DNA from: Streptomyces sp. WMMC500 | GTDB lineage: Bacteria > Actinomycetota > Actinomycetes > Streptomycetales > Streptomycetaceae | Assembly: GCF_027497195.1 (NCBI RefSeq) | Contig: NZ_CP114905.1 | Location: forward strand, 2,962,001-3,026,000 | Reading direction: 5' to 3' | DNA length: 64,000 nucleotides | The notes under the pieces: generated by a model | Seen by the model: the letters and a program-made list of their open reading frames with translations, nothing else | What the model was told of the DNA's origin: nothing | Database searches by the model: none | Program-made: the position numbers and the translations under genes | Shown here: positions 1-64,000 of the stretch, one piece after another | How positions within the stretch are numbered: the stretch's first letter is position 1 | Layout of the letters: each line of letters starts with the position of its first letter

Positions 1-342
1 CTGCAACTGGGTGTCGAGCCAACGGTCGTAGGCGTGGTGGAGGACTCCGACGGTGAACCCGAGACCCCTGTCGGTGCGGACCGACGCGCGGATCATGCCC
101 TCGACGGTGAACAGGGTCATCTGCGTGTCGTCGGTGATGCGACCGTAGGTGCGGGCGCACGCGACGTCCTCGGGCCGGTACTCCCTGACGCCGTCCGGCC
201 CGCATTCACTCCGGATCCGCTCCAGGCTCCAGAACTCGACCGGCCCGCCGAGCGCGTCGCCGATCGCCCCGCCCAGCAGACACCCCCGCACGCGGGAGCG
301 ATAGCGCTCGACTGCCTGCCGCTCGGGGGCCTTTCTCGTCAC
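1..342 (-). CDS. ADP-ribosylglycohydrolase family protein, N-terminal part (gene runs off the left edge)
   Basis: Only the first 114 codons lie in the window. The reading frame from a GTG at 342 gives GCLLGGAIGDALGGPVEF followed by YGRITDDTQMTLFTVEG; the GDALG and TDDTQM motifs hold the metal-binding Asp residues of the DraG/ARH hydrolase family, which removes ADP-ribose from proteins or small molecules. The GTG has GAAGGG six bases upstream, and no better in-frame start is seen. The active-site Asp residues needed near the C-terminus are outside the window, so activity cannot be judged. The target is unknown. Confidence 0.85.
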   Translation of the reverse strand, partial: MTRKAPERQAVERYRSRVRGCLLGGAIGDALGGPVEFWSLERIRSECGPDGVREYRPEDVACARTYGRITDDTQMTLFTVEGMIRASVRTDRGLGFTVGVLHHAYDRWLDTQLQ

Positions 343-407
343 GACGATCCCTTCGCTGCGCCACGTGCTCGATGCGCACGTTCGTCACGTTCAGGTCTTT
401 ACATGCT

Positions 408-443
408 TTCAGGCCCGGCTTCCCTGAGGAAACCGGGCCTGAA
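408..443 (-). terminator. Hairpin terminator downstream of tRNA-fMet
   Basis: A perfect 11-bp inverted repeat (408-418 with 433-443) lies four bases beyond the tRNA 3' end on the minus strand. There is no long T-run, as is common in Streptomyces. Confidence 0.75.
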
Positions 444-447
444 TCGG

Positions 448-521
448 TAGCGGGGACAGGATTTGAACCTGCGACCTCTGGGTTATGAGCCCAGCGAGCT
501 ACCGAGCTGCTCCACCCCGCG
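448..521 (-). tRNA. Initiator tRNA-fMet (anticodon CAT)
   Basis: The minus strand from 521 to 448 folds as a 74-base tRNA without encoded CCA. The anticodon is CAT. Initiator identity rests on the mismatched first acceptor pair (C1 opposite U72) and three consecutive G:C pairs next to the anticodon loop (CTGGG/CCCAG), both hallmarks of bacterial initiator tRNA. The T-loop reads GGTTCAAATCC. Confidence 0.95.
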
Positions 522-579
522 TCGTGTGCCGTAAGGCTATCACGGTGCAGAGCGCCCTCACGCCGCCGGACCTCACGGT

Positions 580-616
580 CCGTGGCCCGCCGGACTTCCC
601 GTCCGGCGGGCCACGG
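580..616 (-). terminator. Strong terminator after the UPF0182 gene
   Basis: A 16-bp perfect stem (580-595 with 601-616) with a TTCCC loop begins six bases after the UPF0182 stop codon on the minus strand. Confidence 0.85.
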
Positions 617-621
617 CCGCC

Positions 622-3615
622 CTAGGCCCCGCTGCCTCCGCCGTCAGCGGCATCACCGGCATCACTGCCGCCTCCGCCGTCACCGCCGCCGTCGGCTCCG
701 CCGTCAGCGGGGTCACCGCCGGCCCCGTCGCCGTTCGAGCCCGCCGACTGCTCGGCGTCCTCGATCCGCTGGAGGGCCTCCTCCAGCTCCTCCTGGGCCT
801 GGCCGTACGCCTCCCAGTCCTGGTCCTGGAGCGCCTGCTGACCGTCCTCGTAGGCCTGCTGGGCGTCCTCGACGGCGTCCTGGAGGCTGCCGCCGTCCGT
901 CGGCGGCGGCGGATCCTCCTCCGGTGGTGGCTCCTCGCCCGTGTCGGGCGGTGTCGCTTCCTCCACCCCGAAGACGACGTTCAACGCCTTGGGCAAGGTG
1001 TCCTCGAAGGCCGTCTGGTCGCCGTACGTGACCAGTACCTTGCGCAGCAATGGGTAGCCGGTGCCGGTGCCCTGCACGTACACCGGCTCGATGTAGATCA
1101 GTCCGCCCTCCAACGGCACCGTCAGCAGGTTGCCGTAGATGACTTCCGAGTCGCCTCTCTGCAGGATGTTGATCTGGTCGGCGATCGCGGCGTTGGAGTT
1201 GAATCTGGACTGCACGAGCTTCGGTCCCGGCACGGGACTGTTGGGTGGCAGCTTCAGGATTCTGATCTTCCCGAAGTCGTCGTTGCGCGCGTCCGCGCCC
1301 ACGGCCATGTACGCGCCCAGGTTGTTGCGGTTGCGTGGCGTGAACGTGGTCGTCAGCGAGAACGTCCGCGAGTCCTGGTCCGGCATCTTCATGCTGAGGT
1401 AGTACGGCGGGACCGAACTCTCGACCTTGGTGGTCGGGTCGTCCGGGATCTCCCACTGCTCACTGCCGGAGTAGAACTGCTTGGGGCTGGTGACGTGGTA
1501 CTGCGTCAGCAGCTCGCGCTGGACCTTGAACAGGTCCTGCGGGTAGCGCAGATGGTCCATCAGCGCGTCGCTGATCTCCCCACGCGGCTTGACCGTGTCG
1601 GGGAACGCCTTCATCCAGGTCTTGAGGACGGGATCCTCGGTGTCCCACTCGTAGAGGTCCACGCTGCCGTCGTAGGCGTCGACGGTGGCCTTCACCGAGT
1701 TGCGGATGTAGTTGACCTGGTTCTGCTGCGCGATCACCGAACGCTGGTCGTCCGTCAGCGAGTCGGCCGTCGTGTCGCCCAGGGTGGTCCTGGTCGAGTA
1801 CGGATAGCCGTTGCTGGTGGTGTAGGCGTCGACGATCCAGGTGATCCGGCCGTCGACCACCGCCGGATACGGGTCGCCGTCGATCGTCAGCCAGGGCGCG
1901 ACGGCCTCCACCCGCTCCTTCGGGGTGCGGTTGTAGATGATCTGCGAGCCGTCGCCGATCGCGCCGGAGTACATGATCTGCGGCTCGCTGAGCGTCAGCG
2001 CGTACGCGGCCCTGTTGATCGGGTTGGACAGGTCGACGCCGCTGTCGCCCTTGTAGCGGTACGTCTTCTCGCCGGAGTCGTCGGCGTAGTCGACCTCGTC
2101 CTGCGGACCGCCCACGATCGAGTAGTCGCGGGTCTGCTCGCCGTAGTAGATACGCGGCTCGTAGTCGCCCAGCTCACCCTCGGGCGGCAGGTCCTTCTCC
2201 GTGTACGACGGGTCGCCGTCGTTGGTCACCTCGGTGCCCTTGGCGGAGACGACGCCGTAGCCGTGGGTGTACCGGAAGTGGCTGTTGATCCAGCCCTTCT
2301 CGGGGATGCCGCCCACGTTGATCTCACGCAGACCGACGACGGTGTCCTGCGAGTCGCCGTCCTTGTTCTCGTACCGGTCGACGTCCAGCGTGCCCGGGAA
2401 CTGGTAGTAGCCGCGGACCTGCTGTTGCTGCTGGTACGTCGGCGAGACCACGCTCGGGTCGAGCAGGCGGACGCTCGCCGTGCTGTCGACGGCGCTGCGC
2501 AACTGCTCGTTGGTGGTGTCCTGCGGCGCCTCGCCCGAGTAGTCCGTCACCTGGGAGTCATCGATGTCGTACGCCTTGCGCGTCGCCTCGATGTTCTTCT
2601 CGATGAACGGCGTCTCCTTGGCCTGCTCGTTCGGCTGCACCTGGAACTTCTGCACGATCGCCGGGTACAGCCCGCCGATCAGGATCGCCGAGAGGACCAT
2701 GAGGCCGAGGCCGATGAGCGGCAACTGCCAGGTGCGCCGCCACAGGGTGGCGAAGAAGAGCAACGCGCAGATGATCGCGATGACGAAGAGGATCGTCTTC
2801 GCCGGCAGATAGGCGTTCGCGTCGACGTAGCGCAGACCCGTCCAGCCGTCGGTGGTCTTCAGCCCGCTGGTCTTCGTCGCCAGGCTGTAGCGGTCGAACC
2901 AGTACGCCACCGCCTTGAGCGCCACGAAGGTGCCGAGCAGCACCGCGAGATGACCGGTCGCCGCCGACGTGGCGCGCGCACCGGGGCTGGAGATGCGCAG
3001 GCCCCCGTACAGGTAGTGCGTGAGCGCGGCGGCGATCGTGCACAGCACGACCGCGGCGAAGCCGAAGCCGAGCAGGAAGCGGTACCACGGCAGGTCGAAC
3101 GCGAAGAAGGAGATGTCCTTGTGGAACTGCGGGTCCTTCTCGCCGAACGACTGGCCGTTCACCCACAGCAGCCACGTGCGCCACTGCCCGGTCGCGGAGG
3201 CGCCGGCGATCAGACCCACCAGCGTGGCGATGCCGAGCAGCACCCACTTCTTGTACGGCGCCAGGTTCATCCGGTAGCGGTCGAGGCTCTCCTGCTCCAG
3301 CGACATCGCGCTGAGCGGCGGTCGCAGCCGGTGGGCCAGCCACATGTTGAAGCCCACGGCGAACGCCATCAGCAGCCCGAAGACGAAGAACAGGCCGACC
3401 TTGGTCCACAACCGGGTGGTGAAGACCGAGGAGTAGCCGACGGAGCGATACCAGAGCCAGTCCGTCCAGAAGCCGGCGAACATGACGAAGATGATGCCCA
3501 GGATGGCGAGCACACCCAGCGTCATCAGCAGCGTTCGTACCCGCCGGGACGGCCTGCCCACACTGATCCGTGGCCCGGTGGGGCCTCCGCCGCGGTCCGG
3601 CATCTGGAAAGCCAA
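622..3615 (-). CDS. UPF0182 (COG1615) large integral membrane protein
   Basis: This 997-residue protein belongs to the actinobacterial UPF0182 family of unknown function. The first 330 residues hold about seven hydrophobic segments (for example [13 protein letters not shown] and [15 protein letters not shown]), followed by a roughly 550-residue soluble, probably extracellular part and a low-complexity acidic Gln/Glu and Gly/Asp-rich tail of about 110 residues. I chose the TTG at 3615 because GAGGTG lies seven bases upstream and family members begin with [11 protein letters not shown]; an in-frame start at 3663 would add 16 unconserved residues. It is transcribed alone, divergent from the PPA1309 gene, and ends at a strong terminator. 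Confidence 0.95.
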
Positions 3616-3746
3616 GGTGGCACCTCGAGACTTGAACGTCCTGTCATACGGCCCCCGCGGCACAGGGGCTCAATGTGGCAACTTACTAAAGCTTTACTCA
3701 GTTCCCGCCGGGGGGTGGCAGAGAGCGATGAGGCAGGATGACGAGC

Positions 3747-4331
3747 ATGTCCAACTCTCCCACCGGCGGTCCACCCCTGGCAGCCGACCCGCTGACTCGC
3801 GCGGTCCTGGAGCTTGACGAGTACGCGTCCGGTTTCGGCTGGGACCGGCCGCCGCGGCTCTTCGCCCTCGTCGACACCGCGCAGTTGCGCGCGCAGGAGC
3901 CGGGGCTCGCCCGGCGGCTGGACCTCGACACTGCCGACGGCTCCGGCGACCCGGGCGCCGGGCCCCCGGCGCAGGTTTCGTACACGCCCATCGAGCAGCA
4001 GGAACTCCCCGAGGGGCAGCCGCTCGACGAGTTCCTCGGCACCATCGCCTGGCCCGATGCGGTCGGCGGCTGCGCGCTCACGGTCGAGCGGCTGATGCTC
4101 CCGCCGGCGGCGGAGGCCGACGTGCCCGACGGTCTCGACGAGGCGGGGCTCACCGCCTGGGTCGCGGAGCACCCGCGGCGCGAGGAGGTCCGCATGACGG
4201 TCGCCGTGCTGCGCGACGGCAGCCGGGAGGCCGCGCTGCGGCTGCGCTCGAAGGACGCCCCCACCGAGGTGCTCACGGGGCCGGATCTGGTGCCGGGGCT
4301 CGCCCGGGCGCTGGCGGCGACGTTCGACTGA
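3747..4331 (+). CDS. PPA1309 family protein
   Basis: This 194-residue soluble protein matches a family found across Actinobacteria next to UPF0182 and YlbL genes; its function is unknown. Recognisable family stretches are FGWDRPPRLFALVDT near residue 30, EFLGTIAWPDAVGGCALTVE in the middle and VRMTVAVLRDG near residue 150. There is no signal peptide or membrane segment. An ATG nine bases earlier (3738) is in frame; I prefer 3747 because AGGA lies eight bases upstream and relatives begin MSN. It faces the YlbL gene and shares a hairpin with it. Confidence 0.9.
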   Translation: MSNSPTGGPPLAADPLTRAVLELDEYASGFGWDRPPRLFALVDTAQLRAQEPGLARRLDLDTADGSGDPGAGPPAQVSYTPIEQQELPEGQPLDEFLGTIAWPDAVGGCALTVERLMLPPAAEADVPDGLDEAGLTAWVAEHPRREEVRMTVAVLRDGSREAALRLRSKDAPTEVLTGPDLVPGLARALAATFD

Positions 4332-4339
4332 CCCCGTTC

Positions 4340-4361
4340 CGCGCACCGGTCCTCGTGCGCG
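4340..4361. terminator. Shared hairpin between convergent genes
   Basis: A 7-bp stem (CGCGCAC at 4340-4346 with GTGCGCG at 4355-4361) fills the 30-base gap between two converging genes and could serve both. Confidence 0.55.
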
Positions 4362-5456
4362 CTACTCCCCGCACTCGTCGAGCCGGTCGAGGTCGCCCTC
4401 GCGGATGTCCGCCAGCGCGTCCATGGCGTCGTCCATCGTCCGGATCTCGACGAGCGTGAGCCCGTCGGGTACGTCCCGGGCGGCCGTGGCGCAGTTCGCC
4501 GCCGGCGTGAGGAAGAACTTCGCGCCCTGGTCGCGGGCGCCGACGGTCTTCATGTGGATGCCGCCGATCGGCCCGACCTGGCTCTCGGTGTTGATCGTTC
4601 CGGTGCCGGCGACGAACTCCCCGCCCGTGAGGTCGCCCTTGGTGAGCTTGTCGACGATGCCGAGCGCGAACATCAGGCCCGCGCTGGGGCCGCCGACGTC
4701 GGCGAGCTTGATGTCGATCTCGAACGGGAAGGTGTGCGCGGTGCCCGCCGTGATGCCGACCATGGCCTTGCCGGGCTCCTGGTCGGACGGCCGGGTGGTG
4801 ACGGTGACCTCCTCGCCCGGCAGCTTGCGGGGGTCCTCGCCGTTCTTCTCGGCCTTCTCGGCCTTGTCCGCGGGGACGACCCGGAACGTGACCTTCTCGC
4901 CCGGCTTGCGGCTGGTGACCAGTTCGACCACGTCGCCGGGGCCGTCGACGGGCTCGCCGTCGACGGCCTTGATCACGTCACCGGCGTGCAGCGTGCCCTG
5001 CGCGGCGCCGCCCGCGACCACGGACGCCACGATCACGCGGGTGGTGAAGTCGATGCCCAGTTCCTCCAGCGCGGCGACCTTGGCGCTCTCCTGGGAGGCG
5101 GTGAACTGCTCGGCGTTCTGCTGGTCGACTTCCTCGGCGGTGCTGTCGTCCGGGTACAGCGACTCGTGCGGCACCACCGCGTCGTCGGGCGAGAGCCAGC
5201 CGTAGACGGCCTCGACGAGGTTCATCTTGTAGTCGGCGCCGGTCACACGGACCGTCGTCATGTTGAGATTGCCACTCGTCGGGTACGTCTTGCGGTCGTC
5301 GATCTGCAGCACGGGCTCGCCGTCGTGGTCCCCCAGCGTGTTCACCGTGGGCCCGGGCGACATCTCCGCGTAGGGCACGGGGATGAAGACCCCGGCGACG
5401 AGGATGGCGAGCAGCGTCACGGTGGAGGCGAGCAACGTCGCCGTGCGGCGTGGCAT
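4362..5456 (-). CDS. YlbL-type membrane-anchored PDZ/Lon-like serine protease
   Basis: The 364-residue protein has an N-terminal signal-anchor (LLASTVTLLAILVAGVFIPV), a PDZ domain around residues 150-210 (GTLHAGDVIKAVDGEPVDG) and a C-terminal S16 Lon-type protease domain. The Ser-Lys dyad is visible as Ser in GGPSAGLMFALG and Lys in GGIHMKTVGA. Family members act at the outer face of the membrane. The upstream 56-residue membrane gene ends at 5477. ATG 5456 is preceded by TACTGT six bases away, as in a leaderless transcript; a TTG at 5480 would instead overlap the upstream stop as TTGA and allow coupling. Either start may be used. Confidence 0.92.
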   Translation of the reverse strand: MPRRTATLLASTVTLLAILVAGVFIPVPYAEMSPGPTVNTLGDHDGEPVLQIDDRKTYPTSGNLNMTTVRVTGADYKMNLVEAVYGWLSPDDAVVPHESLYPDDSTAEEVDQQNAEQFTASQESAKVAALEELGIDFTTRVIVASVVAGGAAQGTLHAGDVIKAVDGEPVDGPGDVVELVTSRKPGEKVTFRVVPADKAEKAEKNGEDPRKLPGEEVTVTTRPSDQEPGKAMVGITAGTAHTFPFEIDIKLADVGGPSAGLMFALGIVDKLTKGDLTGGEFVAGTGTINTESQVGPIGGIHMKTVGARDQGAKFFLTPAANCATAARDVPDGLTLVEIRTMDDAMDALADIREGDLDRLDECGE

Positions 5457-5462
5457 AGAACG

Positions 5463-5468
5463 ACAGTA
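5463..5468 (-). promoter_or_regulatory. Possible -10 box for leaderless YlbL transcript
   Basis: TACTGT fits TANNNT and stands six bases from the ATG at 5456. No convincing -35 is seen. Confidence 0.35.
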
Positions 5469-5476
5469 CGGGACGC

Positions 5477-5647
5477 TCAAGCAGCCCCGGAACGCGAGTG
5501 GCTACGCTCCATGGCTTCCCGGAAACGGGCGTACCCCGCCAGCTCCGTGCTGTCGCCCACCTTGCGGGTGCGCGTCGCCCAACCCGCCCATATCGCGGCT
5601 GCGCCGGCCGACGCGAGGGGTATGACCAACCAGGCTATCGCTGCCAT
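5477..5647 (-). CDS. Small membrane protein, 56 residues, upstream of YlbL
   Basis: An ATG at 5647 with AGGAG seven bases upstream opens a 56-codon frame ending at TGA 5477. The product starts MAAIAWLVIPLASAGAAAIW, one hydrophobic helix, then a charged tail with TRTRKVGDSTELAGYARFRE. GC-ending codon use matches the neighbours. Its stop overlaps a TTG of the YlbL frame in the tetranucleotide TTGA, which suggests translational coupling and a shared job at the membrane. I do not recognise a named family. Confidence 0.75.
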   Translation of the reverse strand: MAAIAWLVIPLASAGAAAIWAGWATRTRKVGDSTELAGYARFREAMERSHSRSGAA

Positions 5648-5726
5648 CCCGTACTCCTAGCTGACGTGAGGTCTTTCCGATAAGCCAACGCTCACGCGGG
5701 CACGGAAGTTACGCAACTCGACAACC

Positions 5727-6206
5727 TCAACCAGCGCCTACCCATTCCTCTGTCCCGTCGGTGAACTTCTGGTGTTTCCAGATGGGAACTTCGCGCTTGA
5801 GGGTGTCGACCAGGCTACGGCAGGCCTCGAACGCCTCCGCGCGGTGGGGGCAGGAGACGGCGACGACGACGGCGAGATCCCCCACGGCCAGTTCGCCCAC
5901 GCGGTGGACGGCGGCCAGGGCCCGCACCGGATAGCCGGCCGCGACCTTCTCCGCGACCCGGCGCATCTCGGCCTCCGCGGTGGGATGGCACGAGTACCCC
6001 AGCGCGGTCACGTCCTGGACGCGCTCGGAGGCCGCCTGCCGGTCGTGGTCACGGACCGTGCCGACGAAGAGCGCCGTGCCGCCCGCGGCGGGATCGCCGA
6101 CGGCGGCGAAGACCTCGTCGAGCGACAGCGGCGCCTCGCGGACGGCGACGAGGCGCACGGGGTCCGCGGCGGCCTGCTCGCCCGGGTGCTGCGGGGTGTC
6201 TGCCAT
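5727..6206 (-). CDS. moaE: Molybdopterin synthase large subunit MoaE
   Basis: The 159-residue protein matches MoaE, which with MoaD converts precursor Z (cPMP) to molybdopterin in the cytoplasm. Family motifs seen are GGTALFVGTVRDHD near residue 40, the conserved VHRVGELAVGD, and the C-terminal KREVPIWKHQKFTDGTEEW, which carries the two catalytic-type Lys residues. The ATG at 6206 has AGGA about nine bases upstream. No moaD lies next to it; MoeZ, a partner that activates MoaD-like proteins, is encoded 26 kb away in the same window. Confidence 0.95.
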   Translation of the reverse strand: MADTPQHPGEQAAADPVRLVAVREAPLSLDEVFAAVGDPAAGGTALFVGTVRDHDRQAASERVQDVTALGYSCHPTAEAEMRRVAEKVAAGYPVRALAAVHRVGELAVGDLAVVVAVSCPHRAEAFEACRSLVDTLKREVPIWKHQKFTDGTEEWVGAG

Positions 6207-6339
6207 GCGCCCATCCTGCCGCACGGGGCCGACAACGGGCCCCGCGGGTGCCGGGGCCGGGCGGGGCGGGCGGGCGCCTGTACGGCGCCGTACGGGCCGG
6301 GGCGCGGTCCGTACGCGACGCTCCGCCGCGGCGGCCGGG

Positions 6340-7485
6340 TCAGATCTTGCCGCGTCGCGCCTTGCGCACCCGGCGTACGACCGCGGCCGTGCCCAGGAGC
6401 GCGACCGTCGCACCGGCGGCACCGGCGGCGCCCGCGGCGGCGGCGTCCTTGCGGCCCAGCCGCCGGCCCGCGACCGTGTGCCGGCCGGAGACCTCGTCCA
6501 GCAGTTCGGCGAGCACTTCCTCGTTCGTGTGCTGCGGACGCCACCCCGCGTCGTGCAAGCGGCTGCCGCTGACGACCCACGGGTACATCGTGTACGCCAG
6601 GTCGCCGGCCGGCGACGGCGTGAGCCCGAGGCGGTGCAGCCGGGAGGCGGCGCCGAGCGCGACGGCCGACGGCAGCTCCATGCGCCGGATGCCGGTCAGC
6701 TCCTCGACCTCCTCCTGCTCCAGCCACCCGTCGCAGCCGACCGCCAGTTCCCCCTCGGCCTTCTCCAGCGCCGCGAACACCAGCGCGGCGGCCAGGTCGT
6801 CGACGTGGCAGAACTGCCAGCACGGCCGGGTGCCCTTGACGACGAGCAGCCGCGGCGACTCGAAGTACCGGGTCAGCGGGGTGTCGACGCCGCCGACGAC
6901 GGCCGCGGGGCGTACGACGGTGACGTTCAGCCCGGGGTGTGCGCGGGGCGCGCGGCGGCCCAGGCGCTCCATCTCCAGCAGGTCGCCGACGCCGGTGGCC
7001 TCCTCGGTGGCGCGCAGCTCGGCGTCCTCGGCGAGCGGGACGGGGTTGTCGGGCAGGGCCCCGTAGACCATCGCGGAGGTGCAGAGGACGACGCGGCGCA
7101 CACCGGCCGCCGCGGCGGCGGTGAGCACCGTCTGCGTACCACGTACGTTGTACGCCGTACGGGCCGTGGCGTCGGTCTCCAGGTCCAGGTCGAGGGCGAG
7201 GTGCACCACGACGTCCGTGCCGCGCAGCTTGTCGGCGATCGCGGGGTCCCGCACGTCCAGCACGTGCCAGTGGGCCTCGGGCAGCTCGCCCCGCCGCTCG
7301 TCGATGGCGACGACCTGCTTGACCTCGTCGGAGGCCGCCAGTCGCTCCGTGACCAGGGCGCCGATGCCGGCCGCCGCCCCGGTGACGGCGACGACGGGGC
7401 GCCACGCGCCCGGGGCGGGCTCGTCGGCCACGGCCCCGTCGGTGGCCTTTCGCGCTGCGCGAACGTTCGGTTCCGGGGAACTCAC
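6340..7485 (-). CDS. NAD-dependent epimerase/dehydratase-like SDR protein
   Basis: The 381-residue protein is an extended short-chain dehydrogenase. The Rossmann motif VAVTGAAAGIGALV is near residue 35, and the region after it reads VVHLALDLDLETD and AYNVRGTQTVLTAAAAAG. The YxxxK catalytic pair typical of the family is not obvious: SAMVYGALPDNP is followed by no clear Lys, so substrate turnover is uncertain. A C-terminal hydrophobic Ala/Gly stretch (AAAGAAGAAGATVALLGTAAV) followed by RRVRKARR suggests membrane association. The GTG at 7485 has GGAG six bases upstream; an ATG at 7524 is an alternative. Substrate is unknown. Confidence 0.85.
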   Translation of the reverse strand: MSSPEPNVRAARKATDGAVADEPAPGAWRPVVAVTGAAAGIGALVTERLAASDEVKQVVAIDERRGELPEAHWHVLDVRDPAIADKLRGTDVVVHLALDLDLETDATARTAYNVRGTQTVLTAAAAAGVRRVVLCTSAMVYGALPDNPVPLAEDAELRATEEATGVGDLLEMERLGRRAPRAHPGLNVTVVRPAAVVGGVDTPLTRYFESPRLLVVKGTRPCWQFCHVDDLAAALVFAALEKAEGELAVGCDGWLEQEEVEELTGIRRMELPSAVALGAASRLHRLGLTPSPAGDLAYTMYPWVVSGSRLHDAGWRPQHTNEEVLAELLDEVSGRHTVAGRRLGRKDAAAAGAAGAAGATVALLGTAAVVRRVRKARRGKI

Positions 7486-7660
7486 CGGGCGGCTCCAACT
7501 GTTGTGTGCAGTAGTTCCATCCATCCTGCCCCAGCCGCACCCGCGGCGGTGGCGGCGGGCGCCAGGACATCGTGCAGGCATACGAAGCGGCATAGGGTGG
7601 AGGTAGTGGAGGGCGTACGCCGCCGGCCCGGTGCAGGCGGCCCGACGAGCCGAGGAAACC

Positions 7661-9175
7661 GTGAGTGACACCCCATTCGGATTCGGCCCCCCGAAGGAGC
7701 CGGACGACGACGGCGAGGGCGACGACAAGGGTGCCCGCAAGGGGGACGGCGACCGCAGCGGCCGGGACCCGTTCGGCTTCGGGGGCGCCGGGAGCGACCC
7801 GCAGAACCCGTTCGCGGCCCTCTTCGGCTCCCTCGGCGGCCAGGGCGGCGCCATGGGCCCGCAGGACCTGGGCGCGGCCTTCCAGCAGCTCGGCCAGATG
7901 CTGAGCTACGAGGGCGGGCCGGTCAACTGGGACATGGCAAAGGACATCGCCCGCCAGACCGTCGCCCAGGGCACGGGCGGCACCGAGGCCGGCGGCTCCG
8001 GGGGCGAGTCCAAGGACGCGAGCGTCACGGACTCCGAGCGCAAGGCGGTAGAGGAGTCCGTACGGCTGGCCGACCTGTGGCTCGACGGGGTGACGTCGCT
8101 GCCCTCCGGCTCGGGTGCCGCGCTGGCCTGGAGCCGCGCGGAGTGGGTCGAGGCGACGCTGCCGGTGTGGAAGGAGCTCGTCGACCCGGTCGCCGAGCGC
8201 GTGGGTGCCGCCATGGGCGGTGTGCTGCCGGAGGAGATGCAGGCCATGGCCGGCCCGCTCATCGGCATGATGCGCTCGATGGGGGGCGCGATGTTCGGCA
8301 CCCAGATCGGGCACGCCGTGGGCGTGCTGGCGGGCGAGGTGGTCGGCTCCACCGACATCGGGCTGCCGCTGGGGCCGGCGGGCAAGGCGGCACTGCTGCC
8401 GGTGAACATCAAGAGGTTCAGCGAGGGCCTGGGCGTACCGCAGGACGAGGTACGGCTGTACCTGGCGCTGCGCGAGGCGGCGCACCAGCGGCTCTTCGCC
8501 CACGTGCCGTGGCTGCGCTCGCACCTGTTCGGCGCCGTCGAGGGCTACGCGCGCGGCATCAAGGTGGACACGTCCAAGCTGGAGGACCTGGTCGGCCAGG
8601 TCGACATCGAGCGTCCCGAGCAGTTGCAGGAGGCGCTGCAGCAGGGCATGTTCCAGCCCGAGGACACCCCCGAGCAGAAGGCGGCCCTGGCCCGGCTGGA
8701 GACGGCGCTCGCGCTGGTCGAGGGCTGGGTGGACGCGGTCGTGCACGCCGCCGCCGAGCCGCACCTGGACGCCCCGTCGCTGAACTCGCTGCGCGAGGCG
8801 CTGCGTCGCAGGCGCGCCACGGGCGGCCCCGCGGAGCAGACGTTCGCGACCCTCATCGGGCTGGAGCTGCGGCCGCGGCGGCTGCGGGACGCCTCGCGGC
8901 TGTGGGCGTCCCTCGCGGACGCGCGCGGAGTGGACGGCCGGGACGCGCTGTGGGCGCACCCCGACATGCTGCCGACGGCGAGCGACCTGGACGACCCGGA
9001 CGGGTTCGTGCACAGCGAGCAGGCGGACTTCTCGGAGCTGGAGAAGATGCTGGGCTCGGCCGGCTCCGCCGGCGACGAGAAGGGCGGGCCGGACGAGATG
9101 GGCCGCGAGGACGTGCCGGACGAGAAGGACGGGCAGGACGGGCAGGACGGCGGCAAGGGCGACACGGACAGGTGA
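7661..9175 (+). CDS. DUF2342 / zinc-dependent metalloprotease-like protein
   Basis: The 504-residue protein belongs to the actinobacterial family often labelled zinc-dependent metalloprotease or coenzyme F420 biosynthesis-associated protein. The N-terminal 70 residues and the C-terminal 50 are charged low-complexity. The core has VNWDMAKDIARQ near residue 90, GTQIGHAVGVLAGEVVGSTD near 210 and LALREAAHQRLFAHVPWL near 270; the ExxH in EAAH is the suspected metal site, but it is not a full HExxH, so protease activity is inference. GTG 7661 has GAGGAA five bases upstream. The stop overlaps the Nudix start by three bases (GTGA). Confidence 0.85.
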   Translation: MSDTPFGFGPPKEPDDDGEGDDKGARKGDGDRSGRDPFGFGGAGSDPQNPFAALFGSLGGQGGAMGPQDLGAAFQQLGQMLSYEGGPVNWDMAKDIARQTVAQGTGGTEAGGSGGESKDASVTDSERKAVEESVRLADLWLDGVTSLPSGSGAALAWSRAEWVEATLPVWKELVDPVAERVGAAMGGVLPEEMQAMAGPLIGMMRSMGGAMFGTQIGHAVGVLAGEVVGSTDIGLPLGPAGKAALLPVNIKRFSEGLGVPQDEVRLYLALREAAHQRLFAHVPWLRSHLFGAVEGYARGIKVDTSKLEDLVGQVDIERPEQLQEALQQGMFQPEDTPEQKAALARLETALALVEGWVDAVVHAAAEPHLDAPSLNSLREALRRRRATGGPAEQTFATLIGLELRPRRLRDASRLWASLADARGVDGRDALWAHPDMLPTASDLDDPDGFVHSEQADFSELEKMLGSAGSAGDEKGGPDEMGREDVPDEKDGQDGQDGGKGDTDR

Positions 9176-9702
9176 CGCTGCGGGACGACGCCGAGCGCGT
9201 ACTGAAGGAGTGGAGCGCGCCCGACGGCGGTCAGGACGCGCTGCGCCACACGTACCTGGAGCATCTGGCGACGCATCCCGACGGGATGTACAAGCCGTGC
9301 GCGGACGGGCACGTGACGGCCAGCGCGCTGATCGTCGACGTGGCGCGCGAGCGGGTGCTGCTGACCCTCCACCGCAAGATGAAGATGTGGCTGCAGACGG
9401 GCGGCCACTGCGAGCCCGAGGACGCGACGCTGGCCGGGACGGCGCTGCGGGAGGCGGGCGAGGAGTCCGGCATCGCCGGACTCACGCTGCTGTCCGGCGG
9501 TCCTGTGGGCCTGGACCGGCACCACACGCCGTGCGCCTGGCACCTGGACGTGCAGTACGCGGCGCTGGCCCCCGCGGGGGCGGTGCCGGCGATCAGCGAG
9601 GAGTCGCTGGATCTGCGCTGGTACGGGTACGACGAGGTGGCGGGCGTCGCGGACCCGTCCGTGGCGATGCTGATGGAGCGCACGCGGGCGCGGCTGGCCT
9701 GA
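9172..9702 (+). CDS. Nudix hydrolase
   Basis: The 176-residue protein carries a Nudix signature at about residues 80-105 (GGHCEPED, then REAGEESG), so it should hydrolyse a nucleoside diphosphate linked to another group. The spacing between the two halves of the box is one residue longer than the textbook pattern, a variant I have seen in related actinobacterial proteins. GTG 9172 overlaps the TGA of the preceding gene, so the two are probably translated in a coupled way. The substrate cannot be inferred. Confidence 0.9.
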   Translation: MTLRDDAERVLKEWSAPDGGQDALRHTYLEHLATHPDGMYKPCADGHVTASALIVDVARERVLLTLHRKMKMWLQTGGHCEPEDATLAGTALREAGEESGIAGLTLLSGGPVGLDRHHTPCAWHLDVQYAALAPAGAVPAISEESLDLRWYGYDEVAGVADPSVAMLMERTRARLA

Positions 9703-9714
9703 GGGCCGGGCCGG

Positions 9715-10311
9715 CTAGTCGGTGCCGGACTGCGGACTGGTCGGGGGGCTGGTCGGCGAGGGGCGCGGGATGAACGGCAGGCTCTCGCCGGCGACCACAC
9801 CCTCCAGGTAGCCGCGGGCCCGCTCGGTGCGGGGGTAGGCGCCGACGAGGTCCCAGAAGCCGGGGCCGTGGCCCGGCACGAGCAGGTGGGCGAGCTCGTG
9901 GATCAGCACGTAGTCGATGACGTACTCGGGCATGCCCTTCAGCCGGTGCGAGAGGCGGATCGTGCCCTCGGCAGGGGTGCAGGAGCCCCAGCGGGTGTTC
10001 TGGTTGGTGACCCAGCGCACGCTGCTGGGCCTGGCCCGGCCGTCGAGGTACTGCGAGGACAGCCGCTGCGCGCGGTCGGCCAGCTCGGCGTCGCCCGGCA
10101 TCCGCCGGTTCTCCTGGGCCTGCAGCTTGTCGAGCATGACCGTCACCCAGCGCTGCTCCTCCGCCTCGCTCATGCGGGCGGGGATGAGGACGACGGTGCG
10201 GTCGCCCTCGCGGTATGCGGAAACGGTCCTGCGCCTGCGCGCGCTGCGTCTGACCTCGACCGCTCGCGACGGTTTCGGCCGTCCTGGGCTGTGCTCTGGG
10301 TCAGCGGGCAC
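9715..10311 (-). CDS. YgjP-like (DUF45/M48-type) metallopeptidase
   Basis: The 198-residue protein has the zinc-binding HELAH at about residues 137-141 followed by GHGPGFW, matching the YgjP/WLM-like metal-dependent peptidase family of unknown substrate. Upstream, NTRWGSCTPAEGTIRLSHRL is the family's conserved strand region. No signal peptide is seen, so it is probably cytoplasmic. The GTG at 10311 has no clear ribosome site but has TAACGT six bases upstream, as for a leaderless transcript. It converges on the Nudix gene with only 12 bases between stops. Confidence 0.9.
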   Translation of the reverse strand: MPADPEHSPGRPKPSRAVEVRRSARRRRTVSAYREGDRTVVLIPARMSEAEEQRWVTVMLDKLQAQENRRMPGDAELADRAQRLSSQYLDGRARPSSVRWVTNQNTRWGSCTPAEGTIRLSHRLKGMPEYVIDYVLIHELAHLLVPGHGPGFWDLVGAYPRTERARGYLEGVVAGESLPFIPRPSPTSPPTSPQSGTD

Positions 10312-10317
10312 GGCATG

Positions 10318-10323
10318 ACGTTA
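10318..10323 (-). promoter_or_regulatory. Possible leaderless -10 box (YgjP-like gene)
   Basis: TAACGT (TANNNT) stands six bases before the GTG start at 10311. Confidence 0.4.
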
Positions 10324-10480
10324 CCTGGTCAGGGGGGAGAAAGTCCCGGCCAGGAGCAGGTGTGCGACGTCGTCGCAGACGTCGCGGCCAATTCGTCATA
10401 CTTTTTCCGTCGCCTGTGGATAACTCATGATGTGGCGGGCCGGAGGGCTGGCAGAGTGGCGGAGGAACGAGGGGGGCGTA

Positions 10481-11701
10481 ATGCATCCGATGATCAAGCC
10501 GGCGCTGCGGCGGAGCTGGCGCGGCAGGCACACCGTGCAGATGGGCGTGACCAGGGCACATGCGGTGTCGATCCAACCCGTGGACGCGGCGACGGGGCTG
10601 TTCCTGCGCCGGCTGGACGGCACGCGCGGGCTGGATTCGCTGCGCCGCGAGGCGCACAGGTTCGGCCTCTCCGCCCGGTCGGTGGACACGCTCGTCGCCC
10701 GATTGACCCGGGCAGGGCTGATCGACGAGGGACCCCCCGCCCCGAAGGGCACCGTAACTCCCCGGGACGACCACCCGACCTCCACGGACCGTCCACGCCG
10801 CGTCCATCGTTCCCCGGGCGCCGGTCTCGTCGCACCGGCGGCGGCGGGGCCGGGCGGGCCGTCGACGTCCGGGGGGCGAAGGCCGGGCGGGGCGATACCG
10901 GCGCGGCTGCGGGGCGACCAGGCCTCGCTGTCCGTGGTGCACCCCGAGCCCGGGGCCGCCGTGGAGCGGCTGCGGGCGCGGCGGGGGCTGCGGGTGGTGG
11001 TGCGCGGCGCCGGGCGGGTGGGCGCCTCGGTGGCGGCACTGCTCTCCGCGGCGGGTGTCGGCGGTGTGGAGGTCGTCGACGGCGGCTGCGTCGAGCCGTG
11101 GGACGTGACGCCCGGCGGGGTGGGCGCGGGGGACGTCGGCCGGCGGCGGAGGGACGCGGCCCTGGGCGCGGTGCGGCGGGCCGGGCCGTGGCCGGCGGCG
11201 CGCGGCGGGGCCGCGGGCGGGGCGGTGTCGCTCGTGGTGCTGGCGCCGCGGGACGGGCTCGCCGCGTACGCGCCGGATCCGGAGATCGCGCTGCGGTACC
11301 GCGCGGCGGGCGTTCCGCACGTGTACGCGGGGGTGCTGGAGGGCACGGGGGTGGTGGGACCGCTCGTGCTGCCGGGTGGTTCCGCGTGCGCGGGCTGCCT
11401 CGCGGCGGCCCGGGCGGAGCGGGAGCCGGAGTGGCCGCGGATGCTCGCCCAGTGGCGGGCCGGAGGTGATCGGGAGGGGGTCGCCGCGTGCGATGTGGCG
11501 TTGGCGACAATGGTGGCGGGACTGACTGCCGCCCACGCGCTGACCTTTCTCGACGGGCGGCTGCCGGTCTGCACGGGGGCCCGGCTGGAGTTCGCACTGC
11601 CGGGTCTGGCCTGGGAGTTGACGGAGCTCGATCCACACCCGAGGTGCGGGTGCGGTGCGGCGGCAGCCGCTGACCGGGATACGGGAGTGGCCCATGTCTG
11701 A
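10481..11701 (+). CDS. ThiF-family adenylyltransferase-like protein with N-terminal winged-helix-like domain
   Basis: The 406-residue protein has a ThiF/E1 Rossmann core in its C-terminal half: LRVVVRGAGRVGASVAAL, then VEVVDGGCVEPWDV, and paired cysteines in SACAGCLAA and PRCGCG that resemble the structural zinc site of E1 enzymes. The N-terminal 90 residues (LFLRRLDGTRGLDSLRREA, then LVARLTRAGLIDEG) look like the small winged-helix seen in peptide-binding partners of RiPP cyclodehydratases. A 60-residue Pro/Gly-rich linker lies between. ATG 10481 follows a G-rich Shine-Dalgarno; starts at 10427 are possible. The stop overlaps the ABC1 kinase gene by eight bases. The substrate is unknown. Confidence 0.85.
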   Translation: MHPMIKPALRRSWRGRHTVQMGVTRAHAVSIQPVDAATGLFLRRLDGTRGLDSLRREAHRFGLSARSVDTLVARLTRAGLIDEGPPAPKGTVTPRDDHPTSTDRPRRVHRSPGAGLVAPAAAGPGGPSTSGGRRPGGAIPARLRGDQASLSVVHPEPGAAVERLRARRGLRVVVRGAGRVGASVAALLSAAGVGGVEVVDGGCVEPWDVTPGGVGAGDVGRRRRDAALGAVRRAGPWPAARGGAAGGAVSLVVLAPRDGLAAYAPDPEIALRYRAAGVPHVYAGVLEGTGVVGPLVLPGGSACAGCLAAARAEREPEWPRMLAQWRAGGDREGVAACDVALATMVAGLTAAHALTFLDGRLPVCTGARLEFALPGLAWELTELDPHPRCGCGAAAAADRDTGVAHV

Positions 11702-13094
11702 CCTTCCGCGCAAGGCGATCACGCGTACGGCCAGGCTGGCCTCGCTGCCTGTGGGCTTCGCCGGCCGCGCCACCTGGGGACTCGGCAAGCGGCTCGGCGG
11801 CCGGCCGGCGGAGCTGGTCGCCCGGGAGGTCCAGCAGCGCACCGCCGAGCAGTTGTTCAAGACGCTGGGCGAGCTGAAGGGCGGGGCGATGAAGTTCGGG
11901 CAGGCGCTGTCCGTCTTCGAGTCCGCGCTGCCGGAGGAGATAGCGGGGCCCTACCGCGCGGCCCTGACCAAGCTGCAGGAGGCGGCGCCGCCGATGCCGG
12001 TGCGCACGGTGCACGGTGCGCTGGCGGAGCGGCTGGGCGCGGACTGGCGCGATCTCTTCCTGGAGTTCGAGGACGCGCCCGCGGCGGCGGCGTCGATCGG
12101 GCAGGTGCACCGGGCGGTGTGGCACGACGGCCGCGAGGTCGCGGTCAAGGTGCAGTACCCGGGCGCCGGCAAGGCGCTGCTGTCCGACCTGGCGCAGTTG
12201 GGCCGCTTCGCGCGGCTGCTGGGTCCGCTGGTGCCGGGGCTGGACATCAAGCCGCTGATCCAGGAGCTGCGGGACCGGGTCTCGGAGGAGCTGGACTACG
12301 AGCTGGAGGCCCGGGCCCAGAGCACGTACGCGGAGGAGTTCGCGGGCGATCCGGACGTCCTCGTGCCGGACGTGGTGCACCAGGCGGACCAGGTGCTGGT
12401 CACCGAGTGGCTGGACGGCGTGCCGGTGTCGGAGCTGATAGCGAAAGGCTCGCGGGAGGAGCGGGACCGGGTGGGCCAGTTGCTGGCGCGGTTCCTCTTC
12501 GCCGGCACGGCGCGCACGGGGCTGCTGCACGCCGATCCGCACCCGGGCAACTTCCGGCTGGTGAAGGAGGGCGAGCCGGAGGAGTGGCGGCTCGGGGTGA
12601 TGGACTTCGGCACGGTGGACCGGCTGCCGGGCGGGCTGCCGGAGGAGATCGGGGTCGCGCTCGGGATGACGCTGGAGGGGCGGGCGGACGACGTCTACGA
12701 GCTGCTGCGCGAGCAGGGGTTCGTGAAACCGGACGTCGAGCTGGACCCGGAGGCGGTGCTCGACTATCTGCTGCCGATCATCCAGCCGGCGGCGGTCGCG
12801 GAGTTCGCCTTCAGCCGGGAGTGGATGCGTACCCAGGCGGCCCGGATCGCCGATCCCCGCAATCCCGCGCACCAGTTGGGCCGGCAGCTCAACCTGCCGC
12901 CGTCGTATCTGCTCATCCACCGGGTGACGCTCAGCACCATCGGGGTGCTCTGCCAGCTCGGCGCCGAGGTGCGGATGCGCGAGGAACTGACCGAGTGGCT
13001 GCCGGGCTTCGCCGAGTACGCCGAAGGGGGCCGTCCGGAGGACGACCCCCACGAGGGTGCGGCGACGGAGGACCCGGCGACGGCGACCGCCTGA
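11694..13094 (+). CDS. ABC1/UbiB-family atypical kinase
   Basis: The 466-residue protein is an ABC1 (AarF/UbiB) kinase. The signature KFGQ is at residues 67-70, the Ala-rich nucleotide loop AAAASIGQVHRA near 125, the catalytic HADPHPGNF near 280 and the metal-binding DFG in VMDFGTVDR near 305. Family members support lipid or quinone homeostasis through ATPase activity rather than classical protein phosphorylation. There are no clear membrane helices. ATG 11694 has GGGAG seven bases upstream and lies inside the end of the ThiF gene, so the two are coupled; the same pair occurs beside whiB7 in mycobacteria. Confidence 0.95.
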   Translation: MSDLPRKAITRTARLASLPVGFAGRATWGLGKRLGGRPAELVAREVQQRTAEQLFKTLGELKGGAMKFGQALSVFESALPEEIAGPYRAALTKLQEAAPPMPVRTVHGALAERLGADWRDLFLEFEDAPAAAASIGQVHRAVWHDGREVAVKVQYPGAGKALLSDLAQLGRFARLLGPLVPGLDIKPLIQELRDRVSEELDYELEARAQSTYAEEFAGDPDVLVPDVVHQADQVLVTEWLDGVPVSELIAKGSREERDRVGQLLARFLFAGTARTGLLHADPHPGNFRLVKEGEPEEWRLGVMDFGTVDRLPGGLPEEIGVALGMTLEGRADDVYELLREQGFVKPDVELDPEAVLDYLLPIIQPAAVAEFAFSREWMRTQAARIADPRNPAHQLGRQLNLPPSYLLIHRVTLSTIGVLCQLGAEVRMREELTEWLPGFAEYAEGGRPEDDPHEGAATEDPATATA

Positions 13095-13141
13095 CCGGAC
13101 CGTCAGGCCCGGCCGCCGGCGGCCGGAGCCGTGGTCGCCGC

Positions 13142-13171
13142 CGGCCGGGCACTCGCGGTGCGGCCCGGCCG
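13142..13171. terminator. Bidirectional hairpin between ABC1 kinase and convergent small gene
   Basis: A 9-bp stem (CGGCCGGGC at 13142-13150 with GCCCGGCCG at 13163-13171) lies directly before the stop codon of the minus-strand gene. Confidence 0.6.
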
Positions 13172-13420
13172 TTACTGCATGACCGCCATGGCCAGCGCGC
13201 GCCGGGCGCGCATGTGCGCGCGCTCGGCCCGGCGCTGCATCCGCCGGGCGGCGATCAGTCGCAGGGCCCTGCGTTCCTGTTCGGCAGCCGCCACCCGGTC
13301 CCGATACTGGGCCCGGGCGAGGGCTTCTGGCATGAGTTGCATCTCAAGGTTCCTGTTCTGGCGCTCGTCGTAGGCGCCTGCTTCGTGACGTGCTGCGGGG
13401 TAGTCGGTGGACGGGCTCAT
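13172..13420 (-). CDS. Small basic hypothetical protein downstream of wblC
   Basis: The 82-residue product starts MSPSTDYPAARHEAGAYDER and ends in an Arg/Ala-rich helix (RRMQRRAERAHMRARRALAM). It has no cysteine, signal peptide or membrane segment; the second half would form one long amphipathic helix, possibly RNA- or membrane-surface-binding. ATG 13420 has AGGAA nine bases upstream; an upstream GTG/ATG frame to 13483 overlaps wblC and is less likely. It lies 59 bases after wblC on the same strand and is probably co-transcribed. I recognise no family. Confidence 0.65.
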   Translation of the reverse strand: MSPSTDYPAARHEAGAYDERQNRNLEMQLMPEALARAQYRDRVAAAEQERRALRLIAARRMQRRAERAHMRARRALAMAVMQ

Positions 13421-13479
13421 CGTCGATTCCTGCTCTGCCGGTGCGTGTGCGCGGGGACGGTCGATCGTGCCGTGGGCGT

Positions 13480-13845
13480 TCATGCCACGACCGGGTTCTT
13501 CCGCGGACGCCCACGCGGCCGCTTGCGCGGCACGACCACACCCTGGACGAACAGCTCGCCGCCCCAGACGCCCCAGGGCTCGCGGCGCTCCTTCGCCCCC
13601 GCGAGGCAGGCCTCACGGACGGGGCAGGTCTGGCAGAGGGACTTGGCGTACTCGACGTCCGCCGGAGTCTCCGCGAAGAACACCTCGGGGTCGTAGCTCC
13701 GGCAGGGCACGAGGTCGCCGAGCGCGTCGATGCGCTCGTCGAGCTCGGTGAGAGCGGTCAACTGGGTCAAGGGGACCTCCAGGTCTGTGGTGCCGGGCAC
13801 GGGGTCGGGCGTGGGCCTGTGCGGGGTGTGCACGGGGAGGGACAC
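13480..13845 (-). CDS. wblC: WhiB7-type transcription factor WblC
   Basis: The 121-residue protein has the four cysteines of a WhiB iron-sulfur domain (VPCRSYD, then SLCQTCPVREAC), the EPWGVWGGE turn that contacts the sigma factor, and a C-terminal AT-hook RGRPRKNP that marks the WhiB7/WblC subfamily. WhiB7 works with the housekeeping sigma factor at promoters with an AT-rich stretch above -35 and activates intrinsic antibiotic resistance genes after ribosome stress. GTG 13845 has AAGGA nine bases upstream; the open frame continues to 13962 through the terminator hairpin, so the short start is preferred. The long leader upstream carries the attenuator described separately. Confidence 0.95.
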   Translation of the reverse strand: MSLPVHTPHRPTPDPVPGTTDLEVPLTQLTALTELDERIDALGDLVPCRSYDPEVFFAETPADVEYAKSLCQTCPVREACLAGAKERREPWGVWGGELFVQGVVVPRKRPRGRPRKNPVVA

Positions 13846-13889
13846 GGTTCCGTCCTTGCTCGTCGTGTTGATCAAGTTCTGCGTTGGGC

Positions 13890-13932
13890 AAATCAAAAGG
13901 GCCGCGGATCCCGGTTCGGGTTCCGCGGCCCT
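13890..13932 (-). terminator. Intrinsic terminator inside the wblC leader
   Basis: On the minus strand AGGGCCGCGG pairs with CCGCGGCCCT (13932-13923 with 13907-13898), with an inner CCCG/CGGG pair, and is followed at once by TTTTGATTT. It lies between the upstream ORF and wblC, so it would stop wblC transcription by default. T-tracts are rare in this genome, which makes the site stand out. Confidence 0.8.
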
Positions 13933-13979
13933 GGAAGGTGCCGTCTCGATCGGTTTGATCAAGATGGTTCTTTCCAGGG
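13929..13979 (-). promoter_or_regulatory. Candidate antiterminator of the wblC attenuator
   Basis: CCCTGGAA at the 3' end of the upstream ORF (13979-13972) is complementary to TTCCAGGG (13936-13929), which overlaps the first arm of the terminator. The two pairings exclude each other. The upstream ORF stop (13961-13959) lies between the arms, so a ribosome finishing the ORF would cover the first arm and favour termination, while lack of translation would favour readthrough. This matches the published idea that wblC/whiB7 is induced by translation inhibitors through leader attenuation; the exact pairing here is my inference. Confidence 0.6.
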
Positions 13980-14282
13980 ATCAGGCCCGCGGAAGGCCCG
14001 CATGTGCTGCGTCGTGGCCGCAATGCCGCCTGCAAAGGCGCCATTGGCCCACTCCTGCTGGAGGTCGGCACCCGCTGCCGCCGCCGCATAGGCCGGAGCC
14101 TGCGCCGCTGCTACCAGGAGTGCCTTGGTCGGTCGCTCGTCACGGATGTCGGCGCCCAGACCGCCGCGGACACCGGACACACCGGTGGCGCGAAGCTGAG
14201 CGGCGGAGACCGCGAGCAGGCAGGAGGAGACGACCTCACGACCGGCGGCAGCACGACCGTCAAGTTTCGTGATGGTGATCAT
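13959..14282 (-). CDS. 107-codon upstream ORF in the wblC leader
   Basis: An ATG at 14282 preceded by GAGGAGGAG (an exceptionally strong ribosome site) opens 107 codons starting MITITKLDGRAAAGREVV and ending RAFRGPDPWKEPS. It uses several CGT, GGT, GCT and CTT codons, unlike its GC3-rich neighbours, as in highly expressed genes or in a sequence constrained at the RNA level. The composition is Ala-rich with one Cys and no membrane helix. I do not recognise the family. Because its last codons form one arm of the antiterminator, translation of this ORF probably matters more than the product; a real protein function is also possible. Confidence 0.6.
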   Translation of the reverse strand: MITITKLDGRAAAGREVVSSCLLAVSAAQLRATGVSGVRGGLGADIRDERPTKALLVAAAQAPAYAAAAAGADLQQEWANGAFAGGIAATTQHMRAFRGPDPWKEPS

Positions 14283-14388
14283 GGGGTTCTCCTCCTCTCT
14301 GGTCTCGTCGGACCGGCGAGCCGGTCCAAGGTCTCCTAGTACAACACGGAATCACCGGCTCCGTGAAGAGCTGTTCTTCCGTGCCGGA

Positions 14389-14427
14389 AGGCTATGAGGC
14401 TACTCCCGGGGATCGCAAACCATTTTT
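14389..14427 (-). promoter_or_regulatory. Candidate wblC leader promoter with WhiB7-type AT-rich element
   Basis: On the minus strand TTGCGA (14418-14413) and TAGCCT (14394-14389) are 18 bases apart. AAAAATGG stands immediately upstream of the -35, and another A/T-rich run is at 14433-14440. An AT-rich box abutting -35 is the known mark of WhiB7-dependent promoters, so autoregulation is likely. It would give a leader of about 540 bases. Confidence 0.5.
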
Positions 14428-14451
14428 CGGGGAATTTTTTTCCGGACCCCG

Positions 14452-16689
14452 TCAGGCGTCCTCGGCGGGCCCGCCGGACGGCTCGCGACCCGCGCACAGA
14501 TCCAGGACATCGGCGCCATATCGGTCGAGCTTGCGCTTGCCCACACCCGAAATGACCGACAGTTCCTGCTCGTTGACCGGCATGGCCTCGGCGATGGCGA
14601 TCAGGGTCTTGTCGGTGAAGACGCAGTACGCGGGCTGGCCCAGATGCCGCGCCTGGACCGCGCGCCAGTCGCGCAGCCGCTCGTACAGCCCCTCGTCCAT
14701 GTCCGAGGGGCAGTCCTCGCAGCGCATCAGCTTGATCTCGCCGGCGTCCGTCAGCGTCCGCCCGCAGACCCGGCAGCGCACCGGACCGCGGTGCCGGCGC
14801 CGCGCGGCCGCACCCCGTTCCGCACCACCGCGCTCGACGCCGCCCCGCGCCACCGCCCCGGCGGCGCCGCCGCGCCCGGAGCCCGGCCGCAGCCCGGTCA
14901 GGAAGCGGCTCGGGCGCCGCGAGGCGCGCCCGCCCGGCGACCGGGCCTGCGCCCAGGACAGCGACAGGTGCACCCGGGCCCGGGTGATCCCGACGTAGAG
15001 CAGCCGGCGCTCCTCCTCGATCTGCTCGGGAGTCTTCGCGTACGTGATCGGCAGCATGCCCTCCGTGAGCCCCACCAGGAACACCGCGTCCCACTCCAGG
15101 CCCTTCGCGGTGTGCAGTGAGGCGAGCGTCACCCCCTCGACCGTCGGCGCGTGCTGCGCCGCGGCCCGCTCCGCCAGCTCCTCGACCAGGTCGCCCAGCG
15201 CCGCCCCCGGCCGGGCACGCGCGAAGTCCTCGGCCAGCCGCACCAGCGCGGCCAGCGACTCCCAGCGGTCCCGCGCCGCGCCCGAGCCCGCCGGCGCCTC
15301 GGCGGACCAGCCCATCGTCCCCAGCACGGCCCGCACCTGCGCGGCCAGGTCGCCGTCCCGGCCGGCCTCGTCGAGCAGCGCGTCGTTCTTGCCGGCCACC
15401 GCCGCACCGCGCAGCTTGACCCCGGCCTCGCGCACCTCGGGCCGCTCGAAGAACCGCTCGGCACCACGCATCTGGTACGGCACGGAGAGGTCGGCGAGCG
15501 CCTGCTCGTAGACCTCGGACTGGGCGTTGATCCGGTACAGCACGGCGATCGAGCTGGGCGCCACGCCCGCGTCGATGAGCCGGCGGATGTGCCGGGCGGT
15601 GCCCTCGGCCTCGGCGGGCTCGTCCGCGTACTCCGCGAAGGCCGGCTCCGGGCCCGCCTCGCGCTGCGCGACCAGCTCCAGCCGGGCGGCGGCGGCCCGG
15701 CCGGTGGCCTGGGCCAGCACGCCGTTGGCCAGGTGGACGACCTGGGGGGTGGAGCGGTAGTCGCGGACGAGCTTGACGACCGTGGCGCCCGGGTGCCGGA
15801 TGCGGAAGTCCAGCAGGTGGTCGGGGGTGGCGCCGGTGAAGGAGTAGATCGTCTGGCTGGCGTCGCCGACGACGCACAGGCTGTCCCGGCCGCCGAGCCA
15901 CAGCTCCAGCAGCCGCTGCTGCAGCGGGCTGACGTCCTGGTACTCGTCGACGACGAAGTGCTGATACTGCTGCTGCACCTGCTCGGCGATGTCCGGCCGG
16001 TCCTGGAGCACGCCCACGGTGAGCAGCAGCACGTCCTCGAAGTCGATGACGCCGCGGTCGCGCTTCAACTGCTCGTACCCCCGGTAGATCCCGGCGATCT
16101 CCGCCGGGTCGCGCGGGGCGTCGCGGCCGGCCTTGGCCGTCGCCGCCGCGTAGTCCTCGGGGACGGTCTGCGTGACCTTCGCCCACTCCAGCTCGCCGGT
16201 GACGTCCCGCAGCTCGTTGCGGTCGAGCCGGACGCGGGCGCGCGCCGCGGCCTCCGCGACCAACTGGATCTTGCGCTCCAGCAGCCGGGGCAGCTCACCG
16301 CCGACGGCCCGGGGCCAGAAGTACTGCAACTGCCGCAGCGCGGCGGAGTGGAACGTCCGCGCCTGCACGCCCGGGGCGCCGAGCTGGCGCAGCCGGCCGC
16401 GCATCTCGCCGGCCGCCCGGTTCGTGAACGTGACGGCCAGCACGCTCGCCGGCTGCAGCACGCCGGCCCGCACCCCGTACGCGATGCGGTGCGTGATGGC
16501 GCGCGTCTTGCCCGTGCCCGCGCCGGCCAGCACGCACACCGGACCGCGCAGCGCCGTGGCCACCTCGCGCTGCTCCGGGTCGAGCCCGGCCAGCACCGCG
16601 TCCGCCGAGCCCGGGACGGCGGGGAACTCCGTGGGCTCCGTGGACAGGGAGGGCTGCGAGGACGGCGGGGGCTGCGGTGCTGCTGTCAC
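14452..16689 (-). CDS. uvrD2: UvrD2-type DNA helicase with HRDC domain
   Basis: The 745-residue superfamily 1 helicase has Walker A GAGTGKT near residue 55, motif II DEYQDVS near 250, and later helicase motifs such as SLHTAKGLEWDAVFLVG near 525. The C-terminal part has a four-cysteine knuckle (CRVCGRTL, then MRCEDCPS) and an HRDC domain (VISGVGKRKLDRYGADVLDL), the layout of mycobacterial UvrD2, a 3'-5' DNA translocase involved in genome maintenance. The start is a GTG at 16689 with a weak ribosome site. It lies upstream of wblC on the same strand, as in mycobacteria. Confidence 0.95.
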   Translation of the reverse strand: MTAAPQPPPSSQPSLSTEPTEFPAVPGSADAVLAGLDPEQREVATALRGPVCVLAGAGTGKTRAITHRIAYGVRAGVLQPASVLAVTFTNRAAGEMRGRLRQLGAPGVQARTFHSAALRQLQYFWPRAVGGELPRLLERKIQLVAEAAARARVRLDRNELRDVTGELEWAKVTQTVPEDYAAATAKAGRDAPRDPAEIAGIYRGYEQLKRDRGVIDFEDVLLLTVGVLQDRPDIAEQVQQQYQHFVVDEYQDVSPLQQRLLELWLGGRDSLCVVGDASQTIYSFTGATPDHLLDFRIRHPGATVVKLVRDYRSTPQVVHLANGVLAQATGRAAAARLELVAQREAGPEPAFAEYADEPAEAEGTARHIRRLIDAGVAPSSIAVLYRINAQSEVYEQALADLSVPYQMRGAERFFERPEVREAGVKLRGAAVAGKNDALLDEAGRDGDLAAQVRAVLGTMGWSAEAPAGSGAARDRWESLAALVRLAEDFARARPGAALGDLVEELAERAAAQHAPTVEGVTLASLHTAKGLEWDAVFLVGLTEGMLPITYAKTPEQIEEERRLLYVGITRARVHLSLSWAQARSPGGRASRRPSRFLTGLRPGSGRGGAAGAVARGGVERGGAERGAAARRRHRGPVRCRVCGRTLTDAGEIKLMRCEDCPSDMDEGLYERLRDWRAVQARHLGQPAYCVFTDKTLIAIAEAMPVNEQELSVISGVGKRKLDRYGADVLDLCAGREPSGGPAEDA

Positions 16690-16869
16690 CCCGCCATGCT
16701 GCCAGGTCTGCCGGGACCGGTGTGCCGGTTGTCCACAGGCCCGTCGTGAGCGGGCCGGTTGTCCACAGACCGCCGGGCGGTACTACGGGAATGGCGGCGT
16801 CCCCGGGTACGTTCACTCTCCGGAACAGACCGCGCCGCGACCCGGCCGACCCCGAAGGAGCGCAGCGAC

Positions 16870-17127
16870 ATGGCGGGCACCGTCACGATGTACAGCACCA
16901 CCTGGTGCGGCTACTGCCGCCGGCTCAAGAGCCAGATGGACCGCGAGGGCATCCCGTTCGAGGAGATCAACATCGAGCAGGACCCGGACTCCGCCGCCTA
17001 CGTCGAGAGCGTGAACAACGGCAACCAGCTCGTGCCCACCGTCGTCGTGGTGCCGCGGCAGGGCGGCGAGTCCGTCGCCATGCCGAACCCGTCGCTGGCC
17101 CAGGTCAAGGCCGCCCTCGGCGCCTGA
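16870..17127 (+). CDS. Mycoredoxin (glutaredoxin-like mycothiol-dependent reductase)
   Basis: The 85-residue protein has a thioredoxin fold with active site TTWCGYCRRLK at residues 10-20 and the cis-Pro stretch QLVPTVVV near residue 58. Mycoredoxins reduce mycothiol mixed disulfides in Actinobacteria, which lack glutathione. ATG 16870 follows GAAGGAG at nine bases. It is divergent from uvrD2 and convergent with nudC. Confidence 0.93.
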   Translation: MAGTVTMYSTTWCGYCRRLKSQMDREGIPFEEINIEQDPDSAAYVESVNNGNQLVPTVVVVPRQGGESVAMPNPSLAQVKAALGA

Positions 17128-17128
17128 C

Positions 17129-17146
17129 GCCGCGGCGCTCCGCGGC
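17129..17146. terminator. Short hairpin between mycoredoxin and nudC
   Basis: GCCGCGG (17129-17135) pairs with CCGCGGC (17140-17146) between the converging stops. Confidence 0.45.
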
Positions 17147-17151
17147 GGCCG

Positions 17152-18102
17152 TCAGCCCGGCCGCCGCGGCAGGTCCGAGCCGTACCACAGCTCGATCAGC
17201 CGCCCCGCGATCGAGATCCCGTACGGCGGCAGCACCTCGCCCGTCTCGTACGCGGCGCCCAGCTCCTCGCGGGAGAACCAGCGCGCCTCGTGCAACTCCT
17301 CGCCGTCCACCCGGATCCGCGCGGCCTCGGCGTCCGCCGCCCGCGCGAGGAAGCCCACCATGAGGCTCGACGGGAACGGCCACGGCTGGCTGCCCACGTA
17401 CTCCACGTCGCCGACCACCACCCCCGCCTCCTCGTAGACCTCGCGCCGCACCGCGTGCTCCAGCGACTCGCCGGGCTCGACGAATCCCGCCAGCGTGGAG
17501 AAGCGCCCCTCCGGCCAGTGCACCTGGCGGCCCAGCAGGATCCGGTCCTCCGGGTCCGTCACGGCCATGATCACGGCGGGGTCGGTGCGCGGATAGTGCT
17601 CCGCGCCGCACGCCGGGCAGCGGCGGATGTGGCCCGCGGCGGCGATGACCGTACGCTCGCCGCAGCGCGAGCAGAAGCGGTGCAGCCGCTGCCAGTTCTC
17701 CAGCGCCACGGCGTGCACCATCAGCCCGGCGTCCCGCTCCGACAGCAGCAGCCCCGCCTCGCGCAGCCCCGCGGGGCGCGCGGTGTCGTCCATGCGGCCG
17801 GGCAGCGAGTCCTTCTGCAGCGCGAAATAGCGCACGCCGCCGGAGTCGGTGCCCAGGAAGTAGCGGTGCTGCTCGGTCGGCGGGGCCTCGAAGGCGGGCG
17901 TCGTGACCAGCTCCGTGCCCCCGTCGGCGGTGTCGTCGATGAGCACCTGCCCCTCGCAGACCACGAAGACGCGGGTCGTCGGATGGCTCCAGGCCGCCGC
18001 CAGCCACGCCTCGTCGATGCGGTGGTGGGCGGCGCGGTCGACGCCGCTGTCCGCCGTGAAGGAGACCGGCCGAGAGGCCGCCCGGTCGATGCCCGTGGTC
18101 AC
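17152..18102 (-). CDS. nudC: NAD(+) diphosphatase NudC
   Basis: The 316-residue protein has the NudC layout: N-terminal domain, zinc ribbon with CSRCG and CPACG near residues 140-165, a Nudix box (GFVEPGES, REVYEEAG) near 215-235, and the NAD-specific SQPWPFP motif 15 residues after it. It cleaves NAD(H) to NMN(H) and AMP and in other bacteria also decaps NAD-RNA. GTG 18102 follows GGGGAG and overlaps the TGA of a 32-codon ORF upstream. Confidence 0.95.
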   Translation of the reverse strand: MTTGIDRAASRPVSFTADSGVDRAAHHRIDEAWLAAAWSHPTTRVFVVCEGQVLIDDTADGGTELVTTPAFEAPPTEQHRYFLGTDSGGVRYFALQKDSLPGRMDDTARPAGLREAGLLLSERDAGLMVHAVALENWQRLHRFCSRCGERTVIAAAGHIRRCPACGAEHYPRTDPAVIMAVTDPEDRILLGRQVHWPEGRFSTLAGFVEPGESLEHAVRREVYEEAGVVVGDVEYVGSQPWPFPSSLMVGFLARAADAEAARIRVDGEELHEARWFSREELGAAYETGEVLPPYGISIAGRLIELWYGSDLPRRPG

Positions 18103-18197
18103 TGCTGCTCCCCTTCCGCCGCGCCGCACACGGCCCCCGCGCGCTCGTCCCGCGGGTACGCCGAAGGGTCGGCGACGCTGCCGGGGGTGACGCTCAT
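18099..18197 (-). CDS. Possible 32-residue ORF coupled to nudC
   Basis: ATG 18197 after a run of Gs opens 32 codons (MSVTPGSVADPSAYPRDER...) ending at a TGA that overlaps the nudC GTG. There is no recognisable domain. It may only set ribosomes up for nudC or be chance; the overlap is the main evidence. Confidence 0.3.
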   Translation of the reverse strand: MSVTPGSVADPSAYPRDERAGAVCGAAEGEQQ

Positions 18198-18207
18198 GCC
18201 CCCGAGC

Positions 18208-21200
18208 CTAATCCGTCCGGCCGGACAGCAGGGCCTCAAGCTCCGCTCTGCCGGGCAGTGTGGCGGGACGCACGATCTCGCCGGTGCGTACGTACAGGAA
18301 GGCGGCGGTGACGTCGGCCAGCGGCAGCCGCTCCTGCTCGGCCCAGGCGAGGCGGTAGACGGCGAGCTGGAGGGGGTCGGCGCTGCCGCTGCGGCCGGTC
18401 TTCCAGTCGACGATCTCGTACCCGCCGCCGGGCCCGCGGTACACGGCGTCGATGCGGCCGCGGACGAGGCGTCCGGCGAGGCTGAGCTGGAAGGGGGCTT
18501 CCAGGCGGTACGGCGTGCGCTGGGCGTACGGGGACCGCTCGAAGGCCTCCTTGAGCGCGGTCAGCTCGCGTTCGTCGGCGATCTCCGGGGCGTCCTCCTC
18601 GCCGCCGGGCAGCTCGTCGGGGCCGAGCATGGGCAGCGGCAGCGCCTCGAACCGCGACTCGACCCAGGCGTGGAACCGCGTCCCGCGCCGCGCGGCGGGC
18701 ATGGGCGGACGCGGCATGGGGCGGGCGAGCTCCCGCGTGAACCGCTCGGCGTCGGCGGCGAGCCGGAGGAGCTGCGAGGCGGTGAGGGAGGCGGGCAGGA
18801 CGACGTCCCGGACGGGCTGCCGGGCGGCGAGCAGCTCGGCTTCGAGGGCGTCGATGTCCCGGTCCCAGGACTCGACGACCCGCGCGTCGGCCCGCGGGAG
18901 TCCCTCCGGGGGAGGCGGGTGTACGGCGTCGGGGGCGTGCCCGTTTGCGGGGGACGGTTTGTCGAGGGACGACGCGTCCGGGGCGCCGGCGGCCGGGGCC
19001 GCATCGGGCCCGGGAACGCCCGGCGCCTTCGGCGCGGGCGGGGGCTCCGCCCCCGGGGCCCCCTCGGCTCCGCCGGTCGTGGCGGATCCGGCGGTTACCG
19101 GGGCCGGGTTCTCGCCGGCCCCGGCTTCGTTGCCCGGCGTCTGCGGCCCGCCCTCGGGCCCGGCCGCCGCGCGGCGGTCCAGGGCCGCTCGTACGGCCGC
19201 CGCCGCCTCGCGGCGGCGGGTCGTGGCCGTCGGGTCCAGCGGGAGCGGCCACGCGCGTTCTGCCGCGTGCTCGGCCAGGGCCGGGTTCTCCGCCCCCTTC
19301 GGCGGTTCCGGGGCCCAGACCTCGACCTCCCCGCCGCCGCGTTCGCAGTGCTCCCGCAGCGCGTGCAGGAACGCCGACGGGCCCCGCGCCTCCTTCTGCG
19401 TCGGGCCCCACCAGTGCCCCGAGCCCAGGAGCAGCGACCGGGGGCGCGTCACCGTGACGTACCCGAGGCGCAGTTCCTCCACCTCCTGGTGCTCCCGCAT
19501 CGCCGCCTTGAAGTCCTTCAGCCCCCGCGCCGTCCACTCCCCCACGTCCGGCAGCGTCTCCGCGTCGCCCCGCAGCGCGTGCGGCAGCACCTTGCCCTGC
19601 GTGACCCACGACTCGCGCGGCTGCCGGCTCGGGAAGTGCTTCTCCACCAGCCCCGGCACCACCACGACGTCCCACTCCAGGCCCTTCGCCTTGTGCGCCG
19701 TGAGGACCTTGACCGTGTCCCGTCCGTCGCCCGGCAGCGAGCTGTCGAGCCCCTTCTCGTACTGCGCCGCCGTCCGCAGGAAGCCCAGGAACGCCAGCAG
19801 TGTCGCCTCGCCGTCGAGCGCGGCCGACGCGGCGTAGTCGGCGGCGACGTCGAGGAAGCGCGCCAGCGTCTCGCGCCGCCGCGCCGCCAGCGCGTGCGGC
19901 GACGCGGACAGCTCGACGTCGAGGCCCGTCACGCCGAGCACCCGGTGCAGCACGTCCATCAGCGGGTCCGCCAGCGACCGCCGCAGGTCCCGCAGCTCCG
20001 TGGCCAGCCGGGCGAACCGCGCCCGCGCCGCCGCGCCGAACGGCAGCCCGTCGTCGGGCTGCCGGGCCTGGAGGAACGTGTCCAGCGCGTCGGCCAGCGA
20101 CGCCACCTCCGCCGGGTCGACGCCCTCGACGGCCTGCGCCAGCCGCTCGTCGGCGTCCGGCTCGCCGTCCGTACGCGCCGTGGCGACCAGCAGCCGCGCG
20201 CGGCGCCCCAGCAGCGCCAGGTCGCGGGCGCCGATGCGCCACCGGGGGCCGGTCAGGAGGCGGACGAGCGCGGCGTTGGCGGTCGGGTCCTGGAGCACCT
20301 CGCACATCGCGACCAGGTCCGCGACCTCCGGCAGGTCCAGCAGCCCGGCCAGTCCCACGACCTCCACCGGTACGTCCCGGGCGACCAGCGCCGCCTGGAT
20401 GTCGCCGAAGCCGCCCGCGGTGCGGCACAGTACGGCGATGTCGCCGGGGGCCGTCCCCGTACGCACCAGATGCGCCACCGAGTCCGCCAGCCACTCCAGC
20501 TCCGCGCCGTACGTCGGCAGCAGCGCGCAGCGCACCGTGCCGTGCCGCTCCGCGCCGGCGGCCGGGCGCAGCGCCTCGACGCCGACGTGGCGCGCGCGCA
20601 GCGGGGCGGCGAGGCCGTTGGCGAGTGCGAGCAGGCGCCCGCCGCTGCGCCGGTTCTCGCCGAGCGCCTGGCGGCGCGCGGGAGTGCCGTCGGCGTGCGG
20701 GAAATGGGCGGGGAAGTCGTCGAGGTTGGCGACGGACGCGCCGCGCCAGCCGTAGATCGCCTGGCAGGGGTCGCCGACGGCGGTCACCGCGTGCCCCGCG
20801 CCACCGCCGGCACCGCCGAAACCACCGAAACCACCGAACAACGCAGCCAGCAGCCGCCGCTGGGCGACGGACGTGTCCTGGTACTCGTCGAGCAGCACCA
20901 CCCGGCACTCCTCGCGCAGCAGCCGCCCCACCGCCGGGTGGTTCTCGGCGAGCAGCGCGGAGTGGGCGATCTGGTCGCCGAAGTCGAGCAGGTCGCGGCG
21001 GCGCTTCTCGCGCCGGTAGGCCCGGACGAGGTCGAGCAGCTCCAGCCGGGCCGCGGCGGCCGCGGGGGCCTTGCGCAGCTCGTCGTTGGTGAGCCGGACC
21101 CGGTCGAGCGCCGCGAGCTGCGCGGCGCCGAAGTCCGCCAGCGCGTCGGGCTCCACGAGGTGTTCTGCCAGCTCGGCGTCGAGCGCGAGGAGTTCGCCGA

Positions 21201-21789
21201 CGAGCGTCGGCAGGGACTTCGTCAGCGCGGGGTACGGGCCGGGGGCGGTGCGCAGGACGCGGGCGGCGAGCTGGTAGCGGGTGGCGTCGGCGAGGAGGCG
21301 GGCGCCGGGTTCGAGGCCGATGCGCAGGCCGTGGTCCTTGAGCAGTTGGCCGGCGAAGGCGTGGTACGTGGAGATCCGCGGCTCACCGGGCTCCGCCGAG
21401 CCGTCGCCTGACGCGCCCTCGCCCCAAGCGCCGTTCCCCGAAGCGTTGTTCCCCGGCGCGCCGTCGCCGTACGCCCCGTCCGCACCCGCTCCCGCGGCCC
21501 CGTCCGCCGGCGTCACCCCCGCCTGCGCCAGCGCCCGGCGCACCCGCTCCGCCAGCTCCGCCGCCGCCTTGTTCGTGAACGTCAGCCCCAGCACCTGCTC
21601 CGGCGCCACCTGACCCGTACCGACCAGCCACACCACGCGGGCCGCCATCACCGTCGTCTTGCCGGACCCCGCCCCCGCCACGATGACCTGCGGGGCGAGC
21701 GGTGCGGTGATGCACGCCGTCTGCTCCGCGGTGAAGGGGATCCCGAGGAGCTCTCTGAGCTGATCGGGGTGGGTGATACGGGCCGGCAT
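18208..21789 (-). CDS. adnB: AdnB-like helicase-nuclease subunit
   Basis: The 1193-residue protein has an SF1 motor (AGAGSGKTT near residue 40, LLDEYQDTS near 295, TAHKAKGLEWDVVVVPG near 690), a Pro/Ala/Gly-rich linker at about 870-1000, and a C-terminal RecB-like nuclease (RIDAVYRG, EIVDWKTGRSG, QLAVYRLAW). In mycobacteria AdnA and AdnB form a heterodimer that resects double-strand breaks; AdnB is the downstream gene and main motor. I assign AdnB by order and motor motifs. ATG 21789 has no ribosome site but TACGCT seven bases upstream, suggesting its own leaderless promoter. A terminator separates it from the lipoprotein gene. Confidence 0.88.
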   Translation of the reverse strand: MPARITHPDQLRELLGIPFTAEQTACITAPLAPQVIVAGAGSGKTTVMAARVVWLVGTGQVAPEQVLGLTFTNKAAAELAERVRRALAQAGVTPADGAAGAGADGAYGDGAPGNNASGNGAWGEGASGDGSAEPGEPRISTYHAFAGQLLKDHGLRIGLEPGARLLADATRYQLAARVLRTAPGPYPALTKSLPTLVGELLALDAELAEHLVEPDALADFGAAQLAALDRVRLTNDELRKAPAAAAARLELLDLVRAYRREKRRRDLLDFGDQIAHSALLAENHPAVGRLLREECRVVLLDEYQDTSVAQRRLLAALFGGFGGFGGAGGGAGHAVTAVGDPCQAIYGWRGASVANLDDFPAHFPHADGTPARRQALGENRRSGGRLLALANGLAAPLRARHVGVEALRPAAGAERHGTVRCALLPTYGAELEWLADSVAHLVRTGTAPGDIAVLCRTAGGFGDIQAALVARDVPVEVVGLAGLLDLPEVADLVAMCEVLQDPTANAALVRLLTGPRWRIGARDLALLGRRARLLVATARTDGEPDADERLAQAVEGVDPAEVASLADALDTFLQARQPDDGLPFGAAARARFARLATELRDLRRSLADPLMDVLHRVLGVTGLDVELSASPHALAARRRETLARFLDVAADYAASAALDGEATLLAFLGFLRTAAQYEKGLDSSLPGDGRDTVKVLTAHKAKGLEWDVVVVPGLVEKHFPSRQPRESWVTQGKVLPHALRGDAETLPDVGEWTARGLKDFKAAMREHQEVEELRLGYVTVTRPRSLLLGSGHWWGPTQKEARGPSAFLHALREHCERGGGEVEVWAPEPPKGAENPALAEHAAERAWPLPLDPTATTRRREAAAAVRAALDRRAAAGPEGGPQTPGNEAGAGENPAPVTAGSATTGGAEGAPGAEPPPAPKAPGVPGPDAAPAAGAPDASSLDKPSPANGHAPDAVHPPPPEGLPRADARVVESWDRDIDALEAELLAARQPVRDVVLPASLTASQLLRLAADAERFTRELARPMPRPPMPAARRGTRFHAWVESRFEALPLPMLGPDELPGGEEDAPEIADERELTALKEAFERSPYAQRTPYRLEAPFQLSLAGRLVRGRIDAVYRGPGGGYEIVDWKTGRSGSADPLQLAVYRLAWAEQERLPLADVTAAFLYVRTGEIVRPATLPGRAELEALLSGRTD

Positions 21790-21796
21790 TCCAGCG

Positions 21797-21802
21797 AGCG
21801 TA
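21797..21802 (-). promoter_or_regulatory. Possible leaderless -10 box for adnB
   Basis: TACGCT stands seven bases before ATG 21789, at the foot of the preceding terminator hairpin. Confidence 0.4.
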
Positions 21803-21807
21803 GCGCC

Positions 21808-21845
21808 GCCCGCCGACAGCCGTGGTCGTACGGCTGCCGGCGGGC
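21808..21845 (-). terminator. Terminator after the lipoprotein gene, before adnB
   Basis: A 16-bp stem with one mismatch (21808-21823 with 21830-21845) and a six-base loop lies 51 bases after the lipoprotein stop and 19 bases before the adnB start. Confidence 0.75.
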
Positions 21846-21896
21846 GCGGGAGACGGAGGTTGCGCTACGGGGCGCACGGGCCGTCTCGGCCCGGTC

Positions 21897-22604
21897 TCAG
21901 CCGCCGAGTTCGCTGAGGTTCACCGAGTCGGCCGGGGCGGTGACGTCCACCTTCTCGTTGAACGCCGAGAACTCGGCCATGCCCGGCTCGTCCCCGCCCT
22001 CGATCTCCATCTTCAGGATGTACGGCTCGCCCTCGGTGGCGATGTGCACCGTCGTGGTCTCGCCGTCCTCCTTCGACACCAGGGTGATGGTCGGGGTGCC
22101 CCCCACCTCGCCCTCGTCACCCTTCTCGGTGTTGTCCTTCTTGTCTCCCTTGTCCTCTTCGAGCCCCTTGAGGATCGTGTCGAGGTCGCAGAAGGACGCG
22201 AAGTCGTCCTGCCCGGTGCCCGCCTCCACCCAGCGGTCGCCCACCGTCGCCTCGATGAGCTGCGCCTGCTCGGGGCTGCCGGCGTTCTGCTCCCAGAACT
22301 TCGTGTCCGGCTTCATGTAGGACGTGCCGTCGACGCGCAGCACCTCCGCGTTGGCACCGTCCAGGCTGAGGGTGCCCGTGCACTCGCCGCTCTTGGTCAC
22401 CGCCAGCTTCATCGCCGTCTGCTGGGCTCCGGTCTGCTGGAAGTCCAGGGTCATCGACTTGGCGGAGCGCATGGCGTCCACCGTCTCGTCCTGGATCTCC
22501 TCCGCCGACTTGCCGGCGAGACCGTCGTCCTCGCTGCCGCACGCCGACAGGACCGTCACGCCCAGGGCCGAGACCAGAGCCGCCGCCACCACGCTCTTCC
22601 GCAC
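21897..22604 (-). CDS. LppX/LprG-like lipoprotein between adnB and adnA
   Basis: The 235-residue protein has a lipoprotein signal ending in the lipobox LSAC followed by GSEDD, so it should be anchored on the outer face of the membrane. The mature part (EEIQDETVDAMRSAKSMTLD, then YMKPDTKFWEQ) resembles the LolA/LppX beta-barrel fold that binds lipids, with an acidic low-complexity insert near residue 165. GTG 22604 has AAGGA six bases upstream; a TTG at 22610 is less well placed. It is a paralogue-like match of the lipoprotein at 53152. Its place between the two Adn genes is unexpected. Confidence 0.85.
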   Translation of the reverse strand: MRKSVVAAALVSALGVTVLSACGSEDDGLAGKSAEEIQDETVDAMRSAKSMTLDFQQTGAQQTAMKLAVTKSGECTGTLSLDGANAEVLRVDGTSYMKPDTKFWEQNAGSPEQAQLIEATVGDRWVEAGTGQDDFASFCDLDTILKGLEEDKGDKKDNTEKGDEGEVGGTPTITLVSKEDGETTTVHIATEGEPYILKMEIEGGDEPGMAEFSAFNEKVDVTAPADSVNLSELGG

Positions 22605-22631
22605 AGTCAATCCTTACTTGTTGCTTACGCC

Positions 22632-22645
22632 TGACCGACTGGTCA
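22632..22645. promoter_or_regulatory. Palindrome TGACC-N4-GGTCA upstream of the lipoprotein
   Basis: A perfect 5-bp inverted repeat with four-base spacer lies 28 bases before the lipoprotein start. The form is like operators of TetR-family repressors. Regulator unknown. Confidence 0.4.
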
Positions 22646-22709
22646 TACGACCACATACGAGCCCGCGGTGTCACACCGGGGTCTCACACCGTGGTCTCGC
22701 ACCCTGCTC

Positions 22710-25700
22710 TCACTCGACGACCTGCCGCCCCTCCGGGCGGGCGCTGCAGGAGCTGCGGAACGCGCACTGTGCGCAGTGGTCGCCGGGCGTCGGCCCGAAG
22801 CGCTCGTCGAGCACCCGGGCGGCGGCGGTGGCCAGTAGCCGGGGCACCCAGTCGCCGTCCGGCGGCGGCTGCGACTGAACCTTCGGCAGCGCGTCGCCGC
22901 CCTCCCGGACGGGCGCCCCGATCCGCAGGTGGACCAGCTCGGCGCCGCCGGACACGGTGCGCTCCGCGCCGGCCGCGCCCTCGGCGACGGCGGCCTGGTA
23001 CACGGCGAGTTGGGCGTGCTCGGCCACCTCGGGCCCGGTCGGCCTCGACTTGCCGGTCTTGAAGTCGACGACGTACGCGCGGCCTTCCGCGTCCTCCTCG
23101 ACCCGGTCCATGGTGCCCTTGATCTGCACCTCGTACGTACCGGCCTTCAGCGTGACGTCGAACTCCCGCTCGCTGGCCACCGGGCGGCGGCCCCGCTCCA
23201 GCACGTGCCAGCGCAGGAAGCGCTCCAGGGCGGCGCGGGCGTGCTCCTTCTCCTGGGCGGACTTCCACGGCGCGTCGAAGGCGAGGCCGTCCCACACGCC
23301 GTCGAGGCGCTCCATGAGCGCGTCGAGGTCGGCGGGGGTGCGGCCGGAGGCGACCTCGTCGGCGAGGGCGTGGACGACGAGGCCGAAGCCCTGGGCGGCG
23401 GAGGCCGGTTCGTCGGCGCGCACCTCCCGGCCGAGGAACCACTGCAGCGCGCAGGTGTCGACCAACTGCCCCACGGCGCTGCCGGAGAGCGCGACGGGCA
23501 GGTCGCGGTCGCGCAGCGGTACCGCGTTCTCCGTCGGATCGTCCAGGCCCCACCAGCGGTCCGGGTGCGCGGCGGGCACCAGCGGGCGGCCGTCGTCCGC
23601 CGGCGCCGCCAGCCGGGCCAGCCGCTCGGCGGCGGCGGCGCGCAGGGCGTCGGACGCCTCCGGGTCGACGGTCGTGGCGCGCAGTTCTGCGACCATCGCC
23701 GCGACGGACAGCGGGCGGCGGGGGCGGCCGGTGACGTCCTTGGGGTCGACGCCCAGCTCCGCGAGGAACCGCGACGGCTGGTCGCCGTCCTCCGCCGGCG
23801 CCTTCACGGCGGTGACGACGAGCCGTTCGCGGGCGCGGGTGGCGGCGACGTAGAACAGCCGGCGCTCCTCGGCGAGGAGCGCGCCGGGCGGCAGCGGCTC
23901 GGCGAGGCCGTCGCGGCCGATGCGGTCCGCCTCCAGCAGGGAGCCGCGGCGGCGCAGGTCGGGCCAGAGTCCCTCCTGGACCTGGGCGACGACGACGAGC
24001 CGCCACTGAAGGCCCTTGGCGCGGTGCGCGGTCATGAGGCGTACGGCGTCGGGGCCCGCGGCGTCCTCGGCGCGGCGGGTGAGGACGTCGGCGGCGATGT
24101 CCTGGGCCTGGAGCTCCTCCAGGAAGTTGAGGGCGCCGCGGCCTCCGGTGCGGTCCTCGGCGCGGGCGGCGGTCTCGAAGAGGGCGCAGACGGCGTCGAG
24201 GTCGCGGTCGGCGTTGCGCCCCCCTGGGCCGCCGCGGGCGGCGGCGCGCTCCAGCCTGCCGGGCCAGGGGGTGCCGTCCCACAGCTCCCACAGCGCGGCT
24301 TCCGCGGTGCCGCCGCGGGCGAGGAGGTCGCGGGTCCTGCCCAGGAGGAGGCCGAGACGGAGCGCGTGGGCGGCGTACGCGCGGTCGTGCACGACGAGGC
24401 GCCGGGGCTCGGCGAGCGCCTCGGCGAGGAGCACGTCGGAGGGACGCGGTACGGACCGTCCGCCGGCCCGCTCCTCCTCGCGGAGCGCGCGTCCGAGGCG
24501 GCGCAGGTCGGCGGCGTCCATGCCGCCGAGGGGGGAGGAGAGGAGGGCGACGGCGACGTCGGGGGGGATCCAGGGGTCGGGTGCGGGGGTGCCGGGGTCG
24601 GTGGGTGCGGGGTCGGTTGCCGGGGCGTTCTGCGGCGGTTCGCCGGCGGGTGCGGGGTCGGCGGGGCCCTCTTCGGGGTTCGTCCCCGAGTCGGGTGCCG
24701 CGTCTTCCGTCGCGCCGGTCGATGGCGCCTCCGGCGCCGGGTCTCCCCCCCGCCCACCCGTCACCGGCGTACGCCGCGCCAGCGGAACGCCACCGGGGTT
24801 CTCGTCATCCGCGGCGTCCGCCCTCTCCTCGGTGCGCTCCCCGGCTTCCGTCGCGTCCGCCCTGCCGTGCTCCGCCGCGGGCGGTCGGGCCGCCACCCGC
24901 AGGGCCGTCAGCAGGGGCTGGACCGCCGGCTCGTGGCGCAGCGGGAGGTCGTCGCCCGCTATGTGCAGCGGCACTCCCGCCGACGTCAGGGCGCGGCGGA
25001 CCGACGGGATCGTGCGGGCGCCCGCGCGGACCAGGACCGCCATCTCGCGCCAGGGGACGCCGTCTTCGAGGTGCGCACGGCGCAGGATGTCCGCGACGTT
25101 GTCCAGTTCGCCGCTCGCGGTCGGGTACGTGTACGCCTCCACCCGCCCGCCGCCGCGCACCGCCGCCAGCCCCCGGTGCGCCCGTACCGCCGCCGACGGC
25201 AGCCGCGGCAGCGGCATCCGGCGGGTGAGCAGCCGCGTCGCCGCCAGCAGCCGCGCGCCCGAGCGCCGCGACGTGCCCAGCACCGCGACGGGCGCCGCGC
25301 CGCCGTCCCGGCGCGGGAAGACCTCCGGGAACGTCAGGATCCCCCCGACGTCCGCCCCCCGGAACGCGTAGATCGACTGGTCCGGGTCGCCGAAGGCGAC
25401 CAGCGTCCGGCCGCCGCCCGCCAGCGCCCGCAGCAGCCGCACCTGCGCCGCGTCCGTGTCCTGGTACTCGTCGACGAACACCGCGTCGTACCGCCCCGCC
25501 AGGTCCGCCGCCACCCGCTCGGTCTCGGCCAGCAGCACCGCCCGGTGCACCAGCTCCGCGTAGTCCAGCACCCCCTGCATGTCGAGCACGTCCAGGTACT
25601 CGGCCAGAAACTCCCCCGCCGCACCCCAGTCCGGCCGCCCCGCCGCCGCCGCGAACCGGTCGAGGGCCGCCGCGCCCAGCCCCAGCTCCCGGCTGCGCGC

Positions 25701-26228
25701 CAGCACGGCCCGTACCTCGTCGGCGAACCCGCGCGTCGTCAGGCAGGCGCGCAGCTCGGCCGGCCAGGACACCCGCGCCCGCCCGCCGTCGGCGTCGTGG
25801 CCGGCGAGCAGCTCGCGCACGACGACGTCCTGTTCGGGACCGGACAGCAGCCGCAGCGGCTCGACGAACATCTCCGCGTCCTGGTGCGCCCGCACCAGCG
25901 CGTAGCAGTACGAGTGGAACGTGCTCGCCTGCGGCGCCGGCGCGCCGTCCAGCCGGGCCGCCATCCGGTCCCGCAGTTCCACCGCCGCCTTGCGGCTGAA
26001 CGTCAGCACGAGGATCCGCTCGGGGTCCGCCCCGCGCCTGATCCGCTCGGTGACGGCCTCCACCAGAGTCGTCGTCTTGCCCGTCCCGGGCCCGGCGAGC
26101 ACGAGAAGCGGTCCGTCCCCGTGATGAACCACAGCGCGCTGCGCTGCGTCCGGCACAGGGGGGACCGGCCGCACGGGTGCGGTGCGGACGAGCCGGTAGG
26201 CCGGGGAGGAGACGGACGAAGTGCTCAC
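22710..26228 (-). CDS. adnA: AdnA-like helicase-nuclease subunit
   Basis: The 1172-residue protein has an SF1 motor domain (LVLAGPGTGKTTT near residue 45, VFVDEYQDTDAAQ near 250, MTAHRAKGLQWRLVVV near 735), an acidic low-complexity insert at about 450-560, and a C-terminal RecB-type nuclease (GTMDRVEED, YVVDFKTGKSR, QLAVYQAAV). A cysteine near residue 925 (DTCALQWFLG) and the final HCAQCAFRSSC suggest an iron-sulfur staple around the nuclease, as in AddB-type enzymes. The GTG at 26228 is the ORF start; no strong ribosome site is seen. It lies upstream of adnB with a lipoprotein gene between. Confidence 0.88.
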   Translation of the reverse strand: MSTSSVSSPAYRLVRTAPVRPVPPVPDAAQRAVVHHGDGPLLVLAGPGTGKTTTLVEAVTERIRRGADPERILVLTFSRKAAVELRDRMAARLDGAPAPQASTFHSYCYALVRAHQDAEMFVEPLRLLSGPEQDVVVRELLAGHDADGGRARVSWPAELRACLTTRGFADEVRAVLARSRELGLGAAALDRFAAAAGRPDWGAAGEFLAEYLDVLDMQGVLDYAELVHRAVLLAETERVAADLAGRYDAVFVDEYQDTDAAQVRLLRALAGGGRTLVAFGDPDQSIYAFRGADVGGILTFPEVFPRRDGGAAPVAVLGTSRRSGARLLAATRLLTRRMPLPRLPSAAVRAHRGLAAVRGGGRVEAYTYPTASGELDNVADILRRAHLEDGVPWREMAVLVRAGARTIPSVRRALTSAGVPLHIAGDDLPLRHEPAVQPLLTALRVAARPPAAEHGRADATEAGERTEERADAADDENPGGVPLARRTPVTGGRGGDPAPEAPSTGATEDAAPDSGTNPEEGPADPAPAGEPPQNAPATDPAPTDPGTPAPDPWIPPDVAVALLSSPLGGMDAADLRRLGRALREEERAGGRSVPRPSDVLLAEALAEPRRLVVHDRAYAAHALRLGLLLGRTRDLLARGGTAEAALWELWDGTPWPGRLERAAARGGPGGRNADRDLDAVCALFETAARAEDRTGGRGALNFLEELQAQDIAADVLTRRAEDAAGPDAVRLMTAHRAKGLQWRLVVVAQVQEGLWPDLRRRGSLLEADRIGRDGLAEPLPPGALLAEERRLFYVAATRARERLVVTAVKAPAEDGDQPSRFLAELGVDPKDVTGRPRRPLSVAAMVAELRATTVDPEASDALRAAAAERLARLAAPADDGRPLVPAAHPDRWWGLDDPTENAVPLRDRDLPVALSGSAVGQLVDTCALQWFLGREVRADEPASAAQGFGLVVHALADEVASGRTPADLDALMERLDGVWDGLAFDAPWKSAQEKEHARAALERFLRWHVLERGRRPVASEREFDVTLKAGTYEVQIKGTMDRVEEDAEGRAYVVDFKTGKSRPTGPEVAEHAQLAVYQAAVAEGAAGAERTVSGGAELVHLRIGAPVREGGDALPKVQSQPPPDGDWVPRLLATAAARVLDERFGPTPGDHCAQCAFRSSCSARPEGRQVVE

Positions 26229-26238
26229 ATGTATCGCC

Positions 26239-26261
26239 GGTGGCAGAGGACGGGATTCGAA
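26239..26261 (-). other. tRNA 3'-end-like fragment
   Basis: The minus strand reads TTCGAATCCCGTCC then TCTGCCACC, which looks like a T-loop plus 3' acceptor strand, but no matching 5' half or T-stem is present. It could be a relic attachment core or chance. Confidence 0.25.
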
Positions 26262-26330
26262 GGCCGGTTGCCGAACCGTACTCCGTACGGGCGGTGGCCC
26301 GGGCCGTTTGGTGACCGGTGTCGGAAGCTG

Positions 26331-26708
26331 TCAGATATGACCCTCGACACCGTCGCCGTCGCCTTGCCAGCGGGCGCGGCGGAGGTCGATGCGCTGCTCA
26401 CCCCCGGTGGTGGCGCGCAGCGGCGTGCCCTCCACGCGGTACTGCTCCAGGGCCTCGCGCTCGTGGCCGGGCAGCGGCCGGCCGTCCGCGCGCACCACGC
26501 GCCACCAGGGCACGGCGCTCCCGTAGAGCGCCATCACCCGGCCCACCTGACGCGGCCCGCCGCGGTCTATGAACTCGGCCACATCCCCGTACGTCATCAC
26601 GCGGCCCGGCGGGATGCCCTCTGCCACGGAGAGCACACGGTCCGCATACTCGTCGAGAAGAACCGCGTCGGGGCCCGGGGTGCCGGCGGAGGGCGTCGCG
26701 TCGTCCAT
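26331..26708 (-). CDS. Alkyltransferase-like (ATL) DNA-binding protein
   Basis: The 125-residue protein has the MGMT DNA-binding fold (IPPGRVMTYGDVAEFI near residue 35, RQVGRVMALYG near 55), but the active-site PCHR is replaced by PWWRVV, so the alkyl-accepting Cys is missing. This is the mark of ATL proteins, which bind O6-alkylguanine and pass it to nucleotide excision repair. ATG 26708 has AGGA upstream. The gene is upstream of adnA on the same strand, giving a repair neighbourhood also seen in mycobacteria. Confidence 0.92.
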   Translation of the reverse strand: MDDATPSAGTPGPDAVLLDEYADRVLSVAEGIPPGRVMTYGDVAEFIDRGGPRQVGRVMALYGSAVPWWRVVRADGRPLPGHEREALEQYRVEGTPLRATTGGEQRIDLRRARWQGDGDGVEGHI

Positions 26709-26836
26709 CCGCCCCATCCTGCCGCAGACCGCCGACAGTCCGGCGCGGCGACCGGCAGCGGGCACACCGCTGTCAAGCAGACCCGGATGCGACCATCGGA
26801 GACATGCTCGTGCCACCATCGTGCGGGCGGTGACTG

Positions 26837-29632
26837 GTGATACGAGACGAAGACGGGACAACCCAGGGCATGCGGCGCGATTCCGCGGCCGAGCCTCCGC
26901 CGGCAGAGCCGGCCACGGAGGCGCAGAGTCCTGCCCGCCGGGACGGTGACGAGAGGGACGAGGGGCACGAGGGGAGCGCGCGTCCGCGCGGTCTCTACGA
27001 CGGCCCGCGCCCCCACTCCCCCGCCGCCACCCGCCACGACTCCCGCCACGAGTCCCGTCACGACTTCCGCCACGACTCCCGCCGCCGCTCCGCCCCCGGG
27101 CCCATCGAGGGCGACGACCCCCTCCTGCCCGCCCGCGTGCACCGCCCCTCCGACCTCATGCGGCTGCTCCTCGGCATCCTCGGCATCGCCGCCGTCCTGG
27201 GCCTCGCCACCGTCGCGCACGCCACCACCGAGGGCCTGGAGGAGGACATCACCAAGGGCGCCGAGTACACGCCCTCGTTCGTCATCACCCTCGGCGGCCT
27301 GACCTCCAGCATCGCCGTCCTCATCGTCCCGGTCGCCTTCGCCGTCGAACGCCTCGTCAAACGCGACGGCCTGCGCATCGCCGACGGCGTGCTCGCCGCC
27401 GTCCTCGCGCACGGCGCCGGGCTCGCCGTCTCCCTCTGGGTCTCCGAGGCCGCCCCCGGCTCCGTGCAGGGGGCGCTGACGCAGATCGCCCGCGACGGCG
27501 AGCGCACCGACCCCGTACACGGCTATCTCGCCCCCGTCATCGCCTATATGACCGCCGTCGGCATGTCCCGGCACGCGCGCTGGCGCGTGCTGATGTGGAC
27601 GGTCCTGGTGCTGGACGGCCTCGCGGTGCTCGTCGGTGGCTACACCACGCCGTTCGCCATCCTGCTCACCGTCCTCATCGGCTGGACCGTCGCCTTCGGC
27701 ACGATGTACGCGGTCGGCTCCCCCAACGTCCGCCCCACCGCCCGCAACCTCCTCGCCGGCCTGCGCCGCGTGGGCTTCCGCCCCGTCAGCGCGCTGGTGC
27801 CCGAGGAGCAGCCGGACCTGGAGGGCGACGGCCGCGGGCGGCGGTACGTCGTCACGCTGGAGGACGGCCCGCCGCTGGACGTCACCGTCGTCGACCGCGA
27901 GCAGCAGGCCCAGGGCTTCTTCTACCGCGCCTGGCGCCGCCTGTCGCTGCGCGGCGTCTACCAGCGGCGCAGCATGCAGTCGCTGCGGCAGGCGCTGGAG
28001 CAGGAGGCGCTGCTGTCGTACGCCGCGATCGCCGCCGGCGCCAACGCCCCCAAGCTCATCGCCACCTCCGACCTCGGCCCCGACGCGGTCATGCTCGTGT
28101 ACGAGCACACCGGCGGCCGGCCGCTGGCCACCGTCCCCGACGAGGCCATCACCGACCTGCTGATGCGCGAGAGCTGGCGGCAGGTCGCGGCGCTCCAGTC
28201 GCGCCGCATCGCGCACCGCCGGCTCGACGCGGACGCCGTGCTGGTGACCCGCGGGGGCAAGGTGATCCTCACCGACCTCAGCAACGGCGACATCGCCGCG
28301 GGCGACGTCGTGCTGCGCATGGACATCGCCCAGTTGCTCACCACCCTCGCGCTGCGGGTCGGCGCCGAGCGGGCGGTCGCGGCGGCGGTGGAGGTCCTCG
28401 GCCCGGACGCGGTCGCGGACGCCCTGCCGCTACTCCAGCCGATCGCGCTGACCCGGGACACCCGCGCGGAGCTGCGCCGGCTCTCCCGCGAGCGGGCCGC
28501 CCGCGAGCGCGAGGCGGTCATCGAGGCGTCGCGGTCGCGCAAGCGCCTGGCGGCCGGGGACCGCAAGAGCATGCGGGCCGCCAAGCAGGCCGAGAAGCGG
28601 GCGATCGAGGGCGCCCTGGACGAGGCGCGCGAGGAGGACGTGCTCACGCAGATCCGCCAGCACGTGCTGCTGATCCGGCCGCAGGCGCCGGTGGAGCCGG
28701 TCCGGATCGAGCGGATCCGGCCGCGGACGCTCGTCAGCATCATCGCGGGCGTCTTCGCCGCGTACTTCCTGCTGACGCAGCTCACGCACGTCAAGGTCGA
28801 CGACGTGCTGTCCCAGGCGAACTGGCGCTGGGCGGCGCTGGCCGCGGTCTTCTCCGCCGCCACGTACCTCGCCGCCGCGCTGTCGCTGCTGGGCTTCGTC
28901 CCCGAACGGGTGCCGTACGGGCGGACGGTGCTGGCGCAGGTCGCCGCCTCGTTCGTCAAGCTCGTCGCCCCCGCGGCGGTCGGCGGGGTCGCGCTCAACA
29001 CGCGCTTCCTGCAGAAGTCGGGCGTACGGCCGGGCCTCGCGGTCGCCAGCGTCGGCGCCTCGCAGCTCTTCGGGCTCGGCAGCCACATCCTGCTGCTGCT
29101 CACCTTCGGCTATCTGACGGGGACCGAGCGGACGCCGTCGCTGTCCCCGTCCCGCACGGTCATCGCCGGGCTGCTCGCGGCGGCGGTGCTGATCCTGATC
29201 ATCACGGCCGTGCCGTTGCTGCGGAAGGCCGTGTCGTCGCGGATCCGGTCGCTGTTCGCGGGCGTGGTGCCGCGCATGCTGGACGTGCTGCAGCGCCCGC
29301 AGAAGCTCGCGGCGGGCATCGGCGGCATGGTGCTGATGACGCTGTCGTTCGTGCTCTGCCTGGACGCCTCGGTACGGGCCTTCGGCGGCGACCTCAGCTT
29401 CGCGAGCGTCGCGGTCGTCTTCCTCGCCGGCAACGCGCTGGGCTCGGCGGCGCCGACGCCGGGCGGCGTGGGCGCGGTGGAGCTGGCGCTCACGGCGGGT
29501 CTGACGGCGGCGGGGATGCCCAGTGACACGGCGCTGTCGGCCGTGCTGCTGTTCCGGCTGCTGACGTTCTGGATGCCGGTGCTGCCGGGGTGGCTGTCGT
29601 TCACGCACCTGACCCGCAAGGGCGCGTTGTAG
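26837..29632 (+). CDS. Membrane protein fusing a kinase-like domain to an LPG-synthase/UPF0104-type flippase domain
   Basis: The 931-residue protein has a His/Arg-rich cytoplasmic N-terminus (SRHESRHDFRHDSRRR), a first membrane bundle at about 105-295, a soluble kinase-like domain at about 310-560 (EQEALLSYAAIAAGANAPKL, then MLVYEHTGGRPL, with VILTDLSNGDIA as the metal site), a charged helix, and a C-terminal bundle at about 635-925 of the lysylphosphatidylglycerol synthetase/TIGR00374 type (TPGGVGAVELALTAGL). The HRD-type catalytic Asp appears as HRRLDADAVL. Family flippase-like domains move lipid-linked substrates; the kinase's role is unknown. The start at GTG 26837 is uncertain; ATG 26870 is possible. 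Confidence 0.82.
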   Translation: MIRDEDGTTQGMRRDSAAEPPPAEPATEAQSPARRDGDERDEGHEGSARPRGLYDGPRPHSPAATRHDSRHESRHDFRHDSRRRSAPGPIEGDDPLLPARVHRPSDLMRLLLGILGIAAVLGLATVAHATTEGLEEDITKGAEYTPSFVITLGGLTSSIAVLIVPVAFAVERLVKRDGLRIADGVLAAVLAHGAGLAVSLWVSEAAPGSVQGALTQIARDGERTDPVHGYLAPVIAYMTAVGMSRHARWRVLMWTVLVLDGLAVLVGGYTTPFAILLTVLIGWTVAFGTMYAVGSPNVRPTARNLLAGLRRVGFRPVSALVPEEQPDLEGDGRGRRYVVTLEDGPPLDVTVVDREQQAQGFFYRAWRRLSLRGVYQRRSMQSLRQALEQEALLSYAAIAAGANAPKLIATSDLGPDAVMLVYEHTGGRPLATVPDEAITDLLMRESWRQVAALQSRRIAHRRLDADAVLVTRGGKVILTDLSNGDIAAGDVVLRMDIAQLLTTLALRVGAERAVAAAVEVLGPDAVADALPLLQPIALTRDTRAELRRLSRERAAREREAVIEASRSRKRLAAGDRKSMRAAKQAEKRAIEGALDEAREEDVLTQIRQHVLLIRPQAPVEPVRIERIRPRTLVSIIAGVFAAYFLLTQLTHVKVDDVLSQANWRWAALAAVFSAATYLAAALSLLGFVPERVPYGRTVLAQVAASFVKLVAPAAVGGVALNTRFLQKSGVRPGLAVASVGASQLFGLGSHILLLLTFGYLTGTERTPSLSPSRTVIAGLLAAAVLILIITAVPLLRKAVSSRIRSLFAGVVPRMLDVLQRPQKLAAGIGGMVLMTLSFVLCLDASVRAFGGDLSFASVAVVFLAGNALGSAAPTPGGVGAVELALTAGLTAAGMPSDTALSAVLLFRLLTFWMPVLPGWLSFTHLTRKGAL

Positions 29633-29665
29633 CCCGAGCGGGGCGCCCGGACGGGCGGCGGCGCC

Positions 29666-29941
29666 TTACAGGTCGACGACGTGCCAGGGGCGGATGCTCC
29701 ACTTGTCCACCAGCCCGTTCGCCACGTACGGGTCCTTCCTGACGAACTCCTCGGCGGGCCCCGGGCCGTCGCTCCGCCAGACGATCAGGCCGCGCGGCGG
29801 GGCCTCCGTCATGGCGCCGGCCATGACGAGGTCGCCGCGCCGGTGGGACTCGCGGATGAGGTCGAGGTGCGCCTGCCGGTAGGCGTCCCGCCGCTCCAGG
29901 TAGTCGTCGACGTACGAGTAGTCGAGGACGTAGTAGGACAC
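29666..29941 (-). CDS. YciI-like protein
   Basis: The 91-residue protein matches the YciI ferredoxin-like fold: AYRQAHLDLIRESHRRGDLV contains the conserved His and the following Asp of the putative active site, and EEFVRKDPYVANGLVDKWSI is the family's second half. The function in Actinobacteria is not established. GTG 29941 follows GGGAGG at four bases. It converges with the membrane fusion gene. Confidence 0.9.
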   Translation of the reverse strand: MSYYVLDYSYVDDYLERRDAYRQAHLDLIRESHRRGDLVMAGAMTEAPPRGLIVWRSDGPGPAEEFVRKDPYVANGLVDKWSIRPWHVVDL

Positions 29942-30071
29942 GCGGCCTCCCTGGTGGCGGGGGTGAACGGTACCGGACCACCGTACTCACCCGTACGCCC
30001 CGCGCAGCGCGCGGCCGTCCGTGCCGCGCCGGACGATGGCAGTCCGCCACCGCCGAGACCGGGGAGCCCCC

Positions 30072-31649
30072 GTGCGGGTCACCAAGCCGACCACCGCCGC
30101 CGCCGTCACCGCCGCCACCGCCGTCACCGCCGTCCTGCTGACCGCCCTGGCCGCGGGCGGCTGCGGCATCGCGTCGTCGTCCGAGCACACCAGCGGCAGG
30201 GAGGACGGAGCGGCGGCCGGCATCCACTGGGGGGCGTGCAAGAACCTCCCCTCGCCCGCGCCGGGGGCGCCGGTCGCGGAGATCGACTGGCAGTGCGGCA
30301 CGCTCGACGTACCGCTCGACCACGAGAAGCCGGACGGCGAGAAGATCGGCATCGCCATGATCCGCGCCAAGGCCACCGGGCCGAAGACGGAGCGCATCGG
30401 CTCGCTCCTGTTCAACTTCGGCGGCCCCGGCGGCTCCGGCATCGACACCATCCCGGGCCTGGCCGGCCAGTACAAGACGCTGCACAAGCAGTACGACCTC
30501 GTCAGCTTCGACCCGCGCGGCGTCGGCCGCAGCGACGGGGTGCGCTGCCTCGGCGACCGCGCGCTCGACAAATACTTCGCCGCCGACAACACCCCCGACG
30601 ACAAGGCGGAGGAGAAGGCGTACCTCGACCGGATCCACGACTTCGCCGCCGCCTGCGAGAAGAGGTCCGGCAAGGTCCTGCCGTACGTAGGCACCGAGAA
30701 CGCCGCCCGCGACATGGACCTCATGCGCGCCGCACTCGGCGACGACAAGATGCACTACTTCGGCATCTCCTACGGCACGGAACTGGGCGCCGTCTACGCC
30801 CACCTCTTCCCCGGGCGGGTCGGCCGCGCCGTGCTCGACAGCCCCGTGGACCCGACGCAGGACAGCGCGCAGCGCTCGCTGGCGCAGGCGAAGGGCTTCC
30901 AGCAGGCGCTGGAGAACTACGCCGAGGACTGCGCGCGGCAGGGCGGGAAGTGCCCGCTCGGCGACAGCGCCGCCGGCGAGGGGGCGGTCGCCACCGACGA
31001 CGTCGCGGACCTCCTGAAGCGGCTCGACGGCAAGCCGATCCCGGGCAGTTCGGGCCGGGACCTGACGGAGTCGCTGGCGACCGGGGGTATCGCGCAGTCG
31101 CTGTACTCCAAGCAGCTCTGGCCGCTGCTGACGCAGGGCCTGCAGCAGGCGCAGGACGACGACGGCGCGACCCTGCTGGTCCTGTCCGACGCCCTCAACG
31201 GCCGCGAGCCGGACGGCCACTACAACACGCTCCAGTCGTCCTTCCTCGCGATCAACTGCGCGGACACCAGGGACCGCTACTCGACGGCCGACGTCCGCGA
31301 CCGGCTGCCGGAGTTCCGCAAGGCGTCACCGGTCTTCGGCGACTTCATGGCCTGGGGCATGGCGTCGTGCGACGGCTGGCCGGTGACGGGCAAGCGCTCG
31401 ACGCCGCAGGTGAGCGCGAAGGGCGCGGACAAGATCCTGGTCGTCGGGTCCACCGGCGACCCGGCGACGCCGTACGAGGGCACCCAGCGCATGGTCGACG
31501 CGCTCGGCGGCGACGTGGCGGTGAAGCTGACGCGCGTCGGCGAGGGGCACGGGGCGTACGGCAGCGGCAACCGCTGCACGCAGGAGGCGGTCGACGCCTA
31601 CCTGCTCGACGGCCGGGCCCCGCGGAACGACACGACCTGCCGGAAGTAG
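30072..31649 (+). CDS. Secreted alpha/beta-hydrolase peptidase (TAP-like, S33)
   Basis: The 525-residue protein has a signal sequence ending LAAGGCG, a weak lipobox, so it is exported and perhaps lipid-anchored. The hydrolase core shows oxyanion region NFGGPGGSG near residue 120, nucleophile elbow GISYGTELG near 235, Asp in GSTGDPATPY near 460 and His in GEGHGAYGSG near 490, the layout of Streptomyces tripeptidyl aminopeptidases, which trim extracellular peptides. GTG 30072 follows GGGGAG at six bases. It ends at a strong terminator. Confidence 0.92.
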   Translation: MRVTKPTTAAAVTAATAVTAVLLTALAAGGCGIASSSEHTSGREDGAAAGIHWGACKNLPSPAPGAPVAEIDWQCGTLDVPLDHEKPDGEKIGIAMIRAKATGPKTERIGSLLFNFGGPGGSGIDTIPGLAGQYKTLHKQYDLVSFDPRGVGRSDGVRCLGDRALDKYFAADNTPDDKAEEKAYLDRIHDFAAACEKRSGKVLPYVGTENAARDMDLMRAALGDDKMHYFGISYGTELGAVYAHLFPGRVGRAVLDSPVDPTQDSAQRSLAQAKGFQQALENYAEDCARQGGKCPLGDSAAGEGAVATDDVADLLKRLDGKPIPGSSGRDLTESLATGGIAQSLYSKQLWPLLTQGLQQAQDDDGATLLVLSDALNGREPDGHYNTLQSSFLAINCADTRDRYSTADVRDRLPEFRKASPVFGDFMAWGMASCDGWPVTGKRSTPQVSAKGADKILVVGSTGDPATPYEGTQRMVDALGGDVAVKLTRVGEGHGAYGSGNRCTQEAVDAYLLDGRAPRNDTTCRK

Positions 31650-31668
31650 TCCCGCGCGCACGCACGAC

Positions 31669-31697
31669 GCCGCCGCCGGAAGCCCTCCGGCGGCGGC
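31669..31697 (+). terminator. Terminator of the peptidase gene
   Basis: GCCGCCGCCGG (31669-31679) pairs with CCGGCGGCGGC (31687-31697), 11 bp, seven-base loop, 20 bases after the stop. Confidence 0.8.
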
Positions 31698-31714
31698 ATC
31701 ATGCGTCTTCTGCC

Positions 31715-31769
31715 GTACGTCGTGCGTGGTACGTCGTGCGTGGTACGTCGTGCGTGGTACGTCGTGCGT
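31715..31769. repeat. Four tandem copies of a 14-bp unit
   Basis: GTACGTCGTGCGTG is repeated at 31715, 31729, 31743 and 31757 (last copy lacks the final base match). The array ends at the moeZ stop codon and has no reading-frame meaning. Confidence 0.9.
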
Positions 31770-32947
31770 CAGTAGATCGGCTTCTCCGGCTCGATCTGGT
31801 TCACCCAGCCGACCACGCCGCCGCCCACGTGCACCGCGTCCGCGAAGCCCGCCGACTTCAGCACCGCCAGGACTTCCGCGGACCGGACACCCGTCTTGCA
31901 GTGCAAGACGATCTTCTTGTCCTGCGGCAGCCCCTCCAGGGCGTTGCCCATCAGGAACTCGTCCTTCGGGACCAGCCGGGCGCCGGGGATCGCGACGATC
32001 TCGTACTCGTTGGGCTCGCGGACGTCGATGATGTCGATGTTCTCGCCCTCGTCGATCCACTCCTTGAGCTGCTTCGGAGTGATCGTGGAGCCGGCCGCGG
32101 CCTCCTGCGCCTCGTCGGAGACGACGCCGCAGAACGCCTCGTAGTCGATCAGCTCGGTGACGGTCGGGTTCTCGCCGCAGACCGCGCAGTCCGGGTCCTT
32201 GCGGACCTTGACCTGGCGGTACTGCATCTCCAGGGCGTCGTAGATCATCAGCCGGCCGACCAGCGGGTCGCCGATGCCGGCGAGCAGCTTGATGGCCTCG
32301 TTGACCTGGATCGAGCCGATCGACGCGCACAGCACGCCCAGCACGCCGCCCTCGGCGCAGCTCGGCACCATGCCGGGCGGCGGGGGCTCGGGGTACAGGC
32401 AGCGGTAGCACGGGCCGTGCTCGGCCCAGAAGACCGACGCCTGGCCGTCGAAGCGGTAGATGGAGCCCCACACGTAGGGCTTGCCGAGCAGTACGCACGC
32501 GTCGTTGACCAGGTAGCGGGTGGCGAAGTTGTCCGTGCCGTCGACGATCAGGTCGTACTCCGCGAACATCTCCATCACGTTCGAGGAGTCCAGCCGCTCC
32601 TGGTGGAGCCGCACCGTCACGTACGGGTTGATGCCCAGCACCGTGTCGCGGGCGGACTCGGCCTTGGAGCGGCCGATGTCGGCCTGGCTGTGAATGATCT
32701 GGCGCTGCAGGTTCGACTCGTCCACCTCGTCGAACTCGACGATGCCGAGCGTGCCCACACCCGCCGCCGCCAGGTACATCAGCGCCGGCGAGCCGAGACC
32801 GCCGGCGCCCACACAGAGCACCTTGGCGTTCTTCAGCCGCTTCTGGCCCGCCATCCCGACATCCGGGATGATCAGGTGGCGCGAGTACCTGCGGACCTCG
32901 TCGACGGAGAGCTCGGGGGCGGGCTCGACCAGCGGTGGCAGCGACAC
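31769..32947 (-). CDS. moeZ: Adenylyltransferase/sulfurtransferase MoeZ
   Basis: The 392-residue protein has an N-terminal ThiF/MoeB domain (VGAGGLGSPALMYLAAAG near residue 45, FDEVDESNLQRQ near 75, zinc cysteines in PCYRCLYP and CAVCG) and a C-terminal rhodanese domain with active-site Cys in LHCKTGVRS near 350. MoeZ activates small sulfur carrier proteins by adenylation and thiocarboxylation for molybdopterin, cysteine and thiopeptide-type pathways; in this window it could serve MoaE's partner MoaD. GTG 32947 has GGAG five bases upstream. The four-gene polysaccharide operon ends 61 bases upstream on the same strand. Confidence 0.97.
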   Translation of the reverse strand: MSLPPLVEPAPELSVDEVRRYSRHLIIPDVGMAGQKRLKNAKVLCVGAGGLGSPALMYLAAAGVGTLGIVEFDEVDESNLQRQIIHSQADIGRSKAESARDTVLGINPYVTVRLHQERLDSSNVMEMFAEYDLIVDGTDNFATRYLVNDACVLLGKPYVWGSIYRFDGQASVFWAEHGPCYRCLYPEPPPPGMVPSCAEGGVLGVLCASIGSIQVNEAIKLLAGIGDPLVGRLMIYDALEMQYRQVKVRKDPDCAVCGENPTVTELIDYEAFCGVVSDEAQEAAAGSTITPKQLKEWIDEGENIDIIDVREPNEYEIVAIPGARLVPKDEFLMGNALEGLPQDKKIVLHCKTGVRSAEVLAVLKSAGFADAVHVGGGVVGWVNQIEPEKPIY

Positions 32948-33008
32948 GGGGACTCCGTAAGCGTGTGAGAGCACTGTGGGTCTTTCCGTAACACTGCCAC
33001 GCACCCCC

Positions 33009-33812
33009 TCATTCCGAGACACCCTGTCCGAGACGCGAGACGAGGTCGTCCCAGTAGCCGGGCAGGGCCTCCCAGCCGGGCCGGTCGGTGAAGAACACCG
33101 AGGCCGCACCCTGCCAGCGGGCGACCCGCATGGCCTCGTCGAGATGCGTCGGCGGGACGCCGTGGACCAGATGGCAGAACCGCTCCGCGGGGTGCTCCGC
33201 GGTCCACTCGGCGACCTGCGACCAGCGGTAGTCCGCCCACGGGCCCGCGAAGGTGACGAGCTGGTCGGCGGCCTCGGCGTAGCCGGCGTACGGGTGTGTG
33301 CCTACGCCGAGGACGACGTGGGCCCGCGGGCAGAGCGCGCCGAGGGTCGACGCCAGGCGCCGGACCTCCGGCAGCCGGTCCCGGTCGGCGGGGCAGCGGC
33401 CGAGGTAGAACCCGTCGACGCGGTACCACTCCAGGAACCGGTGGGCGTCGCTGATCAGCTCGCCGAAGGGGCGTCGGCCGTGGCCCAGGTCGAGCCTGCC
33501 GAGGGTGCGCACCCGCGCCGACTTCAGCCGGCCCGCAGCCTCCAGGCAGTGCGGGTCGGGGCGGGCGCCGGGCCCGCCGGCGACGTCGAGCACCGTCCAG
33601 TGGACGGCACCGGCCGCGGCGGGCCGGGTCAGCTCGCCCCACTCGACGGGGGCGACGAGCGGGTGCGCGTAGCCGGGGACGGCGAGGCGGAGGGGGGTCT
33701 CGGCCGGCTGCGCCGGTAGCTGCCGCCGGTCGGTCCCCGGCTCGGGCAGGTCGCGCAGCACCGCGGCGGCACCGGCCGGTGCGCCGGTCCCGTCAGCTCT
33801 CAGATCCGGCAT
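33009..33812 (-). CDS. Spherulin-4-like (GH135-type) protein
   Basis: The 267-residue protein resembles the spherulation-specific family 4, a TIM-barrel family that includes fungal Sph3 (GH135), which cleaves galactosamine-containing polysaccharide. Visible parts are LRLAVPGYAHPLV near residue 45, WTVLDVAGGPG near 75, RTLGRLDLGHG near 105 and WYRVDGFYLGR near 130. Many relatives have DE where this one has GR after DGFYL, so catalysis may be lost or shifted. No signal peptide is seen, which is odd for a polysaccharide hydrolase. The start overlaps the epimerase stop by 13 bases, and it is the last gene of the operon. Confidence 0.8.
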   Translation of the reverse strand: MPDLRADGTGAPAGAAAVLRDLPEPGTDRRQLPAQPAETPLRLAVPGYAHPLVAPVEWGELTRPAAAGAVHWTVLDVAGGPGARPDPHCLEAAGRLKSARVRTLGRLDLGHGRRPFGELISDAHRFLEWYRVDGFYLGRCPADRDRLPEVRRLASTLGALCPRAHVVLGVGTHPYAGYAEAADQLVTFAGPWADYRWSQVAEWTAEHPAERFCHLVHGVPPTHLDEAMRVARWQGAASVFFTDRPGWEALPGYWDDLVSRLGQGVSE

Positions 33813-34867
33813 GCCGCCTCCATCCAGATATCCGCAAGGCTCTCCTCGATTCCGATCCGGGGCCGCCAGCCGAGGCGGTCCCGCGCCGTCCTGATGTCCG
33901 CCTGCTGCCAGGCGCCGCACCCGTCCGGATACGGATACGCCGCGGTGACCGCCGGCGGTTCCGTGCCGGGGCCGCCGTTCGTGCCGTGGCCGGGCCCGTG
34001 GCCCGGTCCGTGGCCGTGGCCGTGGCCCATGCCGTGGCTCATCCCGTGCCCCGGGCCGCCGTGTCCGAGGCCGTGTCCGGCGCCCGCGGGCTGCGGGATC
34101 CGGCCGGTCAGCGCCGTGTCGTACTCGTGCAACTGCCCGCCGTACCCCGCGACCCGCGCCAGCGCCGCCGCCGCGTCCCGCAGCCGCACCGCGCGCCCGC
34201 CGCCGATGTTCACCACACCCTGCGCCGCCGACAGCGACGCGGCGTGCACCGCCCGCGCCACGTCCCGTACGTCCACGAAGTCCCGCTGCGCGCCGAGCCC
34301 GCCGAGCTTCAGCTCGCCGTCGCCCTGCTGCATCGCCCGCCGCAGCGCCTCCGCCAGCCGGCCGAGCGGGGAGCCCGCCGGGGTGCCGGGGCCCGCGGGC
34401 GAGAACACCCGCAGCACGATCGCGTCCAGGCCGGAGCCGAGCACCAGCTCGGTCGCGGCCAGCTTGCTCACCCCGTACGGACCGCCGGGGCGCGGCAGCG
34501 CGTCCTCGGCCGTCGACGAGCCGGCCGGCGAGGGCCCGTACTCCGAGGCGCAGCCCACGTGCACCAGCCGCGCCGAGCAACTGCTGCGCCGCATGGCCTC
34601 GCAGAGGGTGGCGACGGCGACGGTGTTGTGCCGGGTCAGGTCCCGGGCGCCGCCGCGGGTGGTGCCGGCGCAGTTGACGACGACGCCCGGGTGCACGGCG
34701 TCGAGGAACCGGGTCAGCGCGCCGGGGCTGCCGGACGACAGGTCGAACCGCACGTCCGCGTCGTCGCCGCGGCCGAGCGCGGTGAGCTGCACGGCGGGGT
34801 CGGCGAGCAGGCGGTCTGCGACGTAGCGGCCGACGAAGCCGGTGCCGCCGATGAGCAACACCCTCAT
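33800..34867 (-). CDS. NAD-dependent epimerase/dehydratase with His/Gly-rich insert
   Basis: The 355-residue extended SDR has GGTGFVGRYVADRLL at residue 8, the catalytic-type Ser and YGVSK near 145, and LGWRP near the C-terminus, all typical of sugar-nucleotide 4-epimerases and reductases. Between about residues 263 and 296 a Gly/His tract (GHGMSHGMGHGHGHGPGHG) interrupts the substrate domain and may bind metal. It overlaps the upstream membrane gene as ATGA and the downstream spherulin-like gene by 13 bases. A role in making the sugar nucleotide used by the operon's glycosyltransferase is inferred. Confidence 0.88.
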   Translation of the reverse strand: MRVLLIGGTGFVGRYVADRLLADPAVQLTALGRGDDADVRFDLSSGSPGALTRFLDAVHPGVVVNCAGTTRGGARDLTRHNTVAVATLCEAMRRSSCSARLVHVGCASEYGPSPAGSSTAEDALPRPGGPYGVSKLAATELVLGSGLDAIVLRVFSPAGPGTPAGSPLGRLAEALRRAMQQGDGELKLGGLGAQRDFVDVRDVARAVHAASLSAAQGVVNIGGGRAVRLRDAAAALARVAGYGGQLHEYDTALTGRIPQPAGAGHGLGHGGPGHGMSHGMGHGHGHGPGHGPGHGTNGGPGTEPPAVTAAYPYPDGCGAWQQADIRTARDRLGWRPRIGIEESLADIWMEAACRI

Positions 34868-36483
34868 CGGGCACCCCCGTCGTGCGGGGAGGGCGGGGCC
34901 AGTGGTGGTGCGGTCATCTCGGTGTGCTCCTTGCGATGAGCTGAGGCTCGGGTGAGGGCGCGGCCGGCGAACGCCAGCAGCGCGAGCGCGGCTCCGCCGC
35001 AGGCGACCGCGGGCACGGCGGCCATGCGGAAACCTGCGGGGCCGGCGACCAGCAGCTCGACCGGACGGCCGAGCACGGCCAGCCCGGGAACCCGGGCGGC
35101 CAGGACCAGCAGCAGCGCCGTCACCTGCGCGGCGCAGGCGGCGGCGACGCCGTACGCGGCGGCCCGGGGGAAGCCGTGCACGGTGAGCAGCCGGGCGAGG
35201 AAGAGCAGGGCGCCGAGCGCGCAGGCGGCGGCAGGGGCGCAGGGTGCGCTGCCGGCGTCGGGCTGGTGCGCCGGGTCCGCGAGCCGCCCGACGACGGGTT
35301 CGGCACCCGCGGCGGCGAGCTGCAACGCGACGAGGACGGCCACCACGGCGACGACGGCGGCGGCGAGCGGCGGGCGGACCCGGGCGCGGAACTCGGCCAG
35401 GTCCCGGCTGTCCCGCAGGCTGCCGCGGGCCCGCGCGGCGAACCAGCGGGCGACGGCCGCGGCGGGCAGCACGGCGGCGGTGAGCCCGGCGAGGGCGGCG
35501 GCGGTGGCGTACGACACGACCGGCGCGCGCGAGACGCCGGTGGCGCCGCCGAGCAGCTCGCCGAGGAACCAGTCCCCGTACACCGCGTACGCCAGCAGCC
35601 ACCCCACGGCGAGCCCGGCCCCGGCGGGCAGCCCCGCCCCGACCCTGAGGGGCCCCCGCTGCAACCCGAGCACCAGCGCGACCACGGCCCAGGCGACGCC
35701 GGCGGCGGTCAGGGCGGCCTGCGCCCGGCCGGACAGCCCGGTGGCGGCGAGCACGAGCAGCCCGCCGCCGAGCGGCGTCAGGTGGGCGAGCGGGGCGAGC
35801 GGCGTACGGGGCCGGGGGCCGCCCGGCGGCGGGGGCCCGGCGCCCGGCCCGCGGGTCCGTGCGTACATCTCCTCGGCGAGCGAGAACACGTCCCGGTGCC
35901 GATACCGCACGGCCGTCCGGTCGGTGACGCCGTGCGCCTCCAGCCCGGCGGCGATCTCCAGCGGATCGACGGCCCGCCGGCACAGCTCCCGGTGCCGGTA
36001 CATGATCCCGCGCACGGGATCGGCGAACCCGCGCCGGGGGCGGCCGGCCGCCGCCGGAGGGCGCGCCGGCGCGGACCCGCCGACGGCGGGGGGCGTCGGC
36101 TCCGCCGCGGGGGGCGGGGAAGTGGAGTCGGGCTCAGCGGCGGCTGAGGAGCGGGCGCGCGGCGAAGCCGCCGCGCCATCGCCCGCGGACCCCGTGTCGA
36201 CGGACGGGTCGACAGCTCGCTCCGGCGCAGCCGGAGTAGCCGCCGACCGGGCGGCCGGGTCCGGCGGCGTTCCGGCAGCGCCTCCCGCGCCCCGCCGCAG
36301 AGCCGCGCCGGCGGCAGGCCGCGGGTGGAGGGACGTTACGGCAACGGGGGCCGGGCGGGGGCCGAAGGCTTCGTCCAGGGCCTCCGCCAGGTCCTCCGCC
36401 GGTGTCGCCGGGGACGGCTCGTGCGTGTCCGGCCCGGGTGGCCGCGTCCGCGGCTCCGGGTTCGCTCTCGGGACCTCCGTCAT
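34864..36483 (-). CDS. Multi-pass membrane protein of the polysaccharide operon
   Basis: The 539-residue protein has a disordered Pro/Ala/Glu-rich N-terminus of about 150 residues, a short conserved-looking segment (VRGIMYRHRELCRRAVDPLE, then AVRYRHRDVFSLAEEMYAR), then about eight hydrophobic helices between 230 and 520. I do not recognise a named family; the place in the operon suggests an export or polymerase partner, as PelG is for PelF, but the helix count is below the usual 12. Start ATG 36483 and stop 34864 both overlap neighbours as ATGA, so translation is coupled along the operon. Confidence 0.8.
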   Translation of the reverse strand: MTEVPRANPEPRTRPPGPDTHEPSPATPAEDLAEALDEAFGPRPAPVAVTSLHPRPAAGAALRRGAGGAAGTPPDPAARSAATPAAPERAVDPSVDTGSAGDGAAASPRARSSAAAEPDSTSPPPAAEPTPPAVGGSAPARPPAAAGRPRRGFADPVRGIMYRHRELCRRAVDPLEIAAGLEAHGVTDRTAVRYRHRDVFSLAEEMYARTRGPGAGPPPPGGPRPRTPLAPLAHLTPLGGGLLVLAATGLSGRAQAALTAAGVAWAVVALVLGLQRGPLRVGAGLPAGAGLAVGWLLAYAVYGDWFLGELLGGATGVSRAPVVSYATAAALAGLTAAVLPAAAVARWFAARARGSLRDSRDLAEFRARVRPPLAAAVVAVVAVLVALQLAAAGAEPVVGRLADPAHQPDAGSAPCAPAAACALGALLFLARLLTVHGFPRAAAYGVAAACAAQVTALLLVLAARVPGLAVLGRPVELLVAGPAGFRMAAVPAVACGGAALALLAFAGRALTRASAHRKEHTEMTAPPLAPPSPHDGGAR

Positions 36484-38117
36484 CTGTCCGCCCCCTCAAG
36501 AACGGGGCGGACGCCCGCCGCCGGCGCAGCCGCCAGGTGTGCCTCCGGGGGGAGCGCGAAGGGGTGCGGGGCGGCGGTCGCCGCCGCTGGGGAAGGGCTG
36601 CGGGAGGCCAGCTCCAGGTAGATGCGCCCGAAGGCCGCCACGTTCTGCTCCGCCGTGAACAGCTCCACCGCCCGTGCCCGCGCCGCCGCGCCCAGCCGCG
36701 CCCGGCGCGCCGGGTCGCGGAGCAGCGCCAGGCAGGCATCCGCCAGCGCCCGCGGGTTCCGGGGCGGGACGACCAGGCCCGTGCCGCCGATAACCTCCCG
36801 TACCGCGCCGACGTCCGTCGACACCGTCGCCCGGCCGCAGAACATCGCCTCCACCAGGCCCACCGGGAAGCCCACCACGACGCTGGAGAGCACGGCGACC
36901 CCGCCCGTCGCGTACGCCGCCGCCCTGTCCGGCAGGGCAGGGTCGCCGATCTCCTCGAACGACACCGGGCTCGCGCCCACCGCGTGCGCGTCCACGGCCC
37001 CGTCAGGGAAGAGCCGGGCGGCCAGCGCGCGGCAGTGGTCGCGGTAGCCCGCGTGGGCGGCGGCCGGGGGCTCCGTCTCCACCACGACGAGGCGGGCGGC
37101 CGGCTCCTCCCTGCGGATCTCCGCGAACGCGTGCAGCAGGGCGACGAGGTCGCGGGCGGGTTCGATCCGGCCGGCCCAGACCAGCGTCCTGCGGTCCTCG
37201 CCGGCCACCGGCGCGTCGCCGACCTCCGCGAACCGCGCCGCGTCCATGCCCGGGTACACCGTCCGCAGCCTGCGCCCCTCCGCGCCCAGGCGCAGCGCCC
37301 AGCGCCGCGCGTGCGCGTTGCCCGGGGTGACGAGAGCCGCCTTGCCGTACGCCTCCGCCGCCAGCCGGCGGTGGAAGGCCGCCAGCAGCGCCCGTACGGC
37401 CACGGACCCGCCGGCGTGCGCCCCCCGGCCGCCCTCCAGGTAGTGCCGTCGCAGCCGCACCCCGTACTCCGTCACCAGCAGCGGCGTGCCGAAGAACCGC
37501 CGCGCGAGCAGTCCCGGCAGCACCGCGGGACCGCCGGACAGCGCGTGGCACAGGCCGACCCCGGCCAGCCCGGCGTCCGGCCCGTACCACCCCGCCGCCA
37601 ACGGCCGCAGCTCCCGGTCCAGACGCGCCGCCACCGCGAGCAGCTCCGCGACGCGCGCGCCCCGCACCACCGGGGACGCGCCCGGCGCCCGGCACGCCCG
37701 CTCCAGGATCCGCACCGCCTGCTCCGCGCGCAGCGCGCGCCCCGGCCCGCCCGCGTCCCTGGCCAGCTCCGCGAGCCCGTACAGCCCGGAAGCGAAACGG
37801 TCCTGCCCGGACTCCGCCCCGGCCCCGCCGGCCGCCAGCGCGCCCGCCAACTCCGCGAAGTGCTCGGCGAATCGGCGCCGGCCGGCGCGCCCGTAGCGGC
37901 GTTCGCCCGGCGCCGGGCGGCCCAGCGGCGCGACGTGCACCGCGCGTACCTGCGGCGGCAGCGGCACGAGGTCCGCCGCCTCCTGTGCCGCATCCACGGC
38001 AAACGCGAAGACGTCGAACTCATGGTGCGCAAGACCGCGTACGAGCCGGTCGCACCACCCCGGCGACTCGCCCGCGGCAAACGGGAACCCGCCCTCCGCG
38101 AGAAGGCCGATGCGCAA
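36480..38117 (-). CDS. PelF-like GT4 glycosyltransferase (DUF3492-type N-terminus)
   Basis: The 545-residue GT-B glycosyltransferase begins RIGLLAEGGFPFAAGE and SPGWCDRLVRGLAHHEFDV, matching the DUF3492 N-terminal domain found in PelF-type enzymes. The C-terminal half has LVWAGRIEPARDLVALLHAF, then GFPVGLVEAMFCGRATVSTD, the EX7E-type donor site of GT4. PelF uses UDP-GalNAc to build a cationic exopolysaccharide; the donor here is unknown. The TTG at 38117 is preferred because GGGGGTG lies six bases upstream and relatives start at this point; a GTG at 38126 or 38210 is possible. First gene of a four-gene operon. Confidence 0.85.
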   Translation of the reverse strand: MRIGLLAEGGFPFAAGESPGWCDRLVRGLAHHEFDVFAFAVDAAQEAADLVPLPPQVRAVHVAPLGRPAPGERRYGRAGRRRFAEHFAELAGALAAGGAGAESGQDRFASGLYGLAELARDAGGPGRALRAEQAVRILERACRAPGASPVVRGARVAELLAVAARLDRELRPLAAGWYGPDAGLAGVGLCHALSGGPAVLPGLLARRFFGTPLLVTEYGVRLRRHYLEGGRGAHAGGSVAVRALLAAFHRRLAAEAYGKAALVTPGNAHARRWALRLGAEGRRLRTVYPGMDAARFAEVGDAPVAGEDRRTLVWAGRIEPARDLVALLHAFAEIRREEPAARLVVVETEPPAAAHAGYRDHCRALAARLFPDGAVDAHAVGASPVSFEEIGDPALPDRAAAYATGGVAVLSSVVVGFPVGLVEAMFCGRATVSTDVGAVREVIGGTGLVVPPRNPRALADACLALLRDPARRARLGAAARARAVELFTAEQNVAAFGRIYLELASRSPSPAAATAAPHPFALPPEAHLAAAPAAGVRPVLEGADR

Positions 38118-38220
38118 CGAGAACACCCCCGAGAATGCTGTGGCTCCATCCGGTGGGAGGACGGTACGCACGCGCGGGGCCGTGCGATGGACGGTTGTCC
38201 GTCGCGCCACCGGAAGGGGT

Positions 38221-38238
38221 GAATACCCGTGACTATTC
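38221..38238. promoter_or_regulatory. Inverted repeat GAATA-N8-TATTC upstream of the polysaccharide operon
   Basis: A 5-bp perfect inverted repeat, AT-rich against the background, sits 104 bases before the glycosyltransferase start, just after the DUF3152 gene stop. It could be an operator or part of a promoter. Confidence 0.35.
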
Positions 38239-38267
38239 GGGGTCTGGGGCGTTTTGCCCTGCCACCG

Positions 38268-40061
38268 TCAGCCGCGCGGGAACGGCCAGGGGTTGGGCCT
38301 GCAGGTGGCGCCGTCCGTCGACAGGTACTTCGTCTGCTGCATCATCACCGGCGCGAGCGCGCCGTCCCGCTCGCACCCGACGTGCCCGTGCCCGAGCCGG
38401 TGGCCGACCTCGTGGTTGATGAGCATCTGCCGGTAGGCGTGGATGTCGTCGCCGTAGGTCTTCGAACCCTGCGCCCACCGGAAGGCGTTGATCATCACGC
38501 GCTCGGTGGCGGCGGAGTCGCAGGACACGTCCTCGTCGCCGGTGTCGAGACCCGACTTGGCGCACCACTCGTCCGTGGTACCCGGGCTGGCCAGAGTGAT
38601 GACGAACACCGACTCCTCGCCGGGCCCCACCCGCTCGAAGGTGCGGTCGCCCTGCCCGCCCCAACTGCGCTTGTCGTTGAGCGTCTTGTGCACGGCGGAC
38701 GCGAACAGCTCGCCGTCGAGCGGCAGTCCGTCCTCGACGTCCACGCGGTACGCGACGACCTCGCCGCGGCCGGGCGCCTTGTCGCTCCCGGGGACCGCGG
38801 TGAGCTTGCCGGAGCCGGTGAGGTTGCGGCTGAGGGGGTACGTGGCCGCCATCTTCTCGGTGTACGTGGCGGGGACGGCCCGCGCGTCCTCGTCGGGCGC
38901 CGAGCCGCCTTTGCCGGCCGGGCCCGCGCGGTCGCCGGAGCGGGAGGCGGCGTCGTCGGCGGCGTCACGCTGCTTGCGCGCGTCGGCGGCCGCGGCGTCG
39001 GCGCGCTTGGCGCGGCCGTCGGAGACCTGGCCGGCGATGGCGGCGGCGAGCGCGCACGTCACCACGGCGGCGGCGACGCCGGTGGCGACCCGGGCGCGGT
39101 TGGCCGCGCGCCGCCGCGGGCGGCGGTGGCCGCCGCCGGTGGACTGCAGGGCGGCGGCGAACTCGTCGGGCGGCCCGTCGCCGTCGTCGCCCGGCGGCCG
39201 GCCGCGGTCGTCGCCCGCGGGAGCCGGCCCCGGCACGTCGCCGGGGCGCGCGGCGGGCTCGGCGGTGCGGCCGGGCCCGGGCCCGTCGAAGGCGTCGAGG
39301 TAGTCCTGTCGTACGGGCGTGGGCGTGGCGGCGACGGTGGCGGCGCCGAGGCCGCGGCCGGGCTGCTCGTACGGCGGCGCGCCCCAGCCGCCGCCCGGCT
39401 CCCGGTGCTCGGGGTGGCCGAGGGGGTGCTCGCCGGTGTCGTCCATGGGCGCGTGCGTGCCGGGAGGGCGGGGGCCGCGGGGCGCGCGGGGCATGCCGTG
39501 CGCGGGCGGCGCCCCGGGCGCGGTGACGCGCCGCATCCCGCCGGTGTCGCCGACCCGCGGCACGGCGCCCGTGTCCCCGACCGGCCGCATCGACCCGGTG
39601 TCGGTGACCCGCGGCAGCGGTCCGGTCCCGCCGGCCCGGGGCACCGGACCCGTTCCGGAGACCCGGGGGATGGACCCCGTCCCGGAGACCCGCGGGATCG
39701 GCCCCGTCCCGGAGACCCGCGGCACCGGACCCGTGTCGCCGAACCGCGGCATCGGGCCCGTGCCCATGACCGTCCGGCCGGTGCCCGGCCCCGGCCCGCC
39801 CCCGGGCACCCGGGGCACCGGGCCCGTGTCCGTCACTCGCGGGATCGGACCCGTGTCCGTCACCCGCGGCACCGGGCCCGTGTCCGTCACCCGCGGGATC
39901 GGGCCCGTGTCGCTGATCCGCGGGATCGGCCCGGTGTCGCCCCGCCGCGGCAGCGGCGGACGCGCGCCTGACCCGGGTCCGGACCCGGACCCGGGTGCGG
40001 ATCCGCCACCGCCGTCCCGCGCCTGCTTCTTGCCCCTGCCGGCCGCGCTGTGCCTGCCCAC
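38268..40061 (-). CDS. DUF3152 membrane-anchored protein with repeat-rich cytoplasmic tail
   Basis: The 597-residue type II membrane protein has a disordered N-terminal half containing 14 repeats of a 9-residue unit (consensus VTDTGPIPR), one membrane helix near 317-339 (VATGVAAAVVTCALAAAIAG), a coiled Ala/Asp/Arg segment, and a C-terminal DUF3152 domain. That domain ends with NHEVGHRLGHGHVGC near residue 550, an HExxH-like zinc site of a metzincin-type protease, so an extracellular peptidase role is plausible. GTG 40061 lies nine bases after the hydrolase stop, with GGGAG inside the hydrolase end. The same gene neighbours moeZ in mycobacteria. Confidence 0.88.
   Translation of the reverse strand: MGRHSAAGRGKKQARDGGGGSAPGSGSGPGSGARPPLPRRGDTGPIPRISDTGPIPRVTDTGPVPRVTDTGPIPRVTDTGPVPRVPGGGPGPGTGRTVMGTGPMPRFGDTGPVPRVSGTGPIPRVSGTGSIPRVSGTGPVPRAGGTGPLPRVTDTGSMRPVGDTGAVPRVGDTGGMRRVTAPGAPPAHGMPRAPRGPRPPGTHAPMDDTGEHPLGHPEHREPGGGWGAPPYEQPGRGLGAATVAATPTPVRQDYLDAFDGPGPGRTAEPAARPGDVPGPAPAGDDRGRPPGDDGDGPPDEFAAALQSTGGGHRRPRRRAANRARVATGVAAAVVTCALAAAIAGQVSDGRAKRADAAAADARKQRDAADDAASRSGDRAGPAGKGGSAPDEDARAVPATYTEKMAATYPLSRNLTGSGKLTAVPGSDKAPGRGEVVAYRVDVEDGLPLDGELFASAVHKTLNDKRSWGGQGDRTFERVGPGEESVFVITLASPGTTDEWCAKSGLDTGDEDVSCDSAATERVMINAFRWAQGSKTYGDDIHAYRQMLINHEVGHRLGHGHVGCERDGALAPVMMQQTKYLSTDGATCRPNPWPFPRG
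39529..39944 (-). repeat. Coding repeat tract: 14 units of a 27-bp/9-residue repeat
   Basis: Units read (V/I)(T/S/G)(D/G)TGP(I/V/M/L)PR; five near-identical units come first, then a Gly/Pro spacer, then nine more divergent ones. DNA copies share long identical blocks such as GACACGGGCCCG, so copy number could vary between strains. Confidence 0.85.
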
Positions 40062-40069
40062 CGTGTGTG

Positions 40070-41077
40070 TCAGCTCCCGCCGGGGCTCGCGTCGGCAGCC
40101 CCTGTCTCGTACTCGTCCAACAGCTCGGTGAACGCTCTGGCCACCACTTCCGGGTACTCCATCATGGCCACGTGCCCCGCCGCCGGCAGGGCCAGCAGCC
40201 GCGAGTTGCGGAACGCGGTCTTCGCCCGCCGCGCCATCCTGAACGATACGAGTTGGTCGCGACCGCCGTAGACGAGCAGCGTAGGCGCCAGCACCCGCTC
40301 GGCAAGCCGCCACAGGGAATGCTGCCCGCCCAGCGCGTACGCGCCGACGACCCCGCGCGCTGACCGCTCCAGGGCGTCCCAGTGGTACGGCAGCCGCATC
40401 CGCCTGGCGTACTCGCGCGCGTGCTCGGCGAAGCCCTCCGGGCTGACCCGGGCCGGGTCGCCGTAGCAGAGGCCCAGTACGGCGCGGGTGCGCTGCTCCG
40501 CGGTCCAGTCCCGGGTAAGCCGCTTGAAGAGCGCGGTGACGCCGGGCACGGCAAGCAGCGCGGTGGGCACCGCGGAGCGCTGCGGGGGCAGTTCGGGCAG
40601 CGCCGGGGAGACGAGGGTGAGGGTGCGCACCAGGTCGGGACGGAGTGCCGCGACGCGGGTGACGATGGTGCCGCCCAGCGAGTTGCCGAAGAGGTGTACG
40701 GGGCCGCGGTCGCCGGCGTCGAGGTAGCGGATGACGGCGCGGGCGTGGCCGGAGAGCGAGTAGTCGCCGTCGTCGGGGGGCGGGGAGTCGCCGAAGCCGG
40801 GGAGGTCGACGGCGTCGGCCGCGACGCGGTCGGCGAGCAGGGGGCCGAGGCCGGTCCAGTTCAGCGAGGAGCCGCCGAGCCCGTGGACGTACACCGCGGG
40901 CGGCAGTCCCGCGCGGGCCGGCGGGTGGCCGCGGACGGCGAGCGTGAGTCCGGGGAGCGTCACCTGCCGTCGCGCGACACCGTCCCCGCCTGCGGCGGGA
41001 GGGGGCGGCGCGGTCCCGGGCGGGGCTTCCGCCGGGGGTGCTGCGTCGCCCGCCAGCGAGGGCTCTGTCGACGGCAT
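40070..41077 (-). CDS. Alpha/beta-fold hydrolase
   Basis: The 335-residue protein has the fold's HGLGGSSLNW oxyanion region near residue 70, nucleophile GNSLGG near 132, Asp in VYGGRDQLVS near 270 and His in AAGHVAMME near 300. The first 40 residues are Pro/Ala-rich. No signal peptide is seen. The substrate is unknown. ATG 41077 lacks a ribosome site but is the first transcribed base if the promoter at 41084-41112 is used. The DUF3152 gene follows after nine bases. Confidence 0.9.
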   Translation of the reverse strand: MPSTEPSLAGDAAPPAEAPPGTAPPPPAAGGDGVARRQVTLPGLTLAVRGHPPARAGLPPAVYVHGLGGSSLNWTGLGPLLADRVAADAVDLPGFGDSPPPDDGDYSLSGHARAVIRYLDAGDRGPVHLFGNSLGGTIVTRVAALRPDLVRTLTLVSPALPELPPQRSAVPTALLAVPGVTALFKRLTRDWTAEQRTRAVLGLCYGDPARVSPEGFAEHAREYARRMRLPYHWDALERSARGVVGAYALGGQHSLWRLAERVLAPTLLVYGGRDQLVSFRMARRAKTAFRNSRLLALPAAGHVAMMEYPEVVARAFTELLDEYETGAADASPGGS

Positions 41078-41083
41078 GGGGCA

Positions 41084-41112
41084 ATGTTACGAGACAGTCA
41101 CGCTGTGGTTCA
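41084..41112 (-). promoter_or_regulatory. Promoter of the hydrolase-DUF3152 pair, probably leaderless
   Basis: TGAACC (41112-41107) and TAACAT (41089-41084) are 17 bases apart; the ATG at 41077 is six bases from the -10, so the transcript would begin at the start codon. Confidence 0.6.
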
Positions 41113-41236
41113 TGTGTTCGCGCTCACAAGCCGCCTCGCGGCTGAAAGAGCCCTCTTTTACGCTCGTATGGAGGACGTCGCCCGGAACTGTGCCCGAAGT
41201 CCGGGTGACGAACGACGCGCACAGGGAGGCGACGGC

Positions 41237-41488
41237 ATGGCGGCCGACCCGCAGGATTCGGACACCCACGACGAGCCCGCGCGCGGCAGGGGCCCGTCCC
41301 GTACGGCAGACCCCCCCGGCGGGCCTGACGCCGATACTCCGGAGGCCGACGCCGCGGAGCAGCGCGCGGAGGTGGAGCGGGGCGACGACAACGGCACACC
41401 CGGCGAGCGCCACGGCGACGAGGTGGACCCCGCGGACGCCGCCGACCAAGCCCGCGTCGTCGAAGAAGGCGAGGACGAATACCGGTGA
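41237..41488 (+). CDS. Small acidic hydrophilic protein
   Basis: ATG 41237 with GGGAGG seven bases upstream opens 83 codons. The product (MAADPQDSDTHDEPARGRG..., ending ARVVEEGEDEYR) is strongly acidic, has no Cys, Trp, or hydrophobic core and is predicted disordered. Codon use is GC3-rich, so it looks coding. No family is recognised. It is divergent from the hydrolase gene and 162 bases before the TetR gene. Confidence 0.65.
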   Translation: MAADPQDSDTHDEPARGRGPSRTADPPGGPDADTPEADAAEQRAEVERGDDNGTPGERHGDEVDPADAADQARVVEEGEDEYR

Positions 41489-41511
41489 CGTGCTCTGTAT
41501 TGCCCCGTTTC

Positions 41512-41526
41512 GCCCCGCGCCGGGGC
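41512..41526 (+). terminator. Weak hairpin after the acidic protein gene
   Basis: GCCCCG pairs with CGGGGC across a three-base loop, 23 bases after the stop, followed by GATGAAATTT. Confidence 0.4.
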
Positions 41527-41650
41527 CGATGAAATTTCGCGCAGCGACGGAGCGCCGGACGATTACCCGCACGTACGATGGCACCTGCGGTCGGCCCGCC
41601 GGACAGGCCCGGCGTCCCGGGGGCGATCACCTGAGGAACCAGGAGGCGCA

Positions 41651-42292
41651 GTGACAGCCATGGAGCAGGCCGAGACGCGTCCACGCAGTACGAGGCTTCC
41701 CCGCCGTGCGCGCCGCAACCAGCTCCTCGGCGCGGCCCAGGAAGTCTTCGTCGCCCAGGGGTACCACTCCGCCGCCATGGACGACATCGCGGACCGCGCG
41801 GGCGTCAGCAAGCCCGTGCTCTACCAGCACTTCCCCGGCAAGCTGGAGCTGTACCTCGCCCTGCTCGACCAGCACTGCGACGCGCTGCTCAAGGCGGTGC
41901 GCGCGGCGCTCGCGTCGACGTCGGACAACAAGCAGCGCGTCGCCGCCACGATGGACGCGTACTACGCCTTCGTCGAGGACGAGGGCGGCGCCTTCCGGCT
42001 GGTCTTCGAGTCCGACCTGACCAACGAGCCCGCGGTGCGCGAGCGCGTCGACAGGGTCAGCCTGGACTGCGCGCAGGCGGTCAGCGAGGTCATCGCGGAG
42101 GACACCGACCTGCCGGTCGAGCAGGCGATGCTGCTCGCGGTGGGGCTGTGCGGCATGGCGCAGATCACCGCGCGGTACTGGCTGGGCTCCGGCCGGTCCA
42201 TCCCGCGCGACGCCGCCGCCCGCCTGATCGCCTCGCTCTCGTGGCGCGGCATCGCCGGCTTCCCGATGCACGGGGGCCCGGACCAGCCGTAG
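41651..42292 (+). CDS. TetR/AcrR-family transcriptional regulator
   Basis: The 213-residue protein has an N-terminal TetR helix-turn-helix (AQEVFVAQGYHSAAMDDIAD, then AGVSKPVLYQHFPGKLELYL) at about residues 28-70 and an all-helical ligand domain after it. The ortholog position beside DUF3107 and a DEAD-box helicase is shared with mycobacteria (Rv3208-like). The ligand is unknown. GTG 41651 follows AGGAGG by four bases; ATG 41660 is an alternative. Confidence 0.93.
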   Translation: MTAMEQAETRPRSTRLPRRARRNQLLGAAQEVFVAQGYHSAAMDDIADRAGVSKPVLYQHFPGKLELYLALLDQHCDALLKAVRAALASTSDNKQRVAATMDAYYAFVEDEGGAFRLVFESDLTNEPAVRERVDRVSLDCAQAVSEVIAEDTDLPVEQAMLLAVGLCGMAQITARYWLGSGRSIPRDAAARLIASLSWRGIAGFPMHGGPDQP

Positions 42293-42408
42293 GCGGGGAC
42301 GCGCGCCGCCGCGCTGTTCGCTGCGGGCGTGCAGGCATCGGTCCCGCGGGGTGTGCACGCCGGGTTAGTGTGCACACGTACATCCAACTGACCGAAAGGG
42401 ATCAGGCC

Positions 42409-42636
42409 GTGGAGGTCAAGATCGGCGTGCAGCACGCCCCCCGCGAGATCAGCCTGGAGAGCGGGCAGTCCGTCGAAGAGATCGAGAGCGCGGTGGCGGA
42501 CGCGCTCGGCGGCAAGTCGGAGGTGCTGACCCTGGTCGACGACCGCGGCCGGAAGATCCTCGTGCCGTCGGGCCGCATCGCCTACGTGGAGATCGGCGCG
42601 CCCACCGCGCGCAAGGTGGGTTTCGGCGCCCTCTGA
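42409..42636 (+). CDS. DUF3107 protein
   Basis: The 75-residue protein (VEVKIGVQHAPREISLESGQ..., ending VGFGAL) is a member of the small actinobacterial DUF3107/TB9.4 family of unknown function. It is mixed alpha/beta with no Cys. GTG 42409 follows AAAGGGA at seven bases. A palindrome GTGTGCACAC with TTAGTGT before it at about 42365-42377 may be its promoter region. A terminator follows. Confidence 0.9.
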   Translation: MEVKIGVQHAPREISLESGQSVEEIESAVADALGGKSEVLTLVDDRGRKILVPSGRIAYVEIGAPTARKVGFGAL

Positions 42637-42666
42637 GGGCGGATTCCACCGCATTCGCAGCTCGTC

Positions 42667-42697
42667 CGGCCCCCCGGTGTCCGACTCCGGGGGGCCG
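42667..42697 (+). terminator. Terminator after the DUF3107 gene
   Basis: CGGCCCCCCGG (42667-42677) pairs with CCGGGGGGCCG (42687-42697); TCGTTT follows. Confidence 0.85.
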
Positions 42698-42781
42698 TCG
42701 TTTGCCCGCGGATCCATGCGGGTAGACCCGGAGCGTCCGATTCGCCCCAGCAGTGGGGGCCCAACGAAGGGCGGGCGCGAG

Positions 42782-43069
42782 ATGATCCTGACAGCCGTGT
42801 GTTCCGCAGTCATCGGCCTGGCGATTGCGCTGGCCGCGCTCTCCCGCTATCCGGATCGGTTCCGGCTCCGCAACCTCACGCTGGCCACCGGCCCCGGCGC
42901 CGCCGTGCTCGGCGCCGCCCTGGCCCACACGGTCCTGGGCGGGGGGAACCTGCCGATCGTCCTGCCGGTCGCCGGGGCCTTCGCGGCGGCGATGCTGTCG
43001 CTGCTGGTCAAGAACCCGGGGCGGAGCCGCCCGGCGAGGGCGTACCTGGCGGGCCGGCCGGTCCGCTGA
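42782..43069 (+). CDS. Small integral membrane protein
   Basis: The 95-residue protein has three hydrophobic helices: TAVCSAVIGLAIALAAL, LATGPGAAVLGAALAHTVLG and LPIVLPVAGAFAAAMLSLL, with a basic C-terminus. ATG 42782 has AAGGGCGGG upstream, somewhat far. No family is recognised. It stands alone on the plus strand between the DUF3107 terminator and a convergent gene. The following 146 bases hold only GC-rich ACGTACGG-like short repeats. Confidence 0.7.
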   Translation: MILTAVCSAVIGLAIALAALSRYPDRFRLRNLTLATGPGAAVLGAALAHTVLGGGNLPIVLPVAGAFAAAMLSLLVKNPGRSRPARAYLAGRPVR

Positions 43070-43215
43070 GCGGCCCGCGGCCGAGCCGGGGACGGTACGG
43101 ACCGCGGGTGTACGGGCCGCAGACGTACGGCCACAGACGTACGGACCGCGGCCGGACGAATCCGCAGACCCGGCGAAGACGCACACGCGCCCGGGCCCGC
43201 CGCCCGGGCGCCGCG

Positions 43216-43995
43216 CTACGCCGAAAGCCCCAGCGCCGCCATCCGCTTGGTGTGCGCCTCGGTGATACGCGAGAACATCCGCCCCACCTCCGCCAGGTCG
43301 AAGCCGTCGGCGACACCGCCCACGAGCATCATCGACAGCGCGTCCCGCTCCGCGACCACCCGCTGCGCCTGGCTCAGCGCCTCCCCCATCAGCCGCCGCG
43401 CCCACAGCGCCAGCCGCCCGCCCACCCGCGGGTCGGCCTCGATCGCGCTGCGGACCTTGCCCACGGCGAACGTCGCGTGCCCGGTGTCGTCCAGCACGCT
43501 CAGCACCAGGCCGCGGGTGTCGGAGTCCAGCCGGACCGCGACCTCGCGGTAGAAGTCGCTGGCGATCGAGTCGCCCACATACGCCTTGACCAGCCCTTCC
43601 AGCCAGTCGGACGGCGCCGTCTGGCGGTGGAACTCGTTCAGCGCGGACGCGAACGGCTCCATCGCCCGCGCCGGGTCCTCGTCGATCTCGGCCAGCCGGT
43701 CCCGCAGCCGCTCGAAGTGGTGGAACTCGGCGGCGGCCATCGCCGCCAGCTCCGCCTTGTCCTCCACGCCGGGCGCCAGCTTCGCGTCCTCCGCCAGCCG
43801 TTCGAAGGCGGCCAGCTCGCCGTAGGCGAGGGCGCCGAGCAGGTCCACGACCGCGGCCCGGTACTGCGGGTCGGCGGCGGCCCGTGCCCAGTCCTCGGCG
43901 GCTACGCCGGATGCGGGGGCCGTCCCGGTGTCCCCGGAGTCCCCGGTGTCTCCGGTGTCCTGGGTGGCGGCCTCGTCGGCAGGGGGAGTGTCCAT
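43216..43995 (-). CDS. Ferritin-like fold protein
   Basis: The 259-residue protein is nearly all helical. YGELAAFERLAEDAKL near residue 62 and AAAEFHHFERLRDRL near 90 supply the ExxH-type pairs of a ferritin-like di-iron site, with a second set in FYREVAVRLDSD and DDTGHATF near 155-175. Relatives sit beside the DEAD-box helicase gene across Actinobacteria and are annotated as ferritin-like or tRNA-hydroxylase-like; the substrate is unproven. The N-terminus has a DTGDTGDSGDTG run. ATG 43995 has TATTCT eight bases upstream and no ribosome site. Confidence 0.85.
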   Translation of the reverse strand: MDTPPADEAATQDTGDTGDSGDTGTAPASGVAAEDWARAAADPQYRAAVVDLLGALAYGELAAFERLAEDAKLAPGVEDKAELAAMAAAEFHHFERLRDRLAEIDEDPARAMEPFASALNEFHRQTAPSDWLEGLVKAYVGDSIASDFYREVAVRLDSDTRGLVLSVLDDTGHATFAVGKVRSAIEADPRVGGRLALWARRLMGEALSQAQRVVAERDALSMMLVGGVADGFDLAEVGRMFSRITEAHTKRMAALGLSA

Positions 43996-44378
43996 AGGAG
44001 CGGAGAATAGCGGCCTGCGCGGACCTGGGAAGAGCCTGGTCAGCCCGTGGACTATGAGACATCGCACAACACGGCTGCACGATTTTAGGTAGAGTGGTAT
44101 AGCACCCGCCGGTCACGGCGGGTCCCCCATGCGCGGGCGTGAGTCCGGAGACGCGTGGGAAGCATGTACTGAAGGATGCCCGGTCGGTGGCCCGATCGGC
44201 TCCGACCCCGACCGCTCTCAGCGGAGCCCGTGCGGCCTGTCCCGCCGTACGCACACCGCCGGAGGGAATTCTCGCGGCTGGAGCGCCCGAGAGACGGAAG
44301 AAGTGGTCCCGCGCCACCCCGTGCGGTACGACCCCCGTCCCCCGCCGCTCGCCGCGACCGACAGAAGAGGCAAGCATC
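43996..44378 (+). other. Intergenic region and long leader of the DEAD-box helicase gene
   Basis: This 383-base gap holds the divergent starts. CTGCAC (44075-44080) and TATAGC (44098-44103), 17 bases apart, are a possible plus-strand promoter. A hairpin ACCCGCCG/CGGCGGGT (44104-44123) lies at the start of the presumed RNA, giving a leader near 270 bases. An open frame from GTG 44139 runs in phase with the helicase but encodes unconserved-looking residues. Long leaders are usual for cold-regulated RNA helicase genes. Confidence 0.5.
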
Positions 44379-45935
44379 CTGTCCACGTTTCGAGACCTGG
44401 GGATCCTCCCCGAGACTGCTGAGGCCCTGGAGGCCGTGGGAATCACCACTCCTTTCCCCATTCAGGAGATGACCCTTCCCGTGGCCCTCGCCGGCACCGA
44501 CGTGATCGGCCAGGCCAAGACCGGTACCGGTAAGACGCTCGGCTTCGGCCTTCCCCTGCTGGAGAAGGTCGTCGTCCCCGCCGACGTCGAGACCGGTCGC
44601 GCCGACACCGGCGCACTGACGGACGCCCCGCAGGCGCTCGTCGTCGTCCCCACCCGCGAGCTGTGCGTGCAGGTCACCAACGACCTGCTGACCGCCGGCA
44701 AGGTCCGTAACGTCCGCGCGCTGTCGATCTACGGCGGCCGGGCGTACGAGCCCCAGTTGGAGGCGCTGAAGAAGGGCGTCGACGTCGTCGTCGGCACCCC
44801 CGGCCGCCTCCTCGATCTCGCCGGCCAGCGCAAGCTGGACCTGTCGAAGATCAAGGTGCTGGTGCTCGACGAGGCCGACGAGATGCTCGACCTCGGCTTC
44901 CTGCCGGACGTCGAGAAGATCATCCAGCAGTTGCCCGCCAAGCGGCAGACGATGCTGTTCTCGGCCACCATGCCGGGGCAGGTCATCGGCCTCGCCCGGC
45001 GCTACATGTCGCAGCCCACCCACATCCGCGCCACCACCCCGGACGACACCGGGGCGACCGTCGCGGCCGTCGAGCAGCACGCCTTCCGCGCGCACTCGAT
45101 GGACAAGCCCGAGATGCTGGCGCGCATCCTCCAGGCCGAGGGCCGCGGGCTGACCATGATCTTCTGCCGTACGAAGCGCACGTGCGCGGACGTCGCGGAG
45201 CAGTTGACCCGGCGCGGGTTCGCCGCCGGCTCGGTCCACGGGGACCTGGGCCAGGGCGCGCGCGAGCAGGCGCTGCGGGCGTTCCGCAACGGCAAGGTCG
45301 ACGTGCTGGTCTGCACGGACGTGGCGGCGCGCGGCATCGACGTCGCCGGCATCACGCACGTGATCAACTACCAGACGCCGGAAGACGAGAAAACGTACCT
45401 GCACCGCATCGGCCGCACCGCCCGCGCGGGCGCGTCCGGCACGGCGGTCACGCTGGTCGACTGGGACGAGATCACGCGCTGGCACCTGATCAACAAGGCG
45501 CTGGAGCTCGACCTGGAGAACCCCGAGGAGACGTACTCCACCTCCCCGCACCTGTACGAGGCGCTGCGCATCCCGGAGGGTACGAAGGGCGTGCTGCCGC
45601 GCGCCGAGCGCACCCGCGCGGGGCTCGGCGCCGAGGAGCTGGAGGACCTGGGCGAGACGGGCGGCGGACGCCGCGGTGCGGGCTCGCGCCGCGCGGCCAC
45701 CGAGGAGCGCCCGAAGCGCACCCGCACGCCGCGGCAGCGCCGCCGTACGCGCAGCGGCCGCCCGCTGGCGGCGGAGGCCGCCGAGGGCGCCGAGGGCGCC
45801 GCCGAGTCGCGGGAGACCGCGCCGGCGGAGCCGGCCGCGGCCGCGGCGGACGCCGCTCCCCGCAAGCCCCGCCGCCGCCGTCGCCGCACCCGAAGCGGGA
45901 GCGGCAGCGGCGCGGGTCAGCAGGCCGCGGAGTAG
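44379..45935 (+). CDS. DEAD-box RNA helicase
   Basis: The 518-residue protein has the Q motif (FPIQEMTLPVAL), motif I AKTGTGKT, Ia PTRELCVQ, II LDEADEMLD, III FSATMP, and VI HRIGRTARAG, followed by a basic Arg-rich tail (RTRTPRQRRRTRSGR) that likely binds RNA. It should unwind structured RNA during ribosome assembly or mRNA turnover. The conserved protein begins STFRDLGIL; the only start codon at that point is CTG 44379, with AAGAGG eight bases upstream. Using GTG 44139 would add 80 residues. It ends at a strong terminator. Confidence 0.93.
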   Translation: MSTFRDLGILPETAEALEAVGITTPFPIQEMTLPVALAGTDVIGQAKTGTGKTLGFGLPLLEKVVVPADVETGRADTGALTDAPQALVVVPTRELCVQVTNDLLTAGKVRNVRALSIYGGRAYEPQLEALKKGVDVVVGTPGRLLDLAGQRKLDLSKIKVLVLDEADEMLDLGFLPDVEKIIQQLPAKRQTMLFSATMPGQVIGLARRYMSQPTHIRATTPDDTGATVAAVEQHAFRAHSMDKPEMLARILQAEGRGLTMIFCRTKRTCADVAEQLTRRGFAAGSVHGDLGQGAREQALRAFRNGKVDVLVCTDVAARGIDVAGITHVINYQTPEDEKTYLHRIGRTARAGASGTAVTLVDWDEITRWHLINKALELDLENPEETYSTSPHLYEALRIPEGTKGVLPRAERTRAGLGAEELEDLGETGGGRRGAGSRRAATEERPKRTRTPRQRRRTRSGRPLAAEAAEGAEGAAESRETAPAEPAAAAADAAPRKPRRRRRRTRSGSGSGAGQQAAE

Positions 45936-45948
45936 CACGACCCTCTGC

Positions 45949-45981
45949 CGGGCCCGGGGCGCCACCTGCGCCCCGGGCCCG
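45949..45981 (+). terminator. Terminator of the DEAD-box gene
   Basis: A perfect 14-bp stem (45949-45962 with 45968-45981) and five-base loop, 13 bases after the stop. Confidence 0.85.
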
Positions 45982-46025
45982 TCGTCGCCCCCGGGGTGGG
46001 TGACCGGCGCCGTACGGGCAGGCCC

Positions 46026-46031
46026 TAGGGT
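46026..46031 (+). promoter_or_regulatory. Possible leaderless -10 box (hydrolase at 46038)
   Basis: TAGGGT stands six bases before ATG 46038; the GGAGG between them touches the ATG and is too close to act as a ribosome site. Confidence 0.45.
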
Positions 46032-46037
46032 CGGAGG

Positions 46038-46913
46038 ATGAGCAAGCCGCCGTTCGTCGCGTTGCCGGCCGGGGCCGAGGCCCTGCTGATCGAGACCCCG
46101 CGCGGGGAGTTCGCCGCGCTGCGGGCCGGGCGGCCCGTACGCGGGACCGCGCTCCTGCTGCCCGGGTTCACCGGCAGCAAGGAGGACTTCATCGCCCTGC
46201 TCGAACCGCTCGCCGCCGCCGGCTACCGCGCCGTCGCCGTGGACGGCCGCGGGCAGTACGAGTCGGCGGGCCCCGCCGACGAGGCCGGGTACGCGCAGGA
46301 CGAGCTCGCGGGGGACGTCCTCGCCCTCGCCACCGCGCTCGCCGCCCCCGACGGCACCCCGCCCCACGTCGTCGGGCACTCCCTCGGCGGCCACATCGCC
46401 CGCGCCGCCGCCCTCCGCGCCCCCGGCGCGTTCTCCTCGCTGACGCTCATGAGCAGCGGCCCCGGCATCGTCTGCGCGGAGCAGCGGTCCCGCGCGAAGC
46501 TCCTGGGCGACGCCCTCGTCACGCACGACATGGAGACCGTCTGGCAGGCCATGCGCGCCTTCGACCCGCCCGAGGCCGCCGAGGCCCGCACCCCCGCCGA
46601 GGTGACGGAGTTCCTGCACCGCCGCTGGCTCGGCACCAGCCCCGCCCAGCTCATCGCCACCGCCCGGCAACTGTGCGAGGAGCCCGACAGGACCGCGGAG
46701 CTGGCCGGTCTGCCCCTGCCCGTACACGTCCTGACCGGGACGTCCGACTACGTCTGGCCGGTGGCGGAGATGGACGACATGGCGCTCAGGCTGCGGGCCC
46801 ACCGCACCGTCGTCGACGGCGCCGACCACTCCCCCAACGTCGACCGCCCCGTCGAGACCGCCACCGCCCTCGCCGCTTTCTGGTCGGCCGCCCCGGCGGC
46901 GACGGCCGGGTGA
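46038..46913 (+). CDS. Alpha/beta-fold hydrolase
   Basis: The 291-residue protein has the hydrolase core: LLPGFTGSKEDF near residue 40, nucleophile GHSLGGHIA near 117, Asp in TGTSDYVWP near 238 and His in GADHSPNVD near 265. There is no signal peptide. The closest general type is a lysophospholipase or esterase-like enzyme; substrate unknown. It is followed by soxR on the same strand after 53 bases, but soxR has its own control site. Confidence 0.9.
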   Translation: MSKPPFVALPAGAEALLIETPRGEFAALRAGRPVRGTALLLPGFTGSKEDFIALLEPLAAAGYRAVAVDGRGQYESAGPADEAGYAQDELAGDVLALATALAAPDGTPPHVVGHSLGGHIARAAALRAPGAFSSLTLMSSGPGIVCAEQRSRAKLLGDALVTHDMETVWQAMRAFDPPEAAEARTPAEVTEFLHRRWLGTSPAQLIATARQLCEEPDRTAELAGLPLPVHVLTGTSDYVWPVAEMDDMALRLRAHRTVVDGADHSPNVDRPVETATALAAFWSAAPAATAG

Positions 46914-46928
46914 CCGGGCAATCGCCGA

Positions 46929-46948
46929 ACCTCAACCACACTTCAGGT
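46929..46948 (+). promoter_or_regulatory. Candidate SoxR operator upstream of soxR
   Basis: ACCTCAA-N6-TTCAGGT is a 20-bp near-perfect inverted repeat (one mismatch) with the same arm length and spacing as the known SoxR box (ACCTCAA-N6-TTGAGGT). It lies 18 bases before the soxR start codon, overlapping the expected -35 zone. Confidence 0.6.
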
Positions 46949-46953
46949 GAAGT

Positions 46954-46959
46954 TACGCT
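46954..46959 (+). promoter_or_regulatory. Possible -10 box of soxR, leaderless
   Basis: TACGCT stands seven bases before ATG 46967. Confidence 0.45.
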
Positions 46960-46966
46960 GGCGGGC

Positions 46967-47422
46967 ATGACGCACCACCTGTCGCCCCGGGCCAAGGAAG
47001 CCACCATCGGCGAGCTGTCCGCCCGTAGCGGAGTCCCCCAGTCCGCGCTGCGCTTCTACGAGCGCCAGGGCCTGATCAGCAGCCGCCGCACCACCGGCAA
47101 CCAGCGCCGCTTCTCCCGGGACACCCTGCGCAGGGTCGCGTTCATCCGCGCCTCGCAGCGCGTCGGCATCCCGCTGGCCGCGATCCGCGACGCCCTCGCG
47201 GTGCTGCCCGAGGGCCGCACGCCCACCCGCGCCGACTGGGCGGAGCTGTCGGAGGGCTGGCGCAAGGATCTCAACACGCACATCCGCCGGCTGGAGCGGC
47301 TGCGCGACAACCTCACCGAGTGCATCGGCTGCGGCTGCCTGTCCCTCGACAGGTGCGCGCTGGCCAACACCGACGACCGCCTCGGCGAACGCGGCCCGGG
47401 CGCCCGCGGCCTCGGGGTGTGA
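46967..47422 (+). CDS. soxR: Redox-sensing MerR-family activator SoxR
   Basis: The 151-residue protein has a MerR winged helix (TIGELSARSGVPQSALRFYE near residue 13, then GLISSRRTTGNQRRF), a dimer helix, and the [2Fe-2S] cluster site CIGCGCLSLDRC (CX2CXCX5C) near 125. SoxR senses redox-active compounds; in Streptomyces it controls genes that process the cell's own redox-active antibiotics. The gene has an apparent SoxR box, so autoregulation is possible. Confidence 0.95.
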   Translation: MTHHLSPRAKEATIGELSARSGVPQSALRFYERQGLISSRRTTGNQRRFSRDTLRRVAFIRASQRVGIPLAAIRDALAVLPEGRTPTRADWAELSEGWRKDLNTHIRRLERLRDNLTECIGCGCLSLDRCALANTDDRLGERGPGARGLGV

Positions 47423-47608
47423 CCCATCAGTACGGCCCCCGCCCCGCCGCGGGCTGGCTACCCTCAGCACTCAAGCGTTCTGCCGAGCATCCGAAAAATC
47501 TTGGCATGCGTGTCATCAGAACAGTCGCCTCACGCCACTACAGAGGTGAACGGCCGCCACCCCGGTCCCGGGGTGCCCGAACGGCCGCACACTGAACGGA
47601 GGTTGGCC

Positions 47609-47788
47609 GTGGAACTCCTCGGCATTCTGATGGCGGTGACGGTGCCGCTGGCGCTGGGCATCACGAAGCTCTTGGACAGCCTGGCATACCGCAATCGGGC
47701 CCGGGGCCGGGCCGAGATCATCCGCGCCGAGCGCGGACATGTGTCGTCGGCGCAGGAGACTCGGGCACAGGGGAGGGCGGATGGCTAA
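47609..47788 (+). CDS. Small single-helix membrane protein coupled to a sigma-like gene
   Basis: GTG 47609 with GGAGG six bases upstream opens 59 codons. The product has one N-terminal helix (LLGILMAVTVPLALGITKLL) and a basic tail (RNRARGRAEIIRAERGH). The last eight bases overlap the start of the sigma-like gene, so the two are translated together. A perfect 8-bp hairpin (CACCCCGG/CCGGGGTG, 47558-47575) lies in the leader. No family is recognised; a membrane partner or anchor for the sigma-like protein is a guess. Confidence 0.75.
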   Translation: MELLGILMAVTVPLALGITKLLDSLAYRNRARGRAEIIRAERGHVSSAQETRAQGRADG

Positions 47789-48431
47789 GCCGCAAGCGGC
47801 AGCCGACGAACTGGGCGAGTTGTTTGCCCGGTCCCACGCGGAGATGATCGGCAAGGCCCGCAAGCTGCTCGACATCGCGGGAATTCCGCAGTGCGCGGCC
47901 GATGCCGACGACATCGTCAGCTCGGCGTTCGTCGAGGCGGTGAAGCGGCGTGACGAGCTGAACCACCCGCGCGCCTTCGTGTACCTGAAGATCGCCAAGA
48001 AGGTGGACGAGCTGGCCAAGAAGGAGGCCAGGCGCTCCCGCCTGGAGACGAGGCGCGCGGCCGACCCGCTGCGTTGTGACGGCCCGCCGGTCGCCCCGGA
48101 CCTCAGTGTCCTGGTGACCGATCGCATGCGAGTGCACGTCGCGCTTCGGGACCTTCCGGAGCAGCAGCGCCACGCACTATGGGCAGTCGAGGGTATGGGC
48201 TACACCCGGCGGGAGACCGCGGACCTCCTGGGCGTGCGCCCCGGCACGGTGGCGCAGCATGTCTGGCGTGGCAGGGTGACGTTGCAGACGGTGCTTGCCG
48301 TCATCGTGGCGATCCTCTTGATCCTCATCGGAATCCTGACCGGGGGTGTGGCAGACGGAGGCGTGATCGCTTCCATGTTCCCCTGGCTCGATCGCGGGGA
48401 CGAGCGCAAGCGTCGGGACAAGCGCGAATGA
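47781..48431 (+). CDS. ECF sigma-factor-like protein with C-terminal hydrophobic segment
   Basis: The 216-residue protein has a sigma-2-like part (ADADDIVSSAFVEAVKRRDE, then RAFVYLKIAKKVDELAKKE) and a sigma-4 helix-turn-helix (LRDLPEQQRHALWAVEGMGY, then TRRETADLLGVRPGTVAQHV). After residue 170 a long hydrophobic stretch (TVLAVIVAILLILIGILTGG) and a basic tail (DERKRRDKRE) follow. ECF sigma factors are normally soluble, so this one looks membrane-tethered. ATG 47781 follows GGGGAGGG. No anti-sigma gene of the usual type is adjacent; the overlapping upstream gene encodes a small membrane protein. Confidence 0.8.
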   Translation: MAKPQAAADELGELFARSHAEMIGKARKLLDIAGIPQCAADADDIVSSAFVEAVKRRDELNHPRAFVYLKIAKKVDELAKKEARRSRLETRRAADPLRCDGPPVAPDLSVLVTDRMRVHVALRDLPEQQRHALWAVEGMGYTRRETADLLGVRPGTVAQHVWRGRVTLQTVLAVIVAILLILIGILTGGVADGGVIASMFPWLDRGDERKRRDKRE

Positions 48432-48488
48432 CAGCGCGGGCCGTGGGGCCGGCGCGGTAGGCCGAGCCGCCGGCCCATCGAGCAACGA

Positions 48489-48520
48489 GGGTGAGGTCGA
48501 TCTCATCATCGACCTCACCC
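48489..48520. terminator. Bidirectional terminator between sigma-like and PHP genes
   Basis: GGGTGAGGTCGAT (48489-48501) pairs perfectly with ATCGACCTCACCC (48508-48520), six-base loop; TCTTCTC follows on the plus strand. Confidence 0.9.
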
Positions 48521-48599
48521 GCCTCTTCTCAAGCGGCAAAGGACCCCCGCGGCCCGGCGTGCCCCAGCGCTCCGGCCGCCCCGGCGGTCCGGCGCGGGG

Positions 48600-49445
48600 T
48601 CAGCGCTTGATCGGGGAGGCGCCCGTGGCGCGGTCCACGATCTGTTCGTAGACCTCCGGGGCCGTCGTGAACTCGCCCAGGCGGCAGGTCTTGCGGGAGC
48701 CGTGGTAGTCGCTGGAGCCGGTGGCCAGGAGGCCCAGGTCGGTGGCCATGCCGCGCAGCCGGGCGCGGGTCTCCTCGTCGTGGTCCATGTGGTCCACCTC
48801 GATGCCGTCGAGGCCCGCCGCGGCCAGTTCCGCGACGGCGCTCTCCGGCAGGCACACGCCGCGCTTGACCGCGAGCGGGTGGGCGAAGACCGTGACGCCG
48901 CCGGCGCCCTTGATGAGCCGGATGGCGTCGAAGGGGTCCAGTTCGTGCTTCTCCACGTACGCGCGGCCCCCGGAGCCGATCCACTCGTCGGTGAACGCGT
49001 CCTGCACCGAGTCGACGACGCCGGCCTCGATCATCGCGCTGGCCACGTGCGGCCGGGCGATGGCGCCCTCACCGGCGATCTCCTGCACCCGCTCCCAGGT
49101 GATCGGGACGCCCAGCTCGATCAGCCGCTCGGTCATCAGCCGCGCCCGGCGCACCCGGTCGTTGCGCACGGCGTCGCGCTCGCGGGTCAGCTCCGGCTCC
49201 TCGGTGTCGAAGAGGTACGCGAGCATGTGCAGGCTGACGCCGTCGAGGTCGCAGGACAGCTCCATGCCCGGCACGAGGGTCAGCCCGTCGGGCAGCGCCT
49301 CGACGGCCTCGGCGTGGCCGCCGACGCCGTCGTGGTCGGTGAGCGCGACGACGTCCAGACCCTCGGCCGCCGCTTTGCGCACCAGGTCGGCGGGGGTGTC
49401 CGTACCGTCCGAATCGGCGGAGTGGGTATGCAGGTCGATGCGCAC
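48600..49445 (-). CDS. PHP-domain phosphoesterase
   Basis: The 281-residue protein has the PHP metal motifs LHTHSADSDG at the N-terminus, ALTDHDGV near residue 38, ARPHVASAM near 150, VFAHPLA near 190 and GSSDYHG near 250. It matches the single-domain PHP family whose members hydrolyse 3',5'-nucleoside bisphosphates or 5' ends of RNA (RNase AM type). GTG 49445 has GAGG about nine bases upstream. Confidence 0.93.
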   Translation of the reverse strand: MRIDLHTHSADSDGTDTPADLVRKAAAEGLDVVALTDHDGVGGHAEAVEALPDGLTLVPGMELSCDLDGVSLHMLAYLFDTEEPELTRERDAVRNDRVRRARLMTERLIELGVPITWERVQEIAGEGAIARPHVASAMIEAGVVDSVQDAFTDEWIGSGGRAYVEKHELDPFDAIRLIKGAGGVTVFAHPLAVKRGVCLPESAVAELAAAGLDGIEVDHMDHDEETRARLRGMATDLGLLATGSSDYHGSRKTCRLGEFTTAPEVYEQIVDRATGASPIKR

Positions 49446-49559
49446 GGACGGTACCTCGCACGGGCTCGGGGTCGCGGAAGGCACCCAGCTTACGGGCCGG
49501 GGCGGGCGCCCCCTCGGGGAGGCGCGGCTTCCCGCGGCACCGGCCACGGAGCGCGCGTA

Positions 49560-50195
49560 CTACAGCAGTCGCGGCGACAGCGCCCCGCAGGGCAGCAGCT
49601 CGATCTCGGCGCCCGCGTCCCGCAGGTCGGTGAGCACCAGCTCGTCGTAGAGCAGCAGGCCGGACTGCTCCGGCCAGACCACCGCCCACAGCCACAGCCC
49701 GCGCGCCTCCCCCGCGAAGACGGCCCGGTCCGCGGGCACGCCGCCGACGTGCCACAGCGGGGTGGGCCGGCCGGCGGCGATGACCTTGGCGTCCGGCGGC
49801 TTGTCGGTGCACATTCCGGGGCCGGGGTCGGGCCCCTGGACGCCGGCGAAGCGCGCGCCGAGGCCGACGCCCAGCTCCTCGGCGACGAGGATCAGCTCGC
49901 CGGGCCCGCCCAGCGGGCCGGGGCCCGAGCAGGCGACGGCGGTCGCCCGGCCGCCGCTGCGGTCGTCGCCCGCGTTGGCGACGCCGGTGAACAGCCAGCC
50001 CAGGGGGAGCGGCCACGGCATCCACACCGGCACCTGGGCCCGGTGCACCACCACCCCCAGCGCCTCGACGCTGGGCGGTATGACGGGCTGCAGCGGCTGC
50101 ACGGGTCCGTGCCGCTCGCACTGCCAGGAGTCGGTGAAGAGACCGGGCGCCCGGACCCGCCCGCCGCACTTCGGGCAACTGGGTTCGCCCCTCAT
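49560..50195 (-). CDS. DUF6758 zinc-ribbon protein
   Basis: The 211-residue protein starts with a short zinc ribbon (PSCPKCGGRVRAPG, then WQCERHGP) and continues with a Pro-rich strand-rich domain (VWMPWPLPLGWLFTGVANAG). It matches the Streptomyces DUF6758 family of unknown role. It has no signal peptide. It lies between the PHP gene and the SUFU-domain gene, all on the minus strand. Confidence 0.85.
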   Translation of the reverse strand: MRGEPSCPKCGGRVRAPGLFTDSWQCERHGPVQPLQPVIPPSVEALGVVVHRAQVPVWMPWPLPLGWLFTGVANAGDDRSGGRATAVACSGPGPLGGPGELILVAEELGVGLGARFAGVQGPDPGPGMCTDKPPDAKVIAAGRPTPLWHVGGVPADRAVFAGEARGLWLWAVVWPEQSGLLLYDELVLTDLRDAGAEIELLPCGALSPRLL

Positions 50196-50349
50196 AGGAA
50201 CTTACGGTCCTCCCCGGTCGCCGCGCCGTCAAGGACGATCACCCGTCCGGGGCCGCCCGGCCGGGCGCCGCGGCACCGGCGCACCCGTGGGCGCGGGCCC
50301 AGGTCCGGGCCGCGGGGCGGGCCGCGTACGCCCCGCCCGGCCGGCGTCG

Positions 50350-50958
50350 CTACGCGCCCAGATCCACCCCGCGGCGCAGCGGGTCGCGCAGGTCCGTGCC
50401 CGCGGTGAGCCAGCGCTCGCGCAGCGCCGCCGCGCCGTGCGCCCGCTTCCACGCGGCCTCGTTGGGGGTCATCGGCAGCAGCGGCAGGAACCGCACCGGC
50501 TCCCGCGGCTCCGGGAGCACCACGTCGTCGACGAGCCCGCCCGGCTCCGCGACCAGCACCGCGCGGAACGGCGCCCCCGGCCACAGCGGCTCGCCCACCT
50601 CCAGCGACGCCCCCGGCGCCACGACGACGCCCTCGACCTGCGGCGACGCGGCGAGGACGGCGAGCGGGCGCAGCACCTTGGCGGTGTCGGCGCGCCCGGC
50701 CCGTACGGTCAGCAGCAGCTCGGCGCGCGGGCCGCGCAGCGGGTCGGCCAGCACCTGCGCGGGGTCGGTCATGGGCTGCGCGGACATGCCCAGGGTGGCG
50801 TAGCGCAGCAGCGGTTCGCCTTCCGCGGTGGCCGACGGGAAACGCACCACCTCGATGCGGTCCGTGCCGACGAAGGTCACGGAGGCCCGCGCGTCGGGCT
50901 CGCCGAACGCCCCGGTCAGCCGCCGTTCCACCTGCGCGAGCACGTCGTCGTACGCCAT
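50350..50958 (-). CDS. Suppressor-of-fused (SUFU) domain protein
   Basis: The 202-residue protein matches the bacterial SUFU-like family: LRYATLGMSAQPM near residue 65, AELLLTVRAGR near 95, and the C-terminal PLLPMTPNEAAWKRAHGAAA. In bacteria this fold is often linked to toxin-immunity proteins, but standalone copies such as this are of unknown role. ATG 50958 has GAGGAAC directly before it and TAGGCT seven bases upstream, so it may be leaderless. I prefer it to a GTG/ATG frame from 50991. Confidence 0.88.
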   Translation of the reverse strand: MAYDDVLAQVERRLTGAFGEPDARASVTFVGTDRIEVVRFPSATAEGEPLLRYATLGMSAQPMTDPAQVLADPLRGPRAELLLTVRAGRADTAKVLRPLAVLAASPQVEGVVVAPGASLEVGEPLWPGAPFRAVLVAEPGGLVDDVVLPEPREPVRFLPLLPMTPNEAAWKRAHGAAALRERWLTAGTDLRDPLRRGVDLGA

Positions 50959-50965
50959 GTTCCTC

Positions 50966-50971
50966 AGCCTA
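50966..50971 (-). promoter_or_regulatory. Possible leaderless -10 box (SUFU-domain gene)
   Basis: TAGGCT stands seven bases before ATG 50958; TTGACG lies 14 bases further up, closer than usual for a -35. Confidence 0.4.
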
Positions 50972-51474
50972 GGCCGCTCGGGAACCGTCAACGCCGGCCG
51001 GTCGGTTCACCGGCGGCTGGTAACCTGACGTGTCGGCTTGATGCGCGCCGTCCGTACGGCGCGGGCACGGCCTCGACACGTAGCGCCACGTAGCGACAGA
51101 CACGTGGCGACACGAGCAGCACGCGAACGGCTTCGACACACACGCCCTTCGACAGGGCCCGGCCGGAGGAGGTGGGGACTGCGGTGGATCCCAGCCGACC
51201 TTGCAGTACCGACAGCTCTCCCGCCCGGCCCGGCGCTCGCTGACCCTCGCCGGCCTCGCCCCGCAGCGTCGCGGGGACCCCGGTTCGACTCCCGGCGTCG
51301 ACTTCCGGCCGCGCCGTTCGGCGCCCGGCGGCTGAGCACGCACTTTTCCGTCGTCATCCACTGACGTGCCGTCGGCGCGCTCAGCGGTGCCCGCTTTGTG
51401 GGTGTACCTCAGCGTAGATCCCCATTCCCGGCAGCGTTGGCCCGCGCCCGGCAGGAGCGTGAAGGAGTTCGCCC
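50972..51474 (+). other. Long intergenic region, probable corA leader
   Basis: About 500 bases without a supported protein gene. TAACCT at 51021-51026 could be a -10 for a plus-strand transcript. A short ORF with a strong ribosome site at 51184 and a hairpin CCCCGC/GCGGGG at 51259-51276 follow, then CorA at 51475. ACGTAGCG and ACACG-type short repeats occur at 51075-51105. Open frames on both strands here have unlikely composition. Confidence 0.45.
51184..51243 (+). CDS. Possible Pro-rich leader peptide of corA
   Basis: GTG 51184 after GGAGGAGG (11 bases upstream) opens 19 codons, MDPSRPCSTDSSPARPGAR, then TGA. Pro/Asp-rich leader peptides control magnesium transporter genes in enterobacteria (mgtL); the resemblance is only in composition and position. 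Confidence 0.3.
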   Translation: MDPSRPCSTDSSPARPGAR

Positions 51475-52584
51475 ATGTCGATGATCCGTGACCTGCGAGC
51501 CGTCGTCCGTCCCGCCCGCAGGCGCCGGGGCCAGTCCGCCCACGGCTACGACCCCACCCGCGACCCGGCCGCCGGCAGCGCCGTCGTCGACTGCGCCGTC
51601 TACCGCGGCGGCCGGCGCGTCAGCGAGCGGCTCTCGCCCGCGCAGGCGATGCGCCGGGTGCGCGCCGGCGGCGGCTTCGCGTGGATCGGGCTGCACGAGC
51701 CGACGGAGCGCGAGTTCGCCGGCATCGCCGAGGAGTTCGGGCTGCACCCGCTGGCCGTCGAGGACGCGATCGACGCACACCAGCGGCCGAAGCTGGAGCC
51801 GTACGAGGACTCGCTGTTCACCGTCTTCAAGACCCTGCACTACGCCGAGCAGGCCGAACTCACCGCCTCCAGCGAGGTGGTGGAGACCGGCGAGGTGATG
51901 TGCTTCACCGGCGAGGACTTCATCATCACCGTCCGGCACGGCGGCCAGGGCTCGCTGCGGGCGCTGCGCGCCCGGCTGGAGCAGGACCAGGAGCTGCTGG
52001 CGACCGGCCCGTCCGCGGTGCTGCACGCCATCGCCGACCAGATCGTCGACAGTTACCTCGTCGTCGCCGACGCCGTCCAAGAGGACATCGACGAGGTCGA
52101 GATCGACGTCTTCTCGCCGGGCCGCGGCCGCAGCGGGCGCGGCAGCGACGCCGGGCGGGTGTACCAGCTCAAGCGCGAGGTGCTGGAGTTCAAGCGGGCC
52201 GTGGCCCCGCTGCTGCGGCCGATGCAGTTGCTGTCGGAGCGGCCGATGCGGTTCGTCGACCCGGAGATCCAGAAGTACTTCCGGGACGTCGCGGACCACG
52301 TGGCGCGCGTGCACGAGCAGGTCGTCAACTTCGACGAGCTGCTCAACTCCATCCTCCAGGCCAACCTGGCGCAGGCCACGGTGGCGCAGAACGAGGACAT
52401 GCGCAAGATCACGTCGTGGGCGGCGATCTTCGCGGTGCCGACGATGATCGCCGGGGTCTACGGCATGAACTTCGACCACATGCCGGAGACGCAGTGGGAG
52501 TACGGCTATCCCCTGGTGCTCACCGTGATCCTCGGCATCTGCCTGGCCATGCACCGCGGCTTCCGCCGCAACGGCTGGCTGTAG
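51475..52584 (+). CDS. corA: CorA-type magnesium/cobalt channel
   Basis: The 369-residue protein has the CorA layout: large cytoplasmic alpha/beta domain, long stalk helix (EILEFKRA-type region near 225-310), then two membrane helices with the signature YGMNFDHMPE between them near residue 325. It forms a pentameric Mg2+ channel. ATG 51475 follows GAAGGAG at seven bases. The leader upstream is long. It is monocistronic or paired with the next gene 39 bases on. Confidence 0.95.
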   Translation: MSMIRDLRAVVRPARRRRGQSAHGYDPTRDPAAGSAVVDCAVYRGGRRVSERLSPAQAMRRVRAGGGFAWIGLHEPTEREFAGIAEEFGLHPLAVEDAIDAHQRPKLEPYEDSLFTVFKTLHYAEQAELTASSEVVETGEVMCFTGEDFIITVRHGGQGSLRALRARLEQDQELLATGPSAVLHAIADQIVDSYLVVADAVQEDIDEVEIDVFSPGRGRSGRGSDAGRVYQLKREVLEFKRAVAPLLRPMQLLSERPMRFVDPEIQKYFRDVADHVARVHEQVVNFDELLNSILQANLAQATVAQNEDMRKITSWAAIFAVPTMIAGVYGMNFDHMPETQWEYGYPLVLTVILGICLAMHRGFRRNGWL

Positions 52585-52609
52585 GGGTACGGGCCCGGGG
52601 CCCGGCGGC

Positions 52610-52615
52610 TACGCT
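52610..52615 (+). promoter_or_regulatory. Possible leaderless -10 box (gene at 52624)
   Basis: TACGCT stands eight bases before ATG 52624, within the short gap after corA. Confidence 0.4.
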
Positions 52616-52623
52616 CGTGCCCC

Positions 52624-53145
52624 ATGGAGCCGATCGACGCCGCCCTCGCAGAAGAAGCCGCCAGGAAGTCCGGGCTCGTGTGGATCGAGGGCCCCGACGG
52701 CACCCAGCGCGCGCTGTGGCACGTCTGGCTCGACGGCGCCGTCGTCCTCGTCGGCGACGGGCCGGCCGAGCAGCCGCTCGACGGGCTGGGGCTGGCGGAC
52801 GGGGCGGCGGTGACCGTGCACGTGCGCAGCAAGGACAAGGGCGGGCGGCTGGTCGGGTGGCCGGCGCGGGTGGCCGAACTCGCGCCGGAGAGCGAGGCGT
52901 GGCGTGCGGCGGTGGCGGAGCTGAAGGGCAAGCGGCTCAACGCCGTGGACGCGGACCACGTCGCCGAGCGCTGGGCCCGGGAGAGCCGGGTGCTGCGGCT
53001 GACGCGGGACGGCGCGGCGGTCGCCGGGGACGCACTGCCGTCCGGTTCGCTGGCCGCCCCGCCGCCGGGGAGCCCGGCGACGACGCGGCGGCCGGCGCCG
53101 GCGGCGCTGCCGCGGCTGCTGTTCGGGCGGAAGCGGCGCGGCTGA
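52624..53145 (+). CDS. Hypothetical protein, possibly split-barrel (PPOX-like) fold
   Basis: The 173-residue protein has WIEGPDGTQRALWHVWLDGA near residue 19, then VVLVGDGPAEQPL and VTVHVRSKDKGGRLVGWPAR, a strand-rich pattern like flavin-binding split barrels, then a helix with LKGKRLNAVDADHVAERWAR. The tail is Pro/Ala/Arg-rich. I know relatives in Streptomyces of unknown function. No ribosome site is seen; TACGCT lies eight bases before the ATG. Confidence 0.75.
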   Translation: MEPIDAALAEEAARKSGLVWIEGPDGTQRALWHVWLDGAVVLVGDGPAEQPLDGLGLADGAAVTVHVRSKDKGGRLVGWPARVAELAPESEAWRAAVAELKGKRLNAVDADHVAERWARESRVLRLTRDGAAVAGDALPSGSLAAPPPGSPATTRRPAPAALPRLLFGRKRRG

Positions 53146-53151
53146 GGGCCG

Positions 53152-53940
53152 TCAGCTCGCCGAGATCTGCTTCCCGTAGTCCACGACGTCCTCCTTGCGC
53201 GGGGCGTTGACCTCGAACTCCTCGTCCCAGTCCAGGAGTCGCAGCTCGCCCGCGTCCCCCGCGCGCTCCAGCAGCAGCGGGTACGGGCGCCCCTCCAGGG
53301 CCACCTCCAGCGCCCCGCCCGCGCCGTCGTCGGCCGTCACCCGGATCGTGGGGAAGCCGTCGACCTCGCCGTTGTCCTCCGCCGCCAGCTCGCCGTCGAG
53401 CTTCAGCAGCCCGTCGAGCAGCACCTTCATCTCCGTGAAGCCGCTGAGCTGCTTGTACGCGGTGTCCTCCGGCGGCACCTTCACGTACTTGCCGTCGAGC
53501 TTCCGCGCCGCCGCCACGTCGGACTCCGAGGGCTCGCCGGCGCCGCCCTTGCCGTCTTTGCCGCCGTTGCCGCCCTTGCCGTCCGCGCCGTCTTCGCCCT
53601 CGTCCTGGTGCAGCCAGAACTCGTCCCCGGCCTTCAGGAAGAGGTCGTCCTCGGCGCGCAGCAGCGAGAACGTCATGCCGCCCGTGGAGACTTCGCCGAC
53701 GCCGCCGGCCGACGACAGCCGCATGTCGAGCTTGACCGGCTGGCCGTTGCTCACCAGCGTCCCCGCCAGCCGCACGGAACCCGCGCCCGCCGCCGCCTTC
53801 TCCGCCTTGGCTCTGATGCTCTCGGGAGAGAGCTTCCCGACCCCGTTCTCACCCGCCTGCGGACCGTCCTCGCCGCAGCCCGCGAGAACGGTGGCGCAGA
53901 CAGCGAACAGCACCATCCGGAAGGCCGATCTCCTCATCAC
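53152..53940 (-). CDS. LppX/LprG-like lipoprotein
   Basis: The 262-residue protein has a signal peptide ending in the lipobox LAGC. The mature part follows the LolA/LppX pattern (AGSVRLAGTLVSNGQPVKLD, then FLKAGDEFWLHQ), interrupted by a Gly/Lys/Asp run (GKGGNGGKDGKGG) near residue 130. It is similar in plan to the lipoprotein at 21897. Such proteins carry lipids or glycolipids across the envelope in mycobacteria. GTG 53940 has TACGCT seven bases upstream and no ribosome site. Confidence 0.88.
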   Translation of the reverse strand: MMRRSAFRMVLFAVCATVLAGCGEDGPQAGENGVGKLSPESIRAKAEKAAAGAGSVRLAGTLVSNGQPVKLDMRLSSAGGVGEVSTGGMTFSLLRAEDDLFLKAGDEFWLHQDEGEDGADGKGGNGGKDGKGGAGEPSESDVAAARKLDGKYVKVPPEDTAYKQLSGFTEMKVLLDGLLKLDGELAAEDNGEVDGFPTIRVTADDGAGGALEVALEGRPYPLLLERAGDAGELRLLDWDEEFEVNAPRKEDVVDYGKQISAS

Positions 53941-53947
53941 GTGCGGC

Positions 53948-53953
53948 AGCGTA
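53948..53953 (-). promoter_or_regulatory. Possible leaderless -10 box (lipoprotein at 53940)
   Basis: TACGCT stands seven bases before GTG 53940. Confidence 0.45.
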
Positions 53954-53999
53954 CCGGGCGCCCGGAGACCTGGCTTTCCCCGCCCGTGGCACTCGGCCG

Positions 54000-54005
54000 T
54001 ACGCT
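54000..54005 (+). promoter_or_regulatory. Possible leaderless -10 box (Mrp gene)
   Basis: TACGCT stands six bases before ATG 54012, only 46 bases from the matching box of the divergent lipoprotein gene. Confidence 0.45.
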
Positions 54006-54011
54006 GGTGCC

Positions 54012-55148
54012 ATGGCTGTCACAGAAGAGGCGGTGCGCGCCGCGCTCGCGACGGTGAACGACCCGGAGATCCACCGGCCGATCACCGACCTCGGCATGGT
54101 CAAGTCGGTCGACATCGGGACAGACGGCTCGGTGGCCGTCGCGGTCTTCCTGACCATCGCCGGCTGTCCGATGCGGGACACGATCACCTCGCGGGTCACG
54201 GACGCGGTCCAGAAGGTCGCGGGTGTGACGTCCGTCACCGTCGAGTTGGACGTGATGAGCGACGAGCAGCGCAAGGCGCTCGCCGCGTCCCTGCGCAACG
54301 GCAAGGCGGAGCGCGAGATCCCCTTCGCCCAGCCCGGCTCGCTGACCCGGGTGTACGCGGTGGCGTCCGGCAAGGGCGGCGTCGGCAAGTCGTCCGTGAC
54401 GGTCAACCTGGCGGCGGCGATGGCGGCGGACGGGCTGAAGGTCGGGGTCGTCGACGCCGACATCTACGGCCACTCCGTCCCGCGCATGCTCGGCACGGAC
54501 GCCGAGCCCACGCAGGTCGAGGACATGATCATGCCCCCGACGGCGCACGACGTGAAGGTCATCTCCATCGGGATGTTCACGCCGGGCAACACGCCGGTCG
54601 TCTGGCGCGGCCCGATGCTGCACCGCGCGCTGCAGCAGTTCCTCGCGGACGTCTTCTGGGGCGACCTCGACGTGCTCCTCCTCGACCTGCCCCCGGGCAC
54701 GGGCGACATCGCGATCTCCGTCGCGCAGTTGGTCCCGAACGCCGAGATCCTCGTCGTCACCACGCCGCAGCAGGCCGCGGCCGAGGTCGCCGAGCGGGCG
54801 GGCGCGATCGCCGTGCAGACGCACCAGAAGATCGTCGGCGTGGTGGAGAACATGTCGGGCCTGCCCTGCCCGCACTGCGGCGAGATGGTCGACGTCTTCG
54901 GCACCGGCGGCGGCAAGCAGGTCGCCGAGGGGCTGACGCGCACGACCGGCGCGCAGGTGCCGGTGCTCGGCGCGATCCCGATCGACGTGACGCTGCGGGC
55001 CGGCGGCGACGAGGGCAAGCCCGTCGTCCTCGCCGACCCGGACTCCCCCGCGGGCGCGACGCTGCGCGCCATAGCGGCACAGCTCGGCGGCCGGCCGCGC
55101 GGGCTCGCGGGGATGTCGCTGGGCGTCACGCCGCGCAACAAGTTCTGA
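54012..55148 (+). CDS. Mrp/NBP35-type iron-sulfur carrier ATPase
   Basis: The 378-residue protein has an N-terminal MIP18-like domain (VNDPEIHRPITDLGMVKS, with IAGCPMRD), a deviant Walker A SGKGGVGKSSVT near residue 119, and DVVDADIYG-type and LLLDLPPGTGD motifs, with the CPHC cluster-binding pair near 283. It carries or inserts Fe-S clusters. The ATG has no ribosome site; the transcript is probably leaderless. A 24-bp palindrome follows. Confidence 0.95.
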   Translation: MAVTEEAVRAALATVNDPEIHRPITDLGMVKSVDIGTDGSVAVAVFLTIAGCPMRDTITSRVTDAVQKVAGVTSVTVELDVMSDEQRKALAASLRNGKAEREIPFAQPGSLTRVYAVASGKGGVGKSSVTVNLAAAMAADGLKVGVVDADIYGHSVPRMLGTDAEPTQVEDMIMPPTAHDVKVISIGMFTPGNTPVVWRGPMLHRALQQFLADVFWGDLDVLLLDLPPGTGDIAISVAQLVPNAEILVVTTPQQAAAEVAERAGAIAVQTHQKIVGVVENMSGLPCPHCGEMVDVFGTGGGKQVAEGLTRTTGAQVPVLGAIPIDVTLRAGGDEGKPVVLADPDSPAGATLRAIAAQLGGRPRGLAGMSLGVTPRNKF

Positions 55149-55174
55149 GCCGTACGCCCCGGGCGGCCGACCGC

Positions 55175-55198
55175 GGCCGGGGGCGTACGCCCCCGGCC
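55175..55198. terminator. 24-base perfect palindrome, bidirectional terminator
   Basis: GGCCGGGGGCGT is followed by its exact complement ACGCCCCCGGCC between converging stops. Confidence 0.75.
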
Positions 55199-55257
55199 CT
55201 CGGGAGCACGGGGGGCGCGGCTCGTACGCGATCCGCGCCCCGGACCGCCGCGCGAGG

Positions 55258-55902
55258 CTACCCGCGGCGGTCTTCGTACGCCGTGATGTCCTTGATCACC
55301 GAGAACGCGAGCCCGTACGCGCTCATGCCGCGGCCGTACGCGCCCAGGTGCACCTGGTTCTGCGTCGTCCCCGCCAGCACCCAGCCGAACTCCGACTCGC
55401 GGTAGTGGAACTGCGTCGCCTCGCCGTCGACCGGCAGCGAGAGCGCCGACCAGCCGGACCCCTCCAGGTCGTCGGCCAGCTCCCAGGCCACCGACGTCTG
55501 CTGGTCCAGCCACTCCTCGCGCATCTGGCGCTCCATCTGCGTCGGCCAGGTGCACGACAGCAGCCCGGAGCCCGCCAGCCAGGCCGCGGACGACACGGAC
55601 GTCGCCTCCAGCACCCCGCTGCCGTCCGCGCTGCGCCGCACGGGGCGGCTCGCGACGGTCACGACCACCGCGAAGCGGTGCTCGCGCATGCCGGCCTCGG
55701 CGAGGTACGAGGGCATGTCCCCGTGGCCCACCGTGCCGTGCTCCACGCCGCCGTCGCCCCCGGTGGACTGCAGCCAGCGCGGTCCCGCGAACGCGTCGTC
55801 CAGCCCGTACCAGGGGAAGGACGCCCGCAGAAAGCTGTCCACCAGGCGTGGCTCGGACTCCTGAACCGTCCCCCCGGGCTCCGCCTCGCTCGTCATCTCC
55901 AT
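55258..55902 (-). CDS. Conserved-looking hypothetical protein
   Basis: The 214-residue soluble protein starts MEMTSEAEPGGTVQESEP. Notable stretches are SFLRASFPWYGLDDAFAGPR, REHRFAVVVTVASRPVRRS and FHYRESEFGWVLAGTTQNQV. It has no signal peptide, metal motif or repeat, and I recognise no family; the place between Mrp and TatB is seen in other Streptomyces. ATG 55902 has GAGGAGG ten bases upstream. Confidence 0.75.
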   Translation of the reverse strand: MEMTSEAEPGGTVQESEPRLVDSFLRASFPWYGLDDAFAGPRWLQSTGGDGGVEHGTVGHGDMPSYLAEAGMREHRFAVVVTVASRPVRRSADGSGVLEATSVSSAAWLAGSGLLSCTWPTQMERQMREEWLDQQTSVAWELADDLEGSGWSALSLPVDGEATQFHYRESEFGWVLAGTTQNQVHLGAYGRGMSAYGLAFSVIKDITAYEDRRG

Positions 55903-56066
55903 CAGCGTGGTGCCTCCTCGTGGCCTGGACCTGTCATTCGGCGGTCGCCCCCCGCCGGGGCGCACGCCCCGCCTGGCACACCGCATGCCGGGCGCTCACC
56001 CAGACACACGGGAGGATATCCACCTGCATACGCTAGGACAGGCAGGTGGTCTGATATGTGAGCCGA

Positions 56067-56540
56067 TCAGGTGGCGTCCGCGTCGTACGGCGGGCGCTCG
56101 GCCGTGGTCGTACCCTTCGCCTCACCTGCGGCGTCGCTCCGGCCGTCCGGGCCGCTGCCGCCGTCCTTCGTCAGGCTCAGCGGTTTCTTCCCCGCGCCGT
56201 CGTCGTCCATGTCCCCCACGGTGCGCGCCGCCTCGCCGACCTCGGCGACCTCCTTCTTGAGGTCGAAGCCGTTGCGGATCTCCTTCAGACCCAGGTCGTC
56301 GTTGTCGAGGAGGTGCTTCTTGGCGAAGTTCTTCGGGTTCAGGTCCTCGAACTCGAAGTCCTTGAACTCCGGGCCCAGCTCCTTGCGGATGTCCTCCTTG
56401 GCGCTGTCGGAGAACTCCCGGACCTTGCGGATGAACCGCGTCGCGTCCTGGATGACCTTGGGCAGTTTGTCGGGGCCGAAGACGATCGTGGCCAGGATGA
56501 TGAGAGCGATCAGCTCGAGGGGTCCTATGTCGAAGAACAC
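56067..56540 (-). CDS. tatB: Twin-arginine translocase subunit TatB
   Basis: The 157-residue protein has the TatB N-terminal helix and hinge (FFDIGPLELIALIILATIVF, then GPDKLPKVIQ), an amphipathic helix, and a charged disordered tail. TatB with TatC receives folded twin-arginine substrates at the membrane. GTG 56540 follows AAGGAG at six bases. It is downstream of htrA on the same strand, as part of the conserved sigE-htrA-tatB order. Confidence 0.95.
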   Translation of the reverse strand: MFFDIGPLELIALIILATIVFGPDKLPKVIQDATRFIRKVREFSDSAKEDIRKELGPEFKDFEFEDLNPKNFAKKHLLDNDDLGLKEIRNGFDLKKEVAEVGEAARTVGDMDDDGAGKKPLSLTKDGGSGPDGRSDAAGEAKGTTTAERPPYDADAT

Positions 56541-56695
56541 CTGGCACTCCTTGCTGTCCTGTCGTCGGCCCGCTGCCGGCAGGTCCGGGCGACTCTCACG
56601 GTACCTGGCGACCCCGCTTCCCCGGGAGTACCGCATCGGCCGCGGTGGACTGGTCCAGCGCGGCCGATGCGGGTGTTTGGCGTGGTTTGCCGGGG

Positions 56696-59689
56696 TCAGT
56701 CGGTGGACTCGCCCTCGCCGAGAGTGACGTCCACGGTCAGCTCCTCGCCGTCGCGCTCGATCGTCAGCGTCAGCTCGTCCTGGGGGCTGCGGCTGCGGAT
56801 CTTGACGATCAACTCCTCGCCGTTGTGCACCGCTTCGCCGTCGACCCCGGTGATGACGTCCCCCGGCTCGATGCCCGCGGTGTCGGCGGGGCCGCCCGGG
56901 GTGACCGGCTCGGTGCCGCCCTCCTCCGCGGAGGTGCCGACCTGGGCGCCGTCGCCCGTGTACTGCATGTTGAGCGTCACGCCGATGACGGGGTGCGTGG
57001 CCTTCCCGGTGTTGATCAGCTCCTCGGCGACTTCCGCGCCCTTGTTGACCGGGATGGCGAAGCCCAGGCCGATGCTGCCGCCCTGCTCGGTCTGGGGCTC
57101 GCCGCTGCCGTTGTCGGCGCCCCGGATGGCGCTGTTGATGCCGATCACGCGCCCCTCGGAGTCGAGGAGCGGGCCGCCGGAGTTGCCGGGGTTGATCGGG
57201 GCGTCGGTCTGCAGGGCGTTGACGTAACTGACGTCGCTGCCGTCGCCCTGCTCGCCGCCGGCGGTGATCGGGCGCTCCTTGGCGCTGATGATCCCGGAGG
57301 TGACGGTGTTGGGCAGGTCGTACGGCGCGCCGATGGCGACGACGGGGTCGCCGACGGCGACGGAGCCCGAGTTGCCGAGCGGCAGCGGCTTCAGCCCGGA
57401 AACACCCTCGACGCGGACGACGGCGAGGTCGTAGCCGGCGTCGCCGCCGACGACCTCCGCGGACTTGGACTCGCCGCCGCTGAACGTCACCGTTATGTCG
57501 CCGCCGTCCTCGGCGGGCTGCACGACGTGGTTGTTGGTCAGGATGTGCCCGCGCTTGTCGAGGACGAAGCCGGTGCCGGTGGACTGCTCGGCGACGCCGC
57601 TGACGCGCAGCGTCACGACCCCGGGCAGCGCGGACCGGGCGATCCCGGCGACGCTGCCGGGCGGCCGCTTGCCGCCGTCGTCGGTCGCGGAGGACTGGTC
57701 CAACTCGACCTGGCCCGGGGTGCCGTTGCGCTCGATGTAGCTGCCGATGGCACCGCCGATGCCACCGGCGACGAGCGCGATGACCAGCGCCCCGACGAGG
57801 GTGGCCACGCGCCCCTTGCGCCGCTCCGGAGCGTGCGCCGCGTGCGCGGGCGCCCAGGGGTCGTACCGCTGCCACTGGCCCCCCGCGGGGGCGCCCTGCG
57901 GGTGGGTGTAGGGCGCGGTCGCACCGGTCGCACCCGGGGTGCCGGGCCCGCCGGGCCCGGGGTGGGGGGCGCCGGGGCCGGGCATGCCGTGTGCCGTGGG
58001 CGGCGGCGCGCCCGGAGGCCGCCCGGAGCCCGCGTGCCCGGGTCCGCCCGGCGCGGGTACGCCGCCCGGCGGCGGCGCGCCGTGCGGCGGGGTCTGGGCG
58101 CCGTGCCCGTACGGCGCGGGGGGACCTGCCTGCGGCCCGGGGGCGCCGGGGTGGCCGGGCTGGGGACCGGGGTAGCGGGGGTCGCCGGGCGCCGGCTGGC
58201 GCGGTACGTCGCTCTCGGCACCCCCGGTCGCCGCGGCGGCGGGCGCCCCGGGCGCGTCGGCCACGGGCCCCCGCGGGCCCGGGAGATCCCCGGCGGGCCG
58301 GGGGTCGGAGTCGGAGATGACGGCGAGCTGCGTGGTGTCGTCGTCCTCGACGGGGGGACCGGCCACGCCCCGGTCGCCGCCCACGCCGCCGGGGCCCGCC
58401 GGGGCGTCGGCCGGGTGGCCGGCCGGCTCGCCGTGGGCCCGGTGCGGATGCGCCGGCTCCGCGGCATCCCGCGCGTCCTGCCCGGGCACCTCGCCGAAGC
58501 CGCCGGAAGCGCCCGGAAGCCCCGGAGCGCCGGCGTCCGGCCCCGAGCCGCTCGCCCGCGTGTCGGCGGGCGCCGCCGCGGGCTTCTCCGGGCCGTAGGC
58601 GGCCCCGCTCTCGGCCGTCCCGGGCTCGGGCGTCCGCGCGGGCTCCGCGGCGTTCTGCGGGCCGTCTGAGGCCGCCGCGGGCGTCCCGGCGCCGGCCCGC
58701 TCGTCGTGCGGCGGCAGGGCTGCCCGGCCGGCGCGTGCGCCGGCGACGGCGGACAACGCGGGGGGTATGCCCCTGCCGCCCGTCGCCTCGCCGGACCCGG
58801 CCTCCTCCGCGGCCCCCGGGTACGGCCGCACGCCGACCTCCCAGGGCCGCTCGTCCGCACCCCCGGCGCCCGCCGGCACGGCGCCCGTGCCCGGGCCCGC
58901 GTCCGCCGCGGGAGCGTCCTGGTCCTGCGCCGCGGCGGCCCCGGTGCCGGGGAAACCCGCCGCCGGGCTCTGCGCGTCTCCGGTCCCGGGGCGCGTCGGA
59001 AGCGCCACCGTTTCCGTGCTCGATCCACCGTCTGCCGCGGCAGACGCACCCTCGTCCGCCGCCGGGACGGGCGTCTCACCGGTGCTGGGGCGCGTCGGGA
59101 GCGTCCCGCCGTCCGCCTCCGTGCCCTGCCCGCCGGCCTCCGGGGCCGGCGCCACGGGAAGGTCCGCGGCCACGGGCGAGGCGGCGAACGGGTCAGCGTC
59201 CTGCCCTTGCCCGGCCCGGTCGCCGGCGTCCGGCGATCCGGCCTGTGCACCCTCCGCGGACGCGGCGGCGGCCGGCGTCGCGCCCGGCGCGTCCGCGGCA
59301 CCTGCCCGCTCCGTTCCGGGTACGGCGTCCGCCGGGCCGGCCGGCATGCCGGTCTCCAGGGTCGGCGCGGCGGGCTGCCCGTCCGGCTCGGCCGCGTCCC
59401 GCTGCCCCGCCGGGGGTACCGCGCCGCCCGCGGATGCCTCGGCCGACGCCCGGCTCCGGTCCCTGTGGTAATCGTCCTCCCCGTCGCGCCACTCGCGCAG
59501 CGCCTCCCGGACCCGGCGCAACTGGTCCACCTCCGGGTCGTACCCCGGGGGCGGGCCCGCGTCAGCCGGCGTGTCCGCCGGTGGCGCGGAGGTGTCGGAG
59601 TCGGTGGGCGGTCCGGCGGTGTCCGACTCGGCCTCGCGCGGAGGCTCGCCGGGCTCCTGCCTCCACCAACTCGGCTTCCCCTGGTCCAT
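56696..59689 (-). CDS. HtrA-like serine protease with very long disordered N-terminus
   Basis: The 997-residue protein has about 625 residues of Pro/Ala/Gly/Glu-rich cytoplasmic sequence, a membrane helix near 627-650 (LVGALVIALVAGGIGGAIGS), a trypsin-like domain with His in LTNNHVV, Asp in YDLAVVRV and Ser in NPGNSGGPL, and a C-terminal PDZ domain (IEPGDVITGVDGEAVHNGEE). HtrA cleaves misfolded envelope proteins. ATG 59689 follows GGGGAG closely. It sits downstream of the SigE/anti-sigma pair, a known SigE-stress arrangement. The N-terminal tail is unusually long. Confidence 0.95.
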   Translation of the reverse strand: MDQGKPSWWRQEPGEPPREAESDTAGPPTDSDTSAPPADTPADAGPPPGYDPEVDQLRRVREALREWRDGEDDYHRDRSRASAEASAGGAVPPAGQRDAAEPDGQPAAPTLETGMPAGPADAVPGTERAGAADAPGATPAAAASAEGAQAGSPDAGDRAGQGQDADPFAASPVAADLPVAPAPEAGGQGTEADGGTLPTRPSTGETPVPAADEGASAAADGGSSTETVALPTRPGTGDAQSPAAGFPGTGAAAAQDQDAPAADAGPGTGAVPAGAGGADERPWEVGVRPYPGAAEEAGSGEATGGRGIPPALSAVAGARAGRAALPPHDERAGAGTPAAASDGPQNAAEPARTPEPGTAESGAAYGPEKPAAAPADTRASGSGPDAGAPGLPGASGGFGEVPGQDARDAAEPAHPHRAHGEPAGHPADAPAGPGGVGGDRGVAGPPVEDDDTTQLAVISDSDPRPAGDLPGPRGPVADAPGAPAAAATGGAESDVPRQPAPGDPRYPGPQPGHPGAPGPQAGPPAPYGHGAQTPPHGAPPPGGVPAPGGPGHAGSGRPPGAPPPTAHGMPGPGAPHPGPGGPGTPGATGATAPYTHPQGAPAGGQWQRYDPWAPAHAAHAPERRKGRVATLVGALVIALVAGGIGGAIGSYIERNGTPGQVELDQSSATDDGGKRPPGSVAGIARSALPGVVTLRVSGVAEQSTGTGFVLDKRGHILTNNHVVQPAEDGGDITVTFSGGESKSAEVVGGDAGYDLAVVRVEGVSGLKPLPLGNSGSVAVGDPVVAIGAPYDLPNTVTSGIISAKERPITAGGEQGDGSDVSYVNALQTDAPINPGNSGGPLLDSEGRVIGINSAIRGADNGSGEPQTEQGGSIGLGFAIPVNKGAEVAEELINTGKATHPVIGVTLNMQYTGDGAQVGTSAEEGGTEPVTPGGPADTAGIEPGDVITGVDGEAVHNGEELIVKIRSRSPQDELTLTIERDGEELTVDVTLGEGESTD

Positions 59690-59815
59690 TTTCTCCCCAC
59701 ACGTTCCGCATGCGACTGGGCGCGGACCGTCGCGGCCCGCAGTTGTTGCTCACCCGCCGGGCAGGCCCTAGCGATTCAATCAGGTGCATGCGGTCCGGCG
59801 CATCGCCCGGGAGCC

Positions 59816-59843
59816 GACGCCTCGCCGGCACCGGCGAGGCGTC
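59816..59843 (-). terminator. Terminator after the anti-sigma gene
   Basis: A 13-bp perfect stem (GACGCCTCGCCGG with CCGGCGAGGCGTC) and two-base spacer, 10 bases after the stop. htrA therefore likely has its own promoter. Confidence 0.8.
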
Positions 59844-59853
59844 ACCGTGAGCG

Positions 59854-60651
59854 TCACTGCGGCGACGGGGTGTTCATCCCGCTCAGCGCGGTCTTCGGCG
59901 CGGGCGTCGCCGACTTGGTGACCGCGAAGACCGACAGCAGCGGAGGCTGCGGCGTCGCGGTCGTGGCCGCCGTCGCGGAGGCGGCCATCTGCAACGGCCC
60001 GCTCTGCGTCGTGTACGGCTGGACCGGCCCGGCGTCCTGCGCGCCGCCGGAGGTGGAGAGCTGGGGGTCGTACGAGTAGCGCGCGGGCACGCCGCGGTCG
60101 CCGGGGGTGACGGCCGGGGATCCTGCGGGGTCGATGGCCGACTCGATGGGCAGCGCGCCGCCGAGGGCGAGGGCCGCGAAGGAGACCGCGCCGGCTGCGG
60201 CGAACGCGAAGCGCCGCCCGCGGGCGGCGGCGGGCCGCTCGACCTCGTGGATCGGGAACCCGGGGCCGCCGTCGAGCACGGCGCCGTCGAGGACACCGCC
60301 GCCGAAGCCGCCGGCCCGGGGGGCGCGCACGCCGCCGGCCCTGCCGCCCGTACGCGCGGCACCGCCGGCCCCGCCCGCGAAGGGCGACCGGCGGGCGGGG
60401 TCGTCGAGGTCGACGCCCGGCAGGTTCTCCAGCCGGGCCAGCAGGCCGTCCGAGGGCGGCGGCGGGGCGGCGGCGGAGAACACGCTCTTCAGCCGGCGCT
60501 GCTCGTCGGCCTCGGCCTTGCACCGCGGACACGTCGCCAGATGGGCCAGCACGCGGTCCCGCGCGTCGTGGGGCAGTTCCCCGTCGACCAGCGCCGCCAG
60601 CGCTTCGCCCAGGTGCTGCTCGGCGGGCGACAGCCCGCCCACGCTGCTCAC
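59854..60651 (-). CDS. Zinc-finger anti-sigma factor for SigE
   Basis: The 265-residue protein begins with a zf-HC2 anti-sigma domain ([20 protein letters not shown], then CPRCKAE, the HxxxCxxC zinc site) at about 20-55, a Gly/Ala-rich linker, one membrane-type helix near 160-180 ([20 protein letters not shown]) and a short outer tail rich in Ser/Thr/Pro. It should hold SigE inactive at the membrane until envelope stress. The GTG overlaps the sigE TGA (GTGA), so production is coupled. Confidence 0.92.
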
Positions 60652-61448
60652 AGCGTTCCGCCCTCCTCGTCCGAGCCGTAGGCGCCCTGCCCCGCCCCGG
60701 CGAGCGAGCGCTGCTCGGCCCTCGCCTCCGGGGAGCGGTGCTTGAGCGCCTTGCGCAGGTGGGAACGGCCGCGGTGGATCCGGCTGCGGACCGTGCCCAG
60801 CTTGACGCCCAGGGTGGCGGCGATCTCCTCGTACGACAGGCCCTCGATGTCGCACAGCACCACCGCTGCCCGGAACTCGGGCGCGAGGGTGTCCAGCGCC
60901 TGCTGGACGTCGGCGTCGAAGTGCGTGTCGTTGAAGTGCTGCTGCGGCGACGGCTCGCGGCTCGGCAGCCGCTCGGCGGCGTCGTCACCGAGCGCGTCGA
61001 ACCGGATGCGCTGCTTGCGCCGCACCTGGTCGAGGAAGAGATTCGTGGTGATGCGGTGCAGCCAGCCCTCGAACGTCCCGGGGGTGTACGTCGACAGCGA
61101 CCGGAAGACGCGGATGAAGACCTCCTGCGTGAGGTCCTCCGCGTCGTGCCGGTTCCCGGTGAGGCGATAGGCGAGACGGTAGACGCGACCGCTGTGAGTG
61201 CTGACGATCTCCTCCCACGAAGGCGGAGTCCACCCCTTGGACGACGCGTCGTCGGCCGGGAACGTGGAGAATCCGGCAACGGTCACGGTGTCGGCGGCAT
61301 GGCTGCGGTCGTCAGCATTGTCGGTCACGGATTTCGGCTCATCCGGTGCCCGGGACCCGCGGCGAAAACGTCGCCGGGCGTCCCGTTCGCCGGACGCGGC
61401 CGCACCTCCCCTGGTGGCTCTGGTGGTGTCCAGTAGGCCCCCTACCAT
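60648..61448 (-). CDS. sigE: ECF RNA polymerase sigma factor SigE-type
   Basis: The 266-residue protein has sigma-2 ([20 protein letters not shown], then [14 protein letters not shown]) and sigma-4 ([20 protein letters not shown], then [20 protein letters not shown]). It corresponds to mycobacterial SigE, with anti-sigma, htrA and tatB after it. ATG 61448 is chosen because GCGAGG lies five bases upstream and relatives start MVG(A)PLDTTRA. A GTG at 61328 would shorten it by 40 residues. Product should answer to envelope stress. Confidence 0.95.
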
Positions 61449-61658
61449 ATCCACCTCGCCCGTTAGCTCCGGATAAGCTCTTCCGACCGGTATTTTCCCG
61501 CATTCAGCGGAACCATCCCCGCCGGCATCCTTACCTCGTCCGTATCACTTCCGTCTCCCCCAACGCACGGTCCGGCCAGCAGGTTCCCAGGCGCAGCGGA
61601 TACAGTCACGCTTGCGACGGATGCAGGCGCAGGTGCCAACGGGGAACAGGAGAAGGCG

Positions 61659-62378
61659 ATTACCGGCAACCGGCTGGCGAGCTGGTCGTTCGCCGAGGCG
61701 TACGGCACGGACGGTGCCGCGGACGCCGAAAGCGGCCGGGCCGGGGCGACCCCGGGCGGCCCGGCGGGGCCGACGCGTGCGCAGGGCTCGGCGACGGCGG
61801 CGCTGCACTGGGCCCGGCAGCGGGCCCTGGAGGCGGGGCTGCGCCAGGTGTCGGCGGGCGCCGGGGCCGCGCTGCGGCTGCTGGCGGCGACGGCGGGCGC
61901 CAAGGCGGTGGTCGAGATCGGCACCGGCACCGGGGTCTCCGGCATCCACCTGCTGCAGGGCATGCGCACCGGCGGGGTGCTGACGACCGTAGACCCGGAG
62001 CCGGAGCGGCAGCAGTTCGCGCGCCAGGCGTTCCGGGCGGCGGGGTTCGCCGCGAACCGGGCGCGGATCATCGTGGGCCGGGCGCTGGACGTGCTGCCGC
62101 GGCTGGCGGACGGTTCGTACGACATGGTCTTCTGCGACGGCGACCCGCTGGAGTGCCTGGAGTACCTGGGCGAATCGTTGCGCCTGCTGCGCCCGGGCGG
62201 CGTGGTGTGCTTCGAGGGCGTCTTCGCGGACGGGCGCACGGTGGACTCGGCGGCCCAGCCGGACGAGGTGCAGAAGCTGCGCGAGCTGCTGCGCGCGGTG
62301 AAGGAGAGCCGGGAGCTGATGCCCGCGCTGCTGCCGGTGGGGGACGGGCTGCTGTGCGCCGTCAAGCGCGAGGCGTGA
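61659..62378 (+). CDS. O-methyltransferase (class I SAM-dependent), ATT start
   Basis: The 239-residue protein has SAM motif I VVEIGTGTGVSGIHLLQGM near residue 85, then VDPEPERQQFARQAF and YDMVFCDGDPLECLEYLGE, as in catechol-type O-methyltransferases of Actinobacteria. The N-terminus TGNRLASWSFAEAY is conserved in relatives. No ATG, GTG or TTG occurs in frame upstream of it back to 61515, but an ATT at 61659 has AGGAG six bases upstream, so ATT is the likely start; a GTG at 61848 would cut off 63 residues. It is divergent from sigE. The substrate is unknown. Confidence 0.88.
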   Translation: MTGNRLASWSFAEAYGTDGAADAESGRAGATPGGPAGPTRAQGSATAALHWARQRALEAGLRQVSAGAGAALRLLAATAGAKAVVEIGTGTGVSGIHLLQGMRTGGVLTTVDPEPERQQFARQAFRAAGFAANRARIIVGRALDVLPRLADGSYDMVFCDGDPLECLEYLGESLRLLRPGGVVCFEGVFADGRTVDSAAQPDEVQKLRELLRAVKESRELMPALLPVGDGLLCAVKREA

Positions 62379-62497
62379 CGGACATCACGGGCTTCTCAGA
62401 TGTCACGGGCGTCACGCACCTGACGGACGCGCCGGGCGGGTGCCGGACGACACCGTTCCTGCCGGTGGCCGGGCGCGATCCGGGCCCCGAGACGATC

Positions 62498-62525
62498 CGC
62501 CCCGGCCACCGCGGCGGCCGGGGCG
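62498..62525. terminator. Terminator between convergent O-methyltransferase and DUF3117 genes
   Basis: CGCCCCGGCC (62498-62507) pairs with GGCCGGGGCG (62516-62525), eight-base loop. Confidence 0.75.
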
Positions 62526-62555
62526 CATACAGGGTTCTTCCGGACCTCGGTCCGA

Positions 62556-62723
62556 CTAGCTGACGACCTTCTTCAGGGCGTCGCCGAGCGCGTCGGCTTC
62601 ATCGGGGGTCAGCTCGACGACGAGCCGCCCGCCGCCTTCGAGCGGAACGCGCATGACGATGCCCCGCCCCTCCTTGGTCACCTCGAGCGGGCCGTCGCCC
62701 GTCCGCGGCTTCATGGCCGCCAT
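62556..62723 (-). CDS. DUF3117 protein
   Basis: The 55-residue protein (MAAMKPRTGDGPLEVTKEGR, then VELTPDEADALGDALKKVV) matches the tiny, highly conserved actinobacterial DUF3117 family of unknown function. ATG 62723 follows GGAAGGGG at seven bases. A SigA-like promoter lies at 62822-62852. Confidence 0.92.
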   Translation of the reverse strand: MAAMKPRTGDGPLEVTKEGRGIVMRVPLEGGGRLVVELTPDEADALGDALKKVVS

Positions 62724-63064
62724 GCTCGTTCCCCTTCCTGAAACCAGCTCTTCGTTGAGAAGCATCGACGGCCCGTGGACAGGCTCGTCGCCACCGGCAT
62801 CGAACACAGTGCTTCTCGCCCATTATCCCGCATTGCCGGTCCTCATGACCAACATCGGTCCGCATCCTCTCGACGACGTGCGACCGCAAAACCTCCCAAT
62901 TCCCGCCAGAGGGATGCGATACTGCGCCCTTCCCGGCCGAGGCGCGCCGCGTTTCCATTTGACGCACGTCACATGTCGCGGAACGGTGATCTCCGCCATG
63001 CTGACGGCACCGGACGAGACGCGGCTCAGCCCCGGTGACCCCGGGGCGTAGCGAAGGGAAGAAC
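62724..63064. other. Divergent intergenic region
   Basis: This 341-base gap separates the DUF3117 gene (minus) and the enoyl-CoA hydratase gene (plus). It holds a probable minus-strand promoter (listed) and a TTGACG at 62959-62964 without a convincing -10. No small gene is supported. Confidence 0.5.
62822..62852 (-). promoter_or_regulatory. Promoter of the DUF3117 gene
   Basis: TGGTCA (62851-62846) and GATAAT (62827-62822) are 18 bases apart, close to the housekeeping consensus. Confidence 0.55.
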
Positions 63065-63868
63065 ATGGCGGACACCGTGCTGTACGAGGTCGCCGACGGG
63101 CTTGCGACCGTCACCCTCAACCGCCCGGACGCGATGAACGCCCTCGACACCGAGACCAAGAACGCCCTGCGCGACACCTTGCGCGGGGCGGCGGAGGACG
63201 ACGCCGTACGGGCCGTGCTGCTCACCGGCGCGGGGCGGGCGTTCTGCGTGGGGCAGGACCTCAAGGAGCACATCGGCACCCTCGCGGCGGCCCGGGCCGC
63301 GCAGCGTACGGACCACGCGATGGACACCGTCGCCGAGCACTACAACCCCATCGCCGCCACCCTCGCCGGGATGCCGAAGCCGGTGGTCGCGGGCGTGAAC
63401 GGGGTCGCCGCGGGGGCCGGCGCGGGCTTCGCGTTCGCCGCGGACTACCGGGTGGTGGCCGACAGCGCCTCGTTCAACACCTCCTTCGCGGCCGTCGCGC
63501 TGACCGCGGACTCCGGCGTCTCCTGGACCCTCCCACGCCTCGTCGGCCACGGCCGCGCCGCCGACCTGATGCTCTTCCCGCGCCGGATCGGGGCGGACGA
63601 GGCGCTGGCGCTGGGCATCGCGAACGTCGTCGTGCCGGCGGCGGACCTGGCCGCCGAGGCGGCGGCGGTGGCCCGCAGGCTCGCGGCGGGGCCGACGGGG
63701 GCGTACGCGGCGATCAAGGAGTCGCTGGCGTACGGGGCGGGGCACGGGCTCGCGGAGACGCTGGCCAAGGAGGCGGAGCTGCAGTCCCGGGCGGGCGCGT
63801 CCGAGGACCACAGGATCGCGGTGGAGGCGTTCGTGGCGAAGGAGGAGCCGCGCTTCACGGGCCGCTGA
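63065..63868 (+). CDS. Enoyl-CoA hydratase/isomerase family protein (PaaG-like)
   Basis: The 267-residue crotonase-fold protein has the oxyanion-hole stretches RAFCVGQDLKEH near residue 60 and VAGVNGVAAGAGAGFAFAAD near 110. The usual second catalytic acid region reads ALTADSGVSWTLPRLVG, closer to PaaG-type isomerases of phenylacetate breakdown than to hydratases. ATG 63065 follows GAAGGGAAG. It could act in fatty acid or aromatic acid degradation. Confidence 0.9.
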   Translation: MADTVLYEVADGLATVTLNRPDAMNALDTETKNALRDTLRGAAEDDAVRAVLLTGAGRAFCVGQDLKEHIGTLAAARAAQRTDHAMDTVAEHYNPIAATLAGMPKPVVAGVNGVAAGAGAGFAFAADYRVVADSASFNTSFAAVALTADSGVSWTLPRLVGHGRAADLMLFPRRIGADEALALGIANVVVPAADLAAEAAAVARRLAAGPTGAYAAIKESLAYGAGHGLAETLAKEAELQSRAGASEDHRIAVEAFVAKEEPRFTGR

Positions 63869-64000
63869 GCCCTCGCCGGGCGGGCCATGGCGGACCGGGC
63901 GGTGCCCTCGCCGGGCGGGCGACGGCGCGACCGGAGCGGCGCCCGCGGCTCCGGCGTCCCCGGAAGCGACCTGCGAGCAGGTCGTGCCCGCCTCGCGCCC
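63869..64000. other. Right-edge intergenic sequence
   Basis: GCCCTCGCCGGGCGGGC occurs at 63869 and again at 63905, and an 8-bp hairpin CGACCTGC/GCAGGTCG lies at 63967-63984. A coding region from beyond the edge cannot be supported. Confidence 0.4.

Follow-up and report, generated by a model that had tools for sequence, protein, structure and literature searches.

A moeZ-linked operon of Streptomyces with altered catalytic positions, a candidate re-purposed derivative of a Pel/GAG-like exopolysaccharide operon

Four overlapping genes lie between moeZ and a DUF3152 gene in the window (the 64,000-nucleotide stretch of Streptomyces DNA analysed here), and they raise the question of whether they encode a working polysaccharide system of the Pel or galactosaminogalactan (GAG) type, as an earlier note on this DNA had proposed. 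The open reading frames and coordinates given there were confirmed on the window sequence. All four genes are on the minus strand (33009..38117), as are the codons given below, and encode a GT4-fold glycosyltransferase-like protein (GT) with a DUF3492 N-domain (36480..38117; 545 aa, TTG start), a polytopic membrane protein (34864..36483; 539 aa), an extended SDR (33800..34867; 355 aa), recognised by profile and by structural relatives, and a Spherulin-4/GH135-fold protein (33009..33812; 267 aa). An alternative GTG start for the GT gene is possible at 38210. Profile matches bear out both flanks: moeZ (31769..32935, same strand), downstream of the spherulin gene, scores 740.2 bits against its NCBIfam model (cut-off 647), and the DUF3152 protein scores 188.6 bits (cut-off 25.1). 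The description of the operon as a lineage-specific insertion holds only in part, since the locus occurs across Streptomyces and in several related genera and is not confined to a small lineage.

Core loci were collected by searching with the window peptides, which gave 60 loci, among them L083–L085, other sequences that match the GT weakly. Sister loci were collected with the spherulin profile, and both sets were picked independently of active-site residues. Residues were tallied in 52 GT, 48 SDR and 45 spherulin rows from 57 core loci, broken or unanchored reading frames and duplicate 'par_' rows being excluded; the sister rows contain near copies (L140/L149 and L148/L155). The operon is a moeZ-linked locus in most of the Streptomyces sampled and in related genera. 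Within the window the successive genes overlap by 4, 4 and 13 bases, as previously noted. In all 46 loci in which both genes could be anchored, the spherulin gene has a start codon that gives a 13 bp overlap with the SDR gene, and the 4 bp overlap between the GT and membrane protein genes is found in 41 of 48, so the coupling of these genes is not a matter of chance. The overlap between the membrane protein and SDR genes varies, being present in 3 of 41 loci with gaps of 45–667 bp in the other 38, and no conserved small gene was seen between the two by eye in 13 loci. From the spherulin stop codon to moeZ there are about 75 bp in the window (median 75 bp, range 73–191 bp, with 36 of 45 loci at 70–90 bp). 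At one locus, L058, the overlap script placed one spherulin end wrongly.

The GT carries the DUF3492 domain assigned to it (84.2 bits, cut-off 23.3) together with GT4 domains, and is the sole DUF3492 match in the source genome. Against the PelF equivalog NF038011 it scores 79 bits, under the cut-off of 100. A loop that reads GGVSxWCD in sister operons has Glu17 (38067..38069) in place of its second glycine; all 29 sister rows have G at this position, and all 52 core rows, like the window, have D or E. Residue tally and alignment place Tyr218 (37464..37466) at the position of the GT4 N-domain histidine ('TEHG'), in a column aligned to a His of 7qsg; it is His in all 29 sister rows and in locus L169, and Tyr in all 52 core rows and the window. 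In the window, Val415 (36873..36875) replaces the first Glu of the EX7E motif, which 50 of the 52 core GTs retain; apart from the window, only L026 and L027 lack it. The donor-side motif is conserved in most core GTs (second EX7E Glu, 52/52; Lys, 45/52), so many may still transfer sugar. The dN/dS of the GT is 0.12–0.46.

The membrane protein has no profile match. Its first 150 or so residues are mostly modelled at low confidence; a conserved helical domain follows (about 151–212), then about eight hydrophobic helices. It is homologous to its counterpart in the sister operons (hhalign against five proteins: 327 columns, probability 99.9%, E 4.2e-35). A Foldseek search with its model gave no structural match (best E 0.34). 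The PelG profile check proposed earlier gave no match to PF16933 in this or any other protein of the operon, and none in the source genome (G000), while the control matched in Thermotoga maritima; a PelG-like identity was rejected. Of 11 genomes searched with the same profile, three gave partial matches (model positions 322–445), one of them above the cut-off (G191, 30.9 bits). The membrane protein is weakly constrained, with a dN/dS of 0.26–1.00.

The SDR matches the Epimerase profile at 130 bits (cut-off 20.9), and its identity as GalE was rejected at 35 bits against the galE model TIGR01179 (cut-off 262.3). Its nearest solved relatives are GDP-4-keto-6-deoxy-hexose reductases, the best being GDP-6-deoxy-D-lyxo-4-hexulose reductase (2pk3, E 3.4e-21), from which it differs in an extra His/Gly-rich insertion and in having Cys for the catalytic-position Ser. 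This residue, Cys106 (34550..34552), is 4 before the Tyr of EYG by residue tally; all 19 sister rows have Ser at this position and all 48 core rows have Cys. Tyr131 and Lys135 are retained, and Cys may sometimes stand in for Ser in SDRs. The SDR is the most strongly constrained protein of the operon (dN/dS 0.03–0.19), comparable with MoeZ (0–0.19). A link to MoeZ-driven thiosugar chemistry is conceivable, its two grounds being the adjacency of moeZ and the SDR cysteine.

Membership of the last protein in the Spherulin-4 family was upheld by a Spherulin4 match of 71.6 bits (cut-off 30.2), and it aligns to Sph3 (5c5g) with an E of 4e-6. Its structure model is weak (pLDDT 59.4), the top two PDB matches being Sph3 5c5g and 5d6t (E about 1e-4, TM-score 0.43). 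The invariant aromatic and His residues are present. An active GH135 enzyme in the window was rejected: with residue names from PMC10485009, alignment and residue tally place Gly138-Arg139 (33396..33401) at Asp166-Glu167 of Sph3 and Ala189 (33246..33248) at Glu222, and the protein is predicted to be non-hydrolytic. The acid/base Glu222 is lost in 44 of 45 core rows (one has Glu) and kept in 32 of 32 sister rows, and of the 45 core rows, 32 keep Asp166 and 13 have lost it, as has the window. The protein has no signal peptide, the peak 19-residue mean hydropathy of the first 60 residues being 1.07 over the 45 core spherulins. At L052 and L061 the spherulin gene is deleted, leaving scars of its start and end, and the SDR, GT and membrane protein are retained; no core-type spherulin match was found in G191, G272 or G315, all of which keep the membrane protein. 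The spherulin is therefore dispensable. Its dN/dS is 0.12–0.43.

In each of three midpoint-rooted trees a single branch sets the moeZ-linked copies apart from the other rows: spherulin (46 rows, support 100/96), SDR (22 rows, 100/99) and GT (22 rows, 99/98). Core rows of the SDR and GT trees were hand-thinned before building, and long-branch warnings apply to L153 in the SDR tree and to L153 and L152 in the GT tree. In the spherulin tree, L175 is identical to L067 and is counted twice, as core and as 'other moeZ-linked'. The deepest of the copies put in is L169 in each tree. Its operon adjoins moeZ and comprises a GT, a membrane protein, a LegB-like dehydratase, a nucleotidyltransferase, an SDR, an intact spherulin and a GH114 protein; the D and E residues of the spherulin and the His and GGV of the GT are intact. 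Judged from sequence, the operon is of common descent with this fuller one, lacks its dehydratase, nucleotidyltransferase and GH114, and carries fixed replacements at catalytic positions in each of the three enzymes. Accessory enzymes were lost, and active sites changed, toward Streptomyces, in a graded evolutionary series that runs from L169 through L170 and L174 to Streptomyces, the catalytic residues of three linked enzymes changing while the operon is retained.

Bamford et al. 2020 (PMC7229062) describe actinobacterial agd3/ega3-type operons with a cytosolic GT, a multi-spanning membrane protein, a GH114 protein and an Agd3-like deacetylase, some with a spherulin-4 protein; their GT, membrane protein and spherulin-4 are homologous to those of the window. 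The window operon differs in its changed catalytic residues, in being fixed beside moeZ in most Streptomyces sampled, and in lacking both the deacetylase (no Agd3 match among the six proteins of the operon and its two flanks) and an Ega3-type GH114 at the locus. When sister loci were scanned, GH114 was found in L147 and L152, and weak Agd3-like proteins in L147 and L138. With the fungal GAG cluster (uge3, sph3, gtb3, ega3, agd3), as given in PMC4817252, the window shares a GT4, an epimerase-family SDR and the spherulin-4 fold, but it has no GalE-type epimerase, GH135 catalytic residues, Ega3 or Agd3 gene, and its GT and membrane parts are separate proteins. The Gram-positive pelDEADAFG operon, described in PMC7112168, also has a PelF-like GT, and SDR domains, some with degenerate active sites, occur there in PelD of streptococci, clostridia and actinobacteria. 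No PelD, PelE or PelA match was found among the four proteins and two flanks. A changed SDR alone does not mean that no polymer is made, because such degenerate PelD domains are reported and Streptococcus intermedius, according to PMC12345266, makes Pel despite one. By the tests run, the operon is neither Pel nor GAG; what survives of the earlier proposal is descent from a Pel/GAG-like system, the operon type of PMC7229062, whereas a working spherulin-type hydrolase and a role in making an aminopolysaccharide are not supported.

The favoured reading, held with modest confidence, is that an ancestor of the family carried a fuller exopolysaccharide operon of GAG/Pel-like type at its moeZ locus, and that the four genes derive from it in reduced and re-purposed form, with altered or non-catalytic subunits and the SDR as functional centre. 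Some other job is probable because catalytic residues are lost or swapped in all three enzymes while the genes are retained, and the invariance of the new Tyr (GT) and Cys (SDR) argues against random decay. Most likely the proteins form a membrane-bound complex in which production of the GAG-like polymer has ceased. The GT-fold protein and spherulin barrel would be subunits attached to the membrane protein on its cytosolic side, non-catalytic or altered and no longer polymerising or cleaving a GalNAc polymer, and the strongly constrained SDR (dinucleotide fold, Tyr/Lys kept, Cys for Ser) would bind a nucleotide sugar, as a modified enzyme or as the sensor of the complex. Gene coupling is what points to such a complex, since no solved structure resembled the model of the membrane protein and that of the spherulin is weak. 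More tentatively, the enzymes of a whole exopolysaccharide-synthase operon may each have been turned into part of a pseudo-enzyme complex that is anchored in the membrane and kept by most Streptomyces, the GT fold, the glycosidase barrel and the Cys-SDR jointly sensing a nucleotide sugar or serving as a scaffold for it; this would be the concerted conversion of a pathway, not of one protein. Asp166 in 32 of 45 core spherulins, the single Glu at 222 and the donor motif of most GTs speak against re-purposing.

It is rather doubtful, but worth weighing, that a glycan or glycolipid of changed specificity is still made, the GT using another donor or acceptor, the Cys-SDR supplying an unusual nucleotide sugar, the membrane protein exporting or anchoring the product and the dead barrel binding the chain. 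The intact C-terminal donor motifs of most core GTs, the constraint on the SDR, the aromatic and His residues of the spherulin, which fit a sugar-binding site, and the Pel made by systems with a degenerate SDR domain (PMC7112168 and PMC12345266) would agree with this. Set against it are the replacement of the GT4 His and of the second loop Gly in all 52 core rows, the EX7E Glu, also gone in the window clade, and the loss of L169-type supply genes: the best LegB-type match in the source genome is 154.4 bits, compared with 430–458 bits where the type is present, although G290 has one of 429.8 bits elsewhere. A functionless relic, retained because decay is slow, is very unlikely. The window clade's lack of the EX7E Glu, the absence of Asp166 from the window and from 13 of the 45 core spherulins, the two spherulin deletions and a membrane protein dN/dS of up to 1.00 would suit it, but frames are open in 45–52 core loci, SDR constraint equals that of MoeZ, the replacement residues are invariant and the 13 bp overlap recurs in 46 of 46 loci. 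Least probable of all is a working Pel/GAG-type aminopolysaccharide system with an active spherulin hydrolase, the original proposal, which gains from the DUF3492, Spherulin4 and SDR matches and from descent from GAG-like operons but fails on the missed PelF and galE cut-offs, the genome without PelG, the GT His to Tyr and SDR Ser to Cys changes, the spherulin without catalytic carboxylates or signal peptide, and the locus without deacetylase or GH114.

A literature search, judged mainly by title and with most subscription papers outside its scope, found no description of the moeZ-linked operon among the matches listed. Searches for SCO5179-SCO5182, presumably the S. coelicolor names of its genes, and for DUF3492 with Streptomyces found nothing, and 'spherulation-specific family 4' with Streptomyces gave nothing on the locus, the match concerning viruses. 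The moeZ-linked derivative is new, while the ancestral operon type is already known. The results warn against an annotation-style reading as a 'spherulation-specific' hydrolase with a PelF-like synthase. If the complex is a sensor or scaffold, most Streptomyces species would possess an unstudied module for surface biology or envelope control; if it is an altered synthase, it would make an unknown glycan. The source genome carries one GH114 gene away from the locus (G000:C1:4008577-4009206, 162.7 bits), and G290, with its LegB-type dehydratase, has only a core-type spherulin.

The operon in the window lies between moeZ and the DUF3152 gene, where the earlier note had placed it, on the minus strand, and consists of the four genes described there: a glycosyltransferase (GT, 36480–38117), a membrane protein (34864–36483), an SDR (33800–34867) and a spherulin (33009–33812). 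The domains guessed for them are borne out by profile search, with the GT matching DUF3492 (84.2 bits) and GT4 (68.9 bits), the SDR matching Epimerase (130 bits) and the spherulin matching Spherulin4 (71.6 bits). The membrane protein matches no Pfam or NCBIfam profile; its predicted structure has about eight hydrophobic helices (mean pLDDT 70.7) and gave no PDB match by structure search. The window covers 2962001–3026000 of a single 8.6-Mb contig (G000:C1), and the nearest named relative at the locus is Streptomyces aculeolatus (GT identity 84%). SDR residues 261–301 (33965–34087) form an in-frame, low-complexity insertion rich in His, Gly and Pro, which may be a variable insertion site since SDR lengths differ between loci (305–359 aa).

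A genome scan with the GT found 60 loci, of which 57 (the core loci, L026–L082) are from Streptomyces or Streptantibioticus and three are distant weak matches. A moeZ match is contained in 49 of the 57; all 49 have the membrane protein and SDR, and 47 have the spherulin. At the other end of the operon, DUF3152 was detected in 51/57 loci, and is about 6 kb further away in 17. In L029, the one inspected of these 17, translations reveal genes for the binding protein, two permeases and the ATPases of an oligopeptide-type ABC transporter (3461–8787) separating it from the GT. A search of 394 genomes of the class found core-type spherulins (>300 bits) in 37 of the 40 listed genomes of the window's genus, and weaker matches in 5/354 genomes outside it; the search table does not name the 331 matchless genomes. 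Of 121 genomes drawn from the family, 25 of the 28 listed for the genus have a core-type spherulin (290 bits or more), as do 30 of the 93 others, these 30 being spread over seven other genera; these are table counts, with a few further matches split in two pieces and four matchless genomes unlisted, and genera follow the search taxonomy, at least one 'other-genus' genome (G443) appearing to be named Streptomyces by its depositor. The proposed insertion at moeZ is therefore a property of the family and not of a small lineage.

The coupling of the operon genes is old. Of the overlaps seen in the window, the 13 bp between SDR and spherulin are kept in 46/46 loci and the 4 bp between GT and membrane protein in 41/48, while that between membrane protein and SDR is found in only 3/41. 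The reading frames are under selection, and the SDR is the operon protein held strictest. Seventeen disjoint pairs, drawn from 39 loci where all five genes are present, give dN/dS values of 0–0.19 for moeZ, 0.03–0.19 for the SDR, 0.12–0.43 for the spherulin, 0.12–0.42 for the GT and 0.26–1.00 for the membrane protein; the corresponding values in the window's own trio are 0.09–0.14, 0.10–0.14, 0.35–0.42, 0.30–0.46 and 0.44–0.50. The spherulin is dispensable and can be lost. Remnants with a large internal deletion, retaining start and C-terminal codons, lie beside an open SDR frame in L052 (13743–13978) and L061 (13610–13791), and genome searches found no core-type spherulin in G191, G272 and G315, although the membrane protein is present.

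Operons of the same build, reached through weaker spherulin matches, are found elsewhere in Streptomyces and in other actinobacteria, and are of the type described in the section on bacterial homologs of PMC7229062. Among 20 such sister loci (L136–L155), all carry the spherulin and 18 a DUF3492-type GT; an SDR above 150 bits and a membrane protein matched by the core profile were each found in 11, and one additional membrane protein, in L143, was recognised from its place and by alignment. Core and sister membrane proteins match in profile comparison (99.9%, E 4.2e-35), and the N-terminal helical domain of the core protein is common to the full-length sister proteins. GH114 is present in L147 (290.6 bits) and L152 (271.2 bits), the latter also carrying a true GalE (337 bits, cut-off 262.3). 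Four large upstream proteins were scanned for Agd3, giving weak matches in L147 (18.2 bits) and L138 (21.0 and 15.5 bits), all below the cut-off of 27.6, and none in L136 or L137. In L136 and L143, both scanned for these genes, a GDP_Man_Dehyd-type dehydratase and a nucleotidyltransferase precede the SDR. Pairs of LegB-like dehydratase and SDR were matched by profile in L143 (4836–7587), L136 (8705–11796), L153 (7808–10568) and L169 (4545–7524), with a nucleotidyltransferase also matched beside them in L143, L136 and L169. Since this dehydratase resembles LegB closely, scoring 452.2 (L143) and 458.3 bits (L153) against TIGR04180 (cut-off 475), the donor in some sister operons may be a 6-deoxy amino sugar instead of UDP-GalNAc, and the polymer would then be unusual.

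Twenty loci were taken from family members outside the genus, and in eight (L169–L176) operon genes adjoin moeZ. The fullest, L169, has the order GT, membrane protein, LegB-like dehydratase, nucleotidyltransferase, SDR, spherulin, GH114 (275.8 bits), ORF, moeZ; the 617-residue ORF has no Pfam match and may be no gene. The moeZ-linked copies fall on one side of a branch in the trees of spherulin (84 rows, support 100/96), SDR (41 rows, 100/99) and GT (51 rows, 99/98), with L169 deepest in each. In the spherulin tree, 'core' and 'moeZ-linked' rows interleave, so that two changes are counted per label, and all 46 together form one group. L170 branches next in the spherulin and SDR trees, followed by L174 and the rest. 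L170 has SDR and spherulin; searching its 15 kb with the L169 proteins found neither GT nor membrane protein, and its genome has no DUF3492 match. At the level of sequence, these comparisons demonstrate both the derivation of the group from actinobacterial GAG-like operons and the residue changes that followed.

The SDR residue four before the Tyr of EYG, which we take to be the catalytic Ser by GalE numbering (the alignment with the solved relative 2pk3 agrees), is Ser in 19/19 sister rows and in L169, L170 and L174, and Cys in 48/48 core rows; Tyr and Lys are retained in all 48. The His of a GT4 matters for catalysis. That of the GT motif TEHG aligns with a His of the inositol-phosphate GT 7qsg, and is present in 29/29 sister rows and L169, and replaced by Tyr in 52/52 core rows and the six other moeZ-linked rows (five without L175, which repeats L067). 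All 52 core rows also have Asp or Glu for the second Gly of GGV, and Ala, Ser, Pro or Asn for its Val. In the donor-side EX7E motif, the first Glu is kept in 50/52 core rows and the second in 52/52, the first being lost only in the window (Val415) and in L026 and L027 (Ala). According to PMC10485009, the putative catalytic residues of the fungal hydrolase Sph3 are Asp166, Glu167 and Glu222; PMC12054363 names the pair Asp196/Glu222, where 196 is probably a misprint. Aligned with Sph3 (5c5g), the window spherulin has Gly, Arg and Ala at the Asp166, Glu167 and Glu222 positions. Glu222 is retained in 32/32 sister rows and by L169 and L174; L170 has Asp there, and 44/45 core rows have lost it. Asp166 is present in 32/32 sister rows and 32/45 core rows, and Glu167 is undiagnostic because the sisters already have Gln (26) or Arg (6).

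Sph3 and PelA act outside the cytosol, whereas the N-terminus is not hydrophobic in any of the 45 core spherulins (within the first 60 residues, mean hydropathy over 19 residues peaks at 1.07). By eye, the sister spherulins of L116–L135, with Asp and Glu intact, also seem to lack a signal peptide, and a cytosolic GH135-like enzyme may therefore be usual in actinobacterial operons. A second operon of this build is not seen in the window's strain, since its genome has a single DUF3492 match (the operon GT), no PelG by profile search, one GH114 gene elsewhere (G000:C1:4008577-4009206, 162.7 bits) and a best LegB-type match of only 154.4 bits. The best LegB-type matches in G013, G229, G263 and G299 are all below 166 bits, and G290, with only the core-type spherulin, has one of 429.8 bits.

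The operon probably works like a membrane-associated cytosolic complex around the constrained SDR, no longer as a polymerase with its hydrolase; we infer a loss of catalysis, complex formation and a sensor or scaffold role. An altered but working synthase is less likely. There is room for one because the donor-side motif is kept in most core GTs, one core spherulin keeps Glu222 and 32/45 keep Asp166, and Gram-positive Pel systems are reported to have degenerate SDR domains, yet Streptococcus intermedius makes Pel. The Pel or galactosaminogalactan-type system proposed in the earlier note is rejected on both counts by the features tested.

The translated DUF3152 ORF (38268–41084, minus strand) ends in a metalloprotease-like 'NHEVGHRLGHGH' motif preceded by 'TGPVPRV'-like repeats. 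Public records label orthologs of the window spherulin (P0008, P0031, P0034 and others) 'phage tail protein', which is misleading.
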